The translations under genes were made by a program, and so were the position numbers. A DNA stretch of 64,000 nucleotides from Owenweeksia sp. (GTDB lineage Bacteria; Bacteroidota; Bacteroidia; Flavobacteriales; Schleiferiaceae): the NCBI GenBank assembly GCA_002695025.1, contig NZNV01000001.1:186001-250000 (forward strand), written 5' to 3'. The notes beneath the pieces are model-generated. The model saw only the letters and a list, made by a program, of their open reading frames with translations. It did not search any database and had not been told where the DNA came from. Below are positions 1 through 64,000 of the stretch, in pieces (positions within the stretch are counted from its first letter, which is position 1; every line of letters begins with the position of its first letter).

Positions 1-1
1 T

Positions 2-199
2 TACCAGGTAGATTTCGGAAGGGCTTACAATAAGGTAAGGATCACCGTTACAGACCTGGCCGGTAAAGTCTTGGAAAAACATCATTTGGAGAACAGTCAA
101 AGCTTTAATAGCACTCTGGATGGTCCTAAAGGTATGTACATGATATGGATACAAACGGAATACCGTAAACAGCAGGTATTCAGGATCGTGAAGGATTAA
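2..199 (+). CDS. C-terminus of a T9SS type A sorted secreted protein (partial)
   Basis: An open frame enters from the left edge and stops with TAA at 197-199, giving 65 residues. It has the form of a type A T9SS C-terminal sorting domain: a strand-turn stretch VTDLAGKVLEK, a later KGMYMIWI strand, and an ending RIVKD. In that family this domain carries an exported protein across the outer membrane through the type IX system and is then cleaved or exchanged for an anchor. The catalytic or binding part lies outside the window, so the protein's own function cannot be told. No start codon is visible. Confidence 0.8.
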   Translation, partial: YQVDFGRAYNKVRITVTDLAGKVLEKHHLENSQSFNSTLDGPKGMYMIWIQTEYRKQQVFRIVKD

Positions 200-219
200 T
201 AAACACATCAGCGGACATG

Positions 220-235
220 GCCGGAAACTTCCGGC
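220..235 (+). terminator. Short GC-rich inverted repeat after the first gene
   Basis: GCCGGAA at 220-226 and TTCCGGC at 229-235 form a perfect inverted repeat 21 bases after the stop of the partial gene. No T-tract follows, so it is a weak candidate terminator or an mRNA 3' end stabiliser. Confidence 0.35.
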
Positions 236-338
236 TGTGTCCCTTGGTATGGGGAGAAAACCGGAGTTCCGATCTTTTGCAACGAAAGAGAAATGATTTC
301 GGCATTTAGATATAACTTGCCTTACCTGATCAGGAAAT

Positions 339-2411
339 TTGAATCGGACTATTAAACATATTGGTCTTTTAATAGGTGTACTCTGCAGCTTTTTGACTTT
401 GGCCAAAAGTGGTGATACTCTTTTGATAAGCCAGTTGAATAGCGAAGGGTACTATGACCTGAGGGCTCACCAGGAGGTATACCAGACAGATACCGTCTTA
501 AGCCCCATGGCTTTTCTGCAAAACCGAGGAGTACTTTCGCAGGCCAAAGAAGGCTATTCTCAACAATACTGGTATGAATTACGGTTATTAAATGATTTAC
601 CGGATACGCAATACTGCTATGTGTCGTTAAGCTGGAGTTTACAGATACATGCTTTGTACCAATACAATGGTAACTACATAATGGATACTTTGCAGGCCGG
701 CTATCTTACTTCGATGGATGACCGCAGCCTGGAGGCTTCACCTGATTTTATAAAGCTTACTCTACCTCCGGGAGAGTACCACCGCTATCTGGGGCTTAGT
801 TACAGCCGTACTAACCACCAGGCTAGCCTGTACTTTAGTGTTTATTCTCACATTACTTTTCTGGAGTTCATGCAACAGAGAAGGCAGCGCGGTTTAATCC
901 ATGTAAGCCTCAGTATTTTTTTTCAGGGAGCCGTGTGGATCATGATGCTCTACATGCTGTTCCTGTACTTTCAGAATAACCGGGATAAAGTATATCTCAG
1001 TTATGCAGCTTATCTCTTCTTTGCTATGTTGTACCTGGGGCTTAAACTGGAAAGTTACCTGCCATTACGCAGTGTTTTCGGGGATGCGCAGTACTTGAAG
1101 TTAACCCTCAATGAGCCTTTGCAATTTGCTATGGCTTTGTCTTATAACGTTTTTGCTCTTCACTTTTTACGCATTCGCAAGCTCAAACCCTGGCTTTATC
1201 GTCTGGTATTTTGGGTTAATGTGGGTTATGCTGTGTATGGAACCCTGGTTTTTGCGTATCTCTACACTACCTCTGATATGGCCACTATTCAGGCACTTTT
1301 TGCTCCCACTCGTGGAGTTATGCTGCTCATGGGGTTGGTGCTTATATGCGTGGCTGGTCTTACCTTAAAAAGTCCCGTGGTTCCCTATTTCATAGCTGGT
1401 AGCCTATCTTTTTTGATCGGGAATCTTTTGGCAATAGTCTCCACGGTAGGCTATGATTTTTTTCCAGGACTGGACCTTGTAGGGGTTAGTTTTACCCAGA
1501 TCGGCATTTTTGTGGAGATCCTTTTCTTCAGTTTAGGTATTGGGAAGCTTATCCAGATCAGTAATCGCGAAAAGGAAGATATCAATGACGCTTATATAGA
1601 GCAGCTTCTTGAAAATGAAAAGTTGAACCAACAAATCAATCAAGAACTGGAACAACAGGTAGAAGCGCGCACCAATGAAGTGCTCAGAGCACATAGGGAA
1701 CTGGAAGAATCTAAAGCCAGCCAGATACGGTCCGAATATGAAAAGCAACTGATGGAGAGCGAAATGAACAGTCTGAGGCTTCAAATGAACCCGCATTTCA
1801 TATTTAATTCGCTTAATTCCATTCGGTATTTTATCCTTAAGGAAGATGGCGATAAGGCGGCAGACTACATTACTTCCTTTGCTAAGCTGCTACGCATGAT
1901 ACTACATCACAGCAAGCAAAAGGAAATTGCCCTGGAAGATGAATTGGAAGCCCTGGAACTCTACATGATGTTTGAGGCTGAAAGATTTAGTGAAAAGTTC
2001 AACTATGAAGTAATAGTTGAACCGGATGTGGACACCAGAACTATTATGGTGCAACCACTCATCATCCAGCCCTTTGTAGAAAATGCGATTTGGCACGGTT
2101 TGATGCATCGTAAAGAAGCAGGCCGGTTAATCATAAAGGTAAGCAAGCTTAATTCCGGAGAGATAAGGTTTATTATAGAAGATAATGGTGTAGGACGAGC
2201 AAAGGCGGCTGAGTTAAAAAGCAAAAAACACGGAGGTAATAAAAGTTATGGCCTGCAGATCACCCGTTCAAGGCTGGAGGCCGCTAACCGCGTAAATAAG
2301 GGCCAGGCAGGTTTTACCGTAGAAGATCTTTATGATAGCGAGGGTAAACCAGTTGGTACCCGGGTTATTCTTATAGTAAACATAAGGCAACATGAAAGCA
2401 CTTATAATTGA
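339..2411 (+). CDS. LytS/YehU-type sensor histidine kinase with 7TM sensor region
   Basis: This 690-residue protein is probably the membrane sensor of a two-component pair with the LytTR regulator that follows. The order of parts is: a signal peptide (about 1-22), an extracellular beta-rich 7TMR-DISM-like domain (about 25-180), a cluster of membrane helices (about 185-405), a coiled coil (about 410-470), then a His_kinase domain (PF06580 type) with the phosphoacceptor H486 in NPHFIFNSLN, and a HATPase with N-box NAIWHG and IEDNGVGR. The start is TTG at 339, preceded by CAGGAAAT. No ATG fits better, because the signal peptide begins right here. The 3' end overlaps the next gene by 20 bases, which implies coupled translation. 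The ligand is unknown. Confidence 0.9.
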   Translation: MNRTIKHIGLLIGVLCSFLTLAKSGDTLLISQLNSEGYYDLRAHQEVYQTDTVLSPMAFLQNRGVLSQAKEGYSQQYWYELRLLNDLPDTQYCYVSLSWSLQIHALYQYNGNYIMDTLQAGYLTSMDDRSLEASPDFIKLTLPPGEYHRYLGLSYSRTNHQASLYFSVYSHITFLEFMQQRRQRGLIHVSLSIFFQGAVWIMMLYMLFLYFQNNRDKVYLSYAAYLFFAMLYLGLKLESYLPLRSVFGDAQYLKLTLNEPLQFAMALSYNVFALHFLRIRKLKPWLYRLVFWVNVGYAVYGTLVFAYLYTTSDMATIQALFAPTRGVMLLMGLVLICVAGLTLKSPVVPYFIAGSLSFLIGNLLAIVSTVGYDFFPGLDLVGVSFTQIGIFVEILFFSLGIGKLIQISNREKEDINDAYIEQLLENEKLNQQINQELEQQVEARTNEVLRAHRELEESKASQIRSEYEKQLMESEMNSLRLQMNPHFIFNSLNSIRYFILKEDGDKAADYITSFAKLLRMILHHSKQKEIALEDELEALELYMMFEAERFSEKFNYEVIVEPDVDTRTIMVQPLIIQPFVENAIWHGLMHRKEAGRLIIKVSKLNSGEIRFIIEDNGVGRAKAAELKSKKHGGNKSYGLQITRSRLEAANRVNKGQAGFTVEDLYDSEGKPVGTRVILIVNIRQHESTYN

Positions 2412-3129
2412 TGATGAAAAGCACTGCAGCGATTCGCTGCTGATGATGTTGGAGAAGAACTGTCCACAAGTTGAAGTAGTGGATGCCACCAACGATCCCA
2501 TTAAAGGGATTGGTTTGATTACGGCTCACAAACCTGATGTGGTATTCCTGGATATTGAAATGCCACACATGAGCGGCTTTGAGTTGCTTTCCAAGCTGGA
2601 GCATATTGACTTTGAAATTGTTTTCACCACGGCTTATGATGAATTTGCGTTGCGCGCCTTTAAAGTTAATGCGCTGGATTACCTTCTAAAACCAATAGGA
2701 GTTAGCGAATTGCGTAATGCTGTGGAAAAGGTAAAGGTGCGGATGTCTCATAGCCTGCCCAATCTGGAAGTAAGGGCTATGCTGAATAATATTTCTCCAC
2801 CACCCATAGAAAATACCAGGGTGGCGCTACCCACTATGGAAGGCTTGGAGTTTGTACCGGTAGAATCCATCATCCGCTGTGAAAGCGACAGTAACTATAC
2901 CGATGTGCACCTGGCCGATGGAAAACGTTTGACTATTAGCAAAACATTAAAGGAGATCCAGCAAATGCTGGAGGGAAAAGGTTTTTACCGCGTGCATAAC
3001 TCCCATTTGATCAATCTGCAGCACATCCAGAAATACCAGCGCGGAGCAGGTGGGTTACTTATAATGGATAATGGCGATCATGTGCAGGTAAGCCGTAGTA
3101 AAAAATCTGATTTCCTGGGAAGGGTATAG
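2392..3129 (+). CDS. LytTR-family response regulator
   Basis: This 245-residue regulator has an N-terminal receiver domain (acidic pair D7-D8, phosphoacceptor D54 in FLDIEMP, switch T in FTTAYDE, K in LLKPI) and a C-terminal LytTR DNA-binding domain (about 140-245: IIRCESDSNYTDVHL and FYRVHNSHLINLQHI). Members of this family bind imperfect direct repeats upstream of their targets. The gene overlaps the upstream kinase by 20 bases, so the two are almost certainly a cognate pair. Targets cannot be inferred from the window; the T9SS-related genes nearby are only a possibility. Confidence 0.94.
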   Translation: MKALIIDDEKHCSDSLLMMLEKNCPQVEVVDATNDPIKGIGLITAHKPDVVFLDIEMPHMSGFELLSKLEHIDFEIVFTTAYDEFALRAFKVNALDYLLKPIGVSELRNAVEKVKVRMSHSLPNLEVRAMLNNISPPPIENTRVALPTMEGLEFVPVESIIRCESDSNYTDVHLADGKRLTISKTLKEIQQMLEGKGFYRVHNSHLINLQHIQKYQRGAGGLLIMDNGDHVQVSRSKKSDFLGRV

Positions 3130-3193
3130 CAACGTAAAGAAGGTAAAGGCCGCCATCATAAGATATCTTTTGTTTGACCTATGTTGGACCCAA

Positions 3194-3221
3194 CAAAAAA
3201 GCCCCGATACATCGGGGCTTT
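3194..3221 (-). terminator. Rho-independent terminator of tRNA-Phe
   Basis: AAAGCCCCGAT at 3198-3208 pairs with ATCGGGGCTTT at 3211-3221 around a 2-base centre. Read on the minus strand, 18 bases beyond the tRNA 3' end, the hairpin is followed by a run of T, the classic terminator form. Read on the plus strand it may also stop transcripts from the response regulator, but only three T follow. Confidence 0.85.
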
Positions 3222-3239
3222 AACCATCTGGTTTTGAAG

Positions 3240-3312
3240 TGGTGCCAGCTGGAATCGAACCAGCGACACAAGGATTTTCAGTCCTTTGCTCTACCAACTG
3301 AGCTATGGCACC
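3240..3312 (-). tRNA. tRNA-Phe (anticodon GAA)
   Basis: The minus strand folds into a full cloverleaf of 73 bases. The acceptor arms GGTGCCA and TGGCACC pair, the D arm is GCTC-AGTTGGTA-GAGC, the anticodon stem AAGGA/TCCTT encloses CTGAAAA with anticodon GAA, and the T arm is GCTGG-TTCGATT-CCAGC. The discriminator base is A at 3240. CCA is not encoded. A promoter lies about 90 bases upstream and a terminator directly downstream, so this is a single-gene transcript. Confidence 0.98.
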
Positions 3313-3400
3313 TTATTTAAAACAAGGTTTCAAGACTATCCCTTTCTTCCGGGCCTGAACTTTCCACCTTATCACCACACACTTATTCGTTTGCGGGGCG

Positions 3401-3430
3401 CAAATGTAAAGATTTTTTCATATTCCAAAA
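3401..3430 (-). promoter_or_regulatory. Bacteroidota-type promoter for tRNA-Phe
   Basis: On the minus strand TTG (3428-3426) is followed after 17 bases by TACATTTG (3408-3401). This fits the TTG/TAnnTTTG (-33/-7) promoter form known in this phylum. Transcription would start near 3395 and give a leader of about 80 bases before the tRNA. Confidence 0.65.
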
Positions 3431-3449
3431 GAAATTTTTGCCACCTCCT

Positions 3450-3457
3450 TACATTTG
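3450..3457 (+). promoter_or_regulatory. Candidate -7 element for coaX
   Basis: TACATTTG matches the TAnnTTTG -7 element and lies 22 bases before the GTG start of coaX. It is the same octamer as the tRNA-Phe -7 element but on the opposite strand. A TTG at the right distance is not seen, so the assignment is tentative. Confidence 0.45.
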
Positions 3458-3479
3458 TTTTCCAATTACCACATTATCA

Positions 3480-4202
3480 GTGAATCTAATTATCGATATA
3501 GGCAACAGCCGTGTAAAGTCCGCGCTCTTCCAAAAGGGACAACTGATCAGGCAACAAATGCATGAATGTTTTGACCCTGCACGTATTGCTGCCCTTTGGG
3601 AAAGAGAAGAGCCGGAAAAAGCTATTATATCCAATGTAGGTAAGGAGGTGGAATGGCCTAATGGCTGGGATTTTCCCTTTATTGAACTGGGCGCTTCCAC
3701 ACCTTTACCTTTTAGCAATAAGTATAAAAGCCCCGCTACATTGGGCAGGGATCGCCTGGCACTTACCGCTGCAGCAGTCCTGAAGTTCCCCGGGCAAAAT
3801 TGCCTGGTGATTGATACCGGCACTTGTATTACCTATGACTTCGTGGATCGCCATGCTGTTTACCACGGAGGCGGTATTAGTCCCGGTTTGCAAATGCGCC
3901 TTCGCTCGTTAAACCACTATACATCCCGTCTTCCCCTGGTAAACTACCAGCAGAACTTTGATCCTATTATAGGAGATACAACCGATAATTCCATCCTTAG
4001 TGGAACAGTCGGAGGTTTTAAAAGAGAAGTCTATGCTACAATAGTTGCTTACCAGGAGCGTTATCCTGATATCCTGACCATGATTACCGGTGGTGATGCC
4101 TATATGTTTGATGACTTGCTAAAAAATAGCATCTTTGCAGCGCCTGATTTTTTGATGACGGGCCTAAACCATATTCTGGACTATAATGCAGAAAGGCTTT
4201 AA
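3480..4202 (+). CDS. coaX: Type III pantothenate kinase
   Basis: CoaX phosphorylates pantothenate with ATP, the first step of coenzyme A synthesis, in the cytoplasm. The 240-residue product has the family's acetate/sugar-kinase fold signatures: NLIIDIGNSRVKSALF at the N-terminus, the DTGTCITYDFVD phosphate loop about 110 residues in, the GGGISPGLQMRLRSL stretch, and a C-terminal ITGGDA motif. The start is GTG at 3480, because the family begins right at the LIIDIGNS strand; the open frame continues upstream to a TTG at 3438 but adds only non-conserved residues. It overlaps the following outer-membrane gene by 17 bases. Confidence 0.93.
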   Translation: MNLIIDIGNSRVKSALFQKGQLIRQQMHECFDPARIAALWEREEPEKAIISNVGKEVEWPNGWDFPFIELGASTPLPFSNKYKSPATLGRDRLALTAAAVLKFPGQNCLVIDTGTCITYDFVDRHAVYHGGGISPGLQMRLRSLNHYTSRLPLVNYQQNFDPIIGDTTDNSILSGTVGGFKREVYATIVAYQERYPDILTMITGGDAYMFDDLLKNSIFAAPDFLMTGLNHILDYNAERL

Positions 4203-5514
4203 CGGGATTTTTTTGGTCCCTTTTTTTGTTTTATCCCTTCACCTTGGTGCCCAAGTGAACTCGGTATCACCATATTCCAGGCTGGGAATAGGAGATATTT
4301 ATCCTGAAACCTATACCCGCACTTTGAGTCTGGGGGGTGCCAGCCTGGGTATGCATGACGCGCTGAATATAAACCTTACCAATCCTGCCAGCTATTCTGC
4401 TTTGGAACTATCAACTTTTGAAGTGGGTTTTCAGGCCGGTAAAGTAGAGCAAAGGCAAGCCAATCCTGACATTACCCGAACCAATGGAAATGCTGGTCTG
4501 CGTTACCTGGCCTTTGGAGTGCCGCTTACAGAATGGTGGGGAAGTGCCATAGGCATACAACCTTACAGTTTCAAAGGTTACGATATAGCCACCAGCCGTA
4601 CCTATAATGATAGCCTGGATATCGATTATCGTTTTGGTGGAACGGGAGGGCTCAACCAGTTTTATTGGGGAAACTCTTTTGAAGTAGCTAAAGGGCTTTC
4701 TCTGGGCTTTAATACCCGTTTTATTTTCGGTAAACTTGAGGAGGTAAGTTACGTTTTGTGGAATACCAACCGCTTTTTCAATACCAAATCAGAGGAGGAA
4801 ATTTCTGTAAAAGGAGTGGCGTTTGACTATGGTCTCCAATACCGTTATGACTTTGAGAATAATAAGAGTCTGGGCATTGGTTTAACCTACAGCAACAGCA
4901 TGTCTTTAAACGCACAGGTAGGTAACTTCGCCTATAACTTTACCGGATCCGTAGGTCGCGAAACACCTTTTGACAGCCTTGCCACCAGCGGTACACGGGA
5001 GTCTTCCATCCAGCTACCCAGCGAATTTGGTATTGGACTGACTTATGGAGGCATAGATCCCCAGATATTGAATTACAGCTGGGCCATTAATATGGACTTT
5101 GAGTTTTTCAACGGGTCGGAATTTCAGAATTACGATGACAGCAAGCCCCTCAGCAACTCATACCGTGCCCAGCTTGGAGGCTATCTGATCCCACGTTTTG
5201 CGTTTAAAAATCTCAATCGTAGTAGTTCCTATTTAACAGCCGTAGAATATCGCTTGGGAGGGTTTTATGAAAAAACCCCTTACACCCTTGGAGGCACTGA
5301 TATCATGAACTATGGCATAACATTTGGGTTAGGATTACCGGTTCGCCAAAAAAGCCTGGGACCCGGTGAGGTAAAGGTAAGTACCATCAATACCGGAATA
5401 GTTCTGGGACGAAGGGGAACCACCGCAAACGGACTTATTGAAGAAAATTATCTCAACGTTTACATCGGTATTACACTGAATGATAAGTGGTTTATTAAAT
5501 ACAAATACCGGTAA
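4186..5514 (+). CDS. Outer-membrane beta-barrel protein, function unknown
   Basis: A signal peptide (about 1-22, ending LGAQ) is followed by about 420 residues rich in alternating aromatic and polar strands with short turns (for example GNAGLRYLAFGVPL, GLQYRYDFENNKSLGIGLTYS, GITFGLGLPV), ending in the basic-aromatic tail KWFIKYKYR. This is a beta-barrel pattern, broadly like porins or FadL-type channels, but I cannot place it in a characterised family. The start ATG lies inside coaX, and the next gene follows after 47 bases. Its position ahead of a TPR protein and LptC suggests a role in outer-membrane assembly or transport. That role is inference from context. Confidence 0.75.
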   Translation: MQKGFNGIFLVPFFVLSLHLGAQVNSVSPYSRLGIGDIYPETYTRTLSLGGASLGMHDALNINLTNPASYSALELSTFEVGFQAGKVEQRQANPDITRTNGNAGLRYLAFGVPLTEWWGSAIGIQPYSFKGYDIATSRTYNDSLDIDYRFGGTGGLNQFYWGNSFEVAKGLSLGFNTRFIFGKLEEVSYVLWNTNRFFNTKSEEEISVKGVAFDYGLQYRYDFENNKSLGIGLTYSNSMSLNAQVGNFAYNFTGSVGRETPFDSLATSGTRESSIQLPSEFGIGLTYGGIDPQILNYSWAINMDFEFFNGSEFQNYDDSKPLSNSYRAQLGGYLIPRFAFKNLNRSSSYLTAVEYRLGGFYEKTPYTLGGTDIMNYGITFGLGLPVRQKSLGPGEVKVSTINTGIVLGRRGTTANGLIEENYLNVYIGITLNDKWFIKYKYR

Positions 5515-5561
5515 TTCAGTACGCAATAATTAGAATCAAGTAAAAGATAAACATCAGAAAA

Positions 5562-6971
5562 ATGAGAAAACTAGTTTGGATTTTAATAGCTGTGATAGGA
5601 GTGGGTACCACTACCAGGGCTCAATCCAAATGGGGAGAAGACAGTGTTAAATGTCATGAGAACCTCTATATCTATTACGAACTGGCCAAGAATAAAAACT
5701 ATACCGATGCTTTCGATAGCTGGAAGTATGTTTTTAACAATTGCCCGGCTTCCAGTAAGAATAACGTCATCTTTGGCCCTTATATAGTAGAAGCCAAAGT
5801 AAAAGCTACTACGGATGCTGCTAAAAAGGAGGAATATAAAAAACTCCTGATGCAGGTTTATGACAAAAGGGTAGAACTATATCCCGAGGATGAGGCGTAT
5901 GTATTGGAGCGCAAAGGTTTGGATATGTTACAACACTATCCGGATAGCACACAAAAAACCTACAATACCTTTAAGCGTGCGCTGGAGTTAAGTAATGAAC
6001 ACAGTGCTGCCTTCTACAATGCTTATTTCATTGCAGCTGCACGTCTTTTCAATGATGATGTTTTTGAGATCAAGGATGTTTTCCAGGCATACAACGTAGT
6101 ACAGGAAGGCCTGGAGTACAATAACAACGTTCTGAATCGTCAGATCAAACAACTGAAGGATAAGGAAGAGTCCGGAACCATTACGGATAAGGAAAAAACC
6201 GAACTGGAAAAGGCCGAGCGCGAATTGGAGCGTTTTGATGATGTAGCCTCCAACAACGAAAAGGTATTGGGACCGATCGCCACTTGCGAGAAACTTAGCC
6301 TTATCTACAATAAAGAAGCGTTTGAAGCGAATAAGACGGATGCCGTTTGGTTGCGCAGGGCTTCTAAAATGCTGGCCAAAGAACGCAAGAATGACGAAGG
6401 AGAATATGAGGATTGTACCGATAACCCCATCTTCTTTTCAGTAGCGGATGCTCTTTATCAACTGGAGCCTTCCGCCAGTGCTGCACGCTCTATGGCGATC
6501 ATGCAATACAAGAATGGGAACTACAGTAAAGCCGCTGACTATTTTAAGGAAGCAGCTAATCAGGAAGTGGACCCTAAGAAAAGCTCTGCGGATTACCTGA
6601 GAATTGCCGCTTCCTATCAAAAAACCGGCCGGTTGTCTGATGCAAAGAATGCAGCACTAAAGGCAGCATCACTGCGAAAAGGCTGGGGAGATCCCTATAT
6701 TTTGATAGCAGGTCTGTATGCTCAGGCAGATGGTAGCTGCGGCTCCAACGTATTTGAGAAAAAAGCAGTTTACTGGGCTGCCATTGATAAGCTACAGTAT
6801 GCCCGTAGTATTGACCCCGAAGTAAGTGGTAAAGCCAACCGGTTGATAGGTGTGTACAAACAACAACTACCCGATAAAAGCATCAGCTTTCAGTTGAACC
6901 ATACCGAAGGTGAAAAATATACCATTGGCTGCTGGATAGGTGAGACTGTCACGGCAGACTGGGGTATATGA
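5562..6971 (+). CDS. Secreted or periplasmic TPR-repeat protein
   Basis: A 469-residue protein with a signal peptide (about 1-21, ending TRAQ). The body holds helical repeats of tetratricopeptide type, clearest at about 140-180 (NTFKRALELSNEHSAAFYNAYF) and 315-380 (ARSMAIMQYKNGNYSKAADYFKEAA, then YLRIAASYQKTGRLSDAKNAALKAASLR). A charged coiled segment (about 195-225) interrupts them. TPR arrays usually bind protein partners, so it may be a periplasmic scaffold for its neighbours. The stop codon overlaps the lptC start (ATGA), indicating translational coupling. The exact function is unknown. Confidence 0.82.
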   Translation: MRKLVWILIAVIGVGTTTRAQSKWGEDSVKCHENLYIYYELAKNKNYTDAFDSWKYVFNNCPASSKNNVIFGPYIVEAKVKATTDAAKKEEYKKLLMQVYDKRVELYPEDEAYVLERKGLDMLQHYPDSTQKTYNTFKRALELSNEHSAAFYNAYFIAAARLFNDDVFEIKDVFQAYNVVQEGLEYNNNVLNRQIKQLKDKEESGTITDKEKTELEKAERELERFDDVASNNEKVLGPIATCEKLSLIYNKEAFEANKTDAVWLRRASKMLAKERKNDEGEYEDCTDNPIFFSVADALYQLEPSASAARSMAIMQYKNGNYSKAADYFKEAANQEVDPKKSSADYLRIAASYQKTGRLSDAKNAALKAASLRKGWGDPYILIAGLYAQADGSCGSNVFEKKAVYWAAIDKLQYARSIDPEVSGKANRLIGVYKQQLPDKSISFQLNHTEGEKYTIGCWIGETVTADWGI

Positions 6972-7546
6972 TCTTCAAAAAGATAATTTTCAAAAGAAGC
7001 ATTGTGGCTCTGGCCCCGATGCTTTTTTTGTATTCCTGTGAAAACAATATCAGTGAAGTAAAGAATATTACACAGGAAGAGAAAATTCCCCTGGAGGTAC
7101 AAGAGAACCTGGAACTCATCTACTCGGATAGCAGCTACACCAAAATGGAACTCAAGGCCCCGTTGGCGGAGAACTATCCGCAGTTGGAAGAGCCTGAAAT
7201 GGTATTCCGTAAAGGTATTAAGGTGCGCTTCTTTGATGCATACGGGCAGGAAGATTCAAGATTGAAAGCCAATTATGCTATTCATTATTCCAACAAGCGG
7301 CTCTGGCATGCTACCGGAGATGTGGTGGTGGTGAATAAAAAAGGGGAACAATTGAATACAGAAGAGCTGTACTGGGACGAAAAAAAAGAGACCATTTACT
7401 CCGAGGTATTTGTTAAAATAACCACGGACGAGGAGATAATAATGGGCGAAGGCTTTGAAGCTGACCAAAATTTTACTAACTATACTTTATCAAAAGTAAC
7501 CGGACAAATTACTATTGAGGATGATGAGGATGTTCAAGATCGTTGA
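6968..7546 (+). CDS. lptC: LPS export periplasmic protein LptC (lipoprotein)
   Basis: LptC passes lipopolysaccharide from the inner-membrane LptBFG transporter to LptA. The 192-residue product has a lipobox-like signal (LFLYSC, Cys about residue 19) rather than the usual single N-terminal helix, which is common for LptC in this phylum. It then has the beta-jellyroll pattern of the family: SSYTKMELKAPLAENY, MVFRKGIKVRFFDAYG, LKANYAIHYSNKRLWHATGDVVV, LNTEELYWDEKKETIYSE, and GEGFEADQNFTNY. The start overlaps the TPR gene's stop, and the small membrane gene begins inside its 3' end. Assignment rests on motif and context. Confidence 0.85.
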   Translation: MIFKKIIFKRSIVALAPMLFLYSCENNISEVKNITQEEKIPLEVQENLELIYSDSSYTKMELKAPLAENYPQLEEPEMVFRKGIKVRFFDAYGQEDSRLKANYAIHYSNKRLWHATGDVVVVNKKGEQLNTEELYWDEKKETIYSEVFVKITTDEEIIMGEGFEADQNFTNYTLSKVTGQITIEDDEDVQDR

Positions 7547-7730
7547 GGTTGCCTGGATTGTGGTAGCCGTAGTCTCCGCTTTGGAGTTGATCAAACTATG
7601 GGGAAGCGGGGATACCAAATTCTGGCTTTTTGCCGGGGCTATGGCAGTGGCCATATTCATGTTCTTTTTCCGAAGAAAACAGCGACAGCGCTATGAGCGC
7701 TACCAGCAGGAGCAGCCCGAAGATAAATGA
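7530..7730 (+). CDS. Small two-helix membrane protein
   Basis: A product of about 66 residues with two predicted membrane helices (VEVAWIVVAVVSALELIKLW and FWLFAGAMAVAIFMFFF) and a very basic-acidic tail (RRKQRQRYERYQQEQPEDK). Starts are possible at TTG 7515 and ATG 7521, 7524 and 7530. I chose 7530 (MFKIVEVAW), since the earlier residues are only repeated Met/Arg. It sits between lptC and the CNNM gene with overlaps on both sides. It is conserved-looking by position but has no function I can name. Confidence 0.72.
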   Translation: MFKIVEVAWIVVAVVSALELIKLWGSGDTKFWLFAGAMAVAIFMFFFRRKQRQRYERYQQEQPEDK

Positions 7731-8983
7731 GTATAGTAGGCTACATTATTCTGTCCATACTATTCTCGGCTTTCTTTTCGGGAGTGGAGATAGCGTTTAT
7801 TTCCTCTAACCGCTTTCATATAGAAATCGAAAATAAGAAGGGGAATTTTGCTTACCAAGTCATCAGTTTTCTGGTAAAGAACCCTTCCCGCTTTATTGCT
7901 GCAATGCTGGTTGGCAATAATATTGCCCTGGTACTGTACGGTATTTTTATGCCCAGACTTCTGAATCCGGTTCTTGGAGGCCTGGAAAACGAGTATGTAC
8001 TCTTATTGATTCAAACCATCCTTTCCACGGTTATCATATTGGTTATAGCCGAGTTTTTGCCCAAGGCGGTCTTTAATACACATTCTACACGTCTTCTGGA
8101 GATTTTTGCATTGCCCAGCTCATTTTTTTACTTTTTATTTTACCCCATTGTGAGTTTCATGATGGGTATCAGCAACTTTGTGATGCGTTACATCCTCAGG
8201 GCTAAGGAAACTGAATCGAGACTGGTTTTTGACCGGGTAGACCTGGATAATTACATCCGCGAAAGAACGGACAATTCTAGTAGTGGCGAAGTGGAAGAAG
8301 ACCCGGAGATACAGATATTCCGTAACGCTTTGGATTTTAGTAATCGTAAAGCGCGTGAATTCATGATACCCCGTACGGAGATCATTGCCATGGATGTAGT
8401 TCAGGATATAAAGGTGCTCCGGGATAAATTTGTGGAGTCCAACCTTTCTAAAATACTCATCTACAAAGACTCCATTGACAATATTATAGGCTACACCCAC
8501 AGTTTTGAATTATTTAAGAAACCCCGGAATATCCGGTCTATCCTTCGGCCGGTGAGCTTTATCCCGGAAAGTATGCCAGCCAATGAGATATTGAACCTCT
8601 TGATCCGGGAAAGACGTAGTATTGCGGTGGTATTGGATGAGTTTGGCGGAACATCCGGGCTGGTGACCGTAGAGGATATTGTAGAAGAGCTTTTCGGGGA
8701 GATAGACGATGAGCACGATGTGGAAGAGCTTATCGAGACCAAATTGAGTGAGAATGAATACCGTTTCTCCGCCCGCCAGGAAATAGATTATCTCAATGAA
8801 AAATACGATCTGGGTTTACCGGAATCTGAGAATTATTCAACCCTTGGCGGGCTCATCCTGGATCACCTGGAAAGTATCCCACAACCCGGAGAAAAATTCC
8901 ACATCAATCCTTTTGTATTTTCCATTGATAAAGTCTCCAATTCCAGGATTGAGGAAATACGCCTTAAAATCCTGGAAGATTAA
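7727..8983 (+). CDS. CNNM/CBS-domain transporter-like protein (HlyC/CorC family)
   Basis: This 418-residue inner-membrane protein has an N-terminal CNNM/DUF21 domain (three to four helices; SGVEIAFISSNRFHIE, LVGNNIALVLYG, LIQTILSTVIILVIAEFLPKAV), a CBS pair (about 200-325: REFMIPRTEIIAMDV, AVVLDEFGGTSGLVTVEDIVEELFGEI) and a C-terminal CorC_HlyC domain (about 340-418: NYSTLGGLILDHLESIPQPGE). The family includes magnesium and cobalt efflux-linked proteins, the older 'hemolysin' label, and the gliding protein GldE; the sequence alone does not decide among them. Its start overlaps the preceding stop by four bases. Confidence 0.88.
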   Translation: MSIVGYIILSILFSAFFSGVEIAFISSNRFHIEIENKKGNFAYQVISFLVKNPSRFIAAMLVGNNIALVLYGIFMPRLLNPVLGGLENEYVLLLIQTILSTVIILVIAEFLPKAVFNTHSTRLLEIFALPSSFFYFLFYPIVSFMMGISNFVMRYILRAKETESRLVFDRVDLDNYIRERTDNSSSGEVEEDPEIQIFRNALDFSNRKAREFMIPRTEIIAMDVVQDIKVLRDKFVESNLSKILIYKDSIDNIIGYTHSFELFKKPRNIRSILRPVSFIPESMPANEILNLLIRERRSIAVVLDEFGGTSGLVTVEDIVEELFGEIDDEHDVEELIETKLSENEYRFSARQEIDYLNEKYDLGLPESENYSTLGGLILDHLESIPQPGEKFHINPFVFSIDKVSNSRIEEIRLKILED

Positions 8984-9099
8984 AATTGCAAAACCTCCTC
9001 ATTCAGGCACTTTTGTAGCAAATTATCACTGGATGGCAGTGTCTTCTTTTCACTGACAATTGTATATTCGCAACCTTAAAAATTTAAAGAATAAGATAG

Positions 9100-11259
9100 A
9101 TGGCGACTTTAGAGCGTATCAGACAACGTTCAGGATTATTGATCATCATTATTGGTTTAGCCATGGCTGCCTTTATCCTGACTGACCTTTTGGGATCCGG
9201 AAATTCCATTTTTCGTGGAGATGCCACCGTAGTAGGGAAAATCAACGGACGCAATATCCAGGTCCAGGATTTTAGTCAACGTATGGACACGTATGAAAAA
9301 GCCGTTCGGGCACAATCTCAGGGACAACAAAACCTTACCCGTAAGCAAGTGGCAGATGGTGCCTGGAATGAACTCCTGCAAGAAGAGATCATGGGAGAGC
9401 AATATGAAGAGATGGGTTTTGCCGTTTCCTCAGCTGAATTATACGATCGCCTGAAGTCAAACCCCAACGTTCAGTCCGCCCAGGCTTTTAAAGATCAGGT
9501 AAACGGTCAGTTCAGTGAAGCTTTATTCCAGCAGTACCTTACTAATCTGCAGGATCAGAGCGGAAGTGATCAGCGTGCAGCAGAGGCCTATGTACAATGG
9601 CTGGAGTTTGAAGAGGGCACAGAAAAAGCTGCCCTGAGCCAGAAGTATATTACAGCCGTACAAAAAGGTTTGTATATGCCTCTCAAAATGACTGAGATGG
9701 AGTATGAGCGTAACAACGCTTCCATTACCGCCAAATTCCTGGCTATGGAGTACAGCACTGTTTCTGATTCAGCGGTTCAGGTTACGGATGCTGACTATCA
9801 AGCCTACTATAAAGAGCATAAGGAAGATTATAAAACTGAGGATACCCGCAGTATCGAGTTCGTGAATTTTCGTGTAGACCCTTCACAGGCAGACCGTGAA
9901 GCGGTGACAGAAGAGCTTAGCGGATACCTCAAGACAGAGGTAAACGGAACGGATACTATAGAATCCTTTGCCACTACTCAAAAGGATTCCCTGTATGCCG
10001 CCAATCGCTCTGATTTTCCGGTTGCCGGTATATATTACAGGCAAGATGATCTGCCAGCAGGCATTGACTCCACTATTTTTGATCATGACAAAGGCTATGT
10101 AGTAGGACCTTACGAAAGTGGTAACTATTATAAACTTACCCGTGTTTCGGATTTCAAAAACCTTCCGGATTCGGTAAGCGCCCGTCATATCCTTATTTCC
10201 TTTAACAACGGTCAGAACAATGTAGAGCGTTCCTACCAGGAAGCTCAAAAGCTTTCGGATAGCCTTTTGACGCTGGTTAAGAAAGACTCTACCCAATTTA
10301 CTGCCCTGGCCAGGGAATATTCAGATGATCCGGGATCAAAGATCAAGGGCGGTAGCCTGGGCTGGTTTAATGACCGTGCCATGGTAAGACCTTTCTCTGA
10401 GTTCTGTTTCCACAATGATGAAGGGGAAATAGGCAAAGTGGTTTCTCAATTCGGTTTCCACATCATCCAGATCATGGATCAGAAAGGAAGCTCACGTGCG
10501 GTAAAGCTGATTAACATTTCCCGCGAACTGGCTCCGAGTGAAAGAACGTATGATGATATATATAACGAAGCCAGTGCTTTTGCTGCTGAAGTTAATGGTG
10601 TAGAATCCTTCAGCAAGATTGCGGAAGAAAAAGGCTATAGCCCCAGACCCATAACCAGGCTTAAGGCTTTTGATGAAAGCATTCCCGGACTGGGCCCTAA
10701 CCGTGAAATTGTAAAGTGGGCGCACGATGAAGAAACCAAAGTGGGCGATATCCAGCTTTTCAATAACAACAATAGCTCCTTTGTGGTGGTGATTGTAACG
10801 GATAAGCAAGAGGAGGGTTATGCCAGCCTGGAGAGTATTAAAGAGGATATCAAGCCGGTTGTGATCCGCAGAAAGAAAGCGGAACAATTCAAGGAAAAAA
10901 TCAATAAAGCCCGTGGAGAAGGCAAGGATATAGCAGCTATAGGCAGCGAGTTGGGTCTGCAGGTAAAAGATCAGGTGACTAATTTCAATGGATCAGCTAT
11001 CAGTGGTTACGGACGCGAGCCTAAAGTTATCGGTGTAATGTGCGCATTGGAACCCAATAAAGTATCAGAGCCTATTGAAGGTGAAAGAGGGGTGTACGTG
11101 GTTCAGGTAGTCAACCGGACTGAGGCTTCGGAGTTGCCGGATTATACTTCCCAGCAAAACCAGCAAAACAGCCAGGTGCGTTCATCAGTTCCCGGTGCCA
11201 TGTTCAACTCCCTGAAGGAGGGTGCCAAGATAAAAGACCGCAGGGCTAAATTCTACTAG
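9100..11259 (+). CDS. PpiD/SurA-like peptidylprolyl isomerase, membrane-anchored
   Basis: A 719-residue periplasmic folding factor. One N-terminal helix (RSGLLIIIIGLAMAAFILTDLLG) anchors it in the inner membrane as in PpiD. A SurA_N-like chaperone domain follows (about 40-240), then a parvulin domain (about 350-450: SARHILISF, FTALAREYSDDPGSKIKGGSLGWFNDRAMVRPF, VSQFGFHIIQI). The rest resembles a second, degenerate chaperone/parvulin region. The family helps outer-membrane and secreted proteins fold after Sec export. It follows the envelope run after a 116-base gap with the possible -7 element TATATTCG (9063-9070), and ends at a strong terminator. Confidence 0.9.
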   Translation: MATLERIRQRSGLLIIIIGLAMAAFILTDLLGSGNSIFRGDATVVGKINGRNIQVQDFSQRMDTYEKAVRAQSQGQQNLTRKQVADGAWNELLQEEIMGEQYEEMGFAVSSAELYDRLKSNPNVQSAQAFKDQVNGQFSEALFQQYLTNLQDQSGSDQRAAEAYVQWLEFEEGTEKAALSQKYITAVQKGLYMPLKMTEMEYERNNASITAKFLAMEYSTVSDSAVQVTDADYQAYYKEHKEDYKTEDTRSIEFVNFRVDPSQADREAVTEELSGYLKTEVNGTDTIESFATTQKDSLYAANRSDFPVAGIYYRQDDLPAGIDSTIFDHDKGYVVGPYESGNYYKLTRVSDFKNLPDSVSARHILISFNNGQNNVERSYQEAQKLSDSLLTLVKKDSTQFTALAREYSDDPGSKIKGGSLGWFNDRAMVRPFSEFCFHNDEGEIGKVVSQFGFHIIQIMDQKGSSRAVKLINISRELAPSERTYDDIYNEASAFAAEVNGVESFSKIAEEKGYSPRPITRLKAFDESIPGLGPNREIVKWAHDEETKVGDIQLFNNNNSSFVVVIVTDKQEEGYASLESIKEDIKPVVIRRKKAEQFKEKINKARGEGKDIAAIGSELGLQVKDQVTNFNGSAISGYGREPKVIGVMCALEPNKVSEPIEGERGVYVVQVVNRTEASELPDYTSQQNQQNSQVRSSVPGAMFNSLKEGAKIKDRRAKFY

Positions 11260-11284
11260 AATTTTTAAGCACTATCGTATTCAG

Positions 11285-11315
11285 AAACCCTTTCCCCAAC
11301 CGGAAAGGGTTTTTT
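11285..11315. terminator. Bidirectional terminator between ppiD-like gene and rodA
   Basis: AAACCCTTTCC and GGAAAGGGTTT pair around a 6-base loop and are followed by T's on the plus strand. On the minus strand AAA is the tail complement and several T's also follow. It lies between two convergent genes and can end both transcripts. Confidence 0.88.
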
Positions 11316-11318
11316 CAT

Positions 11319-12578
11319 TTAAAGGATTTGCAGACGGTAGGCATCCAGCTTGATGAAGACGAATAGCAGGATGGTAAATCCCCATAGCGATGAGCCTCCG
11401 TAGCTAAAGAAGGGCAGGGGAATACCTATTACCGGTGCCAGCCCGATGGTCATGGCTATATTAATGGCAAAGTGAAAGAACAGTATGGATACCACACAAT
11501 AACCATATACTCTGCTGAATAGGGATTTCTGCCGTTCCGCAACCTGCACCAACCGGAAGAAAAGCACCATAAAAAGAGTAATAAGCACGGTGCTTCCTAT
11601 AAAGCCCCATTCTTCTCCCACCGTGCAGAAGATAAAGTCTGTGCTTTGTTCCGGTACAAAATCGAATTTGGTTTGGGTACCTTGTAAGAAGCCCTTCCCC
11701 TGTAATCCTCCGGAGCCTATTGCTATCATGGATTGATTGGTATTGTAGCCAATGCCCTTCGGATCATGCGCTTTACCCAGAAGTATATTGATACGGTTCC
11801 GGTGGCGGTCTTCCAGAACATGGTTAAAAGCATAGTCCACGGTATAGGTAAACATAATAGCCACGGAGAGTACTCCCAGCACACGCCAGTAAAAGCCCCT
11901 GACCTTCCGTGTAAGCAGAACTACTATCAAGGCTATAACCACCAGGCCTATGATAATAGAAAGCTGATCGAAGAGCAGGCTGAGAATGAACAGCACGGCC
12001 AGGCTAAGTCCGAAGAAGATATAATCTCCCGGCAAGCCTTCGCGATAAAGCACCAGGAGTAATGCGGAATACACGAGAGCAGAACCCGGGTCGGGTTGGG
12101 GAATGATCAGTACAGCCGGCATAAAAATAAATCCCAGAGCTATCAACCGGTCGCGCCATCGTTTGATGGATATCCCATCGGTGCTGGCAAAGCGGGCCAG
12201 GGCCAGGGCAGTGGCAAACTTGGCAAATTCTGAAGGTTGCAGGCTAAAACTGCCAATGGCAAACCATGAACGGGCCCCTGCCACTTCCTTGCCGAACAGG
12301 AGAACGCCTAAAAGAGTGAGCAAACTCACAAAATATATAGGATATGCCAGGGCCTGAAAGATCTTTCCATCCGTAAAGAGTATGAGTATCGCCAGAAAAA
12401 GGGAAGTGAGTATCCATATCAGCTGGCGGCCATATTCCTGGCTCATATCCATTATGCTACTGTTCTCTTCGTTGAATACTGCCGCATAGATGTTGCCCCA
12501 TCCCATGAGGATAAGCAGCAGGTACAGCAGTACCAGGAACCAGTCTATATTGGCAAATACACTCCGGTTCTCTCTCAT
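11319..12578 (-). CDS. rodA: Rod-shape peptidoglycan polymerase RodA
   Basis: RodA is the SEDS-family glycosyltransferase that polymerises lipid II in the elongasome together with PBP2. The 419-residue product has about ten membrane helices and the family signatures GARSWFAIGSFSLQPSEFAKFA (loop), PDPGSALVY (with the catalytic-type Asp in QPDPGSA), QGTQTKFDFVPEQSTDFIFCTVGEEWGFIG, and GIPLPFFSYGGSSL. It is the last gene of the mre operon and starts within the mrdA stop (ATGA overlap). Length is slightly above the usual 370-400 residues, with an insertion around residues 195-260. Confidence 0.95.
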   Translation of the reverse strand: MRENRSVFANIDWFLVLLYLLLILMGWGNIYAAVFNEENSSIMDMSQEYGRQLIWILTSLFLAILILFTDGKIFQALAYPIYFVSLLTLLGVLLFGKEVAGARSWFAIGSFSLQPSEFAKFATALALARFASTDGISIKRWRDRLIALGFIFMPAVLIIPQPDPGSALVYSALLLVLYREGLPGDYIFFGLSLAVLFILSLLFDQLSIIIGLVVIALIVVLLTRKVRGFYWRVLGVLSVAIMFTYTVDYAFNHVLEDRHRNRINILLGKAHDPKGIGYNTNQSMIAIGSGGLQGKGFLQGTQTKFDFVPEQSTDFIFCTVGEEWGFIGSTVLITLFMVLFFRLVQVAERQKSLFSRVYGYCVVSILFFHFAINIAMTIGLAPVIGIPLPFFSYGGSSLWGFTILLFVFIKLDAYRLQIL

Positions 12579-14431
12579 TCGTTGTTAAGAGTGAGTAGGT
12601 TTTTCACGTATTTTCCTTCCAGCTGCTTTTGGTATTCATCTTCCAGAGAGCCTTCTATCATCCTTTTTTCCATGTCCTTACGGTTTACCTCACCGGTGAT
12701 GTACTTTTCTATCATAAGGCTGGCAATAGGCGCGGCCCAGCGGCTTCCCCAGTAGCCATTTTCTACGATAATGGCCATCGCTATTTTAGGATTCTTGCGG
12801 GGCGCAAAGGCAATAAAAATAGAATGATCCTGACCATGGGGGTTTTCAGCCGTTCCGGTTTTTCCACACATCTCAATGCTATCATGCCGGCTATAGCGTG
12901 CGGTTCCCTGTTCAAATACGTCAAACATTCCGTTGATCACTTCCTCAAAGTGGATACTGTCAATGGTAGTATGCTTAGGCTCCGTATAATTAGGATCGTC
13001 CAACTTTTCACCATTTACCCTTTTGATGATGTGAGGAGTGTAATAGTAACCCCGGTTGGCAATAGCAGCGCTCATATTAGCCATCTGTATGGGGGTAACC
13101 AGTAGTTCTCCCTGTCCAATGCCCAGTGAGATAGTGCTTACTGCTTTCCAGCGGGTATAGCCAAAGGCCTTGTCGAAATAGTCTGCATCCGGCACAAATC
13201 CTTTGCGCCCGGTAGGCAGATCGTTATTAAGGAATTTTCCCAGGCCAAAACTCTTTACGTGATGGGCCCATGCATTCATACCTTCCTGGGAGGTAGGGTA
13301 TTTTTCAATGATGGATTTAAAAACGTTGCAGTAGTAGTTGTTACAGGATTTACTAATACTGGTGCGGAGGGCAATGGGATAACCCGTTCCACAGTGACAG
13401 GCTACATGCAAACGGCCATAATGGAAGCCGTGATGACAGGTATAGGTGGTAGAAGGAGTTAGTGTGCCTTCCTGGAGACCTACCAGGGCATCAATAACCT
13501 TGAACGGAGAGCCGGGAGGATATTCAGCCAGCAAACCACGGTCGTAAAGAGGCTTGTTTATACTGTCCACATAAAGCTGGCTGTAATTCCTGGTACGGTC
13601 TCTTCCCACCATCAGTTCAGGGTCATAACTGGGGCTGGTAATCAAAGCCAGGATCTCTCCGCTGGAAGGCTCAATAGCCACGATGCTTCCCCTTTTACCG
13701 CTCATCAGCAGCTCTCCGTATTTCTGTAGGTCAATGTCAATGGTACTGGTAATGTCCCTGCCAGGAGTGGGCAACGTATCGTATTCACCTTCCAGGAATG
13801 AACCCTTTACACGGTTGTGTACATCCACCATTTTGTATTGTACTCCCGCCTTTCCGCGCAGTACACTTTCATAGGATTTCTCAATACCGGTAATTCCAAC
13901 CAGGTCTCCCTTTTGGTAACCGGGGTTGCCGGCCAGGAAATTATCCGATGCCTCCCCGATAAATCCCAATACATTGGCAGCCGATTTATAGGGATATTCT
14001 CGTAGGATCCTTTTTTGCGGGTAAAAGCCACTGAACTCATGCAGTTTTTCCTGGAAGTAAGCATATTGCTCCTTGCTGATCTGTTTGATGAAAATAGAGG
14101 GCTTGTACCGGGAATAATTACGTGCCTTCTCAAATCTTTCCTGGAAATCGGTCACGGAAATGTTTACCAGTTTACAGAAAAGGGCCGTATCCAGTTCCTT
14201 TACCTTGATAGGCGTTACCATCAAGTCATAGGCAGACTGGTTACCTACCAATAGTTTTTGGTTACGGTCATAAATAAATCCGCGGCCAGGGTATACCTTT
14301 TCAATACGGATAACATTGTTCTCGGCAGACAATTTATAGTCATCCCTTACTACCTGAATGTAGAAAAGGCGGGCCAGGAAAATTACGGCCAGCGTAATAA
14401 AGAAAAAGAAAAAAAGGTATTTACGTTCCAT
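12575..14431 (-). CDS. mrdA: Penicillin-binding protein 2 (elongation transpeptidase)
   Basis: PBP2 crosslinks glycan strands made by RodA during rod elongation. In the 618-residue product one N-terminal helix (about 6-25) anchors a pedestal domain (about 45-200) and the transpeptidase domain. The active-site triad of motifs is complete: S308-P-F-K311 (SxxK), S362-C-N364 (SxN) and K524-T-G526 (KTG). Three cysteines between motifs one and two (332, 345, 347) may form a disulfide or metal site. It lies between mreD and rodA in the order usual for the phylum. Confidence 0.96.
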   Translation of the reverse strand: MERKYLFFFFFITLAVIFLARLFYIQVVRDDYKLSAENNVIRIEKVYPGRGFIYDRNQKLLVGNQSAYDLMVTPIKVKELDTALFCKLVNISVTDFQERFEKARNYSRYKPSIFIKQISKEQYAYFQEKLHEFSGFYPQKRILREYPYKSAANVLGFIGEASDNFLAGNPGYQKGDLVGITGIEKSYESVLRGKAGVQYKMVDVHNRVKGSFLEGEYDTLPTPGRDITSTIDIDLQKYGELLMSGKRGSIVAIEPSSGEILALITSPSYDPELMVGRDRTRNYSQLYVDSINKPLYDRGLLAEYPPGSPFKVIDALVGLQEGTLTPSTTYTCHHGFHYGRLHVACHCGTGYPIALRTSISKSCNNYYCNVFKSIIEKYPTSQEGMNAWAHHVKSFGLGKFLNNDLPTGRKGFVPDADYFDKAFGYTRWKAVSTISLGIGQGELLVTPIQMANMSAAIANRGYYYTPHIIKRVNGEKLDDPNYTEPKHTTIDSIHFEEVINGMFDVFEQGTARYSRHDSIEMCGKTGTAENPHGQDHSIFIAFAPRKNPKIAMAIIVENGYWGSRWAAPIASLMIEKYITGEVNRKDMEKRMIEGSLEDEYQKQLEGKYVKNLLTLNNE

Positions 14432-14434
14432 TGA

Positions 14435-14938
14435 TCAACTCCGTCTCCTATAATTCCACAACTGTACGATCAATACAAAAGTAAGTGTAAAAATAGAGCT
14501 ATAAAGAGTCCGCACTAAAACCGTTCCAACATCACTCCATCGAAAGGCTTCCAGCATAAAAAGAATAAAGTGGTGAAGGAATACCGCGAAAATGGAGTAG
14601 ACCAACATACTGGGTAAGCCAAAGTTGGTGATTTTAAGATCCTCCAGGTCGGCACCCTGCCTGCGGCTGACCAATCTCAGGAAAGCGGGCCGGAGGTAGG
14701 CCAGTACCAGAGAGGCTGAAGCATGAATACCCCCGCTATTCTCAAAAATATCCACGCTCAGCCCCAGAAGGAAAGCTGTGATAAGTAATAAACCCCTTGA
14801 GGTGGCAATAGGCAGGTAGAGGAGGAAGATGATATAGATATACGGATTCATATATCCCCGGAAGAAAATATGGTTGAACACCAGTACCTGCAGCAGCACT
14901 ACGATGATGAAATACACTATGTACTTGAGTCCTGCCAT
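14435..14938 (-). CDS. mreD: Rod shape-determining protein MreD
   Basis: A 167-residue, strongly hydrophobic protein with about five membrane helices and short loops, as expected of MreD, the least conserved elongasome component. Its assignment rests on position between mreC and mrdA, length, and the motif region GLLLITAFLLGLSVDIFENSGGIHASASLVLAYLR, which resembles the family's G..D...G...G signature. The start overlaps the mreC stop by one base, and mrdA follows after 3 bases. Confidence 0.9.
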   Translation of the reverse strand: MAGLKYIVYFIIVVLLQVLVFNHIFFRGYMNPYIYIIFLLYLPIATSRGLLLITAFLLGLSVDIFENSGGIHASASLVLAYLRPAFLRLVSRRQGADLEDLKITNFGLPSMLVYSIFAVFLHHFILFMLEAFRWSDVGTVLVRTLYSSIFTLTFVLIVQLWNYRRRS

Positions 14939-15774
14939 TAGGGGTCAACGGTAGTATTAAGATCCTCCAACTGTTGCCGTTCCAGCTTCATTTTATCCTG
15001 GATTATATACACCTGCTCCAGGGATGAAAAATCCGTAGAGAGCTTTATTTCAACGCTGTAAAAGTTCTGGTCTTCCTGCAGGCTAGTGGTATCTACTGTT
15101 CCTATGAGTATGCCGGCAGGAAAAGTAAGGGAACGTGCATCCGTAATAATGGTATCGTTCTTATGAACCTGGGCATGGCGCGGTATGTCTGAAAGGGTGA
15201 TATACCGGTAATCATTTAGTTTCCAGTTTACCGGACCAAAAAAACCTTTATCCTTGAATTTACCGCTAACCGAAATACCAGGATTGATAAGGGGTATAAC
15301 GGTGCAAAAGTGCTCACTTACATTTTGTACTATGCCCACCGCTCCGCGTGGTCCGATAACACCCATTTCTGATTGTACACCGTGCAGGCGGCCCCGGTTG
15401 AGGGTGATGAAATTCCGGGATTTACGAAAGCTCGAATTAAGCACGTCAGCCTTAATAAAGGTATACTGAACCTTATAAATGGTGTCTTCCCGGCTTTCCG
15501 TGTTTTGGGTAAGGGGAAGAAAAGCGTTGGGGAGCAGAGAGCGCAATTCGGCATTTTCTTCTGAAAGTCGTTCATTCTGATGCTCCAGGTCCAGGTATTG
15601 GGTATAATCGTTATAGGCGCTGAGTATTTCACCGCTTACCACGGCTGAGGAGTTGAGAAAAGAGGCTCTTTGAAAGCTACGGCTTCTGAAGATCAGCGCA
15701 AAAGATACCAGCTGTAATGCCAGAAAAAGCAGAAAGATGCGTTTCCTATAGAGGAAGGCCAGCAGGTAGCGCAT
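14938..15774 (-). CDS. mreC: Rod shape-determining protein MreC
   Basis: MreC is a periplasmic scaffold that activates PBP2/RodA. The 278-residue product has an N-terminal membrane helix (about 11-28), a coiled coil (about 55-80, LDLEHQNERLSEENAELRSLL), and the two-barrel MreC domain (about 105-265) with the family signatures RNFITLNRGRLHGVQSEMGVIGPRGAVGIVQNVSEHFC and VITDARSLTFPAGILIGTV. It lies 10 bases after mreB on the same strand and overlaps mreD by one base. Confidence 0.95.
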   Translation of the reverse strand: MRYLLAFLYRKRIFLLFLALQLVSFALIFRSRSFQRASFLNSSAVVSGEILSAYNDYTQYLDLEHQNERLSEENAELRSLLPNAFLPLTQNTESREDTIYKVQYTFIKADVLNSSFRKSRNFITLNRGRLHGVQSEMGVIGPRGAVGIVQNVSEHFCTVIPLINPGISVSGKFKDKGFFGPVNWKLNDYRYITLSDIPRHAQVHKNDTIITDARSLTFPAGILIGTVDTTSLQEDQNFYSVEIKLSTDFSSLEQVYIIQDKMKLERQQLEDLNTTVDP

Positions 15775-15784
15775 GCAGGTTTTT

Positions 15785-16810
15785 TTACTTCATTAAAAAG
15801 TTGAATTTACCGATATTTTTCAAGGCAATACCTGTGCCTCTTACCACCGCCCGCAAGGGATCTTCAGCTACATAAACGGGAAGATCTGTTTTCATGGATA
15901 CCCGTTTATCCAGGCCGCGCAGCATAGAGCCGCCACCTGCCATATAAATTCCGCTGTTGTAGATATCGGCAGCCAGCTCTGGTGGTGTCATGGACAGGGC
16001 CTCCATAATAGCATCCTCAATACGCATGATGGATTTATCCAGGGCTTTACTGATCTCCTTATAGGTTACAATGATCTGTTTGGGCTTACCGGTGAGCAGG
16101 TCGCGACCCTGAACCGGCATATCCTCGGGTGGATTATCCAGTTCGTCAAGTGCTGAGCCGATCTGGATCTTGATCTCTTCCGCGGTACGCTCTCCCACGT
16201 AGAGGTTATGCTGGGTGCGCATATAATAGCTGATGTCGTTGGTAAACACGTCACCGGCTACCTTAATGGATTTATCAGCCACAATACCACCCAGGGCAAG
16301 TACTGCAATTTCTGTAGTACCTCCGCCTATATCAATGATCATATTGCCTTTAGGTTCCTGTACATCCACACCGGTTCCGATGGCCGCGGCCATGGGCTCG
16401 TGGATCAGGTATACTTCACGGGCACCCGCATGTTCAGCTGAATCACGTACCGCCCGTTTTTCCACTTCGGTGATACCGGAAGGGATACAGATCACCATGC
16501 GCAGAACGGGAGGGATCATACGGCCCTTAAGGTTGGGAATACTTTTGATCATTTCACGGATCATAGCTTCTGAAGCCTCAAAATCAGCGATAACGCCATC
16601 CTTGAGTGGACGTATGGTCTTAATGTCCTCGTGGGTCTTGCCGTGCATCTGGCGAGCCTGATGCCCTACGGCAATGATCTTATTGGTATTACGGTCCTTC
16701 GCTACTATAGATGGGGCATCTACCACCACCTTGTCATTATGTATAATCAGCGTATTGGCCGTGCCGAGGTCAATGGCGATATCCTCCCTGAAAAAATCAA
16801 ATAATCCCAT
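15785..16810 (-). CDS. mreB: Rod shape-determining actin homologue MreB
   Basis: MreB forms membrane-bound filaments that position the elongation machinery. The 341-residue product shows all actin-fold motifs: phosphate-1 DLGTANTLI (residues about 11-19), phosphate-2 MIIDIGGGTTEIAVLALGGIV, and the adenosine motif GIYMAGGGSMLRGLDKR. The N-terminal GLFDFF segment is a likely membrane-binding amphipathic stretch. It follows purH by only 7 bases, so purH and the mre genes are probably one transcript, an arrangement common in Bacteroidota. Confidence 0.97.
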   Translation of the reverse strand: MGLFDFFREDIAIDLGTANTLIIHNDKVVVDAPSIVAKDRNTNKIIAVGHQARQMHGKTHEDIKTIRPLKDGVIADFEASEAMIREMIKSIPNLKGRMIPPVLRMVICIPSGITEVEKRAVRDSAEHAGAREVYLIHEPMAAAIGTGVDVQEPKGNMIIDIGGGTTEIAVLALGGIVADKSIKVAGDVFTNDISYYMRTQHNLYVGERTAEEIKIQIGSALDELDNPPEDMPVQGRDLLTGKPKQIIVTYKEISKALDKSIMRIEDAIMEALSMTPPELAADIYNSGIYMAGGGSMLRGLDKRVSMKTDLPVYVAEDPLRAVVRGTGIALKNIGKFNFLMK

Positions 16811-16817
16811 TCCTTAA

Positions 16818-18329
16818 TCAGTGTTTAAAATGACGGGTTCCGGTAAATACCATGGCCATATTATTATCATTACAGTAGTCAATGGATAGCTGGTCTTTCA
16901 CCGAACCTCCGGGTTGTATTACTGTGTTTATACCTTCTTTATGAGCAATCTCCACGCAGTCCGGGAAAGGGAAGAAAGCATCGGAAGCCATTACCGCACC
17001 GTTCAGGTCAAAATTAAATGATTTGGCCTTCACTATTGCCTGCTTCAGTGCATCCACCCGTGAGGTTTGTCCTGTTCCGCTGGAAACCAGTTGTTTGCCT
17101 TTGGCTAGTACAATAGTATTGGATTTGGTGTTCTTGCAGATCTTGGAGGCAAAAGCAAGGTCGCTGAGCTCTTCAGCAGACGGGGCTCTTTGGGTGCGCG
17201 TTTCCATATCCTCTATGCGGTCCGTTACAAAATCGCGATCCTGGACCAATGCACCATTCAACAAACTCCTGAACTGTTGGGCGGGAGCTTCAAAATCCTT
17301 TAAGATAAGGATAATACGGTTTTTCTTTTGCTGGAGGATCGTCAGTGCCTCTTTGGAGTAGGAGGGGGCAATAACGATCTCAAAGAAGAGGCTGTTCATT
17401 TCTTCTGCGGTGGCACCATCCACTTCCACATTGGTAATAATAATACCTCCGAAAGCAGAAACAGGGTCACCGGCAAGAGCATCTTTCCAGGCCTGGGTAA
17501 GGTTTTCTCTGCTGGCTACGCCACAGGCGTTGTTATGTTTGAGAATGGCCAGGGTAGTTTCATCAAACTCCTTGATAAGGCTTACAGCGGCATCGGCATC
17601 CAAGAGGTTGTTATAGGAAAGTTCCTTGCCGTGTAACTGTTCAAAAACCTCTTCAAGGTGACCAAAGAAAGCACCTTTTTGGTGTGGGTTTTCCCCGTAG
17701 CGCAAAACTTTCTCCGGGCCGAAGTTCAGGTTAAAGGAATGATCGCCTACCAGGTAGTTTTCAATGGCCCGGTCATAGGCTGATGAAATAGCAAAGGCCC
17801 GTGCGGCAAATTGCCTGCGTTCTTCCTGTGATGGTGTTCCCTTCTCCAGTATAGAGATAGCATTCTGGTAATCGTTCCTGGAAGGAATGATCCAGGTATC
17901 CTTATAGTTTTTGGCGGCTGCACGGATCAGCGAGATGCCACCGATATCGATCTTTTCAATTATGGAATCATGGTCTGCGCCACTGGCCAGGGTTTCTTCA
18001 AAAGGGTAAAGGTCTACCACAATTACATCAATGGAGGGGATTTCGTACTCCTGCATCTCTTCCTGGTCATGTTTCAGGTCCCTGCGGCCCAGTATACCTC
18101 CAAAAACTTTGGGGTGAAGAGTTTTTACACGACCTCCCAGTATGCTGGGATAGCCGGTAAGGTCTTCCACTGCTTCTACTGGGTAACCCAGTTCTTCAAT
18201 AAAGGCTCGTGTACCTCCGGTAGATAACAGGCGGTACCCCCTTTGTGAAAGGGATTTAACCAGTTTATCCAGGCCATCTTTATAAAATACAGAAATAAGT
18301 GCGTAAGATTGATCGGCTTGTTGTGGCAT
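16818..18329 (-). CDS. purH: Bifunctional AICAR formyltransferase / IMP cyclohydrolase
   Basis: PurH catalyses the last two steps of de novo IMP synthesis. The 503-residue protein has the N-terminal IMP cyclohydrolase (MGS-like) domain (about 1-140: LLSTGGTRAFIEELG, GGRVKTLHPKVFGGILGRR) and the C-terminal AICAR transformylase domain with LRYGENPHQKGAFFG, AILKHNNACGVA, DPVSAFGGIIITN, SDAFFPFPDCVEIAHKEGI and IQPGGSVKD. The length is close to that of the family (about 510-530). It heads the presumed mre operon. A hairpin followed by T's lies just before its ATG (see findings). Confidence 0.97.
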   Translation of the reverse strand: MPQQADQSYALISVFYKDGLDKLVKSLSQRGYRLLSTGGTRAFIEELGYPVEAVEDLTGYPSILGGRVKTLHPKVFGGILGRRDLKHDQEEMQEYEIPSIDVIVVDLYPFEETLASGADHDSIIEKIDIGGISLIRAAAKNYKDTWIIPSRNDYQNAISILEKGTPSQEERRQFAARAFAISSAYDRAIENYLVGDHSFNLNFGPEKVLRYGENPHQKGAFFGHLEEVFEQLHGKELSYNNLLDADAAVSLIKEFDETTLAILKHNNACGVASRENLTQAWKDALAGDPVSAFGGIIITNVEVDGATAEEMNSLFFEIVIAPSYSKEALTILQQKKNRIILILKDFEAPAQQFRSLLNGALVQDRDFVTDRIEDMETRTQRAPSAEELSDLAFASKICKNTKSNTIVLAKGKQLVSSGTGQTSRVDALKQAIVKAKSFNFDLNGAVMASDAFFPFPDCVEIAHKEGINTVIQPGGSVKDQLSIDYCNDNNMAMVFTGTRHFKH

Positions 18330-18340
18330 TGAAAAAAATT

Positions 18341-18392
18341 AAGCCGCGAATTTAGTGATTTTATGAGGGATATGCCCAGCTCAGGGCGGCTT
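18341..18392 (-). promoter_or_regulatory. Hairpin with T-tract in the purH leader
   Basis: AAGCCGC (18341-18347) and GCGGCTT (18386-18392) are complementary around a 38-base loop. On the minus strand the stem ends in AATTTTTTTC directly before the purH ATG, which looks like a leader terminator. A -7-like TAAATTCG (18354-18347) lies inside the loop, so the structure only matters if transcription starts further upstream. Confidence 0.3.
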
Positions 18393-18425
18393 TTTAAGTT
18401 ATATTTACCTCGGTAAAAAAGGCAG

Positions 18426-19676
18426 ATGATATTCTTTCGCATTTTCAGGGAAAGCCTGCAGTTTGCAATTCATGCACTTTCGGTCAATAAACTCCGAACT
18501 ATATTGAGTTTGCTGGGGGTTACCATAGGTATATTTACCATCATTACGGTATTTACCGTGGTGGATTCGCTGGAGCGTAATATCCGCGATAGTGTAGCCG
18601 ACCTGGGCAGTAATGTGGTGTACATCCAGAAAATGCCCTGGGGAGCGGAAGGAGGTGAGTACAAATGGTGGAAATATTTCCAGAGGCCGGAACCTTCCTA
18701 TCGTGAACTGCAGCAACTGCAGAAAAGAGTGCATTCTGCGCAGGCCATCGCCTTCGCTTTTCCGTTACGGTCTACCCTTAAATATCATGGCAATAGCATC
18801 GAAAATGCCACCATAATACCGGCTTCGCATGACTACTATGATATATGGGCTTATGATTTCCAGGAGGGGCGATATTTCAGTGAGTTGGAATCCAAATCAG
18901 GTTCTCCTGTGGCCGTAATAGGGGCTGATATTGCGGAAGGTCTTTTCGGAGTTCAGTCTGCTGAAGGTAAAGAGATCAAAATGCTGGGCCGCAAAGTCAA
19001 GGTTTTAGGAGTATTTGAAAAACAAGGTAAAAGCCTGGTGGGCCAGGATGTGGACGCCACGGTACTGGTTCCCATCAACTTTGCCCGAACCTTAATGAAT
19101 GTTAATAATCAGGATAATGCCTTTATTATGGCTGCCGCCAGGCCTGGTGTGGAAATGGAGGAGCTGAAAGATGATATCCGGGGTGCCATGCGATCTTTAC
19201 GAAGACTTAAACCCAAGGCAGATGACGATTTTGCACTCAACGAGATATCCGTTATTTCCAACGGACTGGATATGATGTTTTCTATTATTGGTGGTGCGGG
19301 GCTGGTTATAGGTATGTTCAGCATACTGGTAGGAGGTTTTGGTATTGCCAATATCATGTTTGTAAGTGTACGGGAAAGGACCAACCAGATCGGTATCCAA
19401 AAGAGCCTGGGGGCCAAGAATTATTTTATCCTGTTACAGTTCCTCCTGGAGTCTGTATTGCTATGCTTTATGGGAGGGATACTGGGGCTTATTGCCGTTT
19501 TCGCGCTGGTATCCATTGCGGATAGTCGTTTGGAGGATTTTGATCTGAGCCTTTCCCTGGGCAATATCTTTCAGGGTATTATGATCTCGGTGATCATTGG
19601 GATTATTTCCGGGTTTATTCCTGCCTGGATCGCATCGCGCCTCAATCCGGTAGACGCCATCCGTACCGGTCAGTAA
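18426..19676 (+). CDS. MacB/FtsX-type ABC transporter permease
   Basis: A 416-residue inner-membrane protein with one N-terminal helix (about 22-45, NKLRTILSLLGVTIGIFTIIT), a large periplasmic MacB_PCD domain (about 50-260) and three C-terminal helices (about 290-400) with the FtsX signature VSVRERTNQIGIQKSLGAK. Such permeases act with an ATPase of the LolD/MacB type in lipoprotein release or mechanotransmission-driven export. No ATPase gene adjoins it, so the partner must be encoded elsewhere. It is divergent from purH across 96 bases and convergent with the next gene, overlapping by 7 bases. Confidence 0.9.
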   Translation: MIFFRIFRESLQFAIHALSVNKLRTILSLLGVTIGIFTIITVFTVVDSLERNIRDSVADLGSNVVYIQKMPWGAEGGEYKWWKYFQRPEPSYRELQQLQKRVHSAQAIAFAFPLRSTLKYHGNSIENATIIPASHDYYDIWAYDFQEGRYFSELESKSGSPVAVIGADIAEGLFGVQSAEGKEIKMLGRKVKVLGVFEKQGKSLVGQDVDATVLVPINFARTLMNVNNQDNAFIMAAARPGVEMEELKDDIRGAMRSLRRLKPKADDDFALNEISVISNGLDMMFSIIGGAGLVIGMFSILVGGFGIANIMFVSVRERTNQIGIQKSLGAKNYFILLQFLLESVLLCFMGGILGLIAVFALVSIADSRLEDFDLSLSLGNIFQGIMISVIIGIISGFIPAWIASRLNPVDAIRTGQ

Positions 19677-20152
19677 TGGCCGAAAAAATTCTCAAAGCGC
19701 AACTGACTGCCGTACGTTTTTCCAATGCGTGTACATATCTCCTGTAAAAAAGCTTCATCCTCAGGGCTGAAGGCATTCAGGGTATTGCTGTCAATATCCA
19801 GTTGGGCCACCAGTTCAGCACCGTGGTAAACGGGTAAAACGATTTCGGACCGGACATCCATGCTGCAGGCTATATAGTTGGATTCCTCACTTACATCCTC
19901 CGCGAGGTAGGTGGTGCCGGATACGGCAACCTGGCCACAAATACCCTTGCCAAATGGAATAATGGTATGATCTGTGGGCGCACCTGTATAAGGTCCCAGG
20001 TGAAGTTGGCGTGTGCGGTGGTTCATGAAATAGAACCCCACCCAGGTGTAATGTTCTGTTTTATCTTCAAGCAGCTTGCAACATTCCTGCAGTGCTTCTT
20101 TTACAGGCTTGGAAAGGAGTTTGTTGATCTGATTGAGAAGTTCTGTATACAT
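19670..20152 (-). CDS. Free methionine-(R)-sulfoxide reductase (GAF domain)
   Basis: This 160-residue single GAF-domain protein reduces free Met-R-sulfoxide, with electrons from thioredoxin in known members. Family signatures are WVGFYF, GPYTGAPTDHTIIPFGKGICGQVA, and NYIACSMDVRSEIVLPV, with D117-D119-type QLDIDSNTLNAFSPED. Cys96 (in IACS) corresponds to the catalytic cysteine and Cys72 (in GICG) to a resolving one. A third cysteine known in the E. coli enzyme is not evident between them. The 3' end overlaps the ABC permease gene tail to tail. Confidence 0.9.
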   Translation of the reverse strand: MYTELLNQINKLLSKPVKEALQECCKLLEDKTEHYTWVGFYFMNHRTRQLHLGPYTGAPTDHTIIPFGKGICGQVAVSGTTYLAEDVSEESNYIACSMDVRSEIVLPVYHGAELVAQLDIDSNTLNAFSPEDEAFLQEICTRIGKTYGSQLRFENFFGHY

Positions 20153-20212
20153 AATATTATAAAATGCGTTCCCAAATGTAGGAACGGTTTTCAGATTATT
20201 TGAACCGAGCGT

Positions 20213-20578
20213 TTACCGGATAAATTTTAGAAGGTAGGGGGAGAATATCACTATTCCAATAATTGCGACAACTAAGCAAACCATTAATACGGCTCCCGCA
20301 GCTACATCTTTAACTAATCCAGCTTGTTTATTCCATTGCGGTGAAACCAGGTCGGTGAGGTGCTCTATGGATGAATTGATAGCTTCCATACCCAATACCA
20401 GTGCGCAGCACAGGAGAAGTACGCACCACTCCATAGCAGATACTCCCAGCATCCAGGCTGAAAGGTTTACTAAAAATGTGAAAATCAAATGAATACGTGC
20501 GTGCTGACCACGGCTGAAAAAATGCACGCCCCGGCTGGCATCCCGAAACGCCTTGATTCGTAGTTTCAAGTAAGACAT
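20213..20578 (-). CDS. dgkA: DgkA-type diacylglycerol/undecaprenol kinase
   Basis: A 121-residue protein with three membrane helices, the small integral-membrane lipid kinase of the DgkA family. The signatures are the N-terminal amphipathic segment (AFRDASRGVHFFSRGQHARIH), ALVLGMEAINSSIEHLTDLV (catalytic Glu and Asn-Ser region) and KQAGLVKDVAAGAVL. In Gram-positives the substrate is undecaprenol and in Proteobacteria diacylglycerol; the sequence does not decide here. It is 60 bases downstream of the GAF gene on the same strand. Confidence 0.9.
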   Translation of the reverse strand: MSYLKLRIKAFRDASRGVHFFSRGQHARIHLIFTFLVNLSAWMLGVSAMEWCVLLLCCALVLGMEAINSSIEHLTDLVSPQWNKQAGLVKDVAAGAVLMVCLVVAIIGIVIFSPYLLKFIR

Positions 20579-20650
20579 ATTGTAACTTTGTGAGACTTGT
20601 ACAGAAAATTAAAAATAGTTTAACCAAAATTATATTGGTACTTTAACTAA

Positions 20651-20708
20651 ACGATGTTCATAAATCGTAATAGTTGTGAATATCTTACTTGTAAGAATGT
20701 TTAAATTG
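20651..20708 (+). promoter_or_regulatory. Two dyad repeats upstream of the type B cargo gene
   Basis: Inside the 164-base gap before the gene at 20743 lie ACGAT (20651-20655) with ATCGT (20664-20668), and the near-continuous palindrome TCTTACTTGTAAGA (20683-20696). A weak -7-like TAAATTG follows at 20702-20708. The dyads look like regulator binding sites. This is inference. Confidence 0.35.
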
Positions 20709-20742
20709 CGGGCAGCAAAGATTACCCTACAAACTAAATTCT

Positions 20743-23643
20743 ATGATGAAGAAACTACACCTTATTGGCCTGATGTGCTTACTGGGATTGGGTTTTAATG
20801 AATTATGGGGACAAACCATTTCCATAACAAACTGGTCCACGGATCCTACCAAACCTCGTACCATATGCCAATGTGATACATTTGATCTTCCCGTGAATAA
20901 AACTCCCGGCCCGGGCAATCACAAGGAAGCTATACGATATTTCTTAAGCGGTAACTTCAATCCTACTACTGAATTTGCTTTTGAATTTGCCAATCCCGTG
21001 AATGCCTTCGCAACTGCGGATTCGCTGGATATACTGGATATATCCATTCGAACAGCTGTAGGACCACCTCCCACTTTCGCGAGTGATACTTTTTCTGGTC
21101 CGGCAGAACACTATGCCAGCGTTGTTATTCCGTGCAATGCACCGTTGGGTCCCGCCAGTCTGCGTATAAGTAACTCCAGTGGCGTTAAAAGTGATACAAT
21201 CTATTTTATAGTGAATCGTATTCCAGATCCCGCTGTTATTAAAAGTGTGACCAATGCGGTAGACAATCCTTATACACCAACCGTCCCTGACCTGGGCTTT
21301 TGCCAGGGTGATACGGTAGTGCTGGAAGCAGAGCAACAGCCTGGAGCCAATTATCAATGGTTTCGCAACGGTAGTGCTATTGCAGGAGAAACGGATACCA
21401 TTCACAAGGCAATTATCCCGGGAACCTACAGCCTTAGGATAGACCTTGGAGCCTGCCCGCGCATGTCAAAAGATACGATCCTGAATGTTTTTCCACGAGC
21501 AACCCTGGGTAACTTAGAGTTTGTTCCCAGTCCGATGGCTTTCCAAATGGATAATCCTATCATCCCTAATGTGTCTCCGGATGACTCGGTTATGTTCTGC
21601 GAGAGCGTGACAGCCACTCTGAATGCTCCGCGTACCCCGCCAGCAGGAGTGACTTTTGAATATCAGTGGATCACGGACACCATAGATCCGAATAGTGGTC
21701 AACCGATCTACTTTCCTATTGACACTGTTTCAGCCGGTAAGCCTCGTATGGATACCAGCCAGTCGCTTACTATAGACAGTAGCCTGATCTCATTTGTAAA
21801 CGGGGAAGCCAGGGTTTACTTAACCATCTATGACGGTTTCTGTAACGATACTTCACGCACCATTTTTCTTTTCATGGATTCAATTCCGGCCACGGTGGTA
21901 AGGAATCGGACCTGGGATAAGGGTGTTTTATTGCCAATAAATGTCAACTCTGATATTTGTATGAAGGATGATTCACTGATACTCAGTTCGTCCTACACCG
22001 CCTCCAATATTAAATACCAGTGGCAGCGATCTTTGAACGGAAGTTCCTGGGCCAACCTCCCCAGTGCCAACAATCCTACGGTTAATGGAACCATGCGTAC
22101 CCTGAACGTAGATACCAGTTATAAACCTAAACCTACGCCCACCATTACGTATTACAGGCTTGTAACCAGTACTGTAACACCCTTTACCAATGATGTAGTG
22201 TGCAGTTTTACTTCGGATAGTGTGCGTATACGCTGGTTACCTGATTACAGGGTGGAAGTGGCCCCCGGCCAGCCCCAGGTAACCTTTATTGCCCCGGATA
22301 CCGTAAACTTCTGTGAAACAGACTCTGCAATCGTGAGGGGACCTGCCAGTCCGGATCCGTTTGTATTGCCTTATAAATACGGGTGGTTAAAGGATACGGT
22401 GAATGCTCTCAACCAAACGGTGCAAATACCTACTGGCCCGAATGATACTCTCCGGAATGTAACCGTAAGAAAAAGTGGTAAATACTATGTCACCTTTGAT
22501 GATGGTATATGTATAGATACCTCCAGGGCAGTATATGTATATGTAGATACTATACCGCAAACCAACCTGGTATCAGTGCCATTTGCTGGTATTCCTCCAA
22601 AAGTGGATCCCTTTGACCGTTGTTTATATGATTCAGTTCAGATATCCGTTACGGATACCGTAAGGCCGGGCTGGGATTACCAATGGCAACGTTTTGTTGA
22701 AACTGTAGGCTGGATAGACCTGGTGAATGATACCAACCCGGCCATTGTAGTGGATACTTCCTATACACCCCTTGAGGATACTACTCTTTACCGGGTAGTA
22801 ATCAATTATACCAATCGCTTTGGCATACCGGGATGTGAATATATATCTGATGCGGTGGAAGTACGTTGGTATGATCTGCCCCAAATTACCTTCTTCCCCT
22901 CTGATTCCGTTGGTTTGTGTTTTGGCGAAACAGTAAGGGTTGTAGCAGAGGGTAATGCCCTGAGCTATCGCTGGGCGGATGGTCCGCTTGGAGCTTCAAG
23001 GGTGTTTGACAATGTTGGGACCTATACACTTATTGCCAAAGGGGTGAATGATTGTGAGAAGGAGTACGAAGTTGATATTTACGATATCACTATTAACGCC
23101 AATGCCGGTCCTGACCAGACCATCAACTCCAATCAATCCGCAACGCTTACGGCTTCCGGTGGTGTAACCTACCGTTGGTATGCCAGTGAACCGTTGGATT
23201 TCAACGACTTCCTGTCGCAATCCATCCAGGTGAGCAAAATACTGCCCGACTCAGTAGCATCGGATACCATTACTATTTATGTAGAAGCTACCGGGGCGGA
23301 TGGTTGCCAAGATACGGATTCCCTGCTGCTTATTATCCTCAACCCCCGTAATAAGGACAATCTCCTGAACCTTGAGAATGCTTACAACCTGTTTACTCCT
23401 AATGCTGACGGTGTTAATGACAGATGGGATATCAGAAGGATTGTAGATGACTACGGAGGCTGCGACATTATGGTCCTCAACCGTTGGGGTTCCGTTCGTT
23501 ACGAAGAAGAGAACTTTAGTGGCCTCTGGGATGGAAATGACCAGGGAGGTAATCCCTTACCAGATGGTACCTACTATTACATTTTAAGTTGTGACGATCA
23601 GGTAATACTGAAGAGCGCTGTAACTATAATACGTAACGAATAA
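20743..23643 (+). CDS. Large T9SS type B cargo protein with Ig-like repeats
   Basis: A 966-residue surface or secreted protein. It has a signal peptide (about 1-24, ending LWGQ), a globular N-terminal part (about 25-165), then about six to seven Ig-like or PKD-like repeats, each opening with a Cys-bearing strand (FCQGDTVVLEA, FCESVTATLNA, ICMKDDSLILSS, FCETDSAIVRG, CLYDSVQISV, LCFGETVRVVA) and a YQW-type strand. The gliding-motility-associated C-terminal domain (CHU_C, type B sorting) is at about 880-966 with LFTPNADGVNDRWDI, VLNRWGSV and LPDGTYYYIL. Such repeats suggest an adhesin. The PorP/SprF-SPOR gene follows after 10 bases, the usual partnership for type B cargo. Confidence 0.92.
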   Translation: MMKKLHLIGLMCLLGLGFNELWGQTISITNWSTDPTKPRTICQCDTFDLPVNKTPGPGNHKEAIRYFLSGNFNPTTEFAFEFANPVNAFATADSLDILDISIRTAVGPPPTFASDTFSGPAEHYASVVIPCNAPLGPASLRISNSSGVKSDTIYFIVNRIPDPAVIKSVTNAVDNPYTPTVPDLGFCQGDTVVLEAEQQPGANYQWFRNGSAIAGETDTIHKAIIPGTYSLRIDLGACPRMSKDTILNVFPRATLGNLEFVPSPMAFQMDNPIIPNVSPDDSVMFCESVTATLNAPRTPPAGVTFEYQWITDTIDPNSGQPIYFPIDTVSAGKPRMDTSQSLTIDSSLISFVNGEARVYLTIYDGFCNDTSRTIFLFMDSIPATVVRNRTWDKGVLLPINVNSDICMKDDSLILSSSYTASNIKYQWQRSLNGSSWANLPSANNPTVNGTMRTLNVDTSYKPKPTPTITYYRLVTSTVTPFTNDVVCSFTSDSVRIRWLPDYRVEVAPGQPQVTFIAPDTVNFCETDSAIVRGPASPDPFVLPYKYGWLKDTVNALNQTVQIPTGPNDTLRNVTVRKSGKYYVTFDDGICIDTSRAVYVYVDTIPQTNLVSVPFAGIPPKVDPFDRCLYDSVQISVTDTVRPGWDYQWQRFVETVGWIDLVNDTNPAIVVDTSYTPLEDTTLYRVVINYTNRFGIPGCEYISDAVEVRWYDLPQITFFPSDSVGLCFGETVRVVAEGNALSYRWADGPLGASRVFDNVGTYTLIAKGVNDCEKEYEVDIYDITINANAGPDQTINSNQSATLTASGGVTYRWYASEPLDFNDFLSQSIQVSKILPDSVASDTITIYVEATGADGCQDTDSLLLIILNPRNKDNLLNLENAYNLFTPNADGVNDRWDIRRIVDDYGGCDIMVLNRWGSVRYEEENFSGLWDGNDQGGNPLPDGTYYYILSCDDQVILKSAVTIIRNE

Positions 23644-23653
23644 GACCTTAACG

Positions 23654-25141
23654 ATGAAAAAGCTTTTATTATCTACCGCAATAGTAATAATGGGCCTGCA
23701 ACAGGTTAAGGCTCAACAAATACCTTTATACAGTAATTACTTCTTTACGCCCTATATGTACAATCCCGCTCAAAGCGGAACAGAAGGGTTCACAGAACTT
23801 ACATTGCTGCACCGTAGACAGTGGGTGGATGTTCAGGGCTCTCCTGAAACTTCAGCTCTGGGTATTAATGGTTCGCTCAACGAGGAGAAAGTAGGGTGGA
23901 GCGTATATGGTTTCCGGGATATTACGGACATTGTTAGCCGTATCGGGGTATATGGTAATTATGCCTACCGTGTAAACCTGGCTGATAATACGGTACTGGC
24001 CTTCGGTTTGGGTGCCGGATACCTGAATAACCAGATAGATCAAAGTGCCATACGCTCCCAGCAGACGGAAGCTATCGTTACTGTGGCTACGGACAACCGT
24101 GGTAATTTTGACCTCAATGCCGGAGTAAACCTTGAAATATCTGATTTTACCCTGGGCTTTTCAGCTCCTCAGCTTCTGGGGCAGTCCATTAAGTATACCG
24201 AGAATACCCAGGTACCTGTAAACTACACCCTTCTCAGGCATTATGTAGTGAGTGCTCAATATGATTTCCGCTTTCGCGGGGATGACAATGTACTCTCACC
24301 CATCGTAATGGTTAAGGCTGCCAAGAACGTACCCGTTCAGGTAGACGCGGGGCTTTTATTCAACCTGAAGGATTATGGTTATGTAGGAGCCATGTACCGT
24401 TCTGAGTATGCTGTAACAGGAAACATCGGTGTTAACCTTACTGAGCAGCTTACCCTTGGTTACGCTTATGATTTTTCACTGAATGATTTCGGGCCTGAAC
24501 TGGGTACTTCCCATGAGTTTATGCTCACCTATCGCTTTGGAAACAACAAGCGTAACGATCGTCTTGAGAACGAGATCAAGCGTTTGAAACAACAACAACG
24601 GAGTCAGAAAGACGAAGTAGAGGAGATCGTGAATGAGCGCCTGGAAGAGTTCAAGGATGAATACAAGCGTGAAATAAAGAAAGAAGTTGAGGACGCTGCG
24701 GCCAAGGAAGCCGAAAAGAACCAGAATAATCAACAACCTTCCAACAGCCAGGGAACTGCCGGTCAGCCAAGTGGAAATAACAATAATACGAACAACAATA
24801 ACCCGGCTAATACTCAGCAACCCGGGAACAATAATGCGCCTTCTACACAACCCGGAGATGTGCCCGGATTCAATGCGGCAAACCAGGCCAATAATGTACA
24901 ACCTGGTGCCAAGGGATATTATGTTACGGCCGGGGTATTCAGCAGTCAGCAGAATGCTGAAAAGATGGTCCGCAAACTGGGTAGCCAGGGGTTAAACGCC
25001 CGTTATTTCCAGGATAAGAGTAATTATTATTATTATGTATATCTGCTGCACTTTGACAGTTACCAGCAGGCAGATGCTGCCAAAAGCAGCGGCCTGAATG
25101 GTTCGTACAGCGGAGATCTTTGGATCAAGATAGTAGAATAG
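23654..25141 (+). CDS. PorP/SprF-family barrel fused to a SPOR domain
   Basis: A 495-residue protein. After a signal peptide (about 1-21) comes a PorP/SprF-type outer-membrane barrel (about 22-295) with the family opening PLYSNYFFTPYMYNPAQSG and HRRQWVDVQGSP. PorP/SprF proteins serve T9SS export or surface attachment of type B cargo. A highly charged coiled coil follows (about 300-355), then a Gln/Asn/Pro-rich linker (about 356-418), and a SPOR domain (about 420-495: GYYVTAGVFSSQQNAEKMVRKL, YYYYVYLLHFDSYQQADA). SPOR domains bind denuded peptidoglycan, so the fusion could tie the T9SS surface complex to the cell wall. The usual PorP/SprF is about 300-350 residues and lacks this tail. Confidence 0.9.
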   Translation: MKKLLLSTAIVIMGLQQVKAQQIPLYSNYFFTPYMYNPAQSGTEGFTELTLLHRRQWVDVQGSPETSALGINGSLNEEKVGWSVYGFRDITDIVSRIGVYGNYAYRVNLADNTVLAFGLGAGYLNNQIDQSAIRSQQTEAIVTVATDNRGNFDLNAGVNLEISDFTLGFSAPQLLGQSIKYTENTQVPVNYTLLRHYVVSAQYDFRFRGDDNVLSPIVMVKAAKNVPVQVDAGLLFNLKDYGYVGAMYRSEYAVTGNIGVNLTEQLTLGYAYDFSLNDFGPELGTSHEFMLTYRFGNNKRNDRLENEIKRLKQQQRSQKDEVEEIVNERLEEFKDEYKREIKKEVEDAAAKEAEKNQNNQQPSNSQGTAGQPSGNNNNTNNNNPANTQQPGNNNAPSTQPGDVPGFNAANQANNVQPGAKGYYVTAGVFSSQQNAEKMVRKLGSQGLNARYFQDKSNYYYYVYLLHFDSYQQADAAKSSGLNGSYSGDLWIKIVE

Positions 25142-25163
25142 AAAAGATCAGCTCAGATAAAAG

Positions 25164-25190
25164 AAAAAGGCCGCGAAAGCGGCCTTTTTT
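25164..25190. terminator. Bidirectional terminator between porP-like and DinB genes
   Basis: AAAAAGGCCGC and GCGGCCTTTTTT pair around a GAAA tetraloop. T-tracts follow on both strands. It overlaps the stop codon of the minus-strand DinB gene by two bases and ends both convergent transcripts. Confidence 0.93.
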
Positions 25191-25767
25191 AATGGGATCC
25201 TCTTTGGCGGGCCAGCCGGTAGGCCTGTTCGATATGTCTTTGGGTGTGGGCGGTAATAAAGCCCAGTGCATCCCCTAACGGAAGTCTTATGAGTGGCAAT
25301 AGGGTTTTTACAGATACCTTGTCAATGGCTACAGATTCCATGTTTTCCGTCAATTCGATCAGTTGCTCCATGCCGTCAATAAAATCCCGGAATACTATTT
25401 TTTCGACCAGAACTTTTCCTTTTTTCTGCAAGTGAAGTGGATCAATCTTCTTGAGCGTAGGCACTTTAATGATCTTTCCATCTTCACCGGGACGCATTAT
25501 GTTGATACATTTTTCACCAAACCAACTGAGGGAAAATGTATCGGTTGTGGCCGGAGGAGCTTTTTCAACGGCTTCGGATAGCGTCTTTATGTAATATTCA
25601 TTGGTAAGGTTCATATGTTCAAACACCTCAATAATGTTCCATTGCCCGGTAGTGGCTTTATACCGTAGATCCTCTGCTTCCAGGTAATAAAACTCCCGGA
25701 GCGCATCTCCTTTATAATGAAGTAGTTCGTGTCTTAATTCGCGTAGGTATGTGATCCTGGAAATCAT
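25189..25767 (-). CDS. DinB-like four-helix protein
   Basis: A 192-residue soluble protein with the DinB/YfiT four-helix pattern. Putative metal-binding histidines lie in EVFEHMNLTNEYYI (His about 51) and in the last helix FITAHTQRHIEQAYRLARQ (HxxxH). Family members include bacillithiol S-transferases and many of unknown activity; the substrate here is unknown. It stands alone, convergent with the upstream operon and divergent from the HNH gene. Confidence 0.85.
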   Translation of the reverse strand: MISRITYLRELRHELLHYKGDALREFYYLEAEDLRYKATTGQWNIIEVFEHMNLTNEYYIKTLSEAVEKAPPATTDTFSLSWFGEKCINIMRPGEDGKIIKVPTLKKIDPLHLQKKGKVLVEKIVFRDFIDGMEQLIELTENMESVAIDKVSVKTLLPLIRLPLGDALGFITAHTQRHIEQAYRLARQRGSH

Positions 25768-25791
25768 ATTCCTAATAAAAGTATTTAAATA

Positions 25792-25823
25792 TTGAATAGT
25801 CTGAATAATTAAAAGTATATTTG
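25792..25823 (+). promoter_or_regulatory. Bacteroidota-type promoter for the NUMOD4/HNH gene
   Basis: TTG at 25792-25794 is followed after 21 bases by TATATTTG at 25816-25823, fitting TTG/TAnnTTTG. The start would lie near 25829, leaving an AT-rich leader of about 90 bases. Confidence 0.5.
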
Positions 25824-25920
25824 TCTAAGCCATACTACGAGATAGATACTAAGTAATTTGATTTTCAAGGATTTATACCTTAGTCAAAAAGCTTATAAAT
25901 TAAATACCATTGGCTAAATT

Positions 25921-26493
25921 ATGACTTTTACTGGCAGTGTTCAGGACTTTTGTGATGAAGAATGGAGAGCAGTAAAGTTTAAGGATATTCATCCCGATGA
26001 ACAATACGAAGTTTCCAATTACGGAAGAATCCGTTTATACAAACCCGATACTCAAAACTGGCGGATATTAAAAACCGCCAATGTAGGTGGGTACCGCTAT
26101 TTCTCTTTTAAATCCAGCATCAACTGGAAAGTGCGTAAAACCAAGGCTGTGCACCGTCTGGTGGCTCAGGAATTCTGTAAAAAACCGGATGTCGCCCGCT
26201 TTGTGATACACCTGGATTTTGATAAAGCCCACAATTACTTTAAAAACCTACGCTGGGTAACTCAAAAGGAGTTGACCGAGCACAATAAGGCTAACCCTAA
26301 GGTAAAGAATGCGGTACGTAAAAATGTGATCACCAACCAAAAGCTTACCGAAACGGATGTGATCCGTTTAAAAAAGAAACTTCTTAGGGGGAATAATAAA
26401 CTTTATAAGCTGGCCAAGGAGTTTGGTATTACCCATACCCAGCTCAACCGGATTCGCAAAGGAGAGAACTGGGGGCATGTTAAAGTTTCATAG
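25921..26493 (+). CDS. NUMOD4/HNH endonuclease-like protein
   Basis: A 190-residue basic protein. An N-terminal NUMOD4 motif (about 12-50: EEWRAVKFKDIHPDEQYEVSNYGRIR) precedes an HNH_3-like core (about 70-120) with the expected H-H-N pattern: His in KAVHRLVAQEF, His in FVIHLDFDKAHN and Asn in FKNLRWVT. A C-terminal helix-turn-helix (about 140-190: LTETDVIRLKKKLLRGNNKLYKLAKEFGITHTQLNRIRKG) resembles NUMOD-type DNA-binding repeats. This layout is that of free-standing homing-type endonucleases. No intron, intein or phage gene surrounds it, so it may be a domesticated DNA-binding protein. Whether it still cleaves is unknown. Confidence 0.85.
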   Translation: MTFTGSVQDFCDEEWRAVKFKDIHPDEQYEVSNYGRIRLYKPDTQNWRILKTANVGGYRYFSFKSSINWKVRKTKAVHRLVAQEFCKKPDVARFVIHLDFDKAHNYFKNLRWVTQKELTEHNKANPKVKNAVRKNVITNQKLTETDVIRLKKKLLRGNNKLYKLAKEFGITHTQLNRIRKGENWGHVKVS

Positions 26494-26586
26494 ATAAGTT
26501 CAGGCAAGCATTATTTTTTTCTGATTAGCCAAAACCTTTCTTTTGTCTATTGATTAAAAGATTGTCAATTCGGTTAAAGCTTATCC

Positions 26587-28617
26587 ATGAATCCCTTACT
26601 TCGAGCGTTTGATACGCCTTTTGAGACACCTCCATTCCACAGCATAAAAGAAGAACACTTCCTCCCGGCACTAAAAGAAAGTATTGCGGAGGCAAGGTCT
26701 GAAATAGCTGCCATAACGGGGTCTGCCGAGGCGGCTAACTTTTCCAATACCATAGAAAGCCTTGAGCAGGCCGGTGAAAAGGTAGGGCGTACCGCAGAAA
26801 TATTCTTTAACCTGCTGTCGGCTGAGACAAACGATACCTTACAGGAAATATCCCGCGATTTTTCTACTCTGCTTACAGAGTATAGTAATGATATTATGCT
26901 CAATGAAGCACTTTTTGAGCGTATCAATACCGTATACAGAAACCGGGAGGCGGAAAATTTATCCGAAGAACAGGCGATGCTTTTGCATAAAACCTATCGC
27001 AGCTTTATGCGTAACGGTGCTATGCTTAAAGGCGATGATCGTGAGCGCTTGCGTGAGATAGACCGTGAATTAGCGGGTTTATCCCTGCATTTTGGTGAAA
27101 ACGTACTCGGGGAAACCAATGCTTTTGAATTGGTATTGGATGAGGCGGACCTAGAAGGTTTGCCGGAAAGTGTAAAAGAAGCTGCGGAAGAAACGGCTCA
27201 TGAAAAAGGCCTTGAAAATAAATGGGTCTTCACTTTGCAATATCCGAGCTACGTGCCCTTTATCACTTACTCCAGGCGCAGGGACCTGCGGGAGAAAATG
27301 GTCAAGGCTTTTGGTAGCCGGGCCTTTAATTCCGGGGAGCGTGACAATCAGGAGATTGTTGTAAAGATTGCCCGTTTGCGTTACGAGCGTGCACGTTTGC
27401 TGGGCTTTGAGAATCACGCAGAGTATGTACTGCAGGAGCGCATGGCCGAGAAACCCCAAAAAGTACAGGAATTCCTGAAGGAACTGCTGGAAGCTGCCAA
27501 ACCTGCTGCACAGCGTGAGGTGGAAGAGCTTACCCGTTTTGCCGGAGAGGAAGACGGTATCCACGAGCTGATGAAATGGGATTTTTCCTATTACAGCGAA
27601 AAGCTTAAACAAAGGCGCTTTGGCATTGACGATGAAACCCTGAAACCTTATTTCAAGCTGGAAGAAGTGATCCGGGGAGCTTTTGAAGTGGCCAATAAAT
27701 TATACGGCATCAGCTTTAGAGAACGCGATGATATTGAAAAGTATCACCCGGACGTGATCACCTACGAAGTGGTGGATGCTAAAGGGGATCACCTGGCGGT
27801 TTTCTACGCGGATTTCTTTCCCCGTGCAGGAAAGCGTAATGGAGCCTGGATGACGTCCTATCGGGGCCAGAAGAAACTGAATGGGGTAGATATCCGTCCC
27901 CATATCAGTATTGTATGTAATTTTTCAAAGCCTACCCGTACCAAGCCTTCTCTGCTTACCTTCAATGAGGTACTCACCCTTTTCCACGAATTTGGTCATA
28001 GTCTCCACGGCATTTTGGCCAATGGGACCTATGCCAGTTTAAGCGGTACCAACGTTTACTGGGATTTTGTAGAACTGCCTTCTCAGGTAATGGAAAACTG
28101 GTGCTACCAAAAGGAGTGCCTGGACATATTTGCTCATCATTATCAAAGTGGAGAAGCTATTCCGGCCACTATGGTGGAAAAACTGCGTGAAAGCTCCACC
28201 TTTATGGAGGGCTATGCTACCGTACGGCAGATCGGTCTGGCTACCCTGGATATGGCCTGGCATGCCATTAACCCTGAAAATGTGAAGGAGGTAGGCCCGT
28301 ATGAAAAAGAAGTGATGGAGGGCACTGAACTGCTTCCCTGGATAGATACCAGTAATACCTCCTGCAGTTTTTCCCACATTTTCCAGGGTGGCTATTCAGC
28401 CGGGTACTACAGCTATAAATGGGCTGAAGTACTGGACGCGGACGCGTTTGAGTATTTCTACGAGAAAGGCATTTTTAATCCAGAGGTAGCCGGTAAGTTT
28501 CATGGCTTGCTGGCGGCCGGTGGAACACGTCACCCCAAGGAGTTGTACCGGGAGTTCAGAGGCAAGGATCCAGATCCTAAAGCCCTGTTGCGCAGAGCCG
28601 GACTTATAGAAGCCTGA
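26587..28617 (+). CDS. M3-family zinc oligopeptidase (Dcp/OpdA-like)
   Basis: A 676-residue cytoplasmic metallopeptidase that clears short peptides, including signal-peptide fragments in the OpdA branch. The zinc site is intact: H467-E-F-G-H471 with the third ligand E496 in DFVELPSQ, 25 residues on. The N-terminal helical region (about 1-230) and the C-terminal YSYKWAEVLDADAFEYF stretch match Dcp and oligopeptidase A. There is no signal peptide. The length (676) suits either type, so I do not choose between Dcp and OpdA. It is separated from the HNH gene by about 90 bases. Confidence 0.94.
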   Translation: MNPLLRAFDTPFETPPFHSIKEEHFLPALKESIAEARSEIAAITGSAEAANFSNTIESLEQAGEKVGRTAEIFFNLLSAETNDTLQEISRDFSTLLTEYSNDIMLNEALFERINTVYRNREAENLSEEQAMLLHKTYRSFMRNGAMLKGDDRERLREIDRELAGLSLHFGENVLGETNAFELVLDEADLEGLPESVKEAAEETAHEKGLENKWVFTLQYPSYVPFITYSRRRDLREKMVKAFGSRAFNSGERDNQEIVVKIARLRYERARLLGFENHAEYVLQERMAEKPQKVQEFLKELLEAAKPAAQREVEELTRFAGEEDGIHELMKWDFSYYSEKLKQRRFGIDDETLKPYFKLEEVIRGAFEVANKLYGISFRERDDIEKYHPDVITYEVVDAKGDHLAVFYADFFPRAGKRNGAWMTSYRGQKKLNGVDIRPHISIVCNFSKPTRTKPSLLTFNEVLTLFHEFGHSLHGILANGTYASLSGTNVYWDFVELPSQVMENWCYQKECLDIFAHHYQSGEAIPATMVEKLRESSTFMEGYATVRQIGLATLDMAWHAINPENVKEVGPYEKEVMEGTELLPWIDTSNTSCSFSHIFQGGYSAGYYSYKWAEVLDADAFEYFYEKGIFNPEVAGKFHGLLAAGGTRHPKELYREFRGKDPDPKALLRRAGLIEA

Positions 28618-28626
28618 AAAAAGACA

Positions 28627-28658
28627 AGGGCCAGTTCGTGATTTACGATACTGGCCCT
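28627..28658 (+). terminator. Long imperfect hairpin after the M3 peptidase
   Basis: AGGGCCAGT (28627-28635) pairs with ACTGGCCCT (28650-28658), and the inner TCGT/ACGA extends the stem with one bulge. It lies 10 bases after the stop codon, but no clear T-run follows. The rest of the gap to 28825 shows no gene or motif. Confidence 0.55.
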
Positions 28659-28825
28659 GCCTTAACACCATTTACCAACATCAGTGCAATTGCATGCGCT
28701 TTGGAGAAGGGAGTTCCTCCACGTTGGATAGTTGTAAAAATAGAGGGCCCACCACCTTAAGGCCATCCGCAACGTTATCTATTTTGTATCCGTATTGCTA
28801 TCATGCCGGGAAGCAAGCCTGCCTT

Positions 28826-30574
28826 TCAATTAACGGCAGGCACCTTTAAATCTACGGTGGTACCCTGGTCCGGTATACTTTCAATACGTAGATCGAATCC
28901 TTTGTCGGAAGCCCGGTGTTCCATATTCATTAAACCGTTACCGGGAATGCTTTCATCGCGTTTAAAACCAATGCCATTATCCTGTATGGATATACGCCAG
29001 AATGCGTCCAGCTGTATAAATGTCACTTTTAATACGCTGGCCCGGGCGTGCTTCATGGCGTTTTGCAGGGCTTCCTGAACAATCCTGTATATATCCAGGG
29101 CCCGGCTGGTTTCCAGCTTTTCGTGAGTTTGGCCATCGTACTCAAATTCCACTTTAAGATGGGTTAATTCCTCAATTTTGGAGCAGTGGGATCTCAGGCG
29201 TGAGATCAGGTCTTCCATAGAAATGGTTTCCTGCTTCATAGCCCAAACCGTATCCCTCAGCTGATCCATCGTTTCGCGGGCAAATTCACCCAGGGCAGCC
29301 AGTATTTGTGCGTCTACAGGATTGCCCTTTTTCTGTTGCCACTCCATTTTATCCAGGGATGAAATAATATAGGTCATCTGGGCCCCGATGTTATCGTGTA
29401 GATCGCGGGAAATACGCAACCTTTCATTCTGCATCCTGATGATGGCATCCTGTTCTGACTGCTGTTTCCTAAGGCGCTGTTGTTTTAAGAGGTTAAGCCC
29501 AATAACCAACAAGGCCAGGGTAAGAAGTACCAGGCTTGCAATGATAACGTTGCGGGTACGTGTGCGGGCATGGGCCGCATCCAGGTCGGCTTGTTTAGTG
29601 AGGTTTTCCTGCCGCAGCCTTTCCGTTTCAAAACGGGTTTCCATTTCGGAAATACGGCCTACGAGGTCTTTCTGGTATACGGATACCTGCAAGGCCAGTA
29701 CACTATCCGAAATGTTGAGTGCCTGAGCAAAATCACCGGTGGCCCGGTAGGCATTCTTAAGATGCACAAAAGTTTCCATGCGGATGTCCGGGCTGTCTGA
29801 GTTTTTGGCCAGTTTGCGGGCCTTTTGGTATTGTACCAAAGCCTGATCTTGTTTTCCGCTTTTCAGTAGGGCATCACCGTAAAAAAGCAAAGCCCCTATA
29901 ATTTGTACTGTATCTCCGGTCGGATAGGATAGTTCAAGAGCCTGTGAAAGGTAGGGTAGTGCATTCTCAAAATCCTCTTGTGTTTCGTATAAGGTGCCTA
30001 ATAGACGATAGGCAAAGGTAGGTTCGGCCTCTTCCCGTCTGGAGCTGTAATAGGCATGCCCAGCTTGTATGGAGGTCTTTAAAGCTTTTTTAGCGTCTTC
30101 TATCTTTCCTAATTCAATATACACCGCACCGAGGTTACTCCACAGGGTAGAAGTGAGCATGGTGTCTTTCTGGCCGCTTTCATCAGCCAGCAAGAGTGCC
30201 TGCCTGAAGGTTTCCATGGCTTTTTCCCTTTGTTTGAGGTAGTAGTATATGATACCTGCCTGTTTCTGGTAATGCGCTTTTTTAAGGAATTGGTCCGGGC
30301 CCAGGCTCTTAAGTCCGTTAAAACAATAGGTCAGGGCCGTGTCGTATTTCCCCAAGGCGATGAAAACCCTGGAGCGCAGGAGGTTCCAGCGGAAAAGTTG
30401 TTCAGGGTCATCCTTTATGTAATTAAACAATGAGTCCAGCTGAACACCAGCTTCAGCCGGCTGATTGGAACTCAGGCTAGTGAGAGGTACATACCACTCA
30501 GGGGCCGGAGTCAGTTGTGCCTTAACCCAAGTAGTAAACCCTAAAACCAATCCTAAAAAAAGCCACCTGAACAT
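28826..30574 (-). CDS. TPR-containing NarL-type sensor histidine kinase
   Basis: A 582-residue protein. It has a signal peptide (about 1-20), a periplasmic array of tetratricopeptide repeats (about 65-300, e.g. HYQKQAGIIYYYLKQREKAMETFRQALLLA), a short coil, one membrane helix (about 342-362), a HisKA_3 dimerisation domain with phosphoacceptor H393 in RISRDLHDNIGAQM, and a HATPase domain (about 475-580: EALQNAMKHARAS, IQDNGIGF). Kinases of this type pair with LuxR/NarL-type regulators. None adjoins it, so the partner is elsewhere. The TPR sensor suggests it detects a protein or peptide partner. Confidence 0.92.
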   Translation of the reverse strand: MFRWLFLGLVLGFTTWVKAQLTPAPEWYVPLTSLSSNQPAEAGVQLDSLFNYIKDDPEQLFRWNLLRSRVFIALGKYDTALTYCFNGLKSLGPDQFLKKAHYQKQAGIIYYYLKQREKAMETFRQALLLADESGQKDTMLTSTLWSNLGAVYIELGKIEDAKKALKTSIQAGHAYYSSRREEAEPTFAYRLLGTLYETQEDFENALPYLSQALELSYPTGDTVQIIGALLFYGDALLKSGKQDQALVQYQKARKLAKNSDSPDIRMETFVHLKNAYRATGDFAQALNISDSVLALQVSVYQKDLVGRISEMETRFETERLRQENLTKQADLDAAHARTRTRNVIIASLVLLTLALLVIGLNLLKQQRLRKQQSEQDAIIRMQNERLRISRDLHDNIGAQMTYIISSLDKMEWQQKKGNPVDAQILAALGEFARETMDQLRDTVWAMKQETISMEDLISRLRSHCSKIEELTHLKVEFEYDGQTHEKLETSRALDIYRIVQEALQNAMKHARASVLKVTFIQLDAFWRISIQDNGIGFKRDESIPGNGLMNMEHRASDKGFDLRIESIPDQGTTVDLKVPAVN

Positions 30575-30723
30575 CCGGTAACAATCAGAAATTTAAGGTC
30601 CAATATACATTTTTCTTCTATGGTAATAGGGGATGTCGGTTCGCAGGAATAGCTCGTAAAACTTAGCCGCTTCTCCGCACTATCCCAACGGAAATACGTT
30701 ATTTTGCCGGTAACACAAGGGTT

Positions 30724-31488
30724 ATGGTAAGACCAAAGAAGCATCTGGGGCAACATTTTCTCAAAGACCTCTCTATTGCGGAGCAAATTGCCGGAATACT
30801 ATCCGGTGAGGGTTACGATAGGATAGTGGAGATCGGCCCTGGTATGGGTGTACTTACCCAGTTTCTTTTGAAGAGCGATAAAGAGGTTTTTGTGGTGGAG
30901 ATAGATGGTGAATCTGTTCGTTACCTGGAGCAGAGTTTCCCGGAACTTCACAAGCACATTATACCCGGTGACTTCCTGAGGTTACCCCTGCAGGAAACGA
31001 TACAGCCACCCTTTGCCGTAATAGGTAACTTTCCGTATAATATTTCCAGCCAGATCGTTTTTAAGATACTCGAAAACAAGGAGATGGTGCCGGAGTTTGG
31101 GGGGATGTTCCAAAAGGAAGTGGCGGAGCGGATAACCGCAGAGCCAGGTTCCAAAACCTACGGCATATTGAGCGTGCTTACGGCCGCTTATTACGAAAGA
31201 GAATACCTTTTTACCGTAGAACCTGAGGTATTCAATCCACCACCTAAAGTCCGCTCCGGGGTTATCCGTCTTAAGCGTAAGGAAAACTATCGGCTGGACT
31301 GTGATGAAAACCTTTTTTACCGTGTGGTGAAAGCCACTTTTAACCAGAGGCGTAAGACTTTGAGGAATGGCCTCAAATCGCTTAATTTGAGCCTCGAAAA
31401 AGTAGATGAAGAGCTACTTAAGCTTCGGCCTGAACAACTGGACCTCCAGGGTTTTATTAATATTACCAACAGCATTACACAGCCATGA
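30724..31488 (+). CDS. rsmA: 16S rRNA dimethyladenosine transferase RsmA/KsgA
   Basis: The enzyme dimethylates two adjacent adenosines in helix 45 of 16S rRNA late in small-subunit assembly. The 254-residue product has the full set of motifs: [12 protein letters not shown] at the N-terminus, SAM-binding [15 protein letters not shown], the catalytic [30 protein letters not shown], and the C-terminal [15 protein letters not shown]. It ends by overlapping the mgtE start by four bases (ATGA), so the two genes are translationally coupled. Confidence 0.97.
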
Positions 31489-32837
31489 GCTTTGAACTGA
31501 AACCGGAATACCTCGAAAACCTGGAGGAAGATATCCAGAATGGAAAGCTGGAAGCTCACCTGGAAACCATTGAGGATCTCCACCCGGCTGATATTGCTGA
31601 GATTGTGGATCAGCTCTCCCTGGATTCCGGTAAAACCCTGGTGCAGGAGATCAATGAAGAAAAGGCAGCCGAAGTGCTGGTGGAGCTGGATGAAGACCTG
31701 CGCGCCAAGATTCTCACCGAATACTCCGGTCAGGAGATTGCCCATGAGTTGGTTGAGAACCTGGATTCCGATGATGCTGCCGACCTTATAAATGAACTTT
31801 CAGACGAAAAAAGGCGCGAAGTACTCAATAATATTGAAGACCCGGGCCAGGCCAAAGATATTGCCGAACTGCTTATTTACCCGGAGAATACGGCCGGTGC
31901 CCTGATGGGTAAGGAGTTGATCAAGGTCAATAAGAACTGGAAGGTTATGCAGTGCGTGAAGGAAATGCGCCAGCAAGCCGAGAATGTAGAGCATGTTCAC
32001 GCTATTTATGTGGTGGACGATCATAATATCCTGTTGGGCACCTTATCCCTTAAAAAGCTGCTCACCACTTCCCTTAAAACACCCATTGAAGAGGTCTATA
32101 ACCATAAGCTTCAAAGTGTGGAGGCTTCTGCTGATGCGGAAGACGTGGCCAATACCATGCAGAAGTATGACTTGGTGGTCATGCCGGTAGTGGATGCTAT
32201 AGGTCACCTTTTGGGCCGTATAACCATTGATGATGTGGTGGACGTGATCCGGGAGGAGGCCAAGGAAGACTATAACCTGGCGTCCGGTCTAACCGATGAA
32301 GTGGAATCCGATGACAGCATATGGGTAATTACCAAAGCACGGCTTCCCTGGCTTTTGATTGGTCTTTTTGGAGGTATTATGGCAGCCCGGGTGATCGGTC
32401 ACTTTGAAGGAGCCCTGAGCGCCTTGCCGAAAATGGCGTTTTTTATTCCTTTGATAGCGGCCATGGGGGGTAATGTAGGAGTACAGTCTTCGGCTATCGT
32501 AGTACAGGCGTTGGCCAGTAAATCAGTTATGGGGAATGTGGCCAACCGCTTGCTAAAAGAAATAGGAGTGGCCTTATTGAACGGAGTTATTTGCGGAGTG
32601 TTGATCATAGGGGCAGGCTTGTTTCTGGGCTATGAAGTAAAATTATGCCTTACTGTGGCCATTGCCCTGGTGGCCGTTATTATGGTGGCAGCGCTGATCG
32701 GTACGTTTGTTCCCATCATACTGGACCGCTATAAAATAGACCCGGCATTGGCCACCGGTCCGTTTATTACCACCATGAATGATATTCTGGGGTTGTTCAT
32801 TTACTTTACCATTGGCTACGCTCTGCTGGACATTTAA
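31485..32837 (+). CDS. mgtE: Magnesium transporter MgtE
   Basis: MgtE is a gated Mg2+ channel of the inner membrane. The 450-residue product has the N-terminal superhelical domain (about 10-135: [23 protein letters not shown]), a CBS pair (about 135-260: [36 protein letters not shown]) and five membrane helices (about 285-450) with the pore-lining [22 protein letters not shown] and [15 protein letters not shown]. All regulatory and pore elements appear intact. It is coupled to rsmA. The neighbouring MscS channel suggests an ion-homeostasis theme. Confidence 0.96.
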
Positions 32838-32890
32838 GGAATAATTTTATCTTGCTTTCATAAAGCCTGGCGGGCGCTCACACCGATACA

Positions 32891-33727
32891 ATGAAGCAGA
32901 TTTTACCACTTGCTGTTCTTTTAGGAATCTCGCTGACCCTACGGGGGCAGTTCAGTGAAACCATCAGTACCGACCGCCCCTGCCAAAGTATCGGGGCTCT
33001 TACCGTGGGCAAGCATGTTTTGCAATTGCAGCAGGGAGTGGACTTTGCCAATGAGCGGGATCATGCGGGAGATAGGACCTCTCTGGAAACCAATTCATGG
33101 ATCTTTAATAATGTTATCCGGTATGGACTGGGGCGGAAATTTGAGATCAATGCAGCCATAGATTACCAATGGCTCAACACCAGGTTGAAATTAGAACAGG
33201 ACTCTCTTAATTATAATTCCAACGCTATAAGTGCCTTTGATTTTGGCGCGCGTTACAATATCCTGGAAGGTAAGAATGGAGGCCCGGCCTGGTGTGTACA
33301 GGCACGATTGGGTTTTGCGGATTATGTGCAAAAAAACGTACTGCCAGATGACGAAGTTGGTCTGGTCATTACTACCTCCCTGGCACAGAATATCAATGAA
33401 TACCAGTCAGTAACGGTGAACCTGGGAAGCAATTCCTTCGATAATATCTTTTATACTCTCAATTTTGCCTTATCCATTACTCCAAAGTTTGGGTGGGCCA
33501 TTGAGAATTACGGAAATTATGCTTTCAGCCAGTTCTTGGACAATGAGTTCCGGACCTATTTTGATACCGGATTCTGGTATGTTTTGAATAATGACGTTTT
33601 GATTGACGTTCAGGGTGGTTACGGGCGTAATAAAGGATACTATTATTTTAATAATGAACCAGAACCGGTGCTCAGTACCTTCTTTATAGGAGCCGGTATT
33701 TCATGGCGAGTAGGTGGAAATGGATAA
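32891..33727 (+). CDS. Outer-membrane transporter-like protein (phenol MetA-type barrel)
   Basis: A 278-residue protein with a signal peptide (about 1-20, ending LRGQ) and a beta-barrel pattern. The opening ETISTDRPCQSIGALTVGKHVLQLQQGVDF resembles the family annotated as 'MetA-pathway of phenol degradation' transporters: TDRP, then a VGK..LQ.E.G-type strand. The real substrate is unknown, and the phenol link is only a family name. It overlaps the MscS gene by 8 bases, so the two are probably expressed together. Confidence 0.75.
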   Translation: MKQILPLAVLLGISLTLRGQFSETISTDRPCQSIGALTVGKHVLQLQQGVDFANERDHAGDRTSLETNSWIFNNVIRYGLGRKFEINAAIDYQWLNTRLKLEQDSLNYNSNAISAFDFGARYNILEGKNGGPAWCVQARLGFADYVQKNVLPDDEVGLVITTSLAQNINEYQSVTVNLGSNSFDNIFYTLNFALSITPKFGWAIENYGNYAFSQFLDNEFRTYFDTGFWYVLNNDVLIDVQGGYGRNKGYYYFNNEPEPVLSTFFIGAGISWRVGGNG

Positions 33728-35354
33728 ACTCAAATACATAGTAACGGTTTTTTGCACGGCTATCCTGGCGTTAAACGGCTTGGTAGCGCAGGATAATGGT
33801 CAGTCTGACCAGGCCAAACAAGCCGAGGAGTTCAGCGAAGAACCGTTGGATTCCAGCCAATACCTCAATCGCAGAGGGGTGGTGCTGGATGGTGATACAT
33901 TGTTTTACCTCTATGACCGTATTGATGGTTATACGCCCACGGTGCGGGCACGTCTGGCTTCACAGAAAATAGATGAGCTGATACACTTGCACGATTTTGA
34001 ATCCGATAGCCTGCGGATAGAGGTGAATGAACCGTATTACCAGATCTTCTACAAGGGTGAGTTTGTAATGAATATCAGCCTGACGGATGCCCGCTGGTTT
34101 GGCAAATCACAGGAGCAAACAGCCCGTGAATATCTCAACACCCTCACCAACAAGTGCCGGGTAGTAGTATCAGGATTGGATATTAAACGCCTGCTGATAC
34201 AAATAGGCCTGGCCCTGGTGGTTATCCTTCTAAGCGGTTTTATCATCCGTTATGTAAACCGCTTGTTCAAATTCCTGGCGCTACGTATTCAGCGTTTAAA
34301 GGGAACCTACCTCAAAGGACTCACTTTCAGGAATTACGAGTTTATTACGGAAGAGCGTTTAACCAGCATTGTTTTGTTGGCCAACAATATTTTACGGGTG
34401 CTTTTCCTTATCTTCCTCTTTTACCTCACCTTACCCATTATCTTCAGTATTTTCCCCTGGACGGAAGGTATAGCGAACACCCTGTTTGCCTATATCCTGG
34501 ATCCGCTTAAGCACTTTGTAACGGCTATTATCCGTTATATCCCCAACCTTTTCACCATTGCCATCATCGTATTTGTGGTGCGCTATATTACCCGGGGCAT
34601 CAAGTTCCTGGCCCGTGAGGTGGAAGAAGGAAAGCTTACCCTCAACAACTTTTACCCGGATTGGGCTATTCCTACGGCCCGTGTGATCAACTTCCTGTTG
34701 TACATTTTTATGCTGGTGCTGATCTGGCCTTATATCCCGGGTTCGGACAGTGAAATATTCAAGGGGGTTTCCGTATTCCTGGGACTGCTGATCTCCCTGG
34801 GATCGTCATCCGCAATTTCCAATATCATTGCCGGGCTGGTCATAACCTATATGCGGCCCTATAAGATAGGAGACCGGGTGAAGATCGGTGAGAATTCTGG
34901 CGATGTGGTGGAGAAAAACCTTTTGGTAACCCGGGTACGGACCATCAAGAATGAAATGATCACCGTTCCCAACAGTACGGTACTCAACAATAGCAGTATC
35001 AATTACAGCCTTTCCGGTAAAATGGAAGGCCTCATCATACACAGTACGGTCACTATCGGCTACGATGTACCCTGGCGCAAGGTTCATGAAATGCTCATTG
35101 AGGCGGCCTCCTGTACGCCATTTATAGAAAAGAATCCCAAGCCCTTTGTATTACAGACCAGCCTGGACGATTTTTACGTATCCTACCAAGTAAACGCCTA
35201 TACCAAGGAACCTGCCAAGCAAGCCATGATCTATTCAGATCTCCATGCCCTGATACAGGATATTTTTGCCCGTAACGATGTGGAGATCATGTCGCCTCAT
35301 TACCGTGCGGAACGCGAAGGACCCAGCACTATACCTCCAAAGAACGGGGAATGA
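33720..35354 (+). CDS. MscS-family mechanosensitive channel with N-terminal extension
   Basis: A 544-residue protein with a signal peptide (ending GLVAQ), a periplasmic domain (about 25-145), four to five membrane helices (about 155-375) and the MscS core. The pore/beta region reads SLGSSSAISNIIAGLVITYMRPYKIGDRVKIGENSGDVVEKNLLVTRVRTIKNEMITVPNS, and an alpha/beta C-terminal vestibule follows. The start is ATG at 33720 with a good upstream AGGTGG; a GTG lies at 33714. It resembles the larger MscK/YbdG-like channels rather than the 286-residue MscS. It protects cells from hypo-osmotic shock in known members. Confidence 0.93.
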   Translation: MDKLKYIVTVFCTAILALNGLVAQDNGQSDQAKQAEEFSEEPLDSSQYLNRRGVVLDGDTLFYLYDRIDGYTPTVRARLASQKIDELIHLHDFESDSLRIEVNEPYYQIFYKGEFVMNISLTDARWFGKSQEQTAREYLNTLTNKCRVVVSGLDIKRLLIQIGLALVVILLSGFIIRYVNRLFKFLALRIQRLKGTYLKGLTFRNYEFITEERLTSIVLLANNILRVLFLIFLFYLTLPIIFSIFPWTEGIANTLFAYILDPLKHFVTAIIRYIPNLFTIAIIVFVVRYITRGIKFLAREVEEGKLTLNNFYPDWAIPTARVINFLLYIFMLVLIWPYIPGSDSEIFKGVSVFLGLLISLGSSSAISNIIAGLVITYMRPYKIGDRVKIGENSGDVVEKNLLVTRVRTIKNEMITVPNSTVLNNSSINYSLSGKMEGLIIHSTVTIGYDVPWRKVHEMLIEAASCTPFIEKNPKPFVLQTSLDDFYVSYQVNAYTKEPAKQAMIYSDLHALIQDIFARNDVEIMSPHYRAEREGPSTIPPKNGE

Positions 35355-36292
35355 AAGTACTCCTGGCAGATACTGTTCATCCTGAATTGCCCCAAGGTCT
35401 GCAATCCCTGGGTTTTACTGTTGAGGAAGACTATCAGAGTAGTGCGCAAGAGCTGGCTCCCAAAATGGACAGGTATACCGGGCTCATCATTCGTAGTCGC
35501 TTCCCGGTTGATCTTGATTTTATACAAAATTGTACCCGTCTCCAATTCATCGGCAGGGTAGGTGCGGGCATGGAAAATATTGATTTGGAAGCAGCCAGGA
35601 GTAGAGGCATAGCTGTACTCAATGCCCCGGAAGGCAACCGTAACGCGGTAGGAGAACACGCCCTGGGAATGCTGCTGATGTTGATGAATAACTTGAGAAT
35701 AGCTGATGCGGAGGTCCGAAGCGGCATCTGGAAACGGGAAGCCAACCGGGGTTATGAGCTGGAAGGAAAAACGGTGGGGATCATCGGTTATGGGCAGATG
35801 GGTTCTTCATTTGCAGAAAAACTTCGTGGTTTTGATGTTCGTATTCTCGCCTATGATAAATACCATCAGGGCTTTGAAAATGAACAGGTGAAAGAGTGTT
35901 CATTGGAACAACTGCAACGGGAAGCGGATGTTATCAGTTTTCACGTCCCGCAAACTCCCGAAACCATACATTATTTTGATGATGATTTCCTGGATCGCCT
36001 GTTAAGGCCGGTTTACCTCATTAACACCGCAAGGGGCAAAGTGGTACGGACATCTACGGTGGTGAAAGGCTTAAAAGAAGAAAAAATACGTGGAGCCTGC
36101 CTGGATGTACTGGAATATGAAAAGAGTTCTTTTGAAGAGTTCTTTACCGGTGACATGCCTCTAGACCTCCAATACCTGCTAGCCTCCGATAAAGTTATTC
36201 TCAGTCCGCACATCGCAGGATGGTCGCATGAATCCAATGAAAAAATGGCTAGGACGATCGTAAACAAAGTTGCTTCCCTCAACTTATGGTAA
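35351..36292 (+). CDS. D-isomer 2-hydroxyacid dehydrogenase
   Basis: A 313-residue NAD-dependent oxidoreductase of the D-2-hydroxyacid family. Its NAD-binding motif is TVGIIGYGQMGSSFAEKLRGFDVRILAYD. The catalytic Arg lies in INTARGKVV, a Glu in LDVLEYE, and the catalytic His in ILSPHIAGWSHES. The layout matches 3-phosphoglycerate dehydrogenase without the ACT domain (GRVGAGMENIDLEAARSRGIAVLNAPEGN), but no serB or serC gene is nearby. Substrate is therefore uncertain. Its start overlaps the channel gene's stop by four bases. Confidence 0.9.
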   Translation: MKVLLADTVHPELPQGLQSLGFTVEEDYQSSAQELAPKMDRYTGLIIRSRFPVDLDFIQNCTRLQFIGRVGAGMENIDLEAARSRGIAVLNAPEGNRNAVGEHALGMLLMLMNNLRIADAEVRSGIWKREANRGYELEGKTVGIIGYGQMGSSFAEKLRGFDVRILAYDKYHQGFENEQVKECSLEQLQREADVISFHVPQTPETIHYFDDDFLDRLLRPVYLINTARGKVVRTSTVVKGLKEEKIRGACLDVLEYEKSSFEEFFTGDMPLDLQYLLASDKVILSPHIAGWSHESNEKMARTIVNKVASLNLW

Positions 36293-36582
36293 ATATGGAA
36301 ATAAAACATGTTCCGCAGGATCATACCAAAGGCGATTTTCTGGCAGAGCAGGAGGGTAAAGTTACCGGCCGTTTACATTATATCCTCTTTGGTTCCGGCC
36401 GCCTGGTTATTCAGCATACTGAAGTAGACAGGAGGCTACAGGGAACAGGAACGGGTCGTCAGCTGGTGGATGCTGCCGTTGCGTATGCCCGTGAAGAGGG
36501 ATTAAAGATAGTGCCGGTATGTCCTTACGCCAAAGCAGTTTTAAACCGGAACCCGGATCCGTATAAGGACGTTCTTGCCTGA
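36286..36582 (+). CDS. Small GNAT-like N-acetyltransferase (YjdJ type)
   Basis: A 98-residue protein with the short acetyltransferase form that binds acetyl-CoA through the GTGTGRQLVDAAVAYAREEG helix region, followed by LKIVPVCPYAKAVLNRNP. The latter matches the Gcn5-related 'CG' group of bacterial and eukaryotic single-domain enzymes. The substrate is unknown. ATG at 36286 overlaps the preceding stop by 7 bases. ATG at 36295 (MEIKHVPQ) is an equally good start and is typical of the family. Confidence 0.87.
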   Translation: MVNMEIKHVPQDHTKGDFLAEQEGKVTGRLHYILFGSGRLVIQHTEVDRRLQGTGTGRQLVDAAVAYAREEGLKIVPVCPYAKAVLNRNPDPYKDVLA

Positions 36583-36603
36583 ACGTTTTTCTGGTTAAGT
36601 TTG
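36575..36603 (+). promoter_or_regulatory. Bacteroidota-type promoter abutting the ATG of the SBP gene
   Basis: TTG at 36575-36577 is followed after 18 bases by TAAGTTTG at 36596-36603, a near-perfect TTG/TAnnTTTG pair. The lipoprotein's ATG is at 36607, only 3 bases after the -7 element, so the mRNA would be leaderless or nearly so. Confidence 0.6.
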
Positions 36604-36606
36604 CCC

Positions 36607-38226
36607 ATGCGTTACGCTTTATTCATTTTAGGAATGTGCTGGCTGCTGGCCTGTTCAGGCCCGGCAGAGTATGATAATTCCCTGATCTTTCGCTATAATG
36701 AGTCGGCCGGCATTACTTCCCTGGACCCGGCTTTTTCACGAAACCAGGCCAATATCTGGGCCGTAAACCAACTATTCAACGGGCTGGTGCAAATGGATAA
36801 TGATCTTCGTGTACAAGCCTGCATAGCTCGTTCCTGGTCTGTGAGTGACAGTGGAACTACCTATACCTTTAATTTGCGCAAGGATGTACGGTTCCATGAT
36901 GATGCATGTTTTTCAGATCAGGGGCAGCGCCAGGTCCGGTCCGGTGATTTCCTCTACAGCTTTGAGCGTTTACGTTCGGCAGAACTGGCGGCTCCCGGAA
37001 GCTGGGTATTTCAGAAAGTAAAAGCATTTTCAGCGCCCGATGATACCACATTTGTTATTCACCTGAGTGAACCCTTTCCTCCCTTTCTCAGTCTGCTGTC
37101 TATGAAATACTGTTCCGTAATACCGGAAGAAGCGGTGGCGTATTATGGTACAAACTTCAGGGAGCACCCGGTGGGTACCGGCCCTTTTTATTTTAAGATA
37201 TGGGTGGAGAATGAAAAACTGGTAATGCGCAGGAATGAGGACTATTTTGAAACCGATAGTGCCGGGAAACGCTTACCATACCTGGAGTCTGTTGCGGTTA
37301 CCTTTATTCCCGATAAACAATCAGCCTTTCTGGAATTTGTAAAGGGCCGCCTGGACCTGGTTTCAGGTATTGACGCCTCCTACAAGGATGAGTTGCTTAC
37401 CTTCAGTGGTGAGTTGCAGCCTAAATACCAGGATCGTTTTAAAGTGTACCGTCAACCTTATCTTAACACGGAATACCTGGCCTTCCTGGTGGATTCCTCA
37501 GAGGGAAGTTCCGCACAAAAAATCCTTTTAAACCCCAAGGTCCGGCAGGCTATCAATTATGGATTTGATCGCAGAAAAATGATGCGGTACCTCAGGAATA
37601 ATATCGGAACTCCCGCAGAGGCAGGGATGATACCCAAAGGACTGATGGCGTATGATACCAGTCGTATACCGGGCTATTCCTATCAGCCGGAAAAGGCGGC
37701 CAGGCTCCTGGAGGAGGCTGGACTTCCCCGGGGCAATGGTTTACCAGAGATTACCTTGCAGACTAACCCTTCCTACCTGGATATTTGTGAATACATTCAG
37801 GGAGAAGTAGCCGCTTTAGGGATACGGCTCAACGTGGAGGTTATCCCCCCATCTACTTTGAGGCAGGCCATTGCCACTTCCAAAGTGCCTTTTTTCCGGG
37901 CTAGCTGGATAGGCGATTATCCTGATGCGGAGAATTATCTTTCATTGTTCTATTCCGAGAACTGGACCCCCAACGGGCCCAACTACAGCCATTTTAAAAA
38001 TGCCACTTTTGATACCTGGTACCGCAAAGCAGCTTCGGAAACCAACGATAGTCTACGCATAAGACTGTATCAGAAGATGGATAGCCTGGTTATGGCCGAG
38101 GCACCGGTTGTGCCATTGTATTACGACCAGGTACTTCGGTTTTATCCCTTGAATATCCATGGGCTGCAGGGCAATGCTATGAACTTGCTCGATTTGAAAG
38201 GGGTAAGGAAATCAGGTACTCTTTGA
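36607..38226 (+). CDS. Dipeptide/oligopeptide ABC transporter substrate-binding lipoprotein
   Basis: A 539-residue extracytoplasmic binding protein (SBP_bac_5 family, DppA/OppA type) with a lipobox (LLAC, Cys about residue 16) that anchors it to a membrane. Characteristic are the N-terminal EYDNSLIFRYNESAGITSLDPAFSRNQANIWAVNQLFNGLVQMD, KDVRFHDDA, GTGPFYFKIW and VRQAINYGFDRRKMM. No permease or ATPase gene is next to it, so it is an orphan. ATG at 36607 is preferred over the in-frame TTG at 36601, because the -7 promoter element occupies the latter. Confidence 0.92.
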   Translation: MRYALFILGMCWLLACSGPAEYDNSLIFRYNESAGITSLDPAFSRNQANIWAVNQLFNGLVQMDNDLRVQACIARSWSVSDSGTTYTFNLRKDVRFHDDACFSDQGQRQVRSGDFLYSFERLRSAELAAPGSWVFQKVKAFSAPDDTTFVIHLSEPFPPFLSLLSMKYCSVIPEEAVAYYGTNFREHPVGTGPFYFKIWVENEKLVMRRNEDYFETDSAGKRLPYLESVAVTFIPDKQSAFLEFVKGRLDLVSGIDASYKDELLTFSGELQPKYQDRFKVYRQPYLNTEYLAFLVDSSEGSSAQKILLNPKVRQAINYGFDRRKMMRYLRNNIGTPAEAGMIPKGLMAYDTSRIPGYSYQPEKAARLLEEAGLPRGNGLPEITLQTNPSYLDICEYIQGEVAALGIRLNVEVIPPSTLRQAIATSKVPFFRASWIGDYPDAENYLSLFYSENWTPNGPNYSHFKNATFDTWYRKAASETNDSLRIRLYQKMDSLVMAEAPVVPLYYDQVLRFYPLNIHGLQGNAMNLLDLKGVRKSGTL

Positions 38227-38531
38227 AATATCAAAACCCCTGAAAGAATCATGATCTTTCTAGAGGTTTTGACAGAGTAGAGAGTAGAGTGAACTTTAAT
38301 ACTTTAAAAACAGGTCAGCCCAACCTTTTAAGCAGAACTGACCCGGATGTAAACAGACTCTTAGCAACGAGTTTTGCTTGGAATCCCTGCTATAAGAGAT
38401 CTGGTTAATTGGCTGCATGAAGATAAGAATACGCCTTCAATTAATTGATTTTCTGAAAGTTGTATATAGGCGGTTTTTAGTGAAACGACCAAAATCTTTA
38501 GTTATCCGCCTTTAATTTTTAGTGTATGGAA
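38227..38531. other. Convergent 305-base intergenic region with three dyads
   Basis: No convincing ORF. TCAAAACC (38231-38238) pairs with GGTTTTGA (38265-38272) with an inner GAAAGA/TCTTTC stem, forming a likely terminator-like hairpin for the peptide-binding gene. GGTCAG (38313-38318) pairs with CTGACC (38338-38343). AGGCGG and CCGCCT (about 38468-38511) form a third dyad that may end the antiporter transcript from the other side. A short AGAGTAG repeat occurs at 38275-38290. I see no motif for a known RNA. Confidence 0.45.
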
Positions 38532-39974
38532 TTAACGGTAAGCCTGGACCAACCTGCGTATCTTGATGTTGAATATGGCAAAGATGAGGGTCATCAGGGG
38601 GCTTAACAGGTTGAAAAAAGCAAAGGGTAAATAAGCCAAAGTGTTTACACCTAAAACCCCGCTTTGGTAGGCCCCGCAGGTATTCCACGGCACCAGCACC
38701 GAAGTAACGGTGCCACTGTCTTCCAGTGTACGGCTGAGGTTTTCCGGAGCAAGCCCTCTTTTGCGGTAGGCATCGGCATACATCCGCCCGGGAACCACAA
38801 TGGCCAGATACTGGTCGGAAGCCGTAACGTTAATCATCAAACAAGTGCCCATGGTAGTGGCAATAAGGGAAGCCGTTTTGTGTGCCATTTTCAGCAATGA
38901 TCTGCTGATTACTTCCAAAAAGCCGCAGGCTTCCATAACTCCACCAAACACCATGGCCGAAATGATCAGCCAGATGGTACCCAACATTCCCGCCATTCCG
39001 CTGGAGTTAAGCAGTTCCACCAAAATGGGGTGTTCAGCATGAATGGTCATATCAACTGTAAGGGAGTTCATAATGAGGCGATACGCTGTTTCCATGTCCA
39101 GGTAGCCGGTTTCACTCATGGAAGCTAAAAGATCACCCTGGAAGATCAAGGCGCACAAAGCCCCGGCCAGCGTGCCGATCAGAATAGCCGGCAATGCGGG
39201 CATCTTACGGATAATAAGTAGGATTACCAGGGCCGGTACCGTAAAGAGCCAGGGTGTTAAATTGAAAGTGCTGCGCAACTCACTCAGCAAAGGTTCTATA
39301 TCGTTAACGGAACCTGAAGAGCTGAGGCTCAAGCTCAGGATCACAAAAATAATAATGGTGATGGTAAAGGACGGAATAGTGGTGAGTAGCATATAACGTA
39401 TATGCGTAAAAAGATCAGTCCCTGCCATAGCCGGAGCCAGGTTGGTGGTATCCGAAAGAGGGGAGATCTTATCCCCGAAATAAGCCCCGGAGATCACGGC
39501 TCCTGCTACCATTGCTTCCGAGATACCAATGGCTTTCCCAATGCCGATAAGGGCAATACCTACTGTAGCTGAAGTACTCCAGCTGCTTCCGGTAGCCAGG
39601 CTTACCAAGGCGCAGATGATAGCTGCTGCCGGCAAAAAGATCTCAGGGTTCAATATCTGAAGTCCATAGTAAATCATGGCCGGCACAATACCGCTGATCA
39701 TCCAGGAACCCGCCAGGGCTCCTATCATAAGGAGGATGAGGATTGCGTTGGTGGTGCTGGTAACACTTTTCTCTATTCCGGCCAGTATCTCCTCCCAGGA
39801 AAAGCCCTGGGAAATACCGAGTACGGCCGCCACGGCTCCGGATAAAAGCAATATGAACTGGTTGGAACCGGAAAGAGCATCGTCCCCGAATACCAGTATC
39901 ACGTTAATACTCAGCAGGGCTACCAGGAAAATAACGGGAATAAGCGCGATCCATAACCGCGGTTCTTTCTTCAT
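38532..39974 (-). CDS. nhaC: NhaC-family Na+/H+ antiporter
   Basis: A 480-residue inner-membrane antiporter with about 11-13 helices. It matches NhaC and malate/lactate antiporter relatives: LLMIGALAGSWMISGIVPAMIYYGLQIL, LATGSSWSTSATVGIALIGIGKAIGI, GAVISGAYFGDKISPLSDTTNLAPAMAGTDLFTHIRYML, and late TASDQYLAIVVPGRMYADAYRKRGL with NLSRTLEDSGTVTSVLVPWNTCG. The acidic residues in GDKISPLSDTTNLAP are the conserved core. Its physiological role is sodium and pH homeostasis. The sequence alone does not exclude a lactate/malate exchange variant. Confidence 0.93.
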   Translation of the reverse strand: MKKEPRLWIALIPVIFLVALLSINVILVFGDDALSGSNQFILLLSGAVAAVLGISQGFSWEEILAGIEKSVTSTTNAILILLMIGALAGSWMISGIVPAMIYYGLQILNPEIFLPAAAIICALVSLATGSSWSTSATVGIALIGIGKAIGISEAMVAGAVISGAYFGDKISPLSDTTNLAPAMAGTDLFTHIRYMLLTTIPSFTITIIIFVILSLSLSSSGSVNDIEPLLSELRSTFNLTPWLFTVPALVILLIIRKMPALPAILIGTLAGALCALIFQGDLLASMSETGYLDMETAYRLIMNSLTVDMTIHAEHPILVELLNSSGMAGMLGTIWLIISAMVFGGVMEACGFLEVISRSLLKMAHKTASLIATTMGTCLMINVTASDQYLAIVVPGRMYADAYRKRGLAPENLSRTLEDSGTVTSVLVPWNTCGAYQSGVLGVNTLAYLPFAFFNLLSPLMTLIFAIFNIKIRRLVQAYR

Positions 39975-40007
39975 AAGGCCGGATTTACGGCCTAAGTTTA
40001 CGAAGAT

Positions 40008-40595
40008 TTAGCGACTTCCGAAGAGGGGAAGCCTTTCATAAATAAGATGAGTGGGCAGGCCCATTACTGTAAAAAAGGAACCTTCAATGGCGGTAATACC
40101 TGTCATACCGATCCATCCCTGTATGCCGTAGGCTCCGGCCTTGTCAAAGGGTTTGCAGGTTTGTATGTAATAACGGATGTCTTCATCGCTGAGCTCCCGG
40201 AAATGAACTCTCACAGTATCGCTGAAGATTTCCCTATGCCCGGTAGACTGCAGACAAACAGCCGTAATAACCTCGTGTTTCTTCCCCGATAATTGTTTCA
40301 GCATACGGTAAGCCTCTGCCTCGTCTGCGGCTTTTTCGAGCGACTTTCCGTTACACCATACCACGGTATCCGAGGTCAGAAGTATTTCGTCCGGGCGAAG
40401 GGTGGCAGATAGGGCATCTGCTTTTTGTCCAGCCAGGTATTCGGCTATGGCAGAACCTTCCAGACCTTCTGGATAGGTTTCTTCAATAGATTGTATGCGT
40501 ACAATGAATTCCAATCCCATTTGCTTCAGTAGCTCCTGCCTGCGTGGGGATTTGGAGGCGAGTACCAGTTTTTTACCGGCCGGAATGATCTGCAT
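40008..40595 (-). CDS. maf: Maf-like nucleotide pyrophosphatase
   Basis: A 195-residue house-cleaning enzyme that hydrolyses non-canonical or pyrimidine nucleoside triphosphates to monophosphates. Family motifs are LASKSPRRQELLKQMGLEF (N-terminal), Glu in SIEETYPEGL, LTSDTVVWCNGKSLEKA, and the C-terminal AYGIQGWIGMTGITAIEGSFFTVMGLP. It is the third of a head-to-tail set with prenyltransferase and KdsC-like genes; its start overlaps the prenyltransferase stop by one base. Substrate preference (dTTP/UTP versus m7GTP) is not certain. Confidence 0.95.
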   Translation of the reverse strand: MQIIPAGKKLVLASKSPRRQELLKQMGLEFIVRIQSIEETYPEGLEGSAIAEYLAGQKADALSATLRPDEILLTSDTVVWCNGKSLEKAADEAEAYRMLKQLSGKKHEVITAVCLQSTGHREIFSDTVRVHFRELSDEDIRYYIQTCKPFDKAGAYGIQGWIGMTGITAIEGSFFTVMGLPTHLIYERLPLFGSR

Positions 40596-41515
40596 TACCA
40601 GTTGAATTTTAGAACGAGGGTGAATATTACCATGGAAAGTATGCCCGTTAGCATGATGATCTTGGTAAGAGTACTTGCCTTTTTAAAGTCTGCCGGGGTT
40701 TTGGATTTAATAACCAGGTAGATCAGGTAAAGAAGCGGAAGGTTTACAAAAAGCATAATATAAATGGCCGAAACGTGATCACTCGCAAAGAGGTATACAT
40801 CGTAAAAGCCTGTAAAACTAAGCATGACCAATATCAAAATGATGATCACGTAACGCACTTGCCGGGGCCCCAGGATCACAGCGAGGGTGCGGTACCCATG
40901 CCTGGCATCCCCCTGGTAATCTTCGGCATCCTTAATCATCTCCCGGATAAAATTGCTCCAGAAGGCAAATAATGCGTAAGCCGATACTACCTCCACGGCA
41001 GCGCGTACTATATCCCGGTTTTCATCCGTAACCGCAGGAACAAGGTCAAACAAGGCTACCAGGGCTACAGGAAGAGCTGTTAACAAAGATACCAGCACAT
41101 TTCCTATTATGGCTCTTTTTTTAAGGTCAACCGAGTAGAAATACAACAAAGCAATGGCAATAAGCGGTAGCATCCACAGTCCGGGCATACCCGCTGCTTT
41201 AGCCACTAGGTACCCGGTAAACAAGGCCAGTATATTCAGCCCGAAATAGATCTGCCAGGCTACTGAATCGGGAAAAGCCTTGCCCACCGTAACGCGCTGG
41301 GGCTTATTGTGCTCATCCACTGAAACATCCAGTATATCGTTGATCACATAGCCCGCAGCAGCCAGGCTGATACTGCATAGTACCCCGTAAAAGTATTGCA
41401 AGTGGTTCAGTACATGGGGAATGTCCAGACTTTCGGTGATCATAAACCGGATGAGGTATTGTACAAAAACGATCATCAAAAGGTTGGGCCAGCGTATGAG
41501 TTTCAGTAGCGCCAT
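40595..41515 (-). CDS. UbiA-family prenyltransferase (GGGP-transferase-like)
   Basis: A 306-residue inner-membrane protein with about nine helices and both prenyl-diphosphate-binding aspartate motifs: NDILDVSVDEHNKPQRVTVGK (about residues 63-83) and KDAEDYQGDARHGYRTLAV (about 195-213). Bacteroidota members next to maf and a KdsC-like gene are usually called geranylgeranylglycerol-phosphate geranylgeranyltransferase, an archaeal-lipid-type activity that is largely unproven in bacteria. Quinone or heme prenylation remain possible. The start lies 1 base past the upstream gene's stop. Confidence 0.88.
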   Translation of the reverse strand: MALLKLIRWPNLLMIVFVQYLIRFMITESLDIPHVLNHLQYFYGVLCSISLAAAGYVINDILDVSVDEHNKPQRVTVGKAFPDSVAWQIYFGLNILALFTGYLVAKAAGMPGLWMLPLIAIALLYFYSVDLKKRAIIGNVLVSLLTALPVALVALFDLVPAVTDENRDIVRAAVEVVSAYALFAFWSNFIREMIKDAEDYQGDARHGYRTLAVILGPRQVRYVIIILILVMLSFTGFYDVYLFASDHVSAIYIMLFVNLPLLYLIYLVIKSKTPADFKKASTLTKIIMLTGILSMVIFTLVLKFNW

Positions 41516-41516
41516 C

Positions 41517-42050
41517 TTACCATTTAAAATCTTCGTTCAACATCCAGTTATCCTGTAGCTTTAAAGTTTGCTCTATCACATCGCGCACGCAGCCTTCACC
41601 GCCTTTTTTAGACGAGACATAATGAGCAATGGATTTTACTTCCGGAGCGGCATCAGCCGGAGCGGCAGCAATACCCGCTTTCTGCATCACCGGGTAGTCA
41701 GGGATGTCGTCTCCCATATACAGGATGTTCTCGGGTTGGAGGTTATCATACTCATATACGGCCAGCAGGTCTTTCCATGCTTCCATCTTATCGCTGGCAT
41801 TCATATAAATGTCAGTGAGGCCCATACGCTGGAAGCCCGTTTTGGCATTATTGCAATACCCCCCGGAAATAATAGCAACGATATATCCCTTTTTTCGGGC
41901 CAGTTGGAGGGCATAACTGTCTTTACTGTTGAAATGACGAATGGGTTGTCCGCCATCACCCAATTGGAAAACCCCGTTGGTGAGAACTCCGTCCATGTCA
42001 AAAACAAAAGCGCGGATGTGGTGAAGTAATTCCTTATAATTCTTTGTCAT
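41517..42050 (-). CDS. kdsC: KdsC-like HAD phosphatase (KDO-8-phosphate phosphatase)
   Basis: A 177-residue HAD-superfamily C0-type phosphatase. The catalytic loop FVFDMDGVLTNG carries the two Asp residues, and the fourth motif reads YMGDDIPDYPVMQKAGIAAAPADAAPEVK. It has no cap domain, as in KdsC, which makes KDO for the LPS core. Related members act on N-acylneuraminate-9-phosphate or other sugars, so substrate is likely but not certain. The 5' end overlaps the DUF2520 gene by 17 bases. Confidence 0.88.
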   Translation of the reverse strand: MTKNYKELLHHIRAFVFDMDGVLTNGVFQLGDGGQPIRHFNSKDSYALQLARKKGYIVAIISGGYCNNAKTGFQRMGLTDIYMNASDKMEAWKDLLAVYEYDNLQPENILYMGDDIPDYPVMQKAGIAAAPADAAPEVKSIAHYVSSKKGGEGCVRDVIEQTLKLQDNWMLNEDFKW

Positions 42051-42789
42051 GCCTCTTTTGAATGCTTTGCGTCATTATGTTATAGATCTCCAGGGTATCC
42101 TGGTTGCTGATCATTTTCTGGTGTTGGTGTATTGTATTCTGGTCTTTTCGTACGGCCGGACCAGTTTGCATTTTAGCAGGATGGTCTTTTCCCAGGCGAC
42201 TTACACTTTGCAGTAGTAATGGTTTCAACAATTCAAAGTCAAGACCCGCTTTTGCCATTTCCAGGTAGGCCAGTTCATATAGGTGGTTGGAAAAATTCTG
42301 GGCCAGCACAGCCGCCAAATGTAAGACTTTGCGTTGTTCAGAGTCCACTTCGTAAGCTGTGGCGCCCATCGCTCGTGTAAGCTGTTTTAATAATTGCATG
42401 GTAAACTCATCTGTGGCCTCCAGGCAAAAGGGTATGCTGGTGAATGTGGGGTTTGTCCCCGCAGCCAGACTCATTAAAGGATACCAGATACCGCGGTGGG
42501 CGTGTTTATCAGAAAGATGGTGCAAAGGTGTGGCTCCCGAAACGTGTACTACCGGGGCATTTCCGACCCCAATAAACGTGCTGACTTCAGCAATAGCCTG
42601 GTCACTGACACAAATCACGATAAGGTCTGTAGTACCTTTGAGCGAGGCCAGTTTTTCCTGAAAAGATTTTGACGGACCCCTGTCCCTCGTCACGACTTTA
42701 ATATCGTAGTTATGTAGAGATAGGTTACGCTGCAGGTATTGCCCTACGCTGCCGTTTCCGATTATGGTGATATTTTGCAGAGCAATCAT
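42034..42789 (-). CDS. Rossmann-fold DUF2520-type oxidoreductase
   Basis: A 251-residue protein starting MIALQNITIIGNGSVGQYL, an N-terminal NAD(P)-binding Rossmann motif (GNGSVG). It has GTTDLIVICVSDQAIAEVS, VVHVSGATPLHHL, and a C-terminal helical DUF2520-like half (LHLAAVLAQNFSNHLYELAYLEMAKAGLDFELLKPLL). It resembles the F420-dependent or ketopantoate-reductase-like group. The open frame extends upstream to 42987 but those residues overlap the divergent gene's start and are not conserved in character, so I placed the start at the ATG at 42789. The function is not established. Confidence 0.85.
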   Translation of the reverse strand: MIALQNITIIGNGSVGQYLQRNLSLHNYDIKVVTRDRGPSKSFQEKLASLKGTTDLIVICVSDQAIAEVSTFIGVGNAPVVHVSGATPLHHLSDKHAHRGIWYPLMSLAAGTNPTFTSIPFCLEATDEFTMQLLKQLTRAMGATAYEVDSEQRKVLHLAAVLAQNFSNHLYELAYLEMAKAGLDFELLKPLLLQSVSRLGKDHPAKMQTGPAVRKDQNTIHQHQKMISNQDTLEIYNIMTQSIQKRHDKEL

Positions 42790-42903
42790 AGGCCAAAAAT
42801 AGAAAAGCTGTGATGAAACGTTGCCTAATTGCTTGTACCTTGCCTCGTAAAATTTTAATTTATTGCTTAGATTGCTACCCCTAGTACCCTGGCCATACTT
42901 AAA

Positions 42904-44853
42904 ATGAATATGAAAACTCTGTACATCAGGTTGTTGATGTTCCTTGCGGTGAGTATAACTGTAACCTCTTCGGTATACGGTGCACACTTGGTAGGGGGTG
43001 ATATTTCCTATGAATGTATGGGGAATAATAAATACCAGGTACGTCTTAGGGTCTATCGCGACTGCGCCAGCGGAGGAGCAGATTTTGACGAATTCGCTTT
43101 TATAGCGGTGTATGATGACGCCAGTAACCTTATAACTGAGTTACGAGTAAGTGGCCGGGGCCGTACACGGGTGCCGGATTCTACCGGTAATCCCTGTGTT
43201 ATTCCTCCTCCCGGCCTTTGTACCGAGTATTTTGATTATACAGATACCGTTACGCTGCCTCCCCGTCCGGGTGGCTACGTACTTACCTGGCAGCGCTGTT
43301 GCCGCAATGGTATTGTCAAAAATGTAGCATCTCCCAACTCGCTGGGCAGTACCTATACCGTTCAGATACCCAGCAATGATACCTTATGCAACAGCTCACC
43401 TTTTATAGAGAATGTACCCCCTATTGTATTGTGTAACAACCAGACTCTATCTATTCCCGTTAAGGTAAGAGATCGGGATGGGGACTCTCTTTATTATGAA
43501 TTATGCAACATATATCGGGGTGGGAATGTACCCGGAAGCCCTACTCCCTGTGTAGGAGACCCCGTGATCCCAAGGCCTCCTTGTCCACCACCGTACCGTG
43601 AAATTCCTTTCATCCCTCCTTACACAGCTAGTGACCCCATACCTTCTTCACCAGCCTTTACTATTGATCGACAAACCGGTATACTATCCGGTGTACCTAA
43701 TGAACCTGGAACGTATGTGGTGGGTATTTGTGTCAGCGACTATCACCAGGGACGATTGAAGAGTACGGTACGGCTGGATTACCAGTTTACCGTTACGGAC
43801 TGTATAAAAGCTACGGTAAGTGACATGCTTACACCCTTAGAAGATCCTACTATTCTCTGCGATGGCCTTACGGTTGACTTTACCTCGCAAAGTAATTCAG
43901 CGGATGTGTTCTGGGATTTTGGTGTACCGGGTGTTAACACCGATACTTCATCCCTGTTAAAGCCTACCTTTACCTTTCCTGGGCCAGGCGCTTACAAAGT
44001 CACCCTATACGCAGGAACCAAAAGCCCTTGCGGAGATACCACCGAATTTATTTTCAACGTAAGTAATCCTGTGCTCCCGGAGTTTTTCTGGACAGGACAA
44101 ACTTGTTTTGAGGCGCAGGCGGTGGATTTTAGACCGATAACCGGTTTCCCGGCCGGTACCACCTATCTCTGGGAGTTTGACAGTACGGCTGCTTTCCCCA
44201 CCTTTACACAACCAAATCCCCCTATACAAAGCTGGTCGGTTCCGGGAAAGCATTATATAAGCCTTTCTGTAAAAGTTGGTTTTTGTACCTATACCAAGCG
44301 AGACTCCATTGAAATAAGCTACCTCAGTGCTAATGTAGATGCTGGACCGAACCAGACTGTAAGCCTCGGTGAGTGGGCACGCTTAAGGGCCACTGGGGGC
44401 TCCGATTATTATTGGTATGCGGATGATGAGGTGGAGATGAGCAGCCGTATAACGGCTAATACACTGGCGCGTATGGAAGAGGTGGATACCGTAAAGTTCT
44501 ATGTTCGGGCACGGGACGAGTTTGGCTGCGAAGGTTTGGACTCTACCCTGGTATTTGTACTGAATGGTGATGCCCCTGGGCCTATCAACTTCTTTTCACC
44601 CAACGGGGATGGTGTTAATGATGAGTTTGACCTGAAGAGTATTAACCCGGATAATGCTTATTCCCTGGTTATTTTTAACCGCTGGGGTAGTGAGGTATGG
44701 TCCGTAAAAGAGTACCAGAATGATTGGTCCGGGGTGGATTATGGTTATAATGAATTGCCGGATGGCACTTATTACTACATTCTACATGATCAGGGAGAAG
44801 TGATCTACAAATCGGCCATTACTCTGATGCGCGATACCGATGGACGCCCCTGA
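42904..44853 (+). CDS. T9SS type B cargo protein with PKD domains
   Basis: A 649-residue surface protein with a signal peptide (ending VYGA, about residue 28) and an N-terminal domain (about 29-300) of the Bacteroidota family opening AHLVGGDISYECMGNNKYQVRLRVYRDC. Two PKD domains follow (about 310-480: FWDFGVPGVNTDTS, FTFPGPGAYKVTLYAGT; YLWEFDSTAAF, SWSVPGKHYISLSV), then an Ig-like module (DAGPNQTVSLGEWARLRATGG) and the gliding-motility-associated C-terminal domain (about 560-649: FFSPNGDGVNDEFDL, IFNRWGSEVW, LPDGTYYYIL). Its last ~170 residues parallel those of the gene at 20743. Type B cargo depends on T9SS and PorP/SprF partners. Confidence 0.92.
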   Translation: MNMKTLYIRLLMFLAVSITVTSSVYGAHLVGGDISYECMGNNKYQVRLRVYRDCASGGADFDEFAFIAVYDDASNLITELRVSGRGRTRVPDSTGNPCVIPPPGLCTEYFDYTDTVTLPPRPGGYVLTWQRCCRNGIVKNVASPNSLGSTYTVQIPSNDTLCNSSPFIENVPPIVLCNNQTLSIPVKVRDRDGDSLYYELCNIYRGGNVPGSPTPCVGDPVIPRPPCPPPYREIPFIPPYTASDPIPSSPAFTIDRQTGILSGVPNEPGTYVVGICVSDYHQGRLKSTVRLDYQFTVTDCIKATVSDMLTPLEDPTILCDGLTVDFTSQSNSADVFWDFGVPGVNTDTSSLLKPTFTFPGPGAYKVTLYAGTKSPCGDTTEFIFNVSNPVLPEFFWTGQTCFEAQAVDFRPITGFPAGTTYLWEFDSTAAFPTFTQPNPPIQSWSVPGKHYISLSVKVGFCTYTKRDSIEISYLSANVDAGPNQTVSLGEWARLRATGGSDYYWYADDEVEMSSRITANTLARMEEVDTVKFYVRARDEFGCEGLDSTLVFVLNGDAPGPINFFSPNGDGVNDEFDLKSINPDNAYSLVIFNRWGSEVWSVKEYQNDWSGVDYGYNELPDGTYYYILHDQGEVIYKSAITLMRDTDGRP

Positions 44854-44868
44854 TATGGATCTACCACG

Positions 44869-44876
44869 TATATTTG
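44869..44876 (+). promoter_or_regulatory. Candidate -7 element for the subtilisin gene
   Basis: TATATTTG fits TAnnTTTG and would place the transcript start near 44882, about 30 bases before the ATG at 44913. No TTG at the -33 distance is seen. Confidence 0.4.
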
Positions 44877-44912
44877 CAGGCGCATTTTTTTAAACTTTAA
44901 CCCAAAATCTTC

Positions 44913-46571
44913 ATGCGATATTTTTCCTTTAGCCTGTTAATGGCCAGCCTTTTAATGCTTTTACCTCTAACTTCCTGGTCTTTTATTCCCAATCCAGGTG
45001 ATTCCATTGATGAAGATTTGGTGAATTGGTACAATCTTGATCCCAAAGAAGATAAGGTCTTGGGAACAGGGGTTAATCGTGCTTACAAGGAGTTGTTGAA
45101 AGATCGCTCACCTAAAAGGAAAATAGTAGTCGCGGTGATTGATGCCGGTGTGGATATTGACCACGAAGACCTTCAGGGAAAGATCTGGGTGAATCAGGAT
45201 GAGATTCCGGGTAATGGAGTGGATGACGATAATAACGGGTTTATTGACGATATCCACGGCTGGAATTTCCTAGGCAACGCTGATGGTGAAAATATCGAAT
45301 TCTGTAATTATGAATTCGTACGGGTGGTTAGGGATCGTCAATCTCTTTTTGAAGGTGTAACCGATGCCTCGCAGGTGCCGGATTCCCTGAAAGCCTCTTA
45401 TGAGGAATATCAACAATGCCTGGCAATGTACGAGGAAGAAAGGGGTGAAATGGAAGAAATGGAAAAGAGCTTTTCCGCTTTTGAGACCCAGTTTAACTGG
45501 TATGAAGATATACTTAAAAGACACCTCGATCAGAAAAGGGATCTTTCCCCAAAGGATATTTACGGGGTAAGGAGTGAAGACCGGGAGATCCTGCAAGCCA
45601 AGGGTTTTTTCCTGTACCTCTTTGATAATGGTTTTAGCTATGATGACATGCGGGATGAGAAGAACCACATGACCACGGCTCTTACCAAGCATCTTAGCCT
45701 GGAATTCAACCCGCGTACTATAATCAATGATGATCTGGAAAGCCTGGAAAATCCACATGGTAATCCTGATGTAAAAGGCGTGCGCCCCTCTCACGGTACC
45801 CTGGTAGCCGGTATTATAGCTGCTAACCGTGATAATGAACTGGGAATTGACGGGATAGCCTCTAATGTGGAAATCATGGCCCTGCGCGCAGTACCCGATG
45901 GAGATGAATACGATCGAGATGTGGCTCTCTCTATTTATTATGCTGTAGACAACGGGGCGGATATCATCAATCTCAGTTTCGGAAAAGACTTTTCTCCACA
46001 AAAGCATTTGGTGGATCAAGCATTGGAATATGCTTCTTCCAGGAGGGTACTGATCATACACGCGGCCGGTAATAGCGGTGATAACCTGGATACGGTTCAT
46101 CACTTTCCCATTAAATATTTCGGAGAGGCGGATTCTGTTTCCAACTGGATAGTGGTAGGAGCTAACGATCAGAAAAAAGGGAAGAACATGGCCGGATCAT
46201 TCTCCTGCTATGGTCAACATTCGGTAGATCTTTTTGCGCCAGGGGTTAGCGTGGTTTCCACGCAGCCCGGAAACCGTTATAGTGTAACCAGTGGTACCAG
46301 TTTTTCCTGCCCGGTGGTTTCGGGCGTGGCTGCACTGGTATGGTCGTATTACCCTGAACTTACACCTGTCGAATTAAAGGAGGTGCTGCTTTCATCCGTA
46401 ACCGATATGGGGAGGAAAAAGGTATATCGACCCGCTAATGGTGATGATAAGGAAAAGGTACGCTTTGAAGAGCTGTCCGTTACCGGGGGTATTATAAATG
46501 CCTACAATGCCTTGCAATTGGCAGAGCAGTACGCTTCAGCAAAAAGGGAAACGGCCGGAACTGCTGACTAA
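44913..46571 (+). CDS. Secreted S8 subtilisin-like serine protease
   Basis: A 552-residue protease with a signal peptide (about 1-23). The catalytic triad is D77 (VIDAGVDIDHEDLQG), H294 (SHGTLVAG) and S463 (SGTSFSCPVVSG), with the oxyanion Asn387 (AAGNSGD). Between D77 and H294 lies an insertion of roughly 160 residues more than in ordinary subtilisins, highly charged and probably helical (about 130-280). There is no recognisable T9SS C-terminal domain, so the enzyme may stay in the periplasm or be membrane-associated. The stop TAA overlaps the TAG of the convergent ccmF-like gene. Confidence 0.92.
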   Translation: MRYFSFSLLMASLLMLLPLTSWSFIPNPGDSIDEDLVNWYNLDPKEDKVLGTGVNRAYKELLKDRSPKRKIVVAVIDAGVDIDHEDLQGKIWVNQDEIPGNGVDDDNNGFIDDIHGWNFLGNADGENIEFCNYEFVRVVRDRQSLFEGVTDASQVPDSLKASYEEYQQCLAMYEEERGEMEEMEKSFSAFETQFNWYEDILKRHLDQKRDLSPKDIYGVRSEDREILQAKGFFLYLFDNGFSYDDMRDEKNHMTTALTKHLSLEFNPRTIINDDLESLENPHGNPDVKGVRPSHGTLVAGIIAANRDNELGIDGIASNVEIMALRAVPDGDEYDRDVALSIYYAVDNGADIINLSFGKDFSPQKHLVDQALEYASSRRVLIIHAAGNSGDNLDTVHHFPIKYFGEADSVSNWIVVGANDQKKGKNMAGSFSCYGQHSVDLFAPGVSVVSTQPGNRYSVTSGTSFSCPVVSGVAALVWSYYPELTPVELKEVLLSSVTDMGRKKVYRPANGDDKEKVRFEELSVTGGIINAYNALQLAEQYASAKRETAGTAD

Positions 46572-48994
46572 CGGTTTTTCACCCGCTGCCATACGGCTAT
46601 ACCGGAACCAATGGCCATTAGTATACATCCTATCCACAAAAGGTTGATCATAGGGAATACGATGGCTTTCATTACTATGAATGGCTTTTCGTCCTTCTTA
46701 GCCTGAGTCCACGCTTTAAGAACAATCTTGTTAGTAGTGGTATTGATATCCTCAAGTCTGAATTTGAACTTCTGATCATCCAGGAAAGCATCTTCAAAAC
46801 TGAGGGTGTTCCCTTCCAGTACATAAACCGGCTCAGCCCAGAATTCTTCGCCAAAAACATTCACTACCCGGAGTTTTGCGGTGAGACGTAATTTGGCTAG
46901 CTCACGGGTATCTTCGGTATAGGAAGCTTTGATGCGGAGGCTGTCCATGATCACAAAATGGTCCTGGTAAATGGCGGTGTCGCCACGGGATAGATCTACT
47001 TCCATTTCACTGCGATAGCCATCATCAGTTTCAGGCTCCAGGTAAGAAGAGTAGGTAACGTGGGTGTAAATATCGCGGTTCCAGAAATGCGCAGTAGACG
47101 GGTTGGGGGTTGGCCCCATATTGTCTGACATCTGCAGGAAAGGACTCAGCCGGAATTCTTCCTTTAAAGTGCTATTGCTATCCTGGCGGCTGTAATAGGT
47201 TACATCGTAAAACTGTTTACCTCCCTCATCCCGCATGCCGTTAAATACGGCCACGTAATTACCCAGGCGTGTGGAATCCGAAAGTTCCATCAGGGCGTGC
47301 TCATTGGAGGGCATATCTTCGGAAAGAAATACATCCGAACGGCTGATTATTTTTTGTTTGGCATTGGAAATAAGTGCCCCGGCAATGATAAGCCCAAAGC
47401 CGATGTGGGCAATAGAGCTTCCGGTAAAAGACATTTTACCTTTACCGAGTATCAACCAGTAATCTATATTGGTGATTATGGCGAAGAGGGATGCAAACAA
47501 AAGGATGAGGTAAAGCGGCTCTTGCCAGAATTCAAACCAATAACTTACCCCTAGGGTGAGTAGCAGTGAAATGACCAGGGAGCGCAGCATACGTTTAAAA
47601 AAGGTTTTGCCTTTGGTGTGCTTGTAATTTAACCATTGGGCTATACCTATGAGTAGTGCAATTACAATGGCAAATGGGATCTGGAAGCTGTTGTAGTGCT
47701 TGATAGGTTCAAGTGGTGGTGCCAGTTTCTTGTCAGAAAGCGATAAAATCCCTTCAGGCCCGAATACTTTGTTGATCACCGGGATAGAGGTGCTGAAGAT
47801 GATCTGGAAGGCAGAGATAAGGAGTACCAGGCTCCCAATGAACATCCAGAATTCCTTGGAACTTAGTTCATCGTCTTTTGGGGCCGATGGAATTTTTCGG
47901 AAGTGGTAGATAAAGATCCCGAGGGCCAGTATTACAAAGAATAACAGGTAAATAAGTAGCTGTCCGCTAAGCCCCAGGTCTACAAATGCGTGTACCGAAG
48001 AGTCCCCAAGTACACCACTCCGTGTAAGAAACGTAGAGTAGAGGATAAGCAGAAAGGTAACGATCACCATAAAGAAGGACCAGTGTAAACCGGTTTTGCG
48101 GTTTCGGTATACCAGGAGCAGGTGTGCACCACCCGTCATGGTTATCCAGGGCACCAATGAAGAATTCTCAACCGGGTCCCAGGCCCAGAAGCCGCCAAAG
48201 CTCAATGCTTCATACGCCCAGGCACCTCCCATAAGGATACCAGTTCCCAATATCATCACACTGAAAAAACTCCAGGGAAGGGCCGTTTTTACCCAGCCTC
48301 CGTAATCACGGGTAAACAAGCCAGCCATGGCCAGCGCAAAAGGTGCCAGGGTTGAGGCAAAACCGAGGAAAAGTACCGGAGGGTGAATGGTCATCCAATA
48401 ATTCTGCAGCAGTGGATTTAGCCCGCTACCGTCCATAAAAGCCGGGAATTTTTCCAGGTAATCACTTACCTGTGTCCAGGGCAAACCGATATTTTCCGGT
48501 GTATTGCGCATCAGCACAAAAGGGCTGCTGCCTATTTTCAGGTCTCCCAGGTATACGCCCAGGATCATACTGGCCAAAAAGGCTTGCACCAGCGCAAACA
48601 CGATCATGGCCGGAGCTTCCCACTTCCGCGCAGTATACATAAGCAGGGTACCGAGTATCACATGCCAGAACATCCAGAGGATGAAACTGCCTTCCTGACC
48701 TTCCCAAAAAGCACTGAAAATATATTTACCGGGTAGATCCAGTGAGGAGTGTTTCCACACATAATCATACTCAAAGTAATGCGAAGTCATCAGGTAAAAA
48801 AGGCAGGCCACCACACCAATGATGCTACCGGTATGGATCAGGAAAGAGGTCCTGGCCAGTTTTTGATAAGACTTATCTTTTTTGGTGTAGGAAAAATAAT
48901 AGGCCAGCGCACTGATGAGGGCCGATACGAGGGCCAGGCTGACAAAAAAACGCCCGGCCAGGCCGGGTAGGGTATGTTCTCCAATATATTCCAT
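46568..48994 (-). CDS. ccmF: CcmF/CcsA-type cytochrome c heme lyase subunit
   Basis: An 808-residue inner-membrane protein with about 12-15 helices of the HemeHandling (WWD) family. The WWD-like signature is GGFWAWDPVENSSLVPWI (about residue 265), followed by VTFLLILYSTFLTRSGVLGDSSVHAF. A large periplasmic domain near the C-terminus (about 560-770) precedes the final helix. It attaches heme to apocytochrome c. The gene ends the minus-strand ccm run and overlaps the ccmE gene by one base. Confidence 0.92.
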   Translation of the reverse strand: MEYIGEHTLPGLAGRFFVSLALVSALISALAYYFSYTKKDKSYQKLARTSFLIHTGSIIGVVACLFYLMTSHYFEYDYVWKHSSLDLPGKYIFSAFWEGQEGSFILWMFWHVILGTLLMYTARKWEAPAMIVFALVQAFLASMILGVYLGDLKIGSSPFVLMRNTPENIGLPWTQVSDYLEKFPAFMDGSGLNPLLQNYWMTIHPPVLFLGFASTLAPFALAMAGLFTRDYGGWVKTALPWSFFSVMILGTGILMGGAWAYEALSFGGFWAWDPVENSSLVPWITMTGGAHLLLVYRNRKTGLHWSFFMVIVTFLLILYSTFLTRSGVLGDSSVHAFVDLGLSGQLLIYLLFFVILALGIFIYHFRKIPSAPKDDELSSKEFWMFIGSLVLLISAFQIIFSTSIPVINKVFGPEGILSLSDKKLAPPLEPIKHYNSFQIPFAIVIALLIGIAQWLNYKHTKGKTFFKRMLRSLVISLLLTLGVSYWFEFWQEPLYLILLFASLFAIITNIDYWLILGKGKMSFTGSSIAHIGFGLIIAGALISNAKQKIISRSDVFLSEDMPSNEHALMELSDSTRLGNYVAVFNGMRDEGGKQFYDVTYYSRQDSNSTLKEEFRLSPFLQMSDNMGPTPNPSTAHFWNRDIYTHVTYSSYLEPETDDGYRSEMEVDLSRGDTAIYQDHFVIMDSLRIKASYTEDTRELAKLRLTAKLRVVNVFGEEFWAEPVYVLEGNTLSFEDAFLDDQKFKFRLEDINTTTNKIVLKAWTQAKKDEKPFIVMKAIVFPMINLLWIGCILMAIGSGIAVWQRVKNR

Positions 48995-49389
48995 TAATCG
49001 TAGGTTTGGTAACCTTCCAACTCATTGGTTTCGTTGTATTTGGAAGGGCACTTCATAAGGATTTCCTTGGCTACAAAAGCACTGTCCGTGCTATAGCCTT
49101 TCATGGTGATCTCCTCGCTGCGTTCAAAATCCTGGGGCTTGGGCTGATGATAAACCACTTTTTTGCGGATGCCTTCTTTATCCACCGCGCCAAACTCAAA
49201 CTGGTTGGAACGGGCATCGTAATTCATGGAAGCATCTTTATCCAGGTAGCCAATAACCGTGTAAGTGGTATTAGGATTAGCATTAGCTTCTGAAAAACCT
49301 ACGTAGGTAGAAGCGTCATTAATGGTAGCTATGATAGCACCGATAGCTACCGCAATGATCAGGATGATAACAATATGGGTCCGTTTCAT
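48994..49389 (-). CDS. ccmE: Heme chaperone CcmE, CxxxY type
   Basis: A 131-residue protein with one N-terminal helix (about 5-24) and the OB-fold beta-barrel of CcmE, which carries heme from CcmC to CcmF. The heme-binding motif is ILMKCPSKYNE, with Cys113 and Tyr117 (CxxxY) in place of the HxxxY of E. coli CcmE. CxxxY variants are known in other lineages and bind heme through the cysteine. Genes on both sides overlap it by one and four bases. Confidence 0.9.
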   Translation of the reverse strand: MKRTHIVIILIIAVAIGAIIATINDASTYVGFSEANANPNTTYTVIGYLDKDASMNYDARSNQFEFGAVDKEGIRKKVVYHQPKPQDFERSEEITMKGYSTDSAFVAKEILMKCPSKYNETNELEGYQTYD

Positions 49390-49616
49390 GCTTTTTGCTC
49401 TTTTTCGAGTTTTCTCAATTTTCGGTCAATGCTGATGAGGTAAATAACTATACCAATAAAAATTACCGAGAGGATAGCTACCACCACATATATCTTGCCG
49501 TTTTCCCGCATCATATTCGCCATCTCCACATCACCGGCTTGTGCGTGCAGCGAGGCAGCCGTAAGGGTAGTAATGATGGTGAAAAACAGTGTTTTGATCT
49601 TAATCCAGTTGTTCAT
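49386..49616 (-). CDS. ccmD: CcmD-like small membrane protein
   Basis: A 76-residue protein with an N-terminal signal-like helix (about 8-26, ending LHAQ) and one membrane helix (about 41-62: KIYVVVAILSVIFIGIVIYLISI) ahead of a basic tail (DRKLRKLEKEQKA), the form of CcmD, which supports release of holo-CcmE from the CcmABC complex. Sequence similarity in this family is low, so the call rests on size, topology and position between ccmC and ccmE. Confidence 0.75.
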   Translation of the reverse strand: MNNWIKIKTLFFTIITTLTAASLHAQAGDVEMANMMRENGKIYVVVAILSVIFIGIVIYLISIDRKLRKLEKEQKA

Positions 49617-50268
49617 TTAGTTTCCAGGTGAGTTTTGTGTAGCGGACCTTGATGTTCATGATCCACACGCCCATGAGAGTCCAGCCGATAACGGCCGGGT
49701 AAAATACCATGCGCATATCGCTATTCAGGTCGTAACCTGAAAAGCCTGGGTTGCCTCCGTTACCGGGATGCAGGCTGTCCGTCATCCGGGGAAGTATACC
49801 GATGAATACGATCATCATCACAAAGGCAAAAATGTTGTACACAGCGGCCAGGCGGGCTTTTTTCTGTGGATCTTCCACGGATCCCCTTAAAATAAAGTAG
49901 GCCAGGTAGATAAGCATGGTAACCGCAGTACCGTTAAGTTTAGGATCATTCACCCAAAAGGCACCCCAGGTAAAACGTGCCCAAAGACTTCCGGTTACCA
50001 GTCCCAAGGTGGCCAGGAACATTCCTGTAAGGGCCGCTTCTTTAGCTTTAAGATCACGAAAAGGAGAATTATCACGTAAATACCCAATACTGTACGAGAG
50101 CGAAGCTATCATGAGGATGATCATGGCAAACCACATGGTTACATGGAAATAAAGTACACGGATGGTTTCGTTCAATATAGGTAAACGGGGCACGGATCCC
50201 AGGAATCCGAAAATGATCGTGTAGAGAACAAGGACAACACCCAAAGCCTTCCACCAATGTGCTTTCAT
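49600..50268 (-). CDS. ccmC: CcmC heme-handling protein
   Basis: A 222-residue inner-membrane protein with six helices and the WWD-type motif WARFTWGAFWVNDPKLNGTAVTMLIYLAYFILRG. CcmC loads heme onto CcmE. It also carries the YFHVTMWFAMIILMIAS histidine-bearing segment and a later LHPGNGGNPG loop. Its 3' end overlaps ccmD by 17 bases, and ccmB lies 9 bases upstream. Confidence 0.93.
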   Translation of the reverse strand: MKAHWWKALGVVLVLYTIIFGFLGSVPRLPILNETIRVLYFHVTMWFAMIILMIASLSYSIGYLRDNSPFRDLKAKEAALTGMFLATLGLVTGSLWARFTWGAFWVNDPKLNGTAVTMLIYLAYFILRGSVEDPQKKARLAAVYNIFAFVMMIVFIGILPRMTDSLHPGNGGNPGFSGYDLNSDMRMVFYPAVIGWTLMGVWIMNIKVRYTKLTWKLNEQLD

Positions 50269-50277
50269 AGCTTCATT

Positions 50278-50934
50278 TTAGTCGCGCCAAAGGTACGCAA
50301 ATAAGAGATAAGACAATAGTAAAGAAACTAATGCCAATAACAGCAAAACCAATAAAACCGGCCCGTTTACTGACCATGAGAAACCCGTAAGGGCCCGTAT
50401 ACTGGTGCGGCTTAAGGCCAGTACCTGCGGATAAAGCAAGGGAATACTCAGTATGGCCGGAAGAGCAGGGTTGTCTCCTGCCTTGGCGGCAATGCCCGAA
50501 ACAAAAGTGAGTATACATGCAAAACCGGCACTGGCCAGTACCACCAAAACAACAAACGCCAGCGGATCCGCCACAATATTGCCCAGAAGGAAGAGGAACA
50601 AGGCAAAGGTTACCAGGCCTATCACCAGCAGGTAAAAAAAGTTATAAATGGTTTTACCAATAACGAGCACCCTGGGCGGGACCAGGCTATAATACAAGAG
50701 GAACCTGCGGTCCGCTTCATTTTGAAAACTGCGGAAAGCGGCCTGTACGGCAGCAAATATGAGGATGATCCAGTAAAGGGCATTCCAGGTTTCGGAAGAG
50801 ATAATGCCGTTGAATACCAGGTAACTGAGGTAGGTGGTGGTTAGTACATACAGCAATACCGCCAGTATGCTTTGGCGTTGCCGCCATTCAAGGGTAATGT
50901 TGAGTTTTACTATCTCCAGGATCTGTGACACCAC
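50278..50934 (-). CDS. ccmB: CcmB heme-transport permease
   Basis: A 218-residue, six-helix permease of the CcmB family: the N-terminal KLNITLEWRQRQSILAVLLYVLTTTYLSYLVF, then ALYWIILIFAAVQAAFRSFQNEADRRFLLYYSLVPPRVLVIGKTIYN and the FAGL-like ILTFVSGIAAKAGDNPALPAILSIPLLYPQVLAL. It begins with GTG at 50934 or 50931; no ATG fits. CcmB normally works with the ATPase CcmA. No ccmA gene is present here, and the divergent neighbour is glutathione peroxidase. Confidence 0.9.
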   Translation of the reverse strand: MVSQILEIVKLNITLEWRQRQSILAVLLYVLTTTYLSYLVFNGIISSETWNALYWIILIFAAVQAAFRSFQNEADRRFLLYYSLVPPRVLVIGKTIYNFFYLLVIGLVTFALFLFLLGNIVADPLAFVVLVVLASAGFACILTFVSGIAAKAGDNPALPAILSIPLLYPQVLALSRTSIRALTGFSWSVNGPVLLVLLLLALVSLLLSYLLFAYLWRD

Positions 50935-51026
50935 AGCACAAAAATAAGAAGGACGGCCTTTAAGAGTGCAGATATATATTTAAACTTTCTTACGAAATTT
51001 GGCGTATCTATTAAAATACACCAAAA

Positions 51027-51632
51027 ATGATCCGTACAATTTCTTCAATACTCTTTCTGATTGTAGCCATGTCTTGCCAGGAAACAGGACAACAGCAGAC
51101 ACAATTAGCTTCAAAATCAAGTGTTAATACTGAAACTTCTGAAACGCCTATGTCAACTTTACATGATTTTAAATCTCAAACCCTGGATGGACAATCCTTT
51201 GATTTTGCCAGCCTTAAGGGAAAACGCGTGCTTATTGTGAATACCGCCAGTGAATGTGGTTATACCCCACAATATGAGCAGTTGCAGGAGCTATACGCTA
51301 CTTATGGCGGTGAAAATTTCACGGTCATTGGCTTTCCATCCAACGACTTTGGAGGTCAGGAACCTGGATCCAATGAGGAGATTGCCAGCTTCTGCCAGAA
51401 GAATTACGGAGTAAGCTTTCCAATGATGGCTAAAACACCGGTTAAGGGAGCGCAGCAGCACCCGGTATATCAATGGCTTACCCATAAAGATAGAAATGGT
51501 AAGGAGGATGTAGAGGTGCAATGGAACTTCAATAAGTTCCTGGTGAATGAAAAGGGAGAATGGGTAGCATATTATCCTTCCTCAACTTCTCCGTTGGATG
51601 AAAAGATCGTGTCCTTCGCAGAAGGCAAATAA
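51027..51632 (+). CDS. Glutathione peroxidase family protein (lipoprotein)
   Basis: A 201-residue peroxidase with a lipobox (LIVAMSC, Cys17), so it is exported. The catalytic core has peroxidatic Cys77 in NTASECGYTPQYEQLQ, the Gln of SNDFGGQEPGSNEEI, a resolving-type Cys in ASFCQKNYG, and Trp/Asn in QWNFNKFLV. The active residue is Cys, not selenocysteine. Most bacterial members use thioredoxin as donor despite the name. It is divergent from ccmB across 92 bases and ends at a strong hairpin. Confidence 0.93.
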   Translation: MIRTISSILFLIVAMSCQETGQQQTQLASKSSVNTETSETPMSTLHDFKSQTLDGQSFDFASLKGKRVLIVNTASECGYTPQYEQLQELYATYGGENFTVIGFPSNDFGGQEPGSNEEIASFCQKNYGVSFPMMAKTPVKGAQQHPVYQWLTHKDRNGKEDVEVQWNFNKFLVNEKGEWVAYYPSSTSPLDEKIVSFAEGK

Positions 51633-51656
51633 ACCTGAGTACATAAACTAAAATAC

Positions 51657-51682
51657 AAAGGGCTGCCATTGGCAGCCCTTTT
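51657..51682 (+). terminator. Terminator after glutathione peroxidase
   Basis: AAAGGGCTGCC and GGCAGCCCTTT pair around ATT, followed by TTGTG. The hairpin lies 24 bases after the stop and just before the end of a convergent small gene, so it can serve both. Confidence 0.85.
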
Positions 51683-51698
51683 GTGTGGAACTATTCCA

Positions 51699-52109
51699 CT
51701 AATTTATATCCAATGTGGTCGTGGATGAGAAATCAACCGTGAAAGGCCCGCATCCGGCACAGTGCCTTCTGGAACTTACTGGGTTAGGTAAACCCAGGCA
51801 ATTGGTAGGGTTCGGGGCTGCTACACCAATGGGAGCACTGCATGGATCACAGGAATCAATAGACGGATACACGATTGCCCGATCCCAGTACCAATTGGGA
51901 TTGCACGGGTTAACAGGAACGGTAACCCCCGGACCGGAAGGTACGCATACCTTTACAGCGCAGGATAGGTTGCAGTCGTCCTGTTCATTGTAAAGGACTA
52001 CCACATAAGCACAGTTGGTGTTGTTGGTAATGGTAAGGGTACTGGATTGTGCTACGGCACTTACTGCTCCTGCTACCAGCAGGAGACAGCTGAGAATCAT
52101 TTTTTTCAT
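51699..52109 (-). CDS. Small Cys-rich secreted protein, unknown
   Basis: A 136-residue product with a clear signal peptide (about 1-21, ending AVAQ). The mature part is short, Pro/Asn-rich and contains about ten cysteines (for example DDCNLSCAVKVCVPSG, SIDSCDPCSAP, RRHCAGCGPF), a sign of disulfide-stabilised extracellular structure. No T9SS domain is visible. I do not recognise a family. Residues TLTITNNTNCAYVVVLYNE look like a beta-sandwich strand pair. Confidence 0.75.
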   Translation of the reverse strand: MKKMILSCLLLVAGAVSAVAQSSTLTITNNTNCAYVVVLYNEQDDCNLSCAVKVCVPSGPGVTVPVNPCNPNWYWDRAIVYPSIDSCDPCSAPIGVAAPNPTNCLGLPNPVSSRRHCAGCGPFTVDFSSTTTLDIN

Positions 52110-52176
52110 GTAGAGTAGAGTTTTAATTCACTCAATATTAGTGAAAAAACTCCAATTACCGGGTAAGCCACGCCCC

Positions 52177-53343
52177 TTAATCCACCGTTATACAATCGGC
52201 AATTTCCCGGCCTTTTTTCCGCAGGGCATCTACATTTGCTCCCGGTTCATCGTAGGTAAGGGCCACCCCCATCCTCCGGTAGGGGCGGGTAGTGGGTTTG
52301 CCAAAGAGGCGTACATCGGAACGAGGGTATTCCAACGCTTTAGCCAATCCAGAAAAGCGAGGTGCCTCCTTGCTTTCCCTGCTGGCCAGTATCACCGCTG
52401 AAACTCCGGCCCTTTCCAAGGTGATCTCCGGGATCGGTAGACCAAGAATGGTGCGGGCGTGCAATTCAAACTCGCTCAGGTTCTGGGTGCCGGCCAGGGT
52501 TACCATACCGGTATCATGCGGGCGGGGCGAGAGTTCTGAGAAATAAACCCCATCCTTACCCAAAAAGAATTCTATTCCCCATATTCCGGCTCCCCCCAGC
52601 GCAGCCGTTACTTTATCGGCCATATCACGTGCATCGTTCAGGTCATCATCTGAAACCGCACAAGGCTGCCAGCTTTCCTGGTAATCACCACGTTCCTGGC
52701 GGTGTCCTATGGGAGGACAAAAAAGTGTGGGTCCGTTATTCTGGGTTACGGTGAGCAGGGTGATCTCGGTATGAAAATCCACAAATTCCTCGATGATCAC
52801 TTCCTGCAGATCGCCCCGGCTGCCACTTAAGGCATATTGCCAGCTTTTTTCGATATCCTCTTTGCTCTTAATTACCGATTGTCCTTTACCGGAAGAAGAC
52901 ATCAGTGGTTTGATCACGCAGGGTATACCAATGCGATGGACCGCACTTCTGAAATCTTCCGCATTGTCAGCATATTCATATTTGGCGGTACGCAGCCCAA
53001 GCTCCTTTGCGGCCAGGTCTCGGATAAGCTTGCGATTCATAGTATAATTGGCAGCTTTCGCACTCGGAACTACGGTAATGCCTTGTTTTTCGTAATCGTA
53101 AAAACGTTCCGTACGAATGCTTTCCACCTCCGGCACCACTAGTTTGGGCTGGTATTTTTGAATGACGGCATCCAGTTGTGCGCCATCCAGCATATTGATT
53201 ACCTCGTATTCATCCGCTACCTGCATAGCGGGGGCACCTTCATAGCTGTCACAGGCCACTACATATTCGCCCAGTCTTTTAAGCGCTATGACCAGTTCCT
53301 TACCCAGTTCACCGGAGCCCAGAAGTACAATTTTTTGCTGCAT
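52177..53343 (-). CDS. purT: Formate-dependent phosphoribosylglycinamide formyltransferase PurT
   Basis: PurT uses formate and ATP to formylate GAR in purine synthesis, complementing PurH seen earlier in the window. The 388-residue product is an ATP-grasp enzyme with [39 protein letters not shown], a glycine-rich [63 protein letters not shown] and [12 protein letters not shown]. The start is ATG at 53343. An in-frame TTG at 53352 only adds three residues. Confidence 0.96.
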
Positions 53344-53422
53344 GAGGATCAATTTTTTGGAAAGGCGAATTTAGGAATAGATTTAGAGGTAGGGCGCCAC
53401 CGGTATTTAATTAAGCGTATAG

Positions 53423-53430
53423 TAGTTTTG
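53423..53430 (+). promoter_or_regulatory. Candidate -7 element for the gene at 53449
   Basis: TAGTTTTG fits TAnnTTTG and lies 18 bases before the ATG at 53449. A -33 TTG at the right distance is not obvious. Confidence 0.35.
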
Positions 53431-53448
53431 TACCCCAAACAAGAACTC

Positions 53449-53847
53449 ATGAAAGAAGATATCCATTTTCCCGAAGTAACCGATGTAAAAGTGGCCGTTG
53501 GCAAGCGGATAGATGAAAAGGGAGAAAGCGATTTCTACGTTTACCTGATCAACAATAAACCTACGGACCTCAATAACCTGATGGTGGTTTCCAATGCCTC
53601 CGAGAAAGAAGATGGCACGGGACGTAAAACCTCCACCTTACGACATTTCATTGAACACCTGGATAAGCATAGCTCGGCCCGTGTGGAGCGTATTGATCCC
53701 CAGGTGTTCGGGTTTTACAATACTTTCTGGGTAAGTTTTTATATTGGTAGAGAATTATTCGATCGCAAGTTTATACTAGCCCCGTTTTCGGAATGGGAAT
53801 TAGAGGAAATTGACGAGTTGGAAATGAAAGGAAAGATCGCAGACTGA
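53449..53847 (+). CDS. Conserved hypothetical, DNA/RNA function unknown
   Basis: A 132-residue soluble protein beginning MKEDIHFPEVTDVKVAVGKRIDEKG. It has alternating beta strands and WVSFYIGRELFDRKFILAPF near the C-terminus, with no signal peptide. I recognise it as a Bacteroidota protein often carried in databases under an unconvincing phenylalanyl-tRNA-synthetase-related name. The sequence shows no aminoacyl-tRNA synthetase motif. I placed the start at 53449, since the longer open frame from 53158 lies in the purT coding strand. It is coupled to the next gene by an ATGA overlap. Confidence 0.72.
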   Translation: MKEDIHFPEVTDVKVAVGKRIDEKGESDFYVYLINNKPTDLNNLMVVSNASEKEDGTGRKTSTLRHFIEHLDKHSSARVERIDPQVFGFYNTFWVSFYIGRELFDRKFILAPFSEWELEEIDELEMKGKIAD

Positions 53848-54548
53848 TGAAAAAGCTTTTTTATATGCTCCTGGCGGGAATGTTCGCAACCGCTGTTTAT
53901 GCGCAAAGTGAGGCCGGTGATACATCTTATACCGCGAATTACTTTATCGGAATGGAAGATGCTTCCAAGGGTAAAATTTGTAAGGATATAGAGGTAAAGG
54001 TAGATATCCGCAAAGAGATACCGCGTTGGTCCCGTGATGCTATTCTTAAGGAACTCAGTGATAAATTGAAACCGGCCGGAAGATTGCCATATCCTCCGGA
54101 GGATTCGCTCTTTAAAACCTGTGAAAGCTGGGAGACCGAGAAGATGAGCCTTATTGCGGATATTATGTTCTGGGAGCCCGGTGATCAGATGTGTGTGGTC
54201 TATTACCTGGATGAAGAGGATTGTTGTGCCCCCCGGAAAAATAAGCGAAGCGCTTACGTGCATAACCTGGACCTGAAGAATAAAGACTTTTACCAGTTGG
54301 AGCCGCTCTACAAAAAATACAAGACGCAAATTGACCAGGATGTAATGAGCAATGTGCGCAGGAAGTATCGCTCCAACCGCGACAGGCGTTTTATTAACAT
54401 GATCACCATTGAGGAGCTACCACCCCTGGGTTTTAATAAAGGTGGATTGGTGGTTTTTACTCGCTCTGCAATTGGTGGTAAAAATCAGCACGTACCCTGG
54501 GTGGTATCGCAAGCCCGTTTACCGGAAACTTTGCCCACCACCCGATGA
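53847..54548 (+). CDS. Secreted protein of unknown function
   Basis: A 233-residue product with a signal peptide (about 1-20, ending AVYAQ). The mature protein is charged and mostly helix/coil, with NVRRKYRSNRDRRFINMITIEELPPLGFNKGGLVVFTRSAI near the end, and carries a Cys-Cys pair (DEEDCCAPRKNKR). It shows no family I recognise. It overlaps both neighbours by one to four bases, so it belongs to a tight four-gene run (53449-54874). Confidence 0.7.
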   Translation: MKKLFYMLLAGMFATAVYAQSEAGDTSYTANYFIGMEDASKGKICKDIEVKVDIRKEIPRWSRDAILKELSDKLKPAGRLPYPPEDSLFKTCESWETEKMSLIADIMFWEPGDQMCVVYYLDEEDCCAPRKNKRSAYVHNLDLKNKDFYQLEPLYKKYKTQIDQDVMSNVRRKYRSNRDRRFINMITIEELPPLGFNKGGLVVFTRSAIGGKNQHVPWVVSQARLPETLPTTR

Positions 54549-54874
54549 TCTCCTGGGACGATTTTACAAAGGTGGATATCCGGGTAGGAACGGTTATAAA
54601 AGCAGAAGCATTTCCGGAAGCCCGTAAACCAGCTTATAAGCTTGTAATTGACTTTGGGGAATTAGGTACCCGTAAAACATCGGCCCAGATCACTAAACTG
54701 TATACACCTGATACGATTACCGGAAAGCAGGTGGTGGCGGTGATTAACTTCCCACCTAAACAAATTGCTAATTTTGTGAGTGAGTGCCTGGTGCTTGGGG
54801 CCGTAAATAGCAATGGGGAGGTAACTTTACTTACTACCCTGGGTAGCGCTCCAAACGGTCTTCGCATTTCCTGA
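54545..54874 (+). CDS. tRNA-binding OB-fold protein (CsaA-like)
   Basis: A 109-residue protein of the EMAP-II/Trbp111/CsaA OB-fold type. Its motifs are FTKVDIRVGTVIKAEAFPEARKPAYKLVIDFGELGTRKTSAQIT and KQVVAVINFPPKQIANFVSECLVLGA. Relatives bind tRNA or act as a secretion chaperone. The start overlaps the preceding stop (ATGA). Confidence 0.9.
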   Translation: MISWDDFTKVDIRVGTVIKAEAFPEARKPAYKLVIDFGELGTRKTSAQITKLYTPDTITGKQVVAVINFPPKQIANFVSECLVLGAVNSNGEVTLLTTLGSAPNGLRIS

Positions 54875-54876
54875 AC

Positions 54877-54903
54877 ACCGGATTTTTTTTAAATTCCGGT
54901 TTT
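54877..54903 (+). terminator. Terminator after the csaA-like gene
   Basis: ACCGGA (54877-54882) pairs with TCCGGT (54895-54900) around a T-rich loop and is followed by TTT. It lies 2 bases after the stop codon and may end the preceding four-gene run. Confidence 0.6.
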
Positions 54904-54914
54904 AATCCTGTACC

Positions 54915-55289
54915 ATGCAACATGCCTTAAAGTGGTTTGAGATACCGGTAGCCGATATGGAGCGCGCCAGGAAATTCTACAGCAACCTTTTGAATATTCA
55001 ATTGGAGGATCTTGAGTTGGCTAATCAGTTAAAAATGGCTTTGTTTCCCGCTGAAGAAGGAAAAGTAAGCGGAGCTCTGTGCTATTATCCCGGGTTTTAC
55101 AAGCCCTCTGCAGAAGGAGTCACGATCTATTTAAATGCAGATCCGGACCTGGCTATAGCCCTGGAAAAACTGGAAGGCCTGGGTGGAAAGTTAATCGTTC
55201 CCAAAAATCAGATCAGTGAAGAGAGAGGCTATATGAGTATCATAATGGATACGGAAGGAAACCGCATCGGGTTGATGTCACGCAATTAG
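54915..55289 (+). CDS. VOC-family (glyoxalase-like) protein
   Basis: A 124-residue protein with the vicinal-oxygen-chelate fold: KWFEIPVADMERARKFYSNLL opens the first module, and YMSIIMDTEGNRIGLMSRN closes the second. Metal-binding positions are not clear from sequence, so it may be a non-enzymatic binding member. The specific substrate is unknown. Confidence 0.88.
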   Translation: MQHALKWFEIPVADMERARKFYSNLLNIQLEDLELANQLKMALFPAEEGKVSGALCYYPGFYKPSAEGVTIYLNADPDLAIALEKLEGLGGKLIVPKNQISEERGYMSIIMDTEGNRIGLMSRN

Positions 55290-55315
55290 GAACACTATTT
55301 GATCGTTTATTCTCC

Positions 55316-55906
55316 GTGAAAAAACCGGTATTGCAAAACGAATTATTGGTTCAGCGCCTGTTTGAAGTACTGACGGATATTCCTGAGCCTAAACTGAACG
55401 GAAAGCCCTCTGATGAGATCTTTGTAAAAGGGCTGATCCGGCAATCAGCGGTAAAAAGCAGCTCGGTTTCCGCAGCATTGTCCATTCCCGGAGGTGTAGC
55501 GGGACTATTGTCTGTGGTTCCCGATGTAATGACGGTTTGGCGTATACAGGCCCAGATGATCAGTAATATTGCTGCAGCCTATGGTAAGAACAGCCTGCTT
55601 ACCCGTGAACAGATGCTTTGGTGCATGTTCCGGCAAGTAGGGGTGGGACTGGTAAAAGAGCTTGTAATACAGCAAGGCGGTCGCTTTCTGGTGCAACATT
55701 ACGGAAAAAAGAACCTGGCTGAATTGATCCGCAAACTGGGGTTAAAACTTGCTCATCAACAGGCTTTGCGCATGGCGGGGCGCGTGCTGCCGGTAGTAGG
55801 TTCATTATCGGCCGGAGCATTGACTTACTACGATACCCATCGGGTGGGTAAAAACGCCATTCGGCTCTATTCCAGGGAAGTGATCCTGCTTCCCCCTGCT
55901 CATTAA
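55316..55906 (+). CDS. EcsC-like protein
   Basis: A 196-residue product starting with GTG at 55316. It shows glycine-rich, amphipathic stretches resembling the EcsC family: SVSAALSIPGGVAGLLSVVPDVMTVWRIQAQMISNIAAAYGKN and GRVLPVVGSLSAGALTYYDTHRVGKNAIRLYSRE. EcsC is named from a Bacillus ABC-transporter locus, and its molecular function is unknown. Here no ABC genes adjoin, so the role is open. Confidence 0.7.
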   Translation: MKKPVLQNELLVQRLFEVLTDIPEPKLNGKPSDEIFVKGLIRQSAVKSSSVSAALSIPGGVAGLLSVVPDVMTVWRIQAQMISNIAAAYGKNSLLTREQMLWCMFRQVGVGLVKELVIQQGGRFLVQHYGKKNLAELIRKLGLKLAHQQALRMAGRVLPVVGSLSAGALTYYDTHRVGKNAIRLYSREVILLPPAH

Positions 55907-56020
55907 ATTTTTTGTGATCCTTTTTCCCGGTAGAACGTTGGGGCCTTAGTGAATATAGAATAGGAACTATACTCATTGAACTAAAAGTTTTAAGTTCAAC
56001 CATGAATTTTAAAATTCGGC

Positions 56021-57286
56021 ATGGCAGAGGATAAAAGTAAATTGGGTCCTGTACAGGTATGGGCGCTTGCAGCCGGTGGTATGGTAGGAGGAGGCATTTA
56101 CACCGTTTTGGGAGTAATAGTAGCTATCTCTGCTCAATGGACATGGTTGTCATTTCTGATCACGGGTATAATTGCCCTTACATCCGCCTACAGCTATGTT
56201 TTTCTTTCCAATAAATTCAAGGAAAAAGGAGGGGCCTTTGCTTTTCTGGAAGAAGTAAATGACCATAAAATTGCCGGTAGTCTTAGTTGGCTTTTGATTA
56301 TCGGGTACGTACTTACCATTTCGGTATATGCTTATGCTTTCGGTCATTATGTAGCTTTTGCATTTCATGGCAGTGCGCTGTGGATAAGATTGCTGGCTGC
56401 CGGGGTGGTGGCCATACTTATTGCATTAAACCTGGCAGGGGTGGGAAAACTCACTACCGTGGAAATCATTATCGTCTCTGCGAACCTCCTTGCATTAGTA
56501 GTATTAGCCGCCTATGGACTCAGCCAATGGGATACTACCCAGTTGGTAGCCGGAATAGAGCCCCGGCCGCTTTGGTCAGGCATGATTGGCGGAGCAGCTA
56601 TTTTTATGGCGTATGAAGGCTTCCAGTTATTGAGTTATGAATACGACCGTATACGTAAACCCGAGAAATATTTTATGCCGGTTTTATTGGTTGCGGTGGC
56701 CTTTGTGGTAATCCTCTATATGTTGGTAGCTGTGGGAGCTACTATGCTGGGCGGAGCGGCTTCTATAATCAGTTTTAAGCAGATAGCCTTATCCGTAGTG
56801 GCTCAAAAAGCCTTTGGTAGTGTGGGAATGATCATCATGACATTGGCTGCAGGCTTTGCCACCTCTGCGGCTATCAATTCTACGCTTTTCTCCACGGCTA
56901 ACCTGACCAGGAGCATTGCTGAAAAAAATGAATTACCAGCCTGGTTCAGTCATACAAATGGTAATGATGTACCAGACCGGTCCATCATTCTTTTGGGAGT
57001 ACTTGCCGCTGTGCTGGCTGTTACCGGTTCACTTAGTTCACTGGTAGAGGCGGCAAGCCTTATTTTCCTATGCACCTTCGGAGTAGTCAACTGGCTGGCC
57101 TACCGAGAGTCACATAAGCGAAAATGGATTCCTTTACTAGGCATAGCGGTGGGGGCAGCAACTGGGATATCACTCTTATTTCGCCTGGCCATATCCAAAC
57201 CCATTGCACTGGGAGGTATGCTTCTCCTGGTATTGTTGATCTTATTGGGAAGGCCGTACTTAATCCGTAAAAATGGATCCTCATGA
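56021..57286 (+). CDS. APC-superfamily amino-acid permease
   Basis: A 421-residue transporter with 12 helices. The first helix carries the APC substrate-binding signature (WALAAGGMVGGGIYTVLGVI), and the sixth region reads GGAAIFMAYEGFQLLSYEYDRIRKPEKYFMPV. It resembles bacterial amino-acid/amine permeases. The substrate is unknown. It overlaps the DUF4397-like gene by 4 bases at the stop. Confidence 0.9.
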   Translation: MAEDKSKLGPVQVWALAAGGMVGGGIYTVLGVIVAISAQWTWLSFLITGIIALTSAYSYVFLSNKFKEKGGAFAFLEEVNDHKIAGSLSWLLIIGYVLTISVYAYAFGHYVAFAFHGSALWIRLLAAGVVAILIALNLAGVGKLTTVEIIIVSANLLALVVLAAYGLSQWDTTQLVAGIEPRPLWSGMIGGAAIFMAYEGFQLLSYEYDRIRKPEKYFMPVLLVAVAFVVILYMLVAVGATMLGGAASIISFKQIALSVVAQKAFGSVGMIIMTLAAGFATSAAINSTLFSTANLTRSIAEKNELPAWFSHTNGNDVPDRSIILLGVLAAVLAVTGSLSSLVEAASLIFLCTFGVVNWLAYRESHKRKWIPLLGIAVGAATGISLLFRLAISKPIALGGMLLLVLLILLGRPYLIRKNGSS

Positions 57287-58035
57287 GGTACGTGATTTGT
57301 TTTTTAACTGTATGGGTTTGCTTTAGCGCTTGCAAAAACAAGCCTTCTGATGAAAATGCCCGTTTACGGATAGGGCAATTTTTGGGATACAATAATCCGG
57401 CTATTATTATTATATCCAAAGATGGCAAAGATGTACTCAGGGAAGAGTATCGTGCTGGCCTTCTCACCCACTATCATAGCTTTTCACCTGGTATCTACCG
57501 GATTAGGGTTTTACGGAAGGCACAACCGCTCCTTGAAAAGAAAGTAGGTTTGGGCCCAGGAGGTATATATACACTATGCCTTACAGGCACTCCTTTACCG
57601 GCCCAGGATATTAATAAGCAAACTGTGAGGGACCAACTTATGCATTTGGTGGAAGGTGCGGCAGGAATTACTAAAAACGGGTATCTGCCTCAATTGCTGG
57701 TTCTGAATGACTATTTCTCTCTTACTGGGAAAAATACCGGGATACGCTTTCTTAATATGGCAGAGGGCATGGAACCTGTAGATGTGGAAATAAAGGACTC
57801 CAACGCTGATTCCAAAATGGAGATCTCCCATAATTCGTACCCATTGATTTCAAATGTGGAAACCCTACAGGCCGGGAAATACAGCTTTACACTGACCTAC
57901 TCCGGGGGCCCTGGGATTATATTGGAGCAACCGGTACATCTGGAGCCCCGTAAACTATATACCTTTTTTATTACCGGAGCGTGTGATAATGAAAAGCAAG
58001 TTTTGAAACTTGTATCAGGCAGCAGTAAAAACTAA
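57283..58035 (+). CDS. DUF4397-like lipoprotein
   Basis: A 250-residue lipoprotein (lipobox VCFSAC, Cys about residue 17). It appears to hold two similar beta-rich halves: LRIGQFLGYNNPAIIIISKDGKDVL...HYHSFSPGIYRIRV and IRFLNMAEGMEPVDVEIKDSNADSK...LISNVETLQAGKYSFTLTY, each ending in a strand before a Leu/Tyr-T-x-C/F stretch. The second half fits the DUF4397 pattern. Function is unknown. The start overlaps the permease stop, so they may be coregulated. Confidence 0.7.
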   Translation: MRYVICFLTVWVCFSACKNKPSDENARLRIGQFLGYNNPAIIIISKDGKDVLREEYRAGLLTHYHSFSPGIYRIRVLRKAQPLLEKKVGLGPGGIYTLCLTGTPLPAQDINKQTVRDQLMHLVEGAAGITKNGYLPQLLVLNDYFSLTGKNTGIRFLNMAEGMEPVDVEIKDSNADSKMEISHNSYPLISNVETLQAGKYSFTLTYSGGPGIILEQPVHLEPRKLYTFFITGACDNEKQVLKLVSGSSKN

Positions 58036-58045
58036 AAGGTGCATC

Positions 58046-59272
58046 CTAATTCTTGGCTTCCTGCTTTTCGCTATCGGGTTTAGATCCTGTATTACGGACG
58101 TTTACCACTTTTTTAAGTATGTCAAACCAAAAAGGAGCGCCCAGCGTAATGGCCAACGCGGTAATCAGCCAGCCTATGAATTTCTGGATGGATATCTGGC
58201 CTATTACCGCATGAAACAAATCATCACTATACTTTTGTACAGCCGCCCAGGTTTGGTTCTTACCCGGTTTATCCTTCTTTAACTTTGCTGAAATATCCTT
58301 GTACTTGGGAATTTCCCATCCCATGCCCAGGATTTCACGAGCCTCGTACAACTCATCCGTTACCAGGTCATTAATAGCTCCGTTTATAGAGTCTATCCGC
58401 GATTTAGGAAGCGTACTCACGGTTTGGGTCACTGTGTTGGAAGGAGCCTGCGCGTTGGTTACCGGAGGGGCAGCAGCGGTAGAGCTTCCGGTATCAGCCT
58501 GAGTCGTGCCGGCCGCTGGAATTCCCTGAACAACGGTATCCTTTTTGGTTTGGGAGCTGATGTAGGTATTGGCCAGTTGCACAATCTTTTCCCGTGCCTC
58601 GGGGTCATTGGCCAGCTTGTCAGCAATACTGAAAGTATCTGCATCAATAGCTACACTGGTCACAAAACCCAAAATAAGCAATACCTTTTGCACATGGCGC
58701 TTATACCACCCGGAAGCCCGTTCCATCATATCATCGTACCACTGCTGTAGCAGCTTATCCAGCTTATCCACATCTCCCTGGGCTTCACGCACAAAGGTGA
58801 GTAAGGAAGTGCGTGTAGGGCCTTCAGGAACCTGAGCTTTAATGCGCTCTGCCAGTTGGGTAAAATCCCGGTTAATGGCTTCAGGGTCGTCCAGTATATC
58901 AATAAGTATCTTGGAAAAATTGGCTTTATTGAGGTATGAAGGGCGGTTGTGTTTTTCGTCTTCGGAGGAGTTTTGCTTATTCCTGGCAAACTTTACGATG
59001 AGCGGGTGCTGGTAGAATTGTACACCGAGGTCTGCTTTGTCAGGGTCCACCGTTTTGGCTGACTTATCCTGTTTATCCTGCTTTTTTTTGGACTGTTTTG
59101 GGTTAAAGTCATCGCTCAGCATGGTGCGGATGGCTGTGTATAGCACTTCGCCACGTTTGGAAGTGAAAACGGACATGATGAGCTCGTTCAGACTGGAGAC
59201 CAGCAAGCTCAAAAGAAGGTACACCATGATCAGACCGATCACAATGTCCAGGAATTCGGATCCGAAGAACAT
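58046..59272 (-). CDS. Membrane protein of unknown function
   Basis: A 408-residue protein. The N-terminus MFFGSEFLDIVIGLIMVYLLLSLLVSSLNELIMS is a membrane helix typical of an uncharacterised bacterial family. Two more helices lie near residue 205 (VLLILGFVTSVAIDADTFSIADKL) and 370-390 (FIGWLITALAITLGAPFWFDILKKVVN). Between them is a low-complexity Ala/Thr/Pro/Gln linker (about 250-300). The C-terminus is charged. Its gene is convergent with the DUF4397-like gene and divergent from mdh. I cannot assign a role. Confidence 0.75.
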   Translation of the reverse strand: MFFGSEFLDIVIGLIMVYLLLSLLVSSLNELIMSVFTSKRGEVLYTAIRTMLSDDFNPKQSKKKQDKQDKSAKTVDPDKADLGVQFYQHPLIVKFARNKQNSSEDEKHNRPSYLNKANFSKILIDILDDPEAINRDFTQLAERIKAQVPEGPTRTSLLTFVREAQGDVDKLDKLLQQWYDDMMERASGWYKRHVQKVLLILGFVTSVAIDADTFSIADKLANDPEAREKIVQLANTYISSQTKKDTVVQGIPAAGTTQADTGSSTAAAPPVTNAQAPSNTVTQTVSTLPKSRIDSINGAINDLVTDELYEAREILGMGWEIPKYKDISAKLKKDKPGKNQTWAAVQKYSDDLFHAVIGQISIQKFIGWLITALAITLGAPFWFDILKKVVNVRNTGSKPDSEKQEAKN

Positions 59273-59452
59273 ACGATAAAGGTTTGGTTACTATTTGTTT
59301 GGCAATTTAAAAGTAGTAAAATCTGCATTTGGAGGGGATGACGTTCACTCAAAATCCCGGCCGCCTGACTCAAAAAATGGGGAATTTGTACAAAAGCCGT
59401 CTTTTTAGGCTGAATAACAGCTTATTCATTATCACATTTGCGATGGGTGTTA

Positions 59453-59460
59453 TACCTTTG
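59453..59460 (+). promoter_or_regulatory. Candidate -7 element for mdh
   Basis: TACCTTTG fits TAnnTTTG and lies 41 bases before the mdh ATG. A TTTG at 59437-59440 is nearer than the usual -33 spacing, so only the -7 element is convincing. The remainder of the 229-base divergent gap shows no gene. Confidence 0.45.
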
Positions 59461-59501
59461 GGCTCCCAAATGATTTCAACAATTAAAATCTCTATAATAG
59501 A

Positions 59502-60440
59502 ATGAAGATCACCGTAGTAGGTGCCGGTAACGTAGGCGCCACCTGTGCCGATGCCTGTGCACGCCTGGAATTAGCCAATGAAGTAGTTCTAGTGGATATC
59601 AAGGAAGGTCTGGCTGAGGGTAAATCCCTGGATATATGGGAAACCTCACCGATCAGCCTTTACGATACCCGCGTAACCGGTTCCACCAATGACTACTCCA
59701 AAACAGCGGGCTCTGATGTGGTTGTGATCACTTCAGGACTGCCCCGTAAACCCGGAATGAGCCGTGACGACCTTATCAATACCAACGCCAAGATCGTTAA
59801 GTCGGTAACCGAAAACGTGATCGAGCATTCGCCCGAGGCTATCATCATTGTGGTTTCCAACCCACTGGATGTAATGTGTTATACGGCTTACCTCACTACC
59901 GGTAAAAAGAATAAGAACAAAGTGATCGGTATGGCCGGTATCCTGGATACAGCCCGCTACCGTTCTTTCCTGGCTATGGAGCTGGATTGCTCTCCAAAGG
60001 ATATCCAGGCTGTATTAATGGGTGGCCATGGTGATACCATGGTTCCGCTTCCCCGCTATACTACTGTTGGTGGTATCCCGGTTACTGAACTGGTGGCCAA
60101 GGATAAACTGGATGCTATCATTGAGCGCACCAAAAAAGGTGGTGGCGAACTGGTAAACCTGATGGGAACTTCCGCATGGTATGCTCCCGGTACCGCTGCT
60201 GCCCAGATGGTGGAGGCTATTGTACGCGATCAGAAACGCATTTTCCCATGTTGTGCATGGTTGGAAGGTGAGTATGGCCTTAATGATATTTACCTGGGTG
60301 TACCTGTAAAACTGGGTAAAGGTGGTATTGAGCAGGTTATTGAGCTTGACCTGAATGATGACGAGAAGGCTCTGCTTAACGAGTCGGCTGGCCATGTACG
60401 TGAAGTAATGAACGTACTGGACGATATGAAGATGTTCTAA
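59502..60440 (+). CDS. mdh: Malate dehydrogenase
   Basis: Mdh interconverts malate and oxaloacetate in the citric-acid cycle, cytoplasmic and NAD-dependent. The 312-residue product shows the NAD motif VVGAGNVGATCADACARLE, substrate-binding arginines in GLPRKPGMSRDDLI, the catalytic D/H pair (ILDTARYRSFLA; GGHGDTMVPLPRY), and EYGLNDIYLGVPVKLGKGGIEQV. The LDH-like group of malate dehydrogenases (bacterial type) fits better than lactate dehydrogenase, given the Arg in the loop after GLPR. It ends at a strong terminator. Confidence 0.97.
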   Translation: MKITVVGAGNVGATCADACARLELANEVVLVDIKEGLAEGKSLDIWETSPISLYDTRVTGSTNDYSKTAGSDVVVITSGLPRKPGMSRDDLINTNAKIVKSVTENVIEHSPEAIIIVVSNPLDVMCYTAYLTTGKKNKNKVIGMAGILDTARYRSFLAMELDCSPKDIQAVLMGGHGDTMVPLPRYTTVGGIPVTELVAKDKLDAIIERTKKGGGELVNLMGTSAWYAPGTAAAQMVEAIVRDQKRIFPCCAWLEGEYGLNDIYLGVPVKLGKGGIEQVIELDLNDDEKALLNESAGHVREVMNVLDDMKMF

Positions 60441-60463
60441 GCTCACTTTCATAGTTTAAAGAA

Positions 60464-60489
60464 GGCCCTTCCATTGGAAGGGCTTTTTT
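60464..60489 (+). terminator. Rho-independent terminator of mdh
   Basis: GCCCTTCC (60465-60472) and GGAAGGGC (60476-60483) pair around ATT and are followed by TTTTTT. It lies 25 bases after the stop codon. Confidence 0.95.
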
Positions 60490-60547
60490 ATTTCTTTAAA
60501 ATGCTGCGGGTTAGGACTTTGAACCTGAAGTGCTATTTAGGGTTATT

Positions 60548-60931
60548 ATGGTGATGGGTAAAAAAATCATTAAAAAAGGTTTTAGCCGCTTGCGGAGTAC
60601 CCGCATTGTAAGGCCCTTTGAAACCAAGGAGAATATCATTCTACGTGATTTCCTGGCTTTGGAGCGTACTACACTGGCCAATGAACGCACTCTATTCGCC
60701 TACATACGCACCAGTCTCTATCTCATCCTTGGAGGTATTGCGCTTTTGCAACTGGAGAAGTTTAACCACCTGATATGGCTGGGATATATCTCTTTTGGTA
60801 TCAGCGTGGTACTTATCATTTACGGGGTGGTTCGCTATGTGGTGCTGAAGAGGAAGCTGCAGAAATTTTATAATACCATTGATCTGCAGCACGTTTCAAC
60901 AACAGGGAAAAAATCAGGGGAGGAAGCTTAA
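60548..60931 (+). CDS. DUF202/YidH-type membrane protein
   Basis: A protein of about 127 residues with a basic N-terminus and the DUF202 signature LRDFLALERTTLANERTLFAYIRTSLYLILGGIALLQLEKF ahead of a second helix (IWLGYISFGISVVLIIYGVVRYVVL). The family is of unknown function, also seen as YidH and as the membrane portion of Vtc proteins. ATG at 60548 and 60554 are both possible, and GTG at 60530 is less likely. Confidence 0.85.
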   Translation: MVMGKKIIKKGFSRLRSTRIVRPFETKENIILRDFLALERTTLANERTLFAYIRTSLYLILGGIALLQLEKFNHLIWLGYISFGISVVLIIYGVVRYVVLKRKLQKFYNTIDLQHVSTTGKKSGEEA

Positions 60932-60988
60932 GATTACAAACTTTAAGCCCTGAATCTCAATCTTCAACTTTGAACCTTTAACTCTGCA

Positions 60989-62788
60989 CTACTGTAACGG
61001 ATAAAAAACTGGTATCAGAAAGGTAGCCATGATCCACAAGAGCAGGTTAAGCGGTGCTCCTACCAATGTAAAATCCCGGAACTTATAGTTACCTGCACTA
61101 TAAACCATCGTATTGGTTTGATAGCCGATGGGTGTCATAAAGCTGGCGCTTCCGGCAAAGGCAATACTCAGCAGGAAGGGAATAGGGTCTACTCCCATAG
61201 CCGTGGCAATGGAAATGGCAATAGGGGCCAATAGAGCTGCGGCTGCATTATTGGACATGATTTCCGTAAGCAGGGACGTGGTAAGGTACAGGGCAGAGAT
61301 CACCGCTACAGGCCCAAACTGAGAGCCGATATTATTGATCAACAGTTCCGCTATTTGCTTGGAAACACCACTTTTATTCATAGCCTCCCCCAGGGCTAAT
61401 GCACCGGCCAGCAAGATGATCACTTTCCAGTCTATGGCCTTATAAGCTTCGGCCATGGTGGTTACCCGGAAAAAGAGCAATACTGCTATGGCACAGATAG
61501 ATCCAACCATAATAGGTACAATGTCAAAAGTAGCTAGAGCAATAGCCAGAGCAATAACACCACTGACCAGTGCCAGTCGGCCTTTCTGGACTTTTTTAAG
61601 GCCACTTTCCCGCATGGAAAGAAAGGGAGCCTGCCAAGAACCCATTATTTCGGCCAGAGTTTCGTAACCTTTTTCGTTGGTCTGCAGTAAAAGTACATCC
61701 CCGGCCCGCAGGTAAATGCGATCCAGGTTTTCAAAGCGTTGCTTACCCCTTTGGCGGATGGCCAGCACTTTAGAATTGTATTTCTGAAAGAATTCCTTTG
61801 AACTCAAAAGCTTATCCGATAATTCGGAGTTGGGAAGTATAACAACTTCCATGAGGGTGGTTTCCTCTTCCGGGAAATGTTTATCACTTAAGGCTTCGGT
61901 AAGGCGAAGGGCTTCATTCTGAAGGATGCTTTTCATTTTATCCATATCACCTTGCACCAGCAGGATATCATCTTTCTTAAGCAGGAACTCCCTGGTAGGA
62001 CTCTTATAAATACGGTCTTCACGCAACACCTGTGAAACGGATACTTCCAATCCATCCTGGCGGAAAATATTGCTGATGGTCAGGTCTTCCTCCTTATCGT
62101 TCTTGTCTTTGGTTACAATGATCTCGGTAGTATAGTTCTTGATCTGCCCTTCGTTGCGGAGCTCCCGCACTTCTTTGTTAGAAGGCAATAGCTTCCTACT
62201 CACAATTACCATATAACCGATGCCGGCCAGGAAGAAAATAAGACCCAGGGGGGCCATCTGGAACATAGAGAAGGGTTTCAGTCCGTTTTCCTCGGCAATG
62301 CCACTTACCAGCAGGTTGGTACTTGTACCAATCAACGTACAGGTACCTCCCAGTATGGCTCCGAATGAAAGGGGGATAAGGTATTTGGAGGATGGGGTTT
62401 TGGTTTTGAGTGAAGCGTTGGAGATAATGGGAATAAAAGTAGCTACTACAGGAGTGTTGTTGATAAACGCGGAGATACTACCCACAATAGCCATAATACC
62501 AAATACCGCAAAGTGGTAGCCGGCCTTCATCATTCGTATCATCAGTGGCGCAATACTTTCCACAATGCCTGTTTGTATGAGGCAATTACTGAGAATGAAC
62601 ATGGCGGCCACCGTTATGGTGGCCATATTGGCAAAACCATCCACACCCTCTTCAGGCGTTAATACTCCGCTTATCACCAGAACAGCGATAATGCTGATGG
62701 CGATATGATCTACCGTAAAGTATTCGGTAGCAAATAGCACAAAGGCTATTACTACCACAGCAATGGTTACATAGGCATCAAATCCCAT
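60989..62788 (-). CDS. SLC13/DASS permease with two RCK_C domains
   Basis: A 599-residue transporter of the divalent-anion:sodium symporter type. The first half has helices and the ASFINNTPVVATFIPII hairpin (SNT-like motif), with FGAILGGTCTLIGTSTNLLVSG. A cytosolic pair of TrkA_C/RCK_C domains sits in the middle (about 205-390: VSVSQVLREDRIYKSPTREFLLKKDDILLVQGD; LSDKLLSSKEFFQKYNSKVLAIRQRG). The second half repeats the fold (MSNNAAAALLAPIAISIA, GSASFMTPIGYQTNTMVYS). Known members carry sulfate, phosphate or dicarboxylates. The exact substrate is unknown. Confidence 0.93.
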   Translation of the reverse strand: MGFDAYVTIAVVVIAFVLFATEYFTVDHIAISIIAVLVISGVLTPEEGVDGFANMATITVAAMFILSNCLIQTGIVESIAPLMIRMMKAGYHFAVFGIMAIVGSISAFINNTPVVATFIPIISNASLKTKTPSSKYLIPLSFGAILGGTCTLIGTSTNLLVSGIAEENGLKPFSMFQMAPLGLIFFLAGIGYMVIVSRKLLPSNKEVRELRNEGQIKNYTTEIIVTKDKNDKEEDLTISNIFRQDGLEVSVSQVLREDRIYKSPTREFLLKKDDILLVQGDMDKMKSILQNEALRLTEALSDKHFPEEETTLMEVVILPNSELSDKLLSSKEFFQKYNSKVLAIRQRGKQRFENLDRIYLRAGDVLLLQTNEKGYETLAEIMGSWQAPFLSMRESGLKKVQKGRLALVSGVIALAIALATFDIVPIMVGSICAIAVLLFFRVTTMAEAYKAIDWKVIILLAGALALGEAMNKSGVSKQIAELLINNIGSQFGPVAVISALYLTTSLLTEIMSNNAAAALLAPIAISIATAMGVDPIPFLLSIAFAGSASFMTPIGYQTNTMVYSAGNYKFRDFTLVGAPLNLLLWIMATFLIPVFYPLQ

Positions 62789-62830
62789 AATTTCATAAAG
62801 CTAAGAGTTCTCATAAAGTTCAGAGCACAT

Positions 62831-63712
62831 TTAATCTTCCTGTAGGTATTCACCGCGCTTGCGAAGTAAAAAACCCACTAGGTAAGAGGTAATAAAGGAA
62901 GTAGCACTGTATAATACCCCAACCAATGCCATTTTTGGCTGTTCCAGTATACTGGTGGCTATAAATATGGCCAGGGCCACGTTTTGCAGGCCCATTTCTA
63001 TGGCTATGGTGTAGGAACCACGGTGAGTAATTCCGGCCCTCCGGGAAATCAGGTAACCGGTGATCATGGTACTTATATTCAATAGCAGGCCGGGAAAGAC
63101 CAGTATATAATCCGTGCTCAGGTTAAAATCACGCCCTCCCTCCTCGGAAAGGGATACCAATATGAAGATGGCCAGCATAATGCCCAGCAGGATATACCTC
63201 AAAGGCCCTTTTACCGGTTCCACCCATTTTTCCGGACCCTTTTCATTCACCAGCACACCCAGTAAAACGGGGGCAATCACCGTGATCAGCATATTGCTGA
63301 ATATTTCCCAGAAGGAAAGACTGATGCCTTGGTGGCTGCCCAGGAAAATATCAGTAGCTATACTTACGATAAACGGTATGGTAAAGAGAATGAGAAAGCT
63401 GTTGAAGGCCGTGAGCGATACGGAAAGGGCAATGCGTCCGCGTAAAAGGAAAGTAAGCAGGTTAGAGGCCGTTCCTCCCGGGCAGGCAGCAATTAATATA
63501 AAACCAGCCTTGTAAATGGGCTCCATGGGCCAGAACCATACAATGGCAAAAGCCATGATCGGTAAAAGGACCATTTGCAGGCTCAGTCCGGTGATAATAG
63601 CTTTAGGATGCCTGAAAACACGGGTGAAATTAGACGCTTTGATATTGATCCCGATGCCAAACATGATCAGCGCGATGCCGGCAGGAACCATAAAATCCAA
63701 AAGCTCTGACAT
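62831..63712 (-). CDS. Bile acid:sodium symporter (BASS) family protein
   Basis: A 293-residue inner-membrane protein with about ten helices. Family markers are MFGIGINIKASNFTRVFRHPKAIITGLSLQMVLLPIMAF, LIAACPGGTASNLLTFLLRGRIALSVSLTAFNSFLILFT and TIAIEMGLQNVALAIFIATSIL, which match the sodium- and substrate-site segments of ASBT/PanS proteins. Substrates in bacteria include pantothenate and other organic anions. It is 42 bases upstream of the SLC13 gene on the same strand. Confidence 0.93.
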   Translation of the reverse strand: MSELLDFMVPAGIALIMFGIGINIKASNFTRVFRHPKAIITGLSLQMVLLPIMAFAIVWFWPMEPIYKAGFILIAACPGGTASNLLTFLLRGRIALSVSLTAFNSFLILFTIPFIVSIATDIFLGSHQGISLSFWEIFSNMLITVIAPVLLGVLVNEKGPEKWVEPVKGPLRYILLGIMLAIFILVSLSEEGGRDFNLSTDYILVFPGLLLNISTMITGYLISRRAGITHRGSYTIAIEMGLQNVALAIFIATSILEQPKMALVGVLYSATSFITSYLVGFLLRKRGEYLQED

Positions 63713-63769
63713 AGGGGAGTTAGCGATTAAACGGGAATTTAACCGCTGAAGCGAATTCTTGTTTGAGAA

Positions 63770-64000
63770 TTAGCTTAAAATAGATCTATATAGCTGTAAA
63801 TAAGCATGTATACAATTTTCCCAACTGAATTGGCGGGTATATTCCTGCAAAGCCCGCGAGGCAGCTTGACGATCCTCTTCAAAACTGGCCAGCCCTCTTT
63901 CAAGGGTTTCAGCCATAAGCTCCGGATCAAAAGAATCCCAGTAAAAAGCCTGATCACCACCAATTTCCGGCAAGCTTGCATAGCGACTTAAAAAAACGGG
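63770..64000 (-). CDS. Glycosyltransferase C-terminus (partial)
   Basis: The frame enters from the right edge and ends at 63770, leaving 76 residues: PVFLSRYASLPEIGGDQAFYW, then SFDPELMAETLERGLASF and a helix ending in AYLQLYRSILS. The SLPEIGGD motif is the donor-binding loop typical of GT-B family 4 (GT1-type in older usage) glycosyltransferases. The acceptor and sugar are unknown. Only the last part of the gene is visible, and no start is seen within the window. Confidence 0.87.
   Translation of the reverse strand, partial: PVFLSRYASLPEIGGDQAFYWDSFDPELMAETLERGLASFEEDRQAASRALQEYTRQFSWENCIHAYLQLYRSILS

Follow-up and report, generated by a model that had tools for sequence, protein, structure and literature searches.

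Introduction

What does a T9SS carrier protein do with a SPOR domain at its end? The question is raised by a gene of Owenweeksia sp. (Schleiferiaceae) within the window, by which we mean the whole stretch of 64,000 nucleotides analysed here. Its product joins a PorP/SprF barrel to a C-terminal SPOR domain, and it is preceded by a gene for a T9SS type B protein.

Published accounts assign PorP-like proteins two tasks for type B cargo, carriage and anchoring at the surface (PMC9143113, PMC12618676). PorP is stated to bind PorE, which itself binds peptidoglycan, as well as PG1035, a type B protein, and PorP-PorE is postulated to hold those type B proteins that are not mobile (PMC9143113). Likewise, Fjoh_3952 is suggested to be held statically via a PorE homologue, five operons of cargo, shuttle and PorE are counted in F. 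johnsoniae, and the mobile or fixed fate of type B T9SS proteins is treated as an open point (PMC12618676). The PorP-SPOR fusion was not found described in searches of the open-licence PMC literature, although domain databases may list the architecture.

Domain plan and predicted fold of PorP-SPOR

The features of the gene and its surroundings are given in Table 1. The product matched PF11751 (PorP_SprF) over residues 19–293 with an E value of 3.1e-63 (214.3 bits, cut-off 22.3), and TIGR03519 in NCBIfam with 5.5e-66 (223 bits, curated cut-off 90.55). A further Pfam match, to PF05036 (SPOR), covered residues 419–478 with an E value of 1.2e-8 (35.6 bits, cut-off 21).

Table 1. Coordinates of PorP-SPOR, its parts and neighbouring features (positions in the window).
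Feature	Position	Strand	Basis or remarks
Block taken to be rodA, mrdA, mreD, mreC, mreB, purH (putative gene names, from translations)	11319..18329	-	neighbours the cargo/PorP-SPOR pair
Cargo, 966 aa, Ig-like domains and T9SS type B (CHU_C) sorting domain	20743..23643	+	Pfam, NCBIfam
PorP-SPOR fusion gene, whole ORF	23654..25141	+	495 aa, ATG start
Putative Sec signal peptide (residues 1-20) followed by Gln21-Gln22	23654..23713	+	read from sequence
PorP/SprF beta-barrel, residues 21-296	23714..24541	+	Pfam 19-293, predicted strands, PDB fold matches
Long helix, residues 297-355	24542..24718	+	model helix 299-355; mean pairwise identity 0.35 over 297-352
Asn/Gln/Pro-rich linker, residues 356-413, length varies	24719..24892	+	pLDDT <50 at 355-398
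SPOR domain, residues 414-495, with T425, Y461, Y463, W490, K492	24893..25138	+	Pfam, model, fold matches
Terminator-like palindromic hairpin after the PorP-SPOR stop codon	25164..25189		listed on the - strand; runs of T on either strand
Second, orphan type B cargo, 649 aa, PKD and CHU_C	42904..44853	+	CHU_C 8.6e-22

Three alignments were used: A1, which omits L019 (a cut contig), A2, with the window protein and 46 of the 78 named loci, and A3, with the window protein and 20 of the 78. The mean identity of the SPOR domain (0.506) was close to that of the barrel (0.514) and far above that of the linker (0.172 over 353–413), which is 20–88 residues long across 47 rows. Gln21 and Gln22 were invariant across 47 aligned rows.

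The full-length AlphaFold2 model comprised the barrel, a single helix, the linker stretch of low pLDDT and an end with a beta-alpha-beta-beta-alpha-beta arrangement. The sequence-only reading had proposed a coiled coil followed by an Asn/Gln/Pro-rich linker; the linker is borne out, and what stands of the coiled coil is the predicted helix. Matches of the full-length model in the PDB included, near the top, the F chains of the T9SS translocon entries 8gl6 and 6h3i, and FadL. As far as residue 295 the barrel model shows 16 segments of strand, which may include split ones, where a 14-stranded, FadL-like barrel is expected for PorP/SprF.

Modelled alone, the SPOR domain reached a pLDDT of 92.6 with a predicted RNP-like arrangement of strands and helices. 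Five of its top six solved matches were SPOR or CwlC wall-binding domains, the best match being 6ozd, an exported protein that carries no SPOR label (Z 9.8). The Z scores for CwlC (7.3), DedD (7.0), RlpA (7.0; 6.8 for 6i09, with denuded glycan) and DamX (5.0) all lie below 8, where by the caution of the fold-comparison tool a match may reflect a common arrangement. FtsN, at Z 3.5, stood amid unrelated rows, which begin at Z 4.2, and in the Foldseek listing an E value below 0.001 was obtained for CwlC alone. We base the SPOR fold on these matches and the Pfam profile taken together. Both end domains named by the sequence-only reading, the PorP/SprF barrel and the SPOR domain, are thus confirmed by profile, the SPOR domain also by its predicted fold.

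Distribution of the fusion

At E <= 1e-60 the PorP-SPOR family alignment was matched in 71 of the 76 listed Schleiferiaceae genomes, and in 64 of these the match reached the SPOR end (query position 493 or beyond). The other seven matches ended earlier, at contig ends or within the linker; for three of them (G018, G023 and G032) SPOR was seen separately. Given these counts, the fusion is neither a chance product nor an assembly join, and the full-length homologues in many genomes also rule out a frame error as its origin. Five of the 76 genomes gave no match at this threshold, one of which (G007) is 99% complete, suggesting that PorP-SPOR is dispensable.

Across the order, 79 of 395 genomes matched at the same threshold, the 71 Schleiferiaceae and eight others, two of which (family f11) have tail-less barrels. 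Carriers of the gene include Schleiferia, Phaeocystidibacter, Thermaurantimonas, Ichthyobacteriaceae, Fluviicola and MAGs labelled Owenweeksia or Cryomorphaceae.

The class was sampled with 40 genomes, one from each of 40 families and with the window's own genome included, which gave 405 PorP matches when summed from the table. A coinciding Pfam SPOR match was present for at least 12 of the 405, in at least 10 of the 40 genomes; both counts are lower bounds, drawn from the PorP matches listed. PorP and SPOR were paired by contig and frame length. Among the class PorP matches listed, nine frames exceeded 430 aa and most others were about 300–350 aa. The SPOR tail is therefore a minority form among all PorPs, yet it is widespread, and within Schleiferiaceae this gene normally carries it. 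The earlier statement that PorPs are typically free of such a tail holds for most PorPs and fails for this gene in its family. A recent one-off fusion is rejected by the SPOR-tailed PorPs found family-wide and at class level.

Cargo genes and neighbourhood

The cargo gene, which the sequence-only reading had placed 10 bases upstream, does end 10 bases before the PorP-SPOR start. Its ORF matched CHU_C (8.6e-20) and Ig_7 (2.3e-11) in Pfam and TIGR04131 (1.3e-13) in NCBIfam. Relatives have the same arrangement: in 30 of 30 loci, the window's included, a long ORF ends 5–71 bases 5' of PorP-SPOR, and 73 of the 78 loci of named genomes have an upstream ORF of 300 aa or more. CHU_C was found in all 35 upstream proteins scanned (out of 73) at order level and, at class level, in 38 of the 39 scanned (out of 41) upstream of tailed PorPs. 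The two left out of the class-level scan are PorPs that themselves lie upstream in tandem; the upstream protein of L175 had earlier been left out by length.

Tandem PorPs occur in L155 and L157, where one carries SPOR and the next a C-terminal extension with a weak carboxypeptidase-regulatory-like match (by Pfam in L155 only).

The next ORF 3' of PorP-SPOR is DinB-like (Pfam) and on the opposite strand, and there is no PorE-like gene 3' of PorP-SPOR in the window. From the sequence, the unit is read as cargo plus PorP-SPOR. Three terminator-like sites were found in the region, which is not above shuffled sequence (mean 4.8).

Among the 67 loci of named genomes in which 1.5 kb or more of downstream sequence is available, 21 have a homologue of the orphan cargo at 42904–44853 directly 3' of PorP-SPOR and in the same orientation. 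For this reason the product of the orphan gene is a likely second client of PorP-SPOR, as a prediction from gene order.

Of 15 contexts around the cargo/PorP-SPOR pair, 12 included a purH homologue and nine an mreB homologue; some of the 15 stop short of where mreB would be. Despite this conserved neighbourhood, a functional tie to the mre/rod genes was rejected: they lie on the opposite strand and are mixed with housekeeping genes, and in four loci of family f52 (8–10 kb each) only the two cargo genes and the PorP of the window found matches.

Exchange of tail modules

We compared 42 long PorPs at class level (399–664 aa), a non-random sample picked for long frames from the rows matching the PorP-SPOR family model best. 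The family-derived model (from A1) identified SPOR in 30 of them at E <0.01, two marginally (L168, 0.0017; L176, 0.0025). Pfam at E <= 0.01 gave SPOR in 24, OmpA in six and TPR in five, and the two approaches combined gave SPOR in 31 of 42, L164 being added by Pfam. The six OmpA tails were named by eye except that of L161, and L155 showed a weak CarboxypepD_reg match below cut-off. Four had no tail named by a model (the second PorP of L157, L169, L174 and L175); L174 is SPOR-like by eye and is labelled SPOR in the barrel tree and the SPOR-site alignment.

Further PorP fusions comprised TSP3 plus OmpA (L051–L053) and TPR plus SPOR. Family f52, the most informative comparison, shows another order: a cargo gene, a tail-less PorP and then a separate gene of about 630–660 aa (L184–L187). 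All four of these downstream proteins matched PD40, TPR and SPOR, and three of them also, weakly, CarboxypepD_reg. One, compared with NCBIfam, matched T9SS_PorE over residues 22–511 with an E value of 3.2e-52, at 177.7 bits against a curated cut-off of 600. SPOR there occupies the place of PorE's OmpA.

On a tree of 84 barrels, all 48 SPOR-labelled rows fell within one branch of 61 (97/91), together with six OmpA rows, two CRD-labelled rows, one unassigned long tail and the four tail-less f52 PorPs. L005 (own genome) is not in the tree, nor is one non-PorP ORF, which fell out, and the tree warns of long branches. Placing the SPOR label on this tree took 8 changes, compared with 27.4 for shuffles, which points to several swaps or losses of tails. 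The clustering of tailed rows is partly built in, since they were picked by similarity to this family.

Some relatives are of unusual size or arrangement. L055 holds a PorP of 1527 aa (4846–9429, minus strand) in which about 1140 residues separate the barrel from the SPOR domain, and its relative L054 a frame of 970 aa (9138–12050, plus strand) with the SPOR match in the next ORF. Directly 3' of the PorP-OmpA fusion of L053 lies a non-PorP ORF (9661–10914, plus strand) that also matches the SPOR model.

Other PorP and SPOR proteins of the same genome

The genome from which the window derives encodes five PorPs above cut-off, the window gene included. One lies ahead of GldK, GldL, GldM and GldN. 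Another is preceded by a CHU_C protein (1564-aa frame) and followed by a PorE-like protein with TPR, PD40, weak CarboxypepD_reg and a terminal OmpA, whose match is below the NCBIfam curated cut-off. A third adjoins GldJ, and a fourth follows a PKD-rich protein (2114-aa frame, CHU_C below cut-off); each of these two has two Cys in its tail, in neither case as SprF's exact Cys-x-Cys. Judged by gene order and sequence, the genome seems to combine several modes of attachment.

The same genome has, in L219 (G000:C21:39000-47000), tandem genes at 3610–4785 and 4876–6102 (minus strand) for proteins that look as if made of a barrel, a coil and a SPOR-like end but are not PorP; Pfam matched SPOR in only one of the two.

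Proposed mechanism

PorP-SPOR is probably a shuttle for type B T9SS cargo that brings its own periplasmic anchor, that is, the equivalent of PorP plus PorE in one chain, as its sequence and models suggest. The cargo, probably an adhesin-like protein, would be exported by the T9SS and its CHU_C domain caught by the barrel. By way of the helix and disordered linker (residues 297–413) the SPOR domain would reach the cell wall below and so hold barrel and cargo in place. The outcome would be static surface display and not motion along the gliding track. We infer the secretion dependence, the cargo-binding step, peptidoglycan as ligand and the static behaviour; the basis seen is the domains, the predicted fold, the co-conserved cargo, the conservation of SPOR, the absent SprF-type cysteines and the exchange of SPOR and OmpA. 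A T9SS surface protein tethered to the wall, as proposed earlier from the sequence, is thus supported as the likeliest role. The export station proposed alongside it fares differently: nothing found suggests that the tail acts in export, and PorP-like proteins are described as carriers and anchors (PMC9143113, PMC12618676).

The PorP-PorE-PG1035 system of Porphyromonas gingivalis and Fjoh_3952-3951-3950 are alike in having a type B cargo, a PorP barrel and a wall module proposed to immobilise the complex. The window protein differs from them in that its wall module is SPOR instead of OmpA and is fused to the barrel via helix and linker. It also lacks the TPR, beta-propeller and regulatory-like domains: TPR, PD40 propeller, regulatory-like domain and OmpA are all absent from its Pfam and NCBIfam matches. 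PorP-SPOR would work like PorE (NF052230) and is not a member of the PorE family. The PorP-TSP3-OmpA fusions (L051–L053) and the SPOR-type PorE-like proteins (L184–L187) follow the same tethering logic with modules exchanged, the former differing in the type of wall domain and the latter in having it in a separate gene.

SprF of F. johnsoniae also belongs to the PorP family and carries a type B adhesin. Its C-terminal tail is functional and periplasmic, and the Cys-x-Cys in this tail is disulfide-linked to GldK on the moving track (PMC12635249). In contrast, the window protein has no cysteine at all, and 74 of 74 full-length homologues have none after residue 25. A disulfide of the SprF-GldK type, and with it a SprF-type tail, is thereby ruled out for PorP-SPOR.

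PorP-SPOR is genuine and represents a conserved, widespread variation on anchoring by PorP/PorE, and the surprise lies in the module exchange and the altered SPOR site more than in the fusion itself. With carrier and anchor in one chain in many Bacteroidia families, it offers a simple system for asking what fixes type B cargo.

Residues of the SPOR ligand site

According to the RlpA study, the side chains of R302, R309, R311 and Q270 contact the glycan, main-chain contacts are stressed, and Q251 and R285 in FtsN, like Q351 and W416 in DamX, are important for septal localisation (PMC6895207). These positions were compared in one MAFFT alignment, of low identity, with E. coli RlpA and FtsN. It held 43 PorP-SPOR rows (the window protein, 32 PorPs from the class-level set of 42, and 10 from among the 78 named loci), 42 of them distinct because of shared C-terminal 200 residues (L138 and L150 share these, as do L137 and L180). 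The comparison set consisted of 23 other Bacteroidia SPORs, namely the best non-PorP row from each of 20 class genomes and three from the window's own genome.

The window SPOR has T425 at the position of RlpA Q270 and Y461 at that of R309. Across the 43 rows, the Q270 (FtsN Q251) position holds Val in 30, Ile in eight and Thr in five; the R309 (FtsN R285) position holds Tyr in 38, Phe in four and Asn in one; and the R311 position holds Tyr in 28, Phe in 10 and other residues in five. All four PorE-type SPORs likewise have Tyr at the R309 position, with Thr (three) or Val (one) at that of R311. The 23 other Bacteroidia SPORs have Arg at the R309 position in 17 cases, and at the Q270 position Ile in 12, Gln in seven and Val in four. 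The contrast in Arg between T9SS-linked and other SPORs (Fisher p 4e-11) is descriptive only, the rows being related. Loss of the Gln is thus, on this alignment, partly a trait of the phylum, and loss of the Arg goes with the T9SS-linked set. The missing Gln does not exclude membership of the SPOR fold family, since it is also absent in 16 of the 23 others. With both contact residues replaced, peptidoglycan binding by PorP-SPOR is uncertain.

Tentatively, we suggest a wider scheme in which T9SS carriers and PorE-like proteins may share a SPOR kind of their own, with Tyr or Phe in place of the Arg that recognises the bare sugar acid and Y-x-[YF] in most PorP tails; its target would be another feature of the wall or a partner protein. 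Whether a type B surface protein glides or stays might then be set by the tail type, with Cys-x-Cys, OmpA-type PorE and SPOR serving as interchangeable address labels.

The same substitutions bear on an unlikely alternative to the wall anchor, namely that the SPOR is a T9SS-specific offshoot gripping a protein, perhaps one belonging to the track or a ring, or some unusual glycan, and not ordinary peptidoglycan strands. Tyr or Phe for the contact Arg in 42 of 43 PorP-SPORs, and Tyr in the four PorE-type SPORs, while most of the comparison set keeps Arg, would fit such an offshoot, as would the invariance of Y461 and W490 over 47 aligned rows. Tyr, however, can stack on sugars, the OmpA modules that relatives have in this position suggest a common ligand in the wall, and L222, a PorP with two SPOR domains outside the 43, keeps Arg in both.

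According to the sequence-only reading, the SPOR domain would bind denuded glycan and concentrate barrel and cargo at division sites. We regard this as more doubtful still, and it is not supported as written. A septal role would be consistent with the SPOR fold, with RlpA (bound to denuded glycan), DedD and DamX among the nearest solved folds, and with the main-chain glycan contacts stressed for RlpA. It would also accord with the DamX W416 position, where Trp is kept in all 43 PorP-SPORs (16 of the 23 others), although Lys at the DamX K418 position occurs in only 10 of the 43. These positions probably correspond to W490 and K492 of the window protein, if a constant offset of 340 between model (5–81) and chain (345–421) applies; FtsN of E. 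coli is gapped at both columns of the MAFFT alignment. Against the septal reading, the contact Gln and Arg are replaced in 43 of 43, so septal targeting is not simply transferable from FtsN or RlpA; the FtsN fold match is weak; and OmpA, the swap partner, is not known to be septum-specific. PorP-SPOR therefore has in common with RlpA, FtsN and DamX the SPOR fold and, as in DamX, a Trp in the last strand, and differs from them in its contact positions and in being joined to a T9SS barrel. Because the recognition residues are altered, SPOR matches in these bacteria are not to be read as division proteins by default.

That PorP-SPOR is mainly a structural tether between outer membrane and wall, with cargo carriage secondary, is very improbable. 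Its plan of barrel, linker and wall-binding domain does resemble OmpA, and a further barrel-like protein with SPOR is encoded in this genome. However, the loci examined have a cargo gene directly upstream, TIGR03519 identifies the barrel as a full PorP, and some relatives add a second cargo directly downstream.

Tandem SPOR domains, two in each protein, were observed in the PorPs of L139 (4714–6762, minus strand) and L222 (1298–3460, minus strand).
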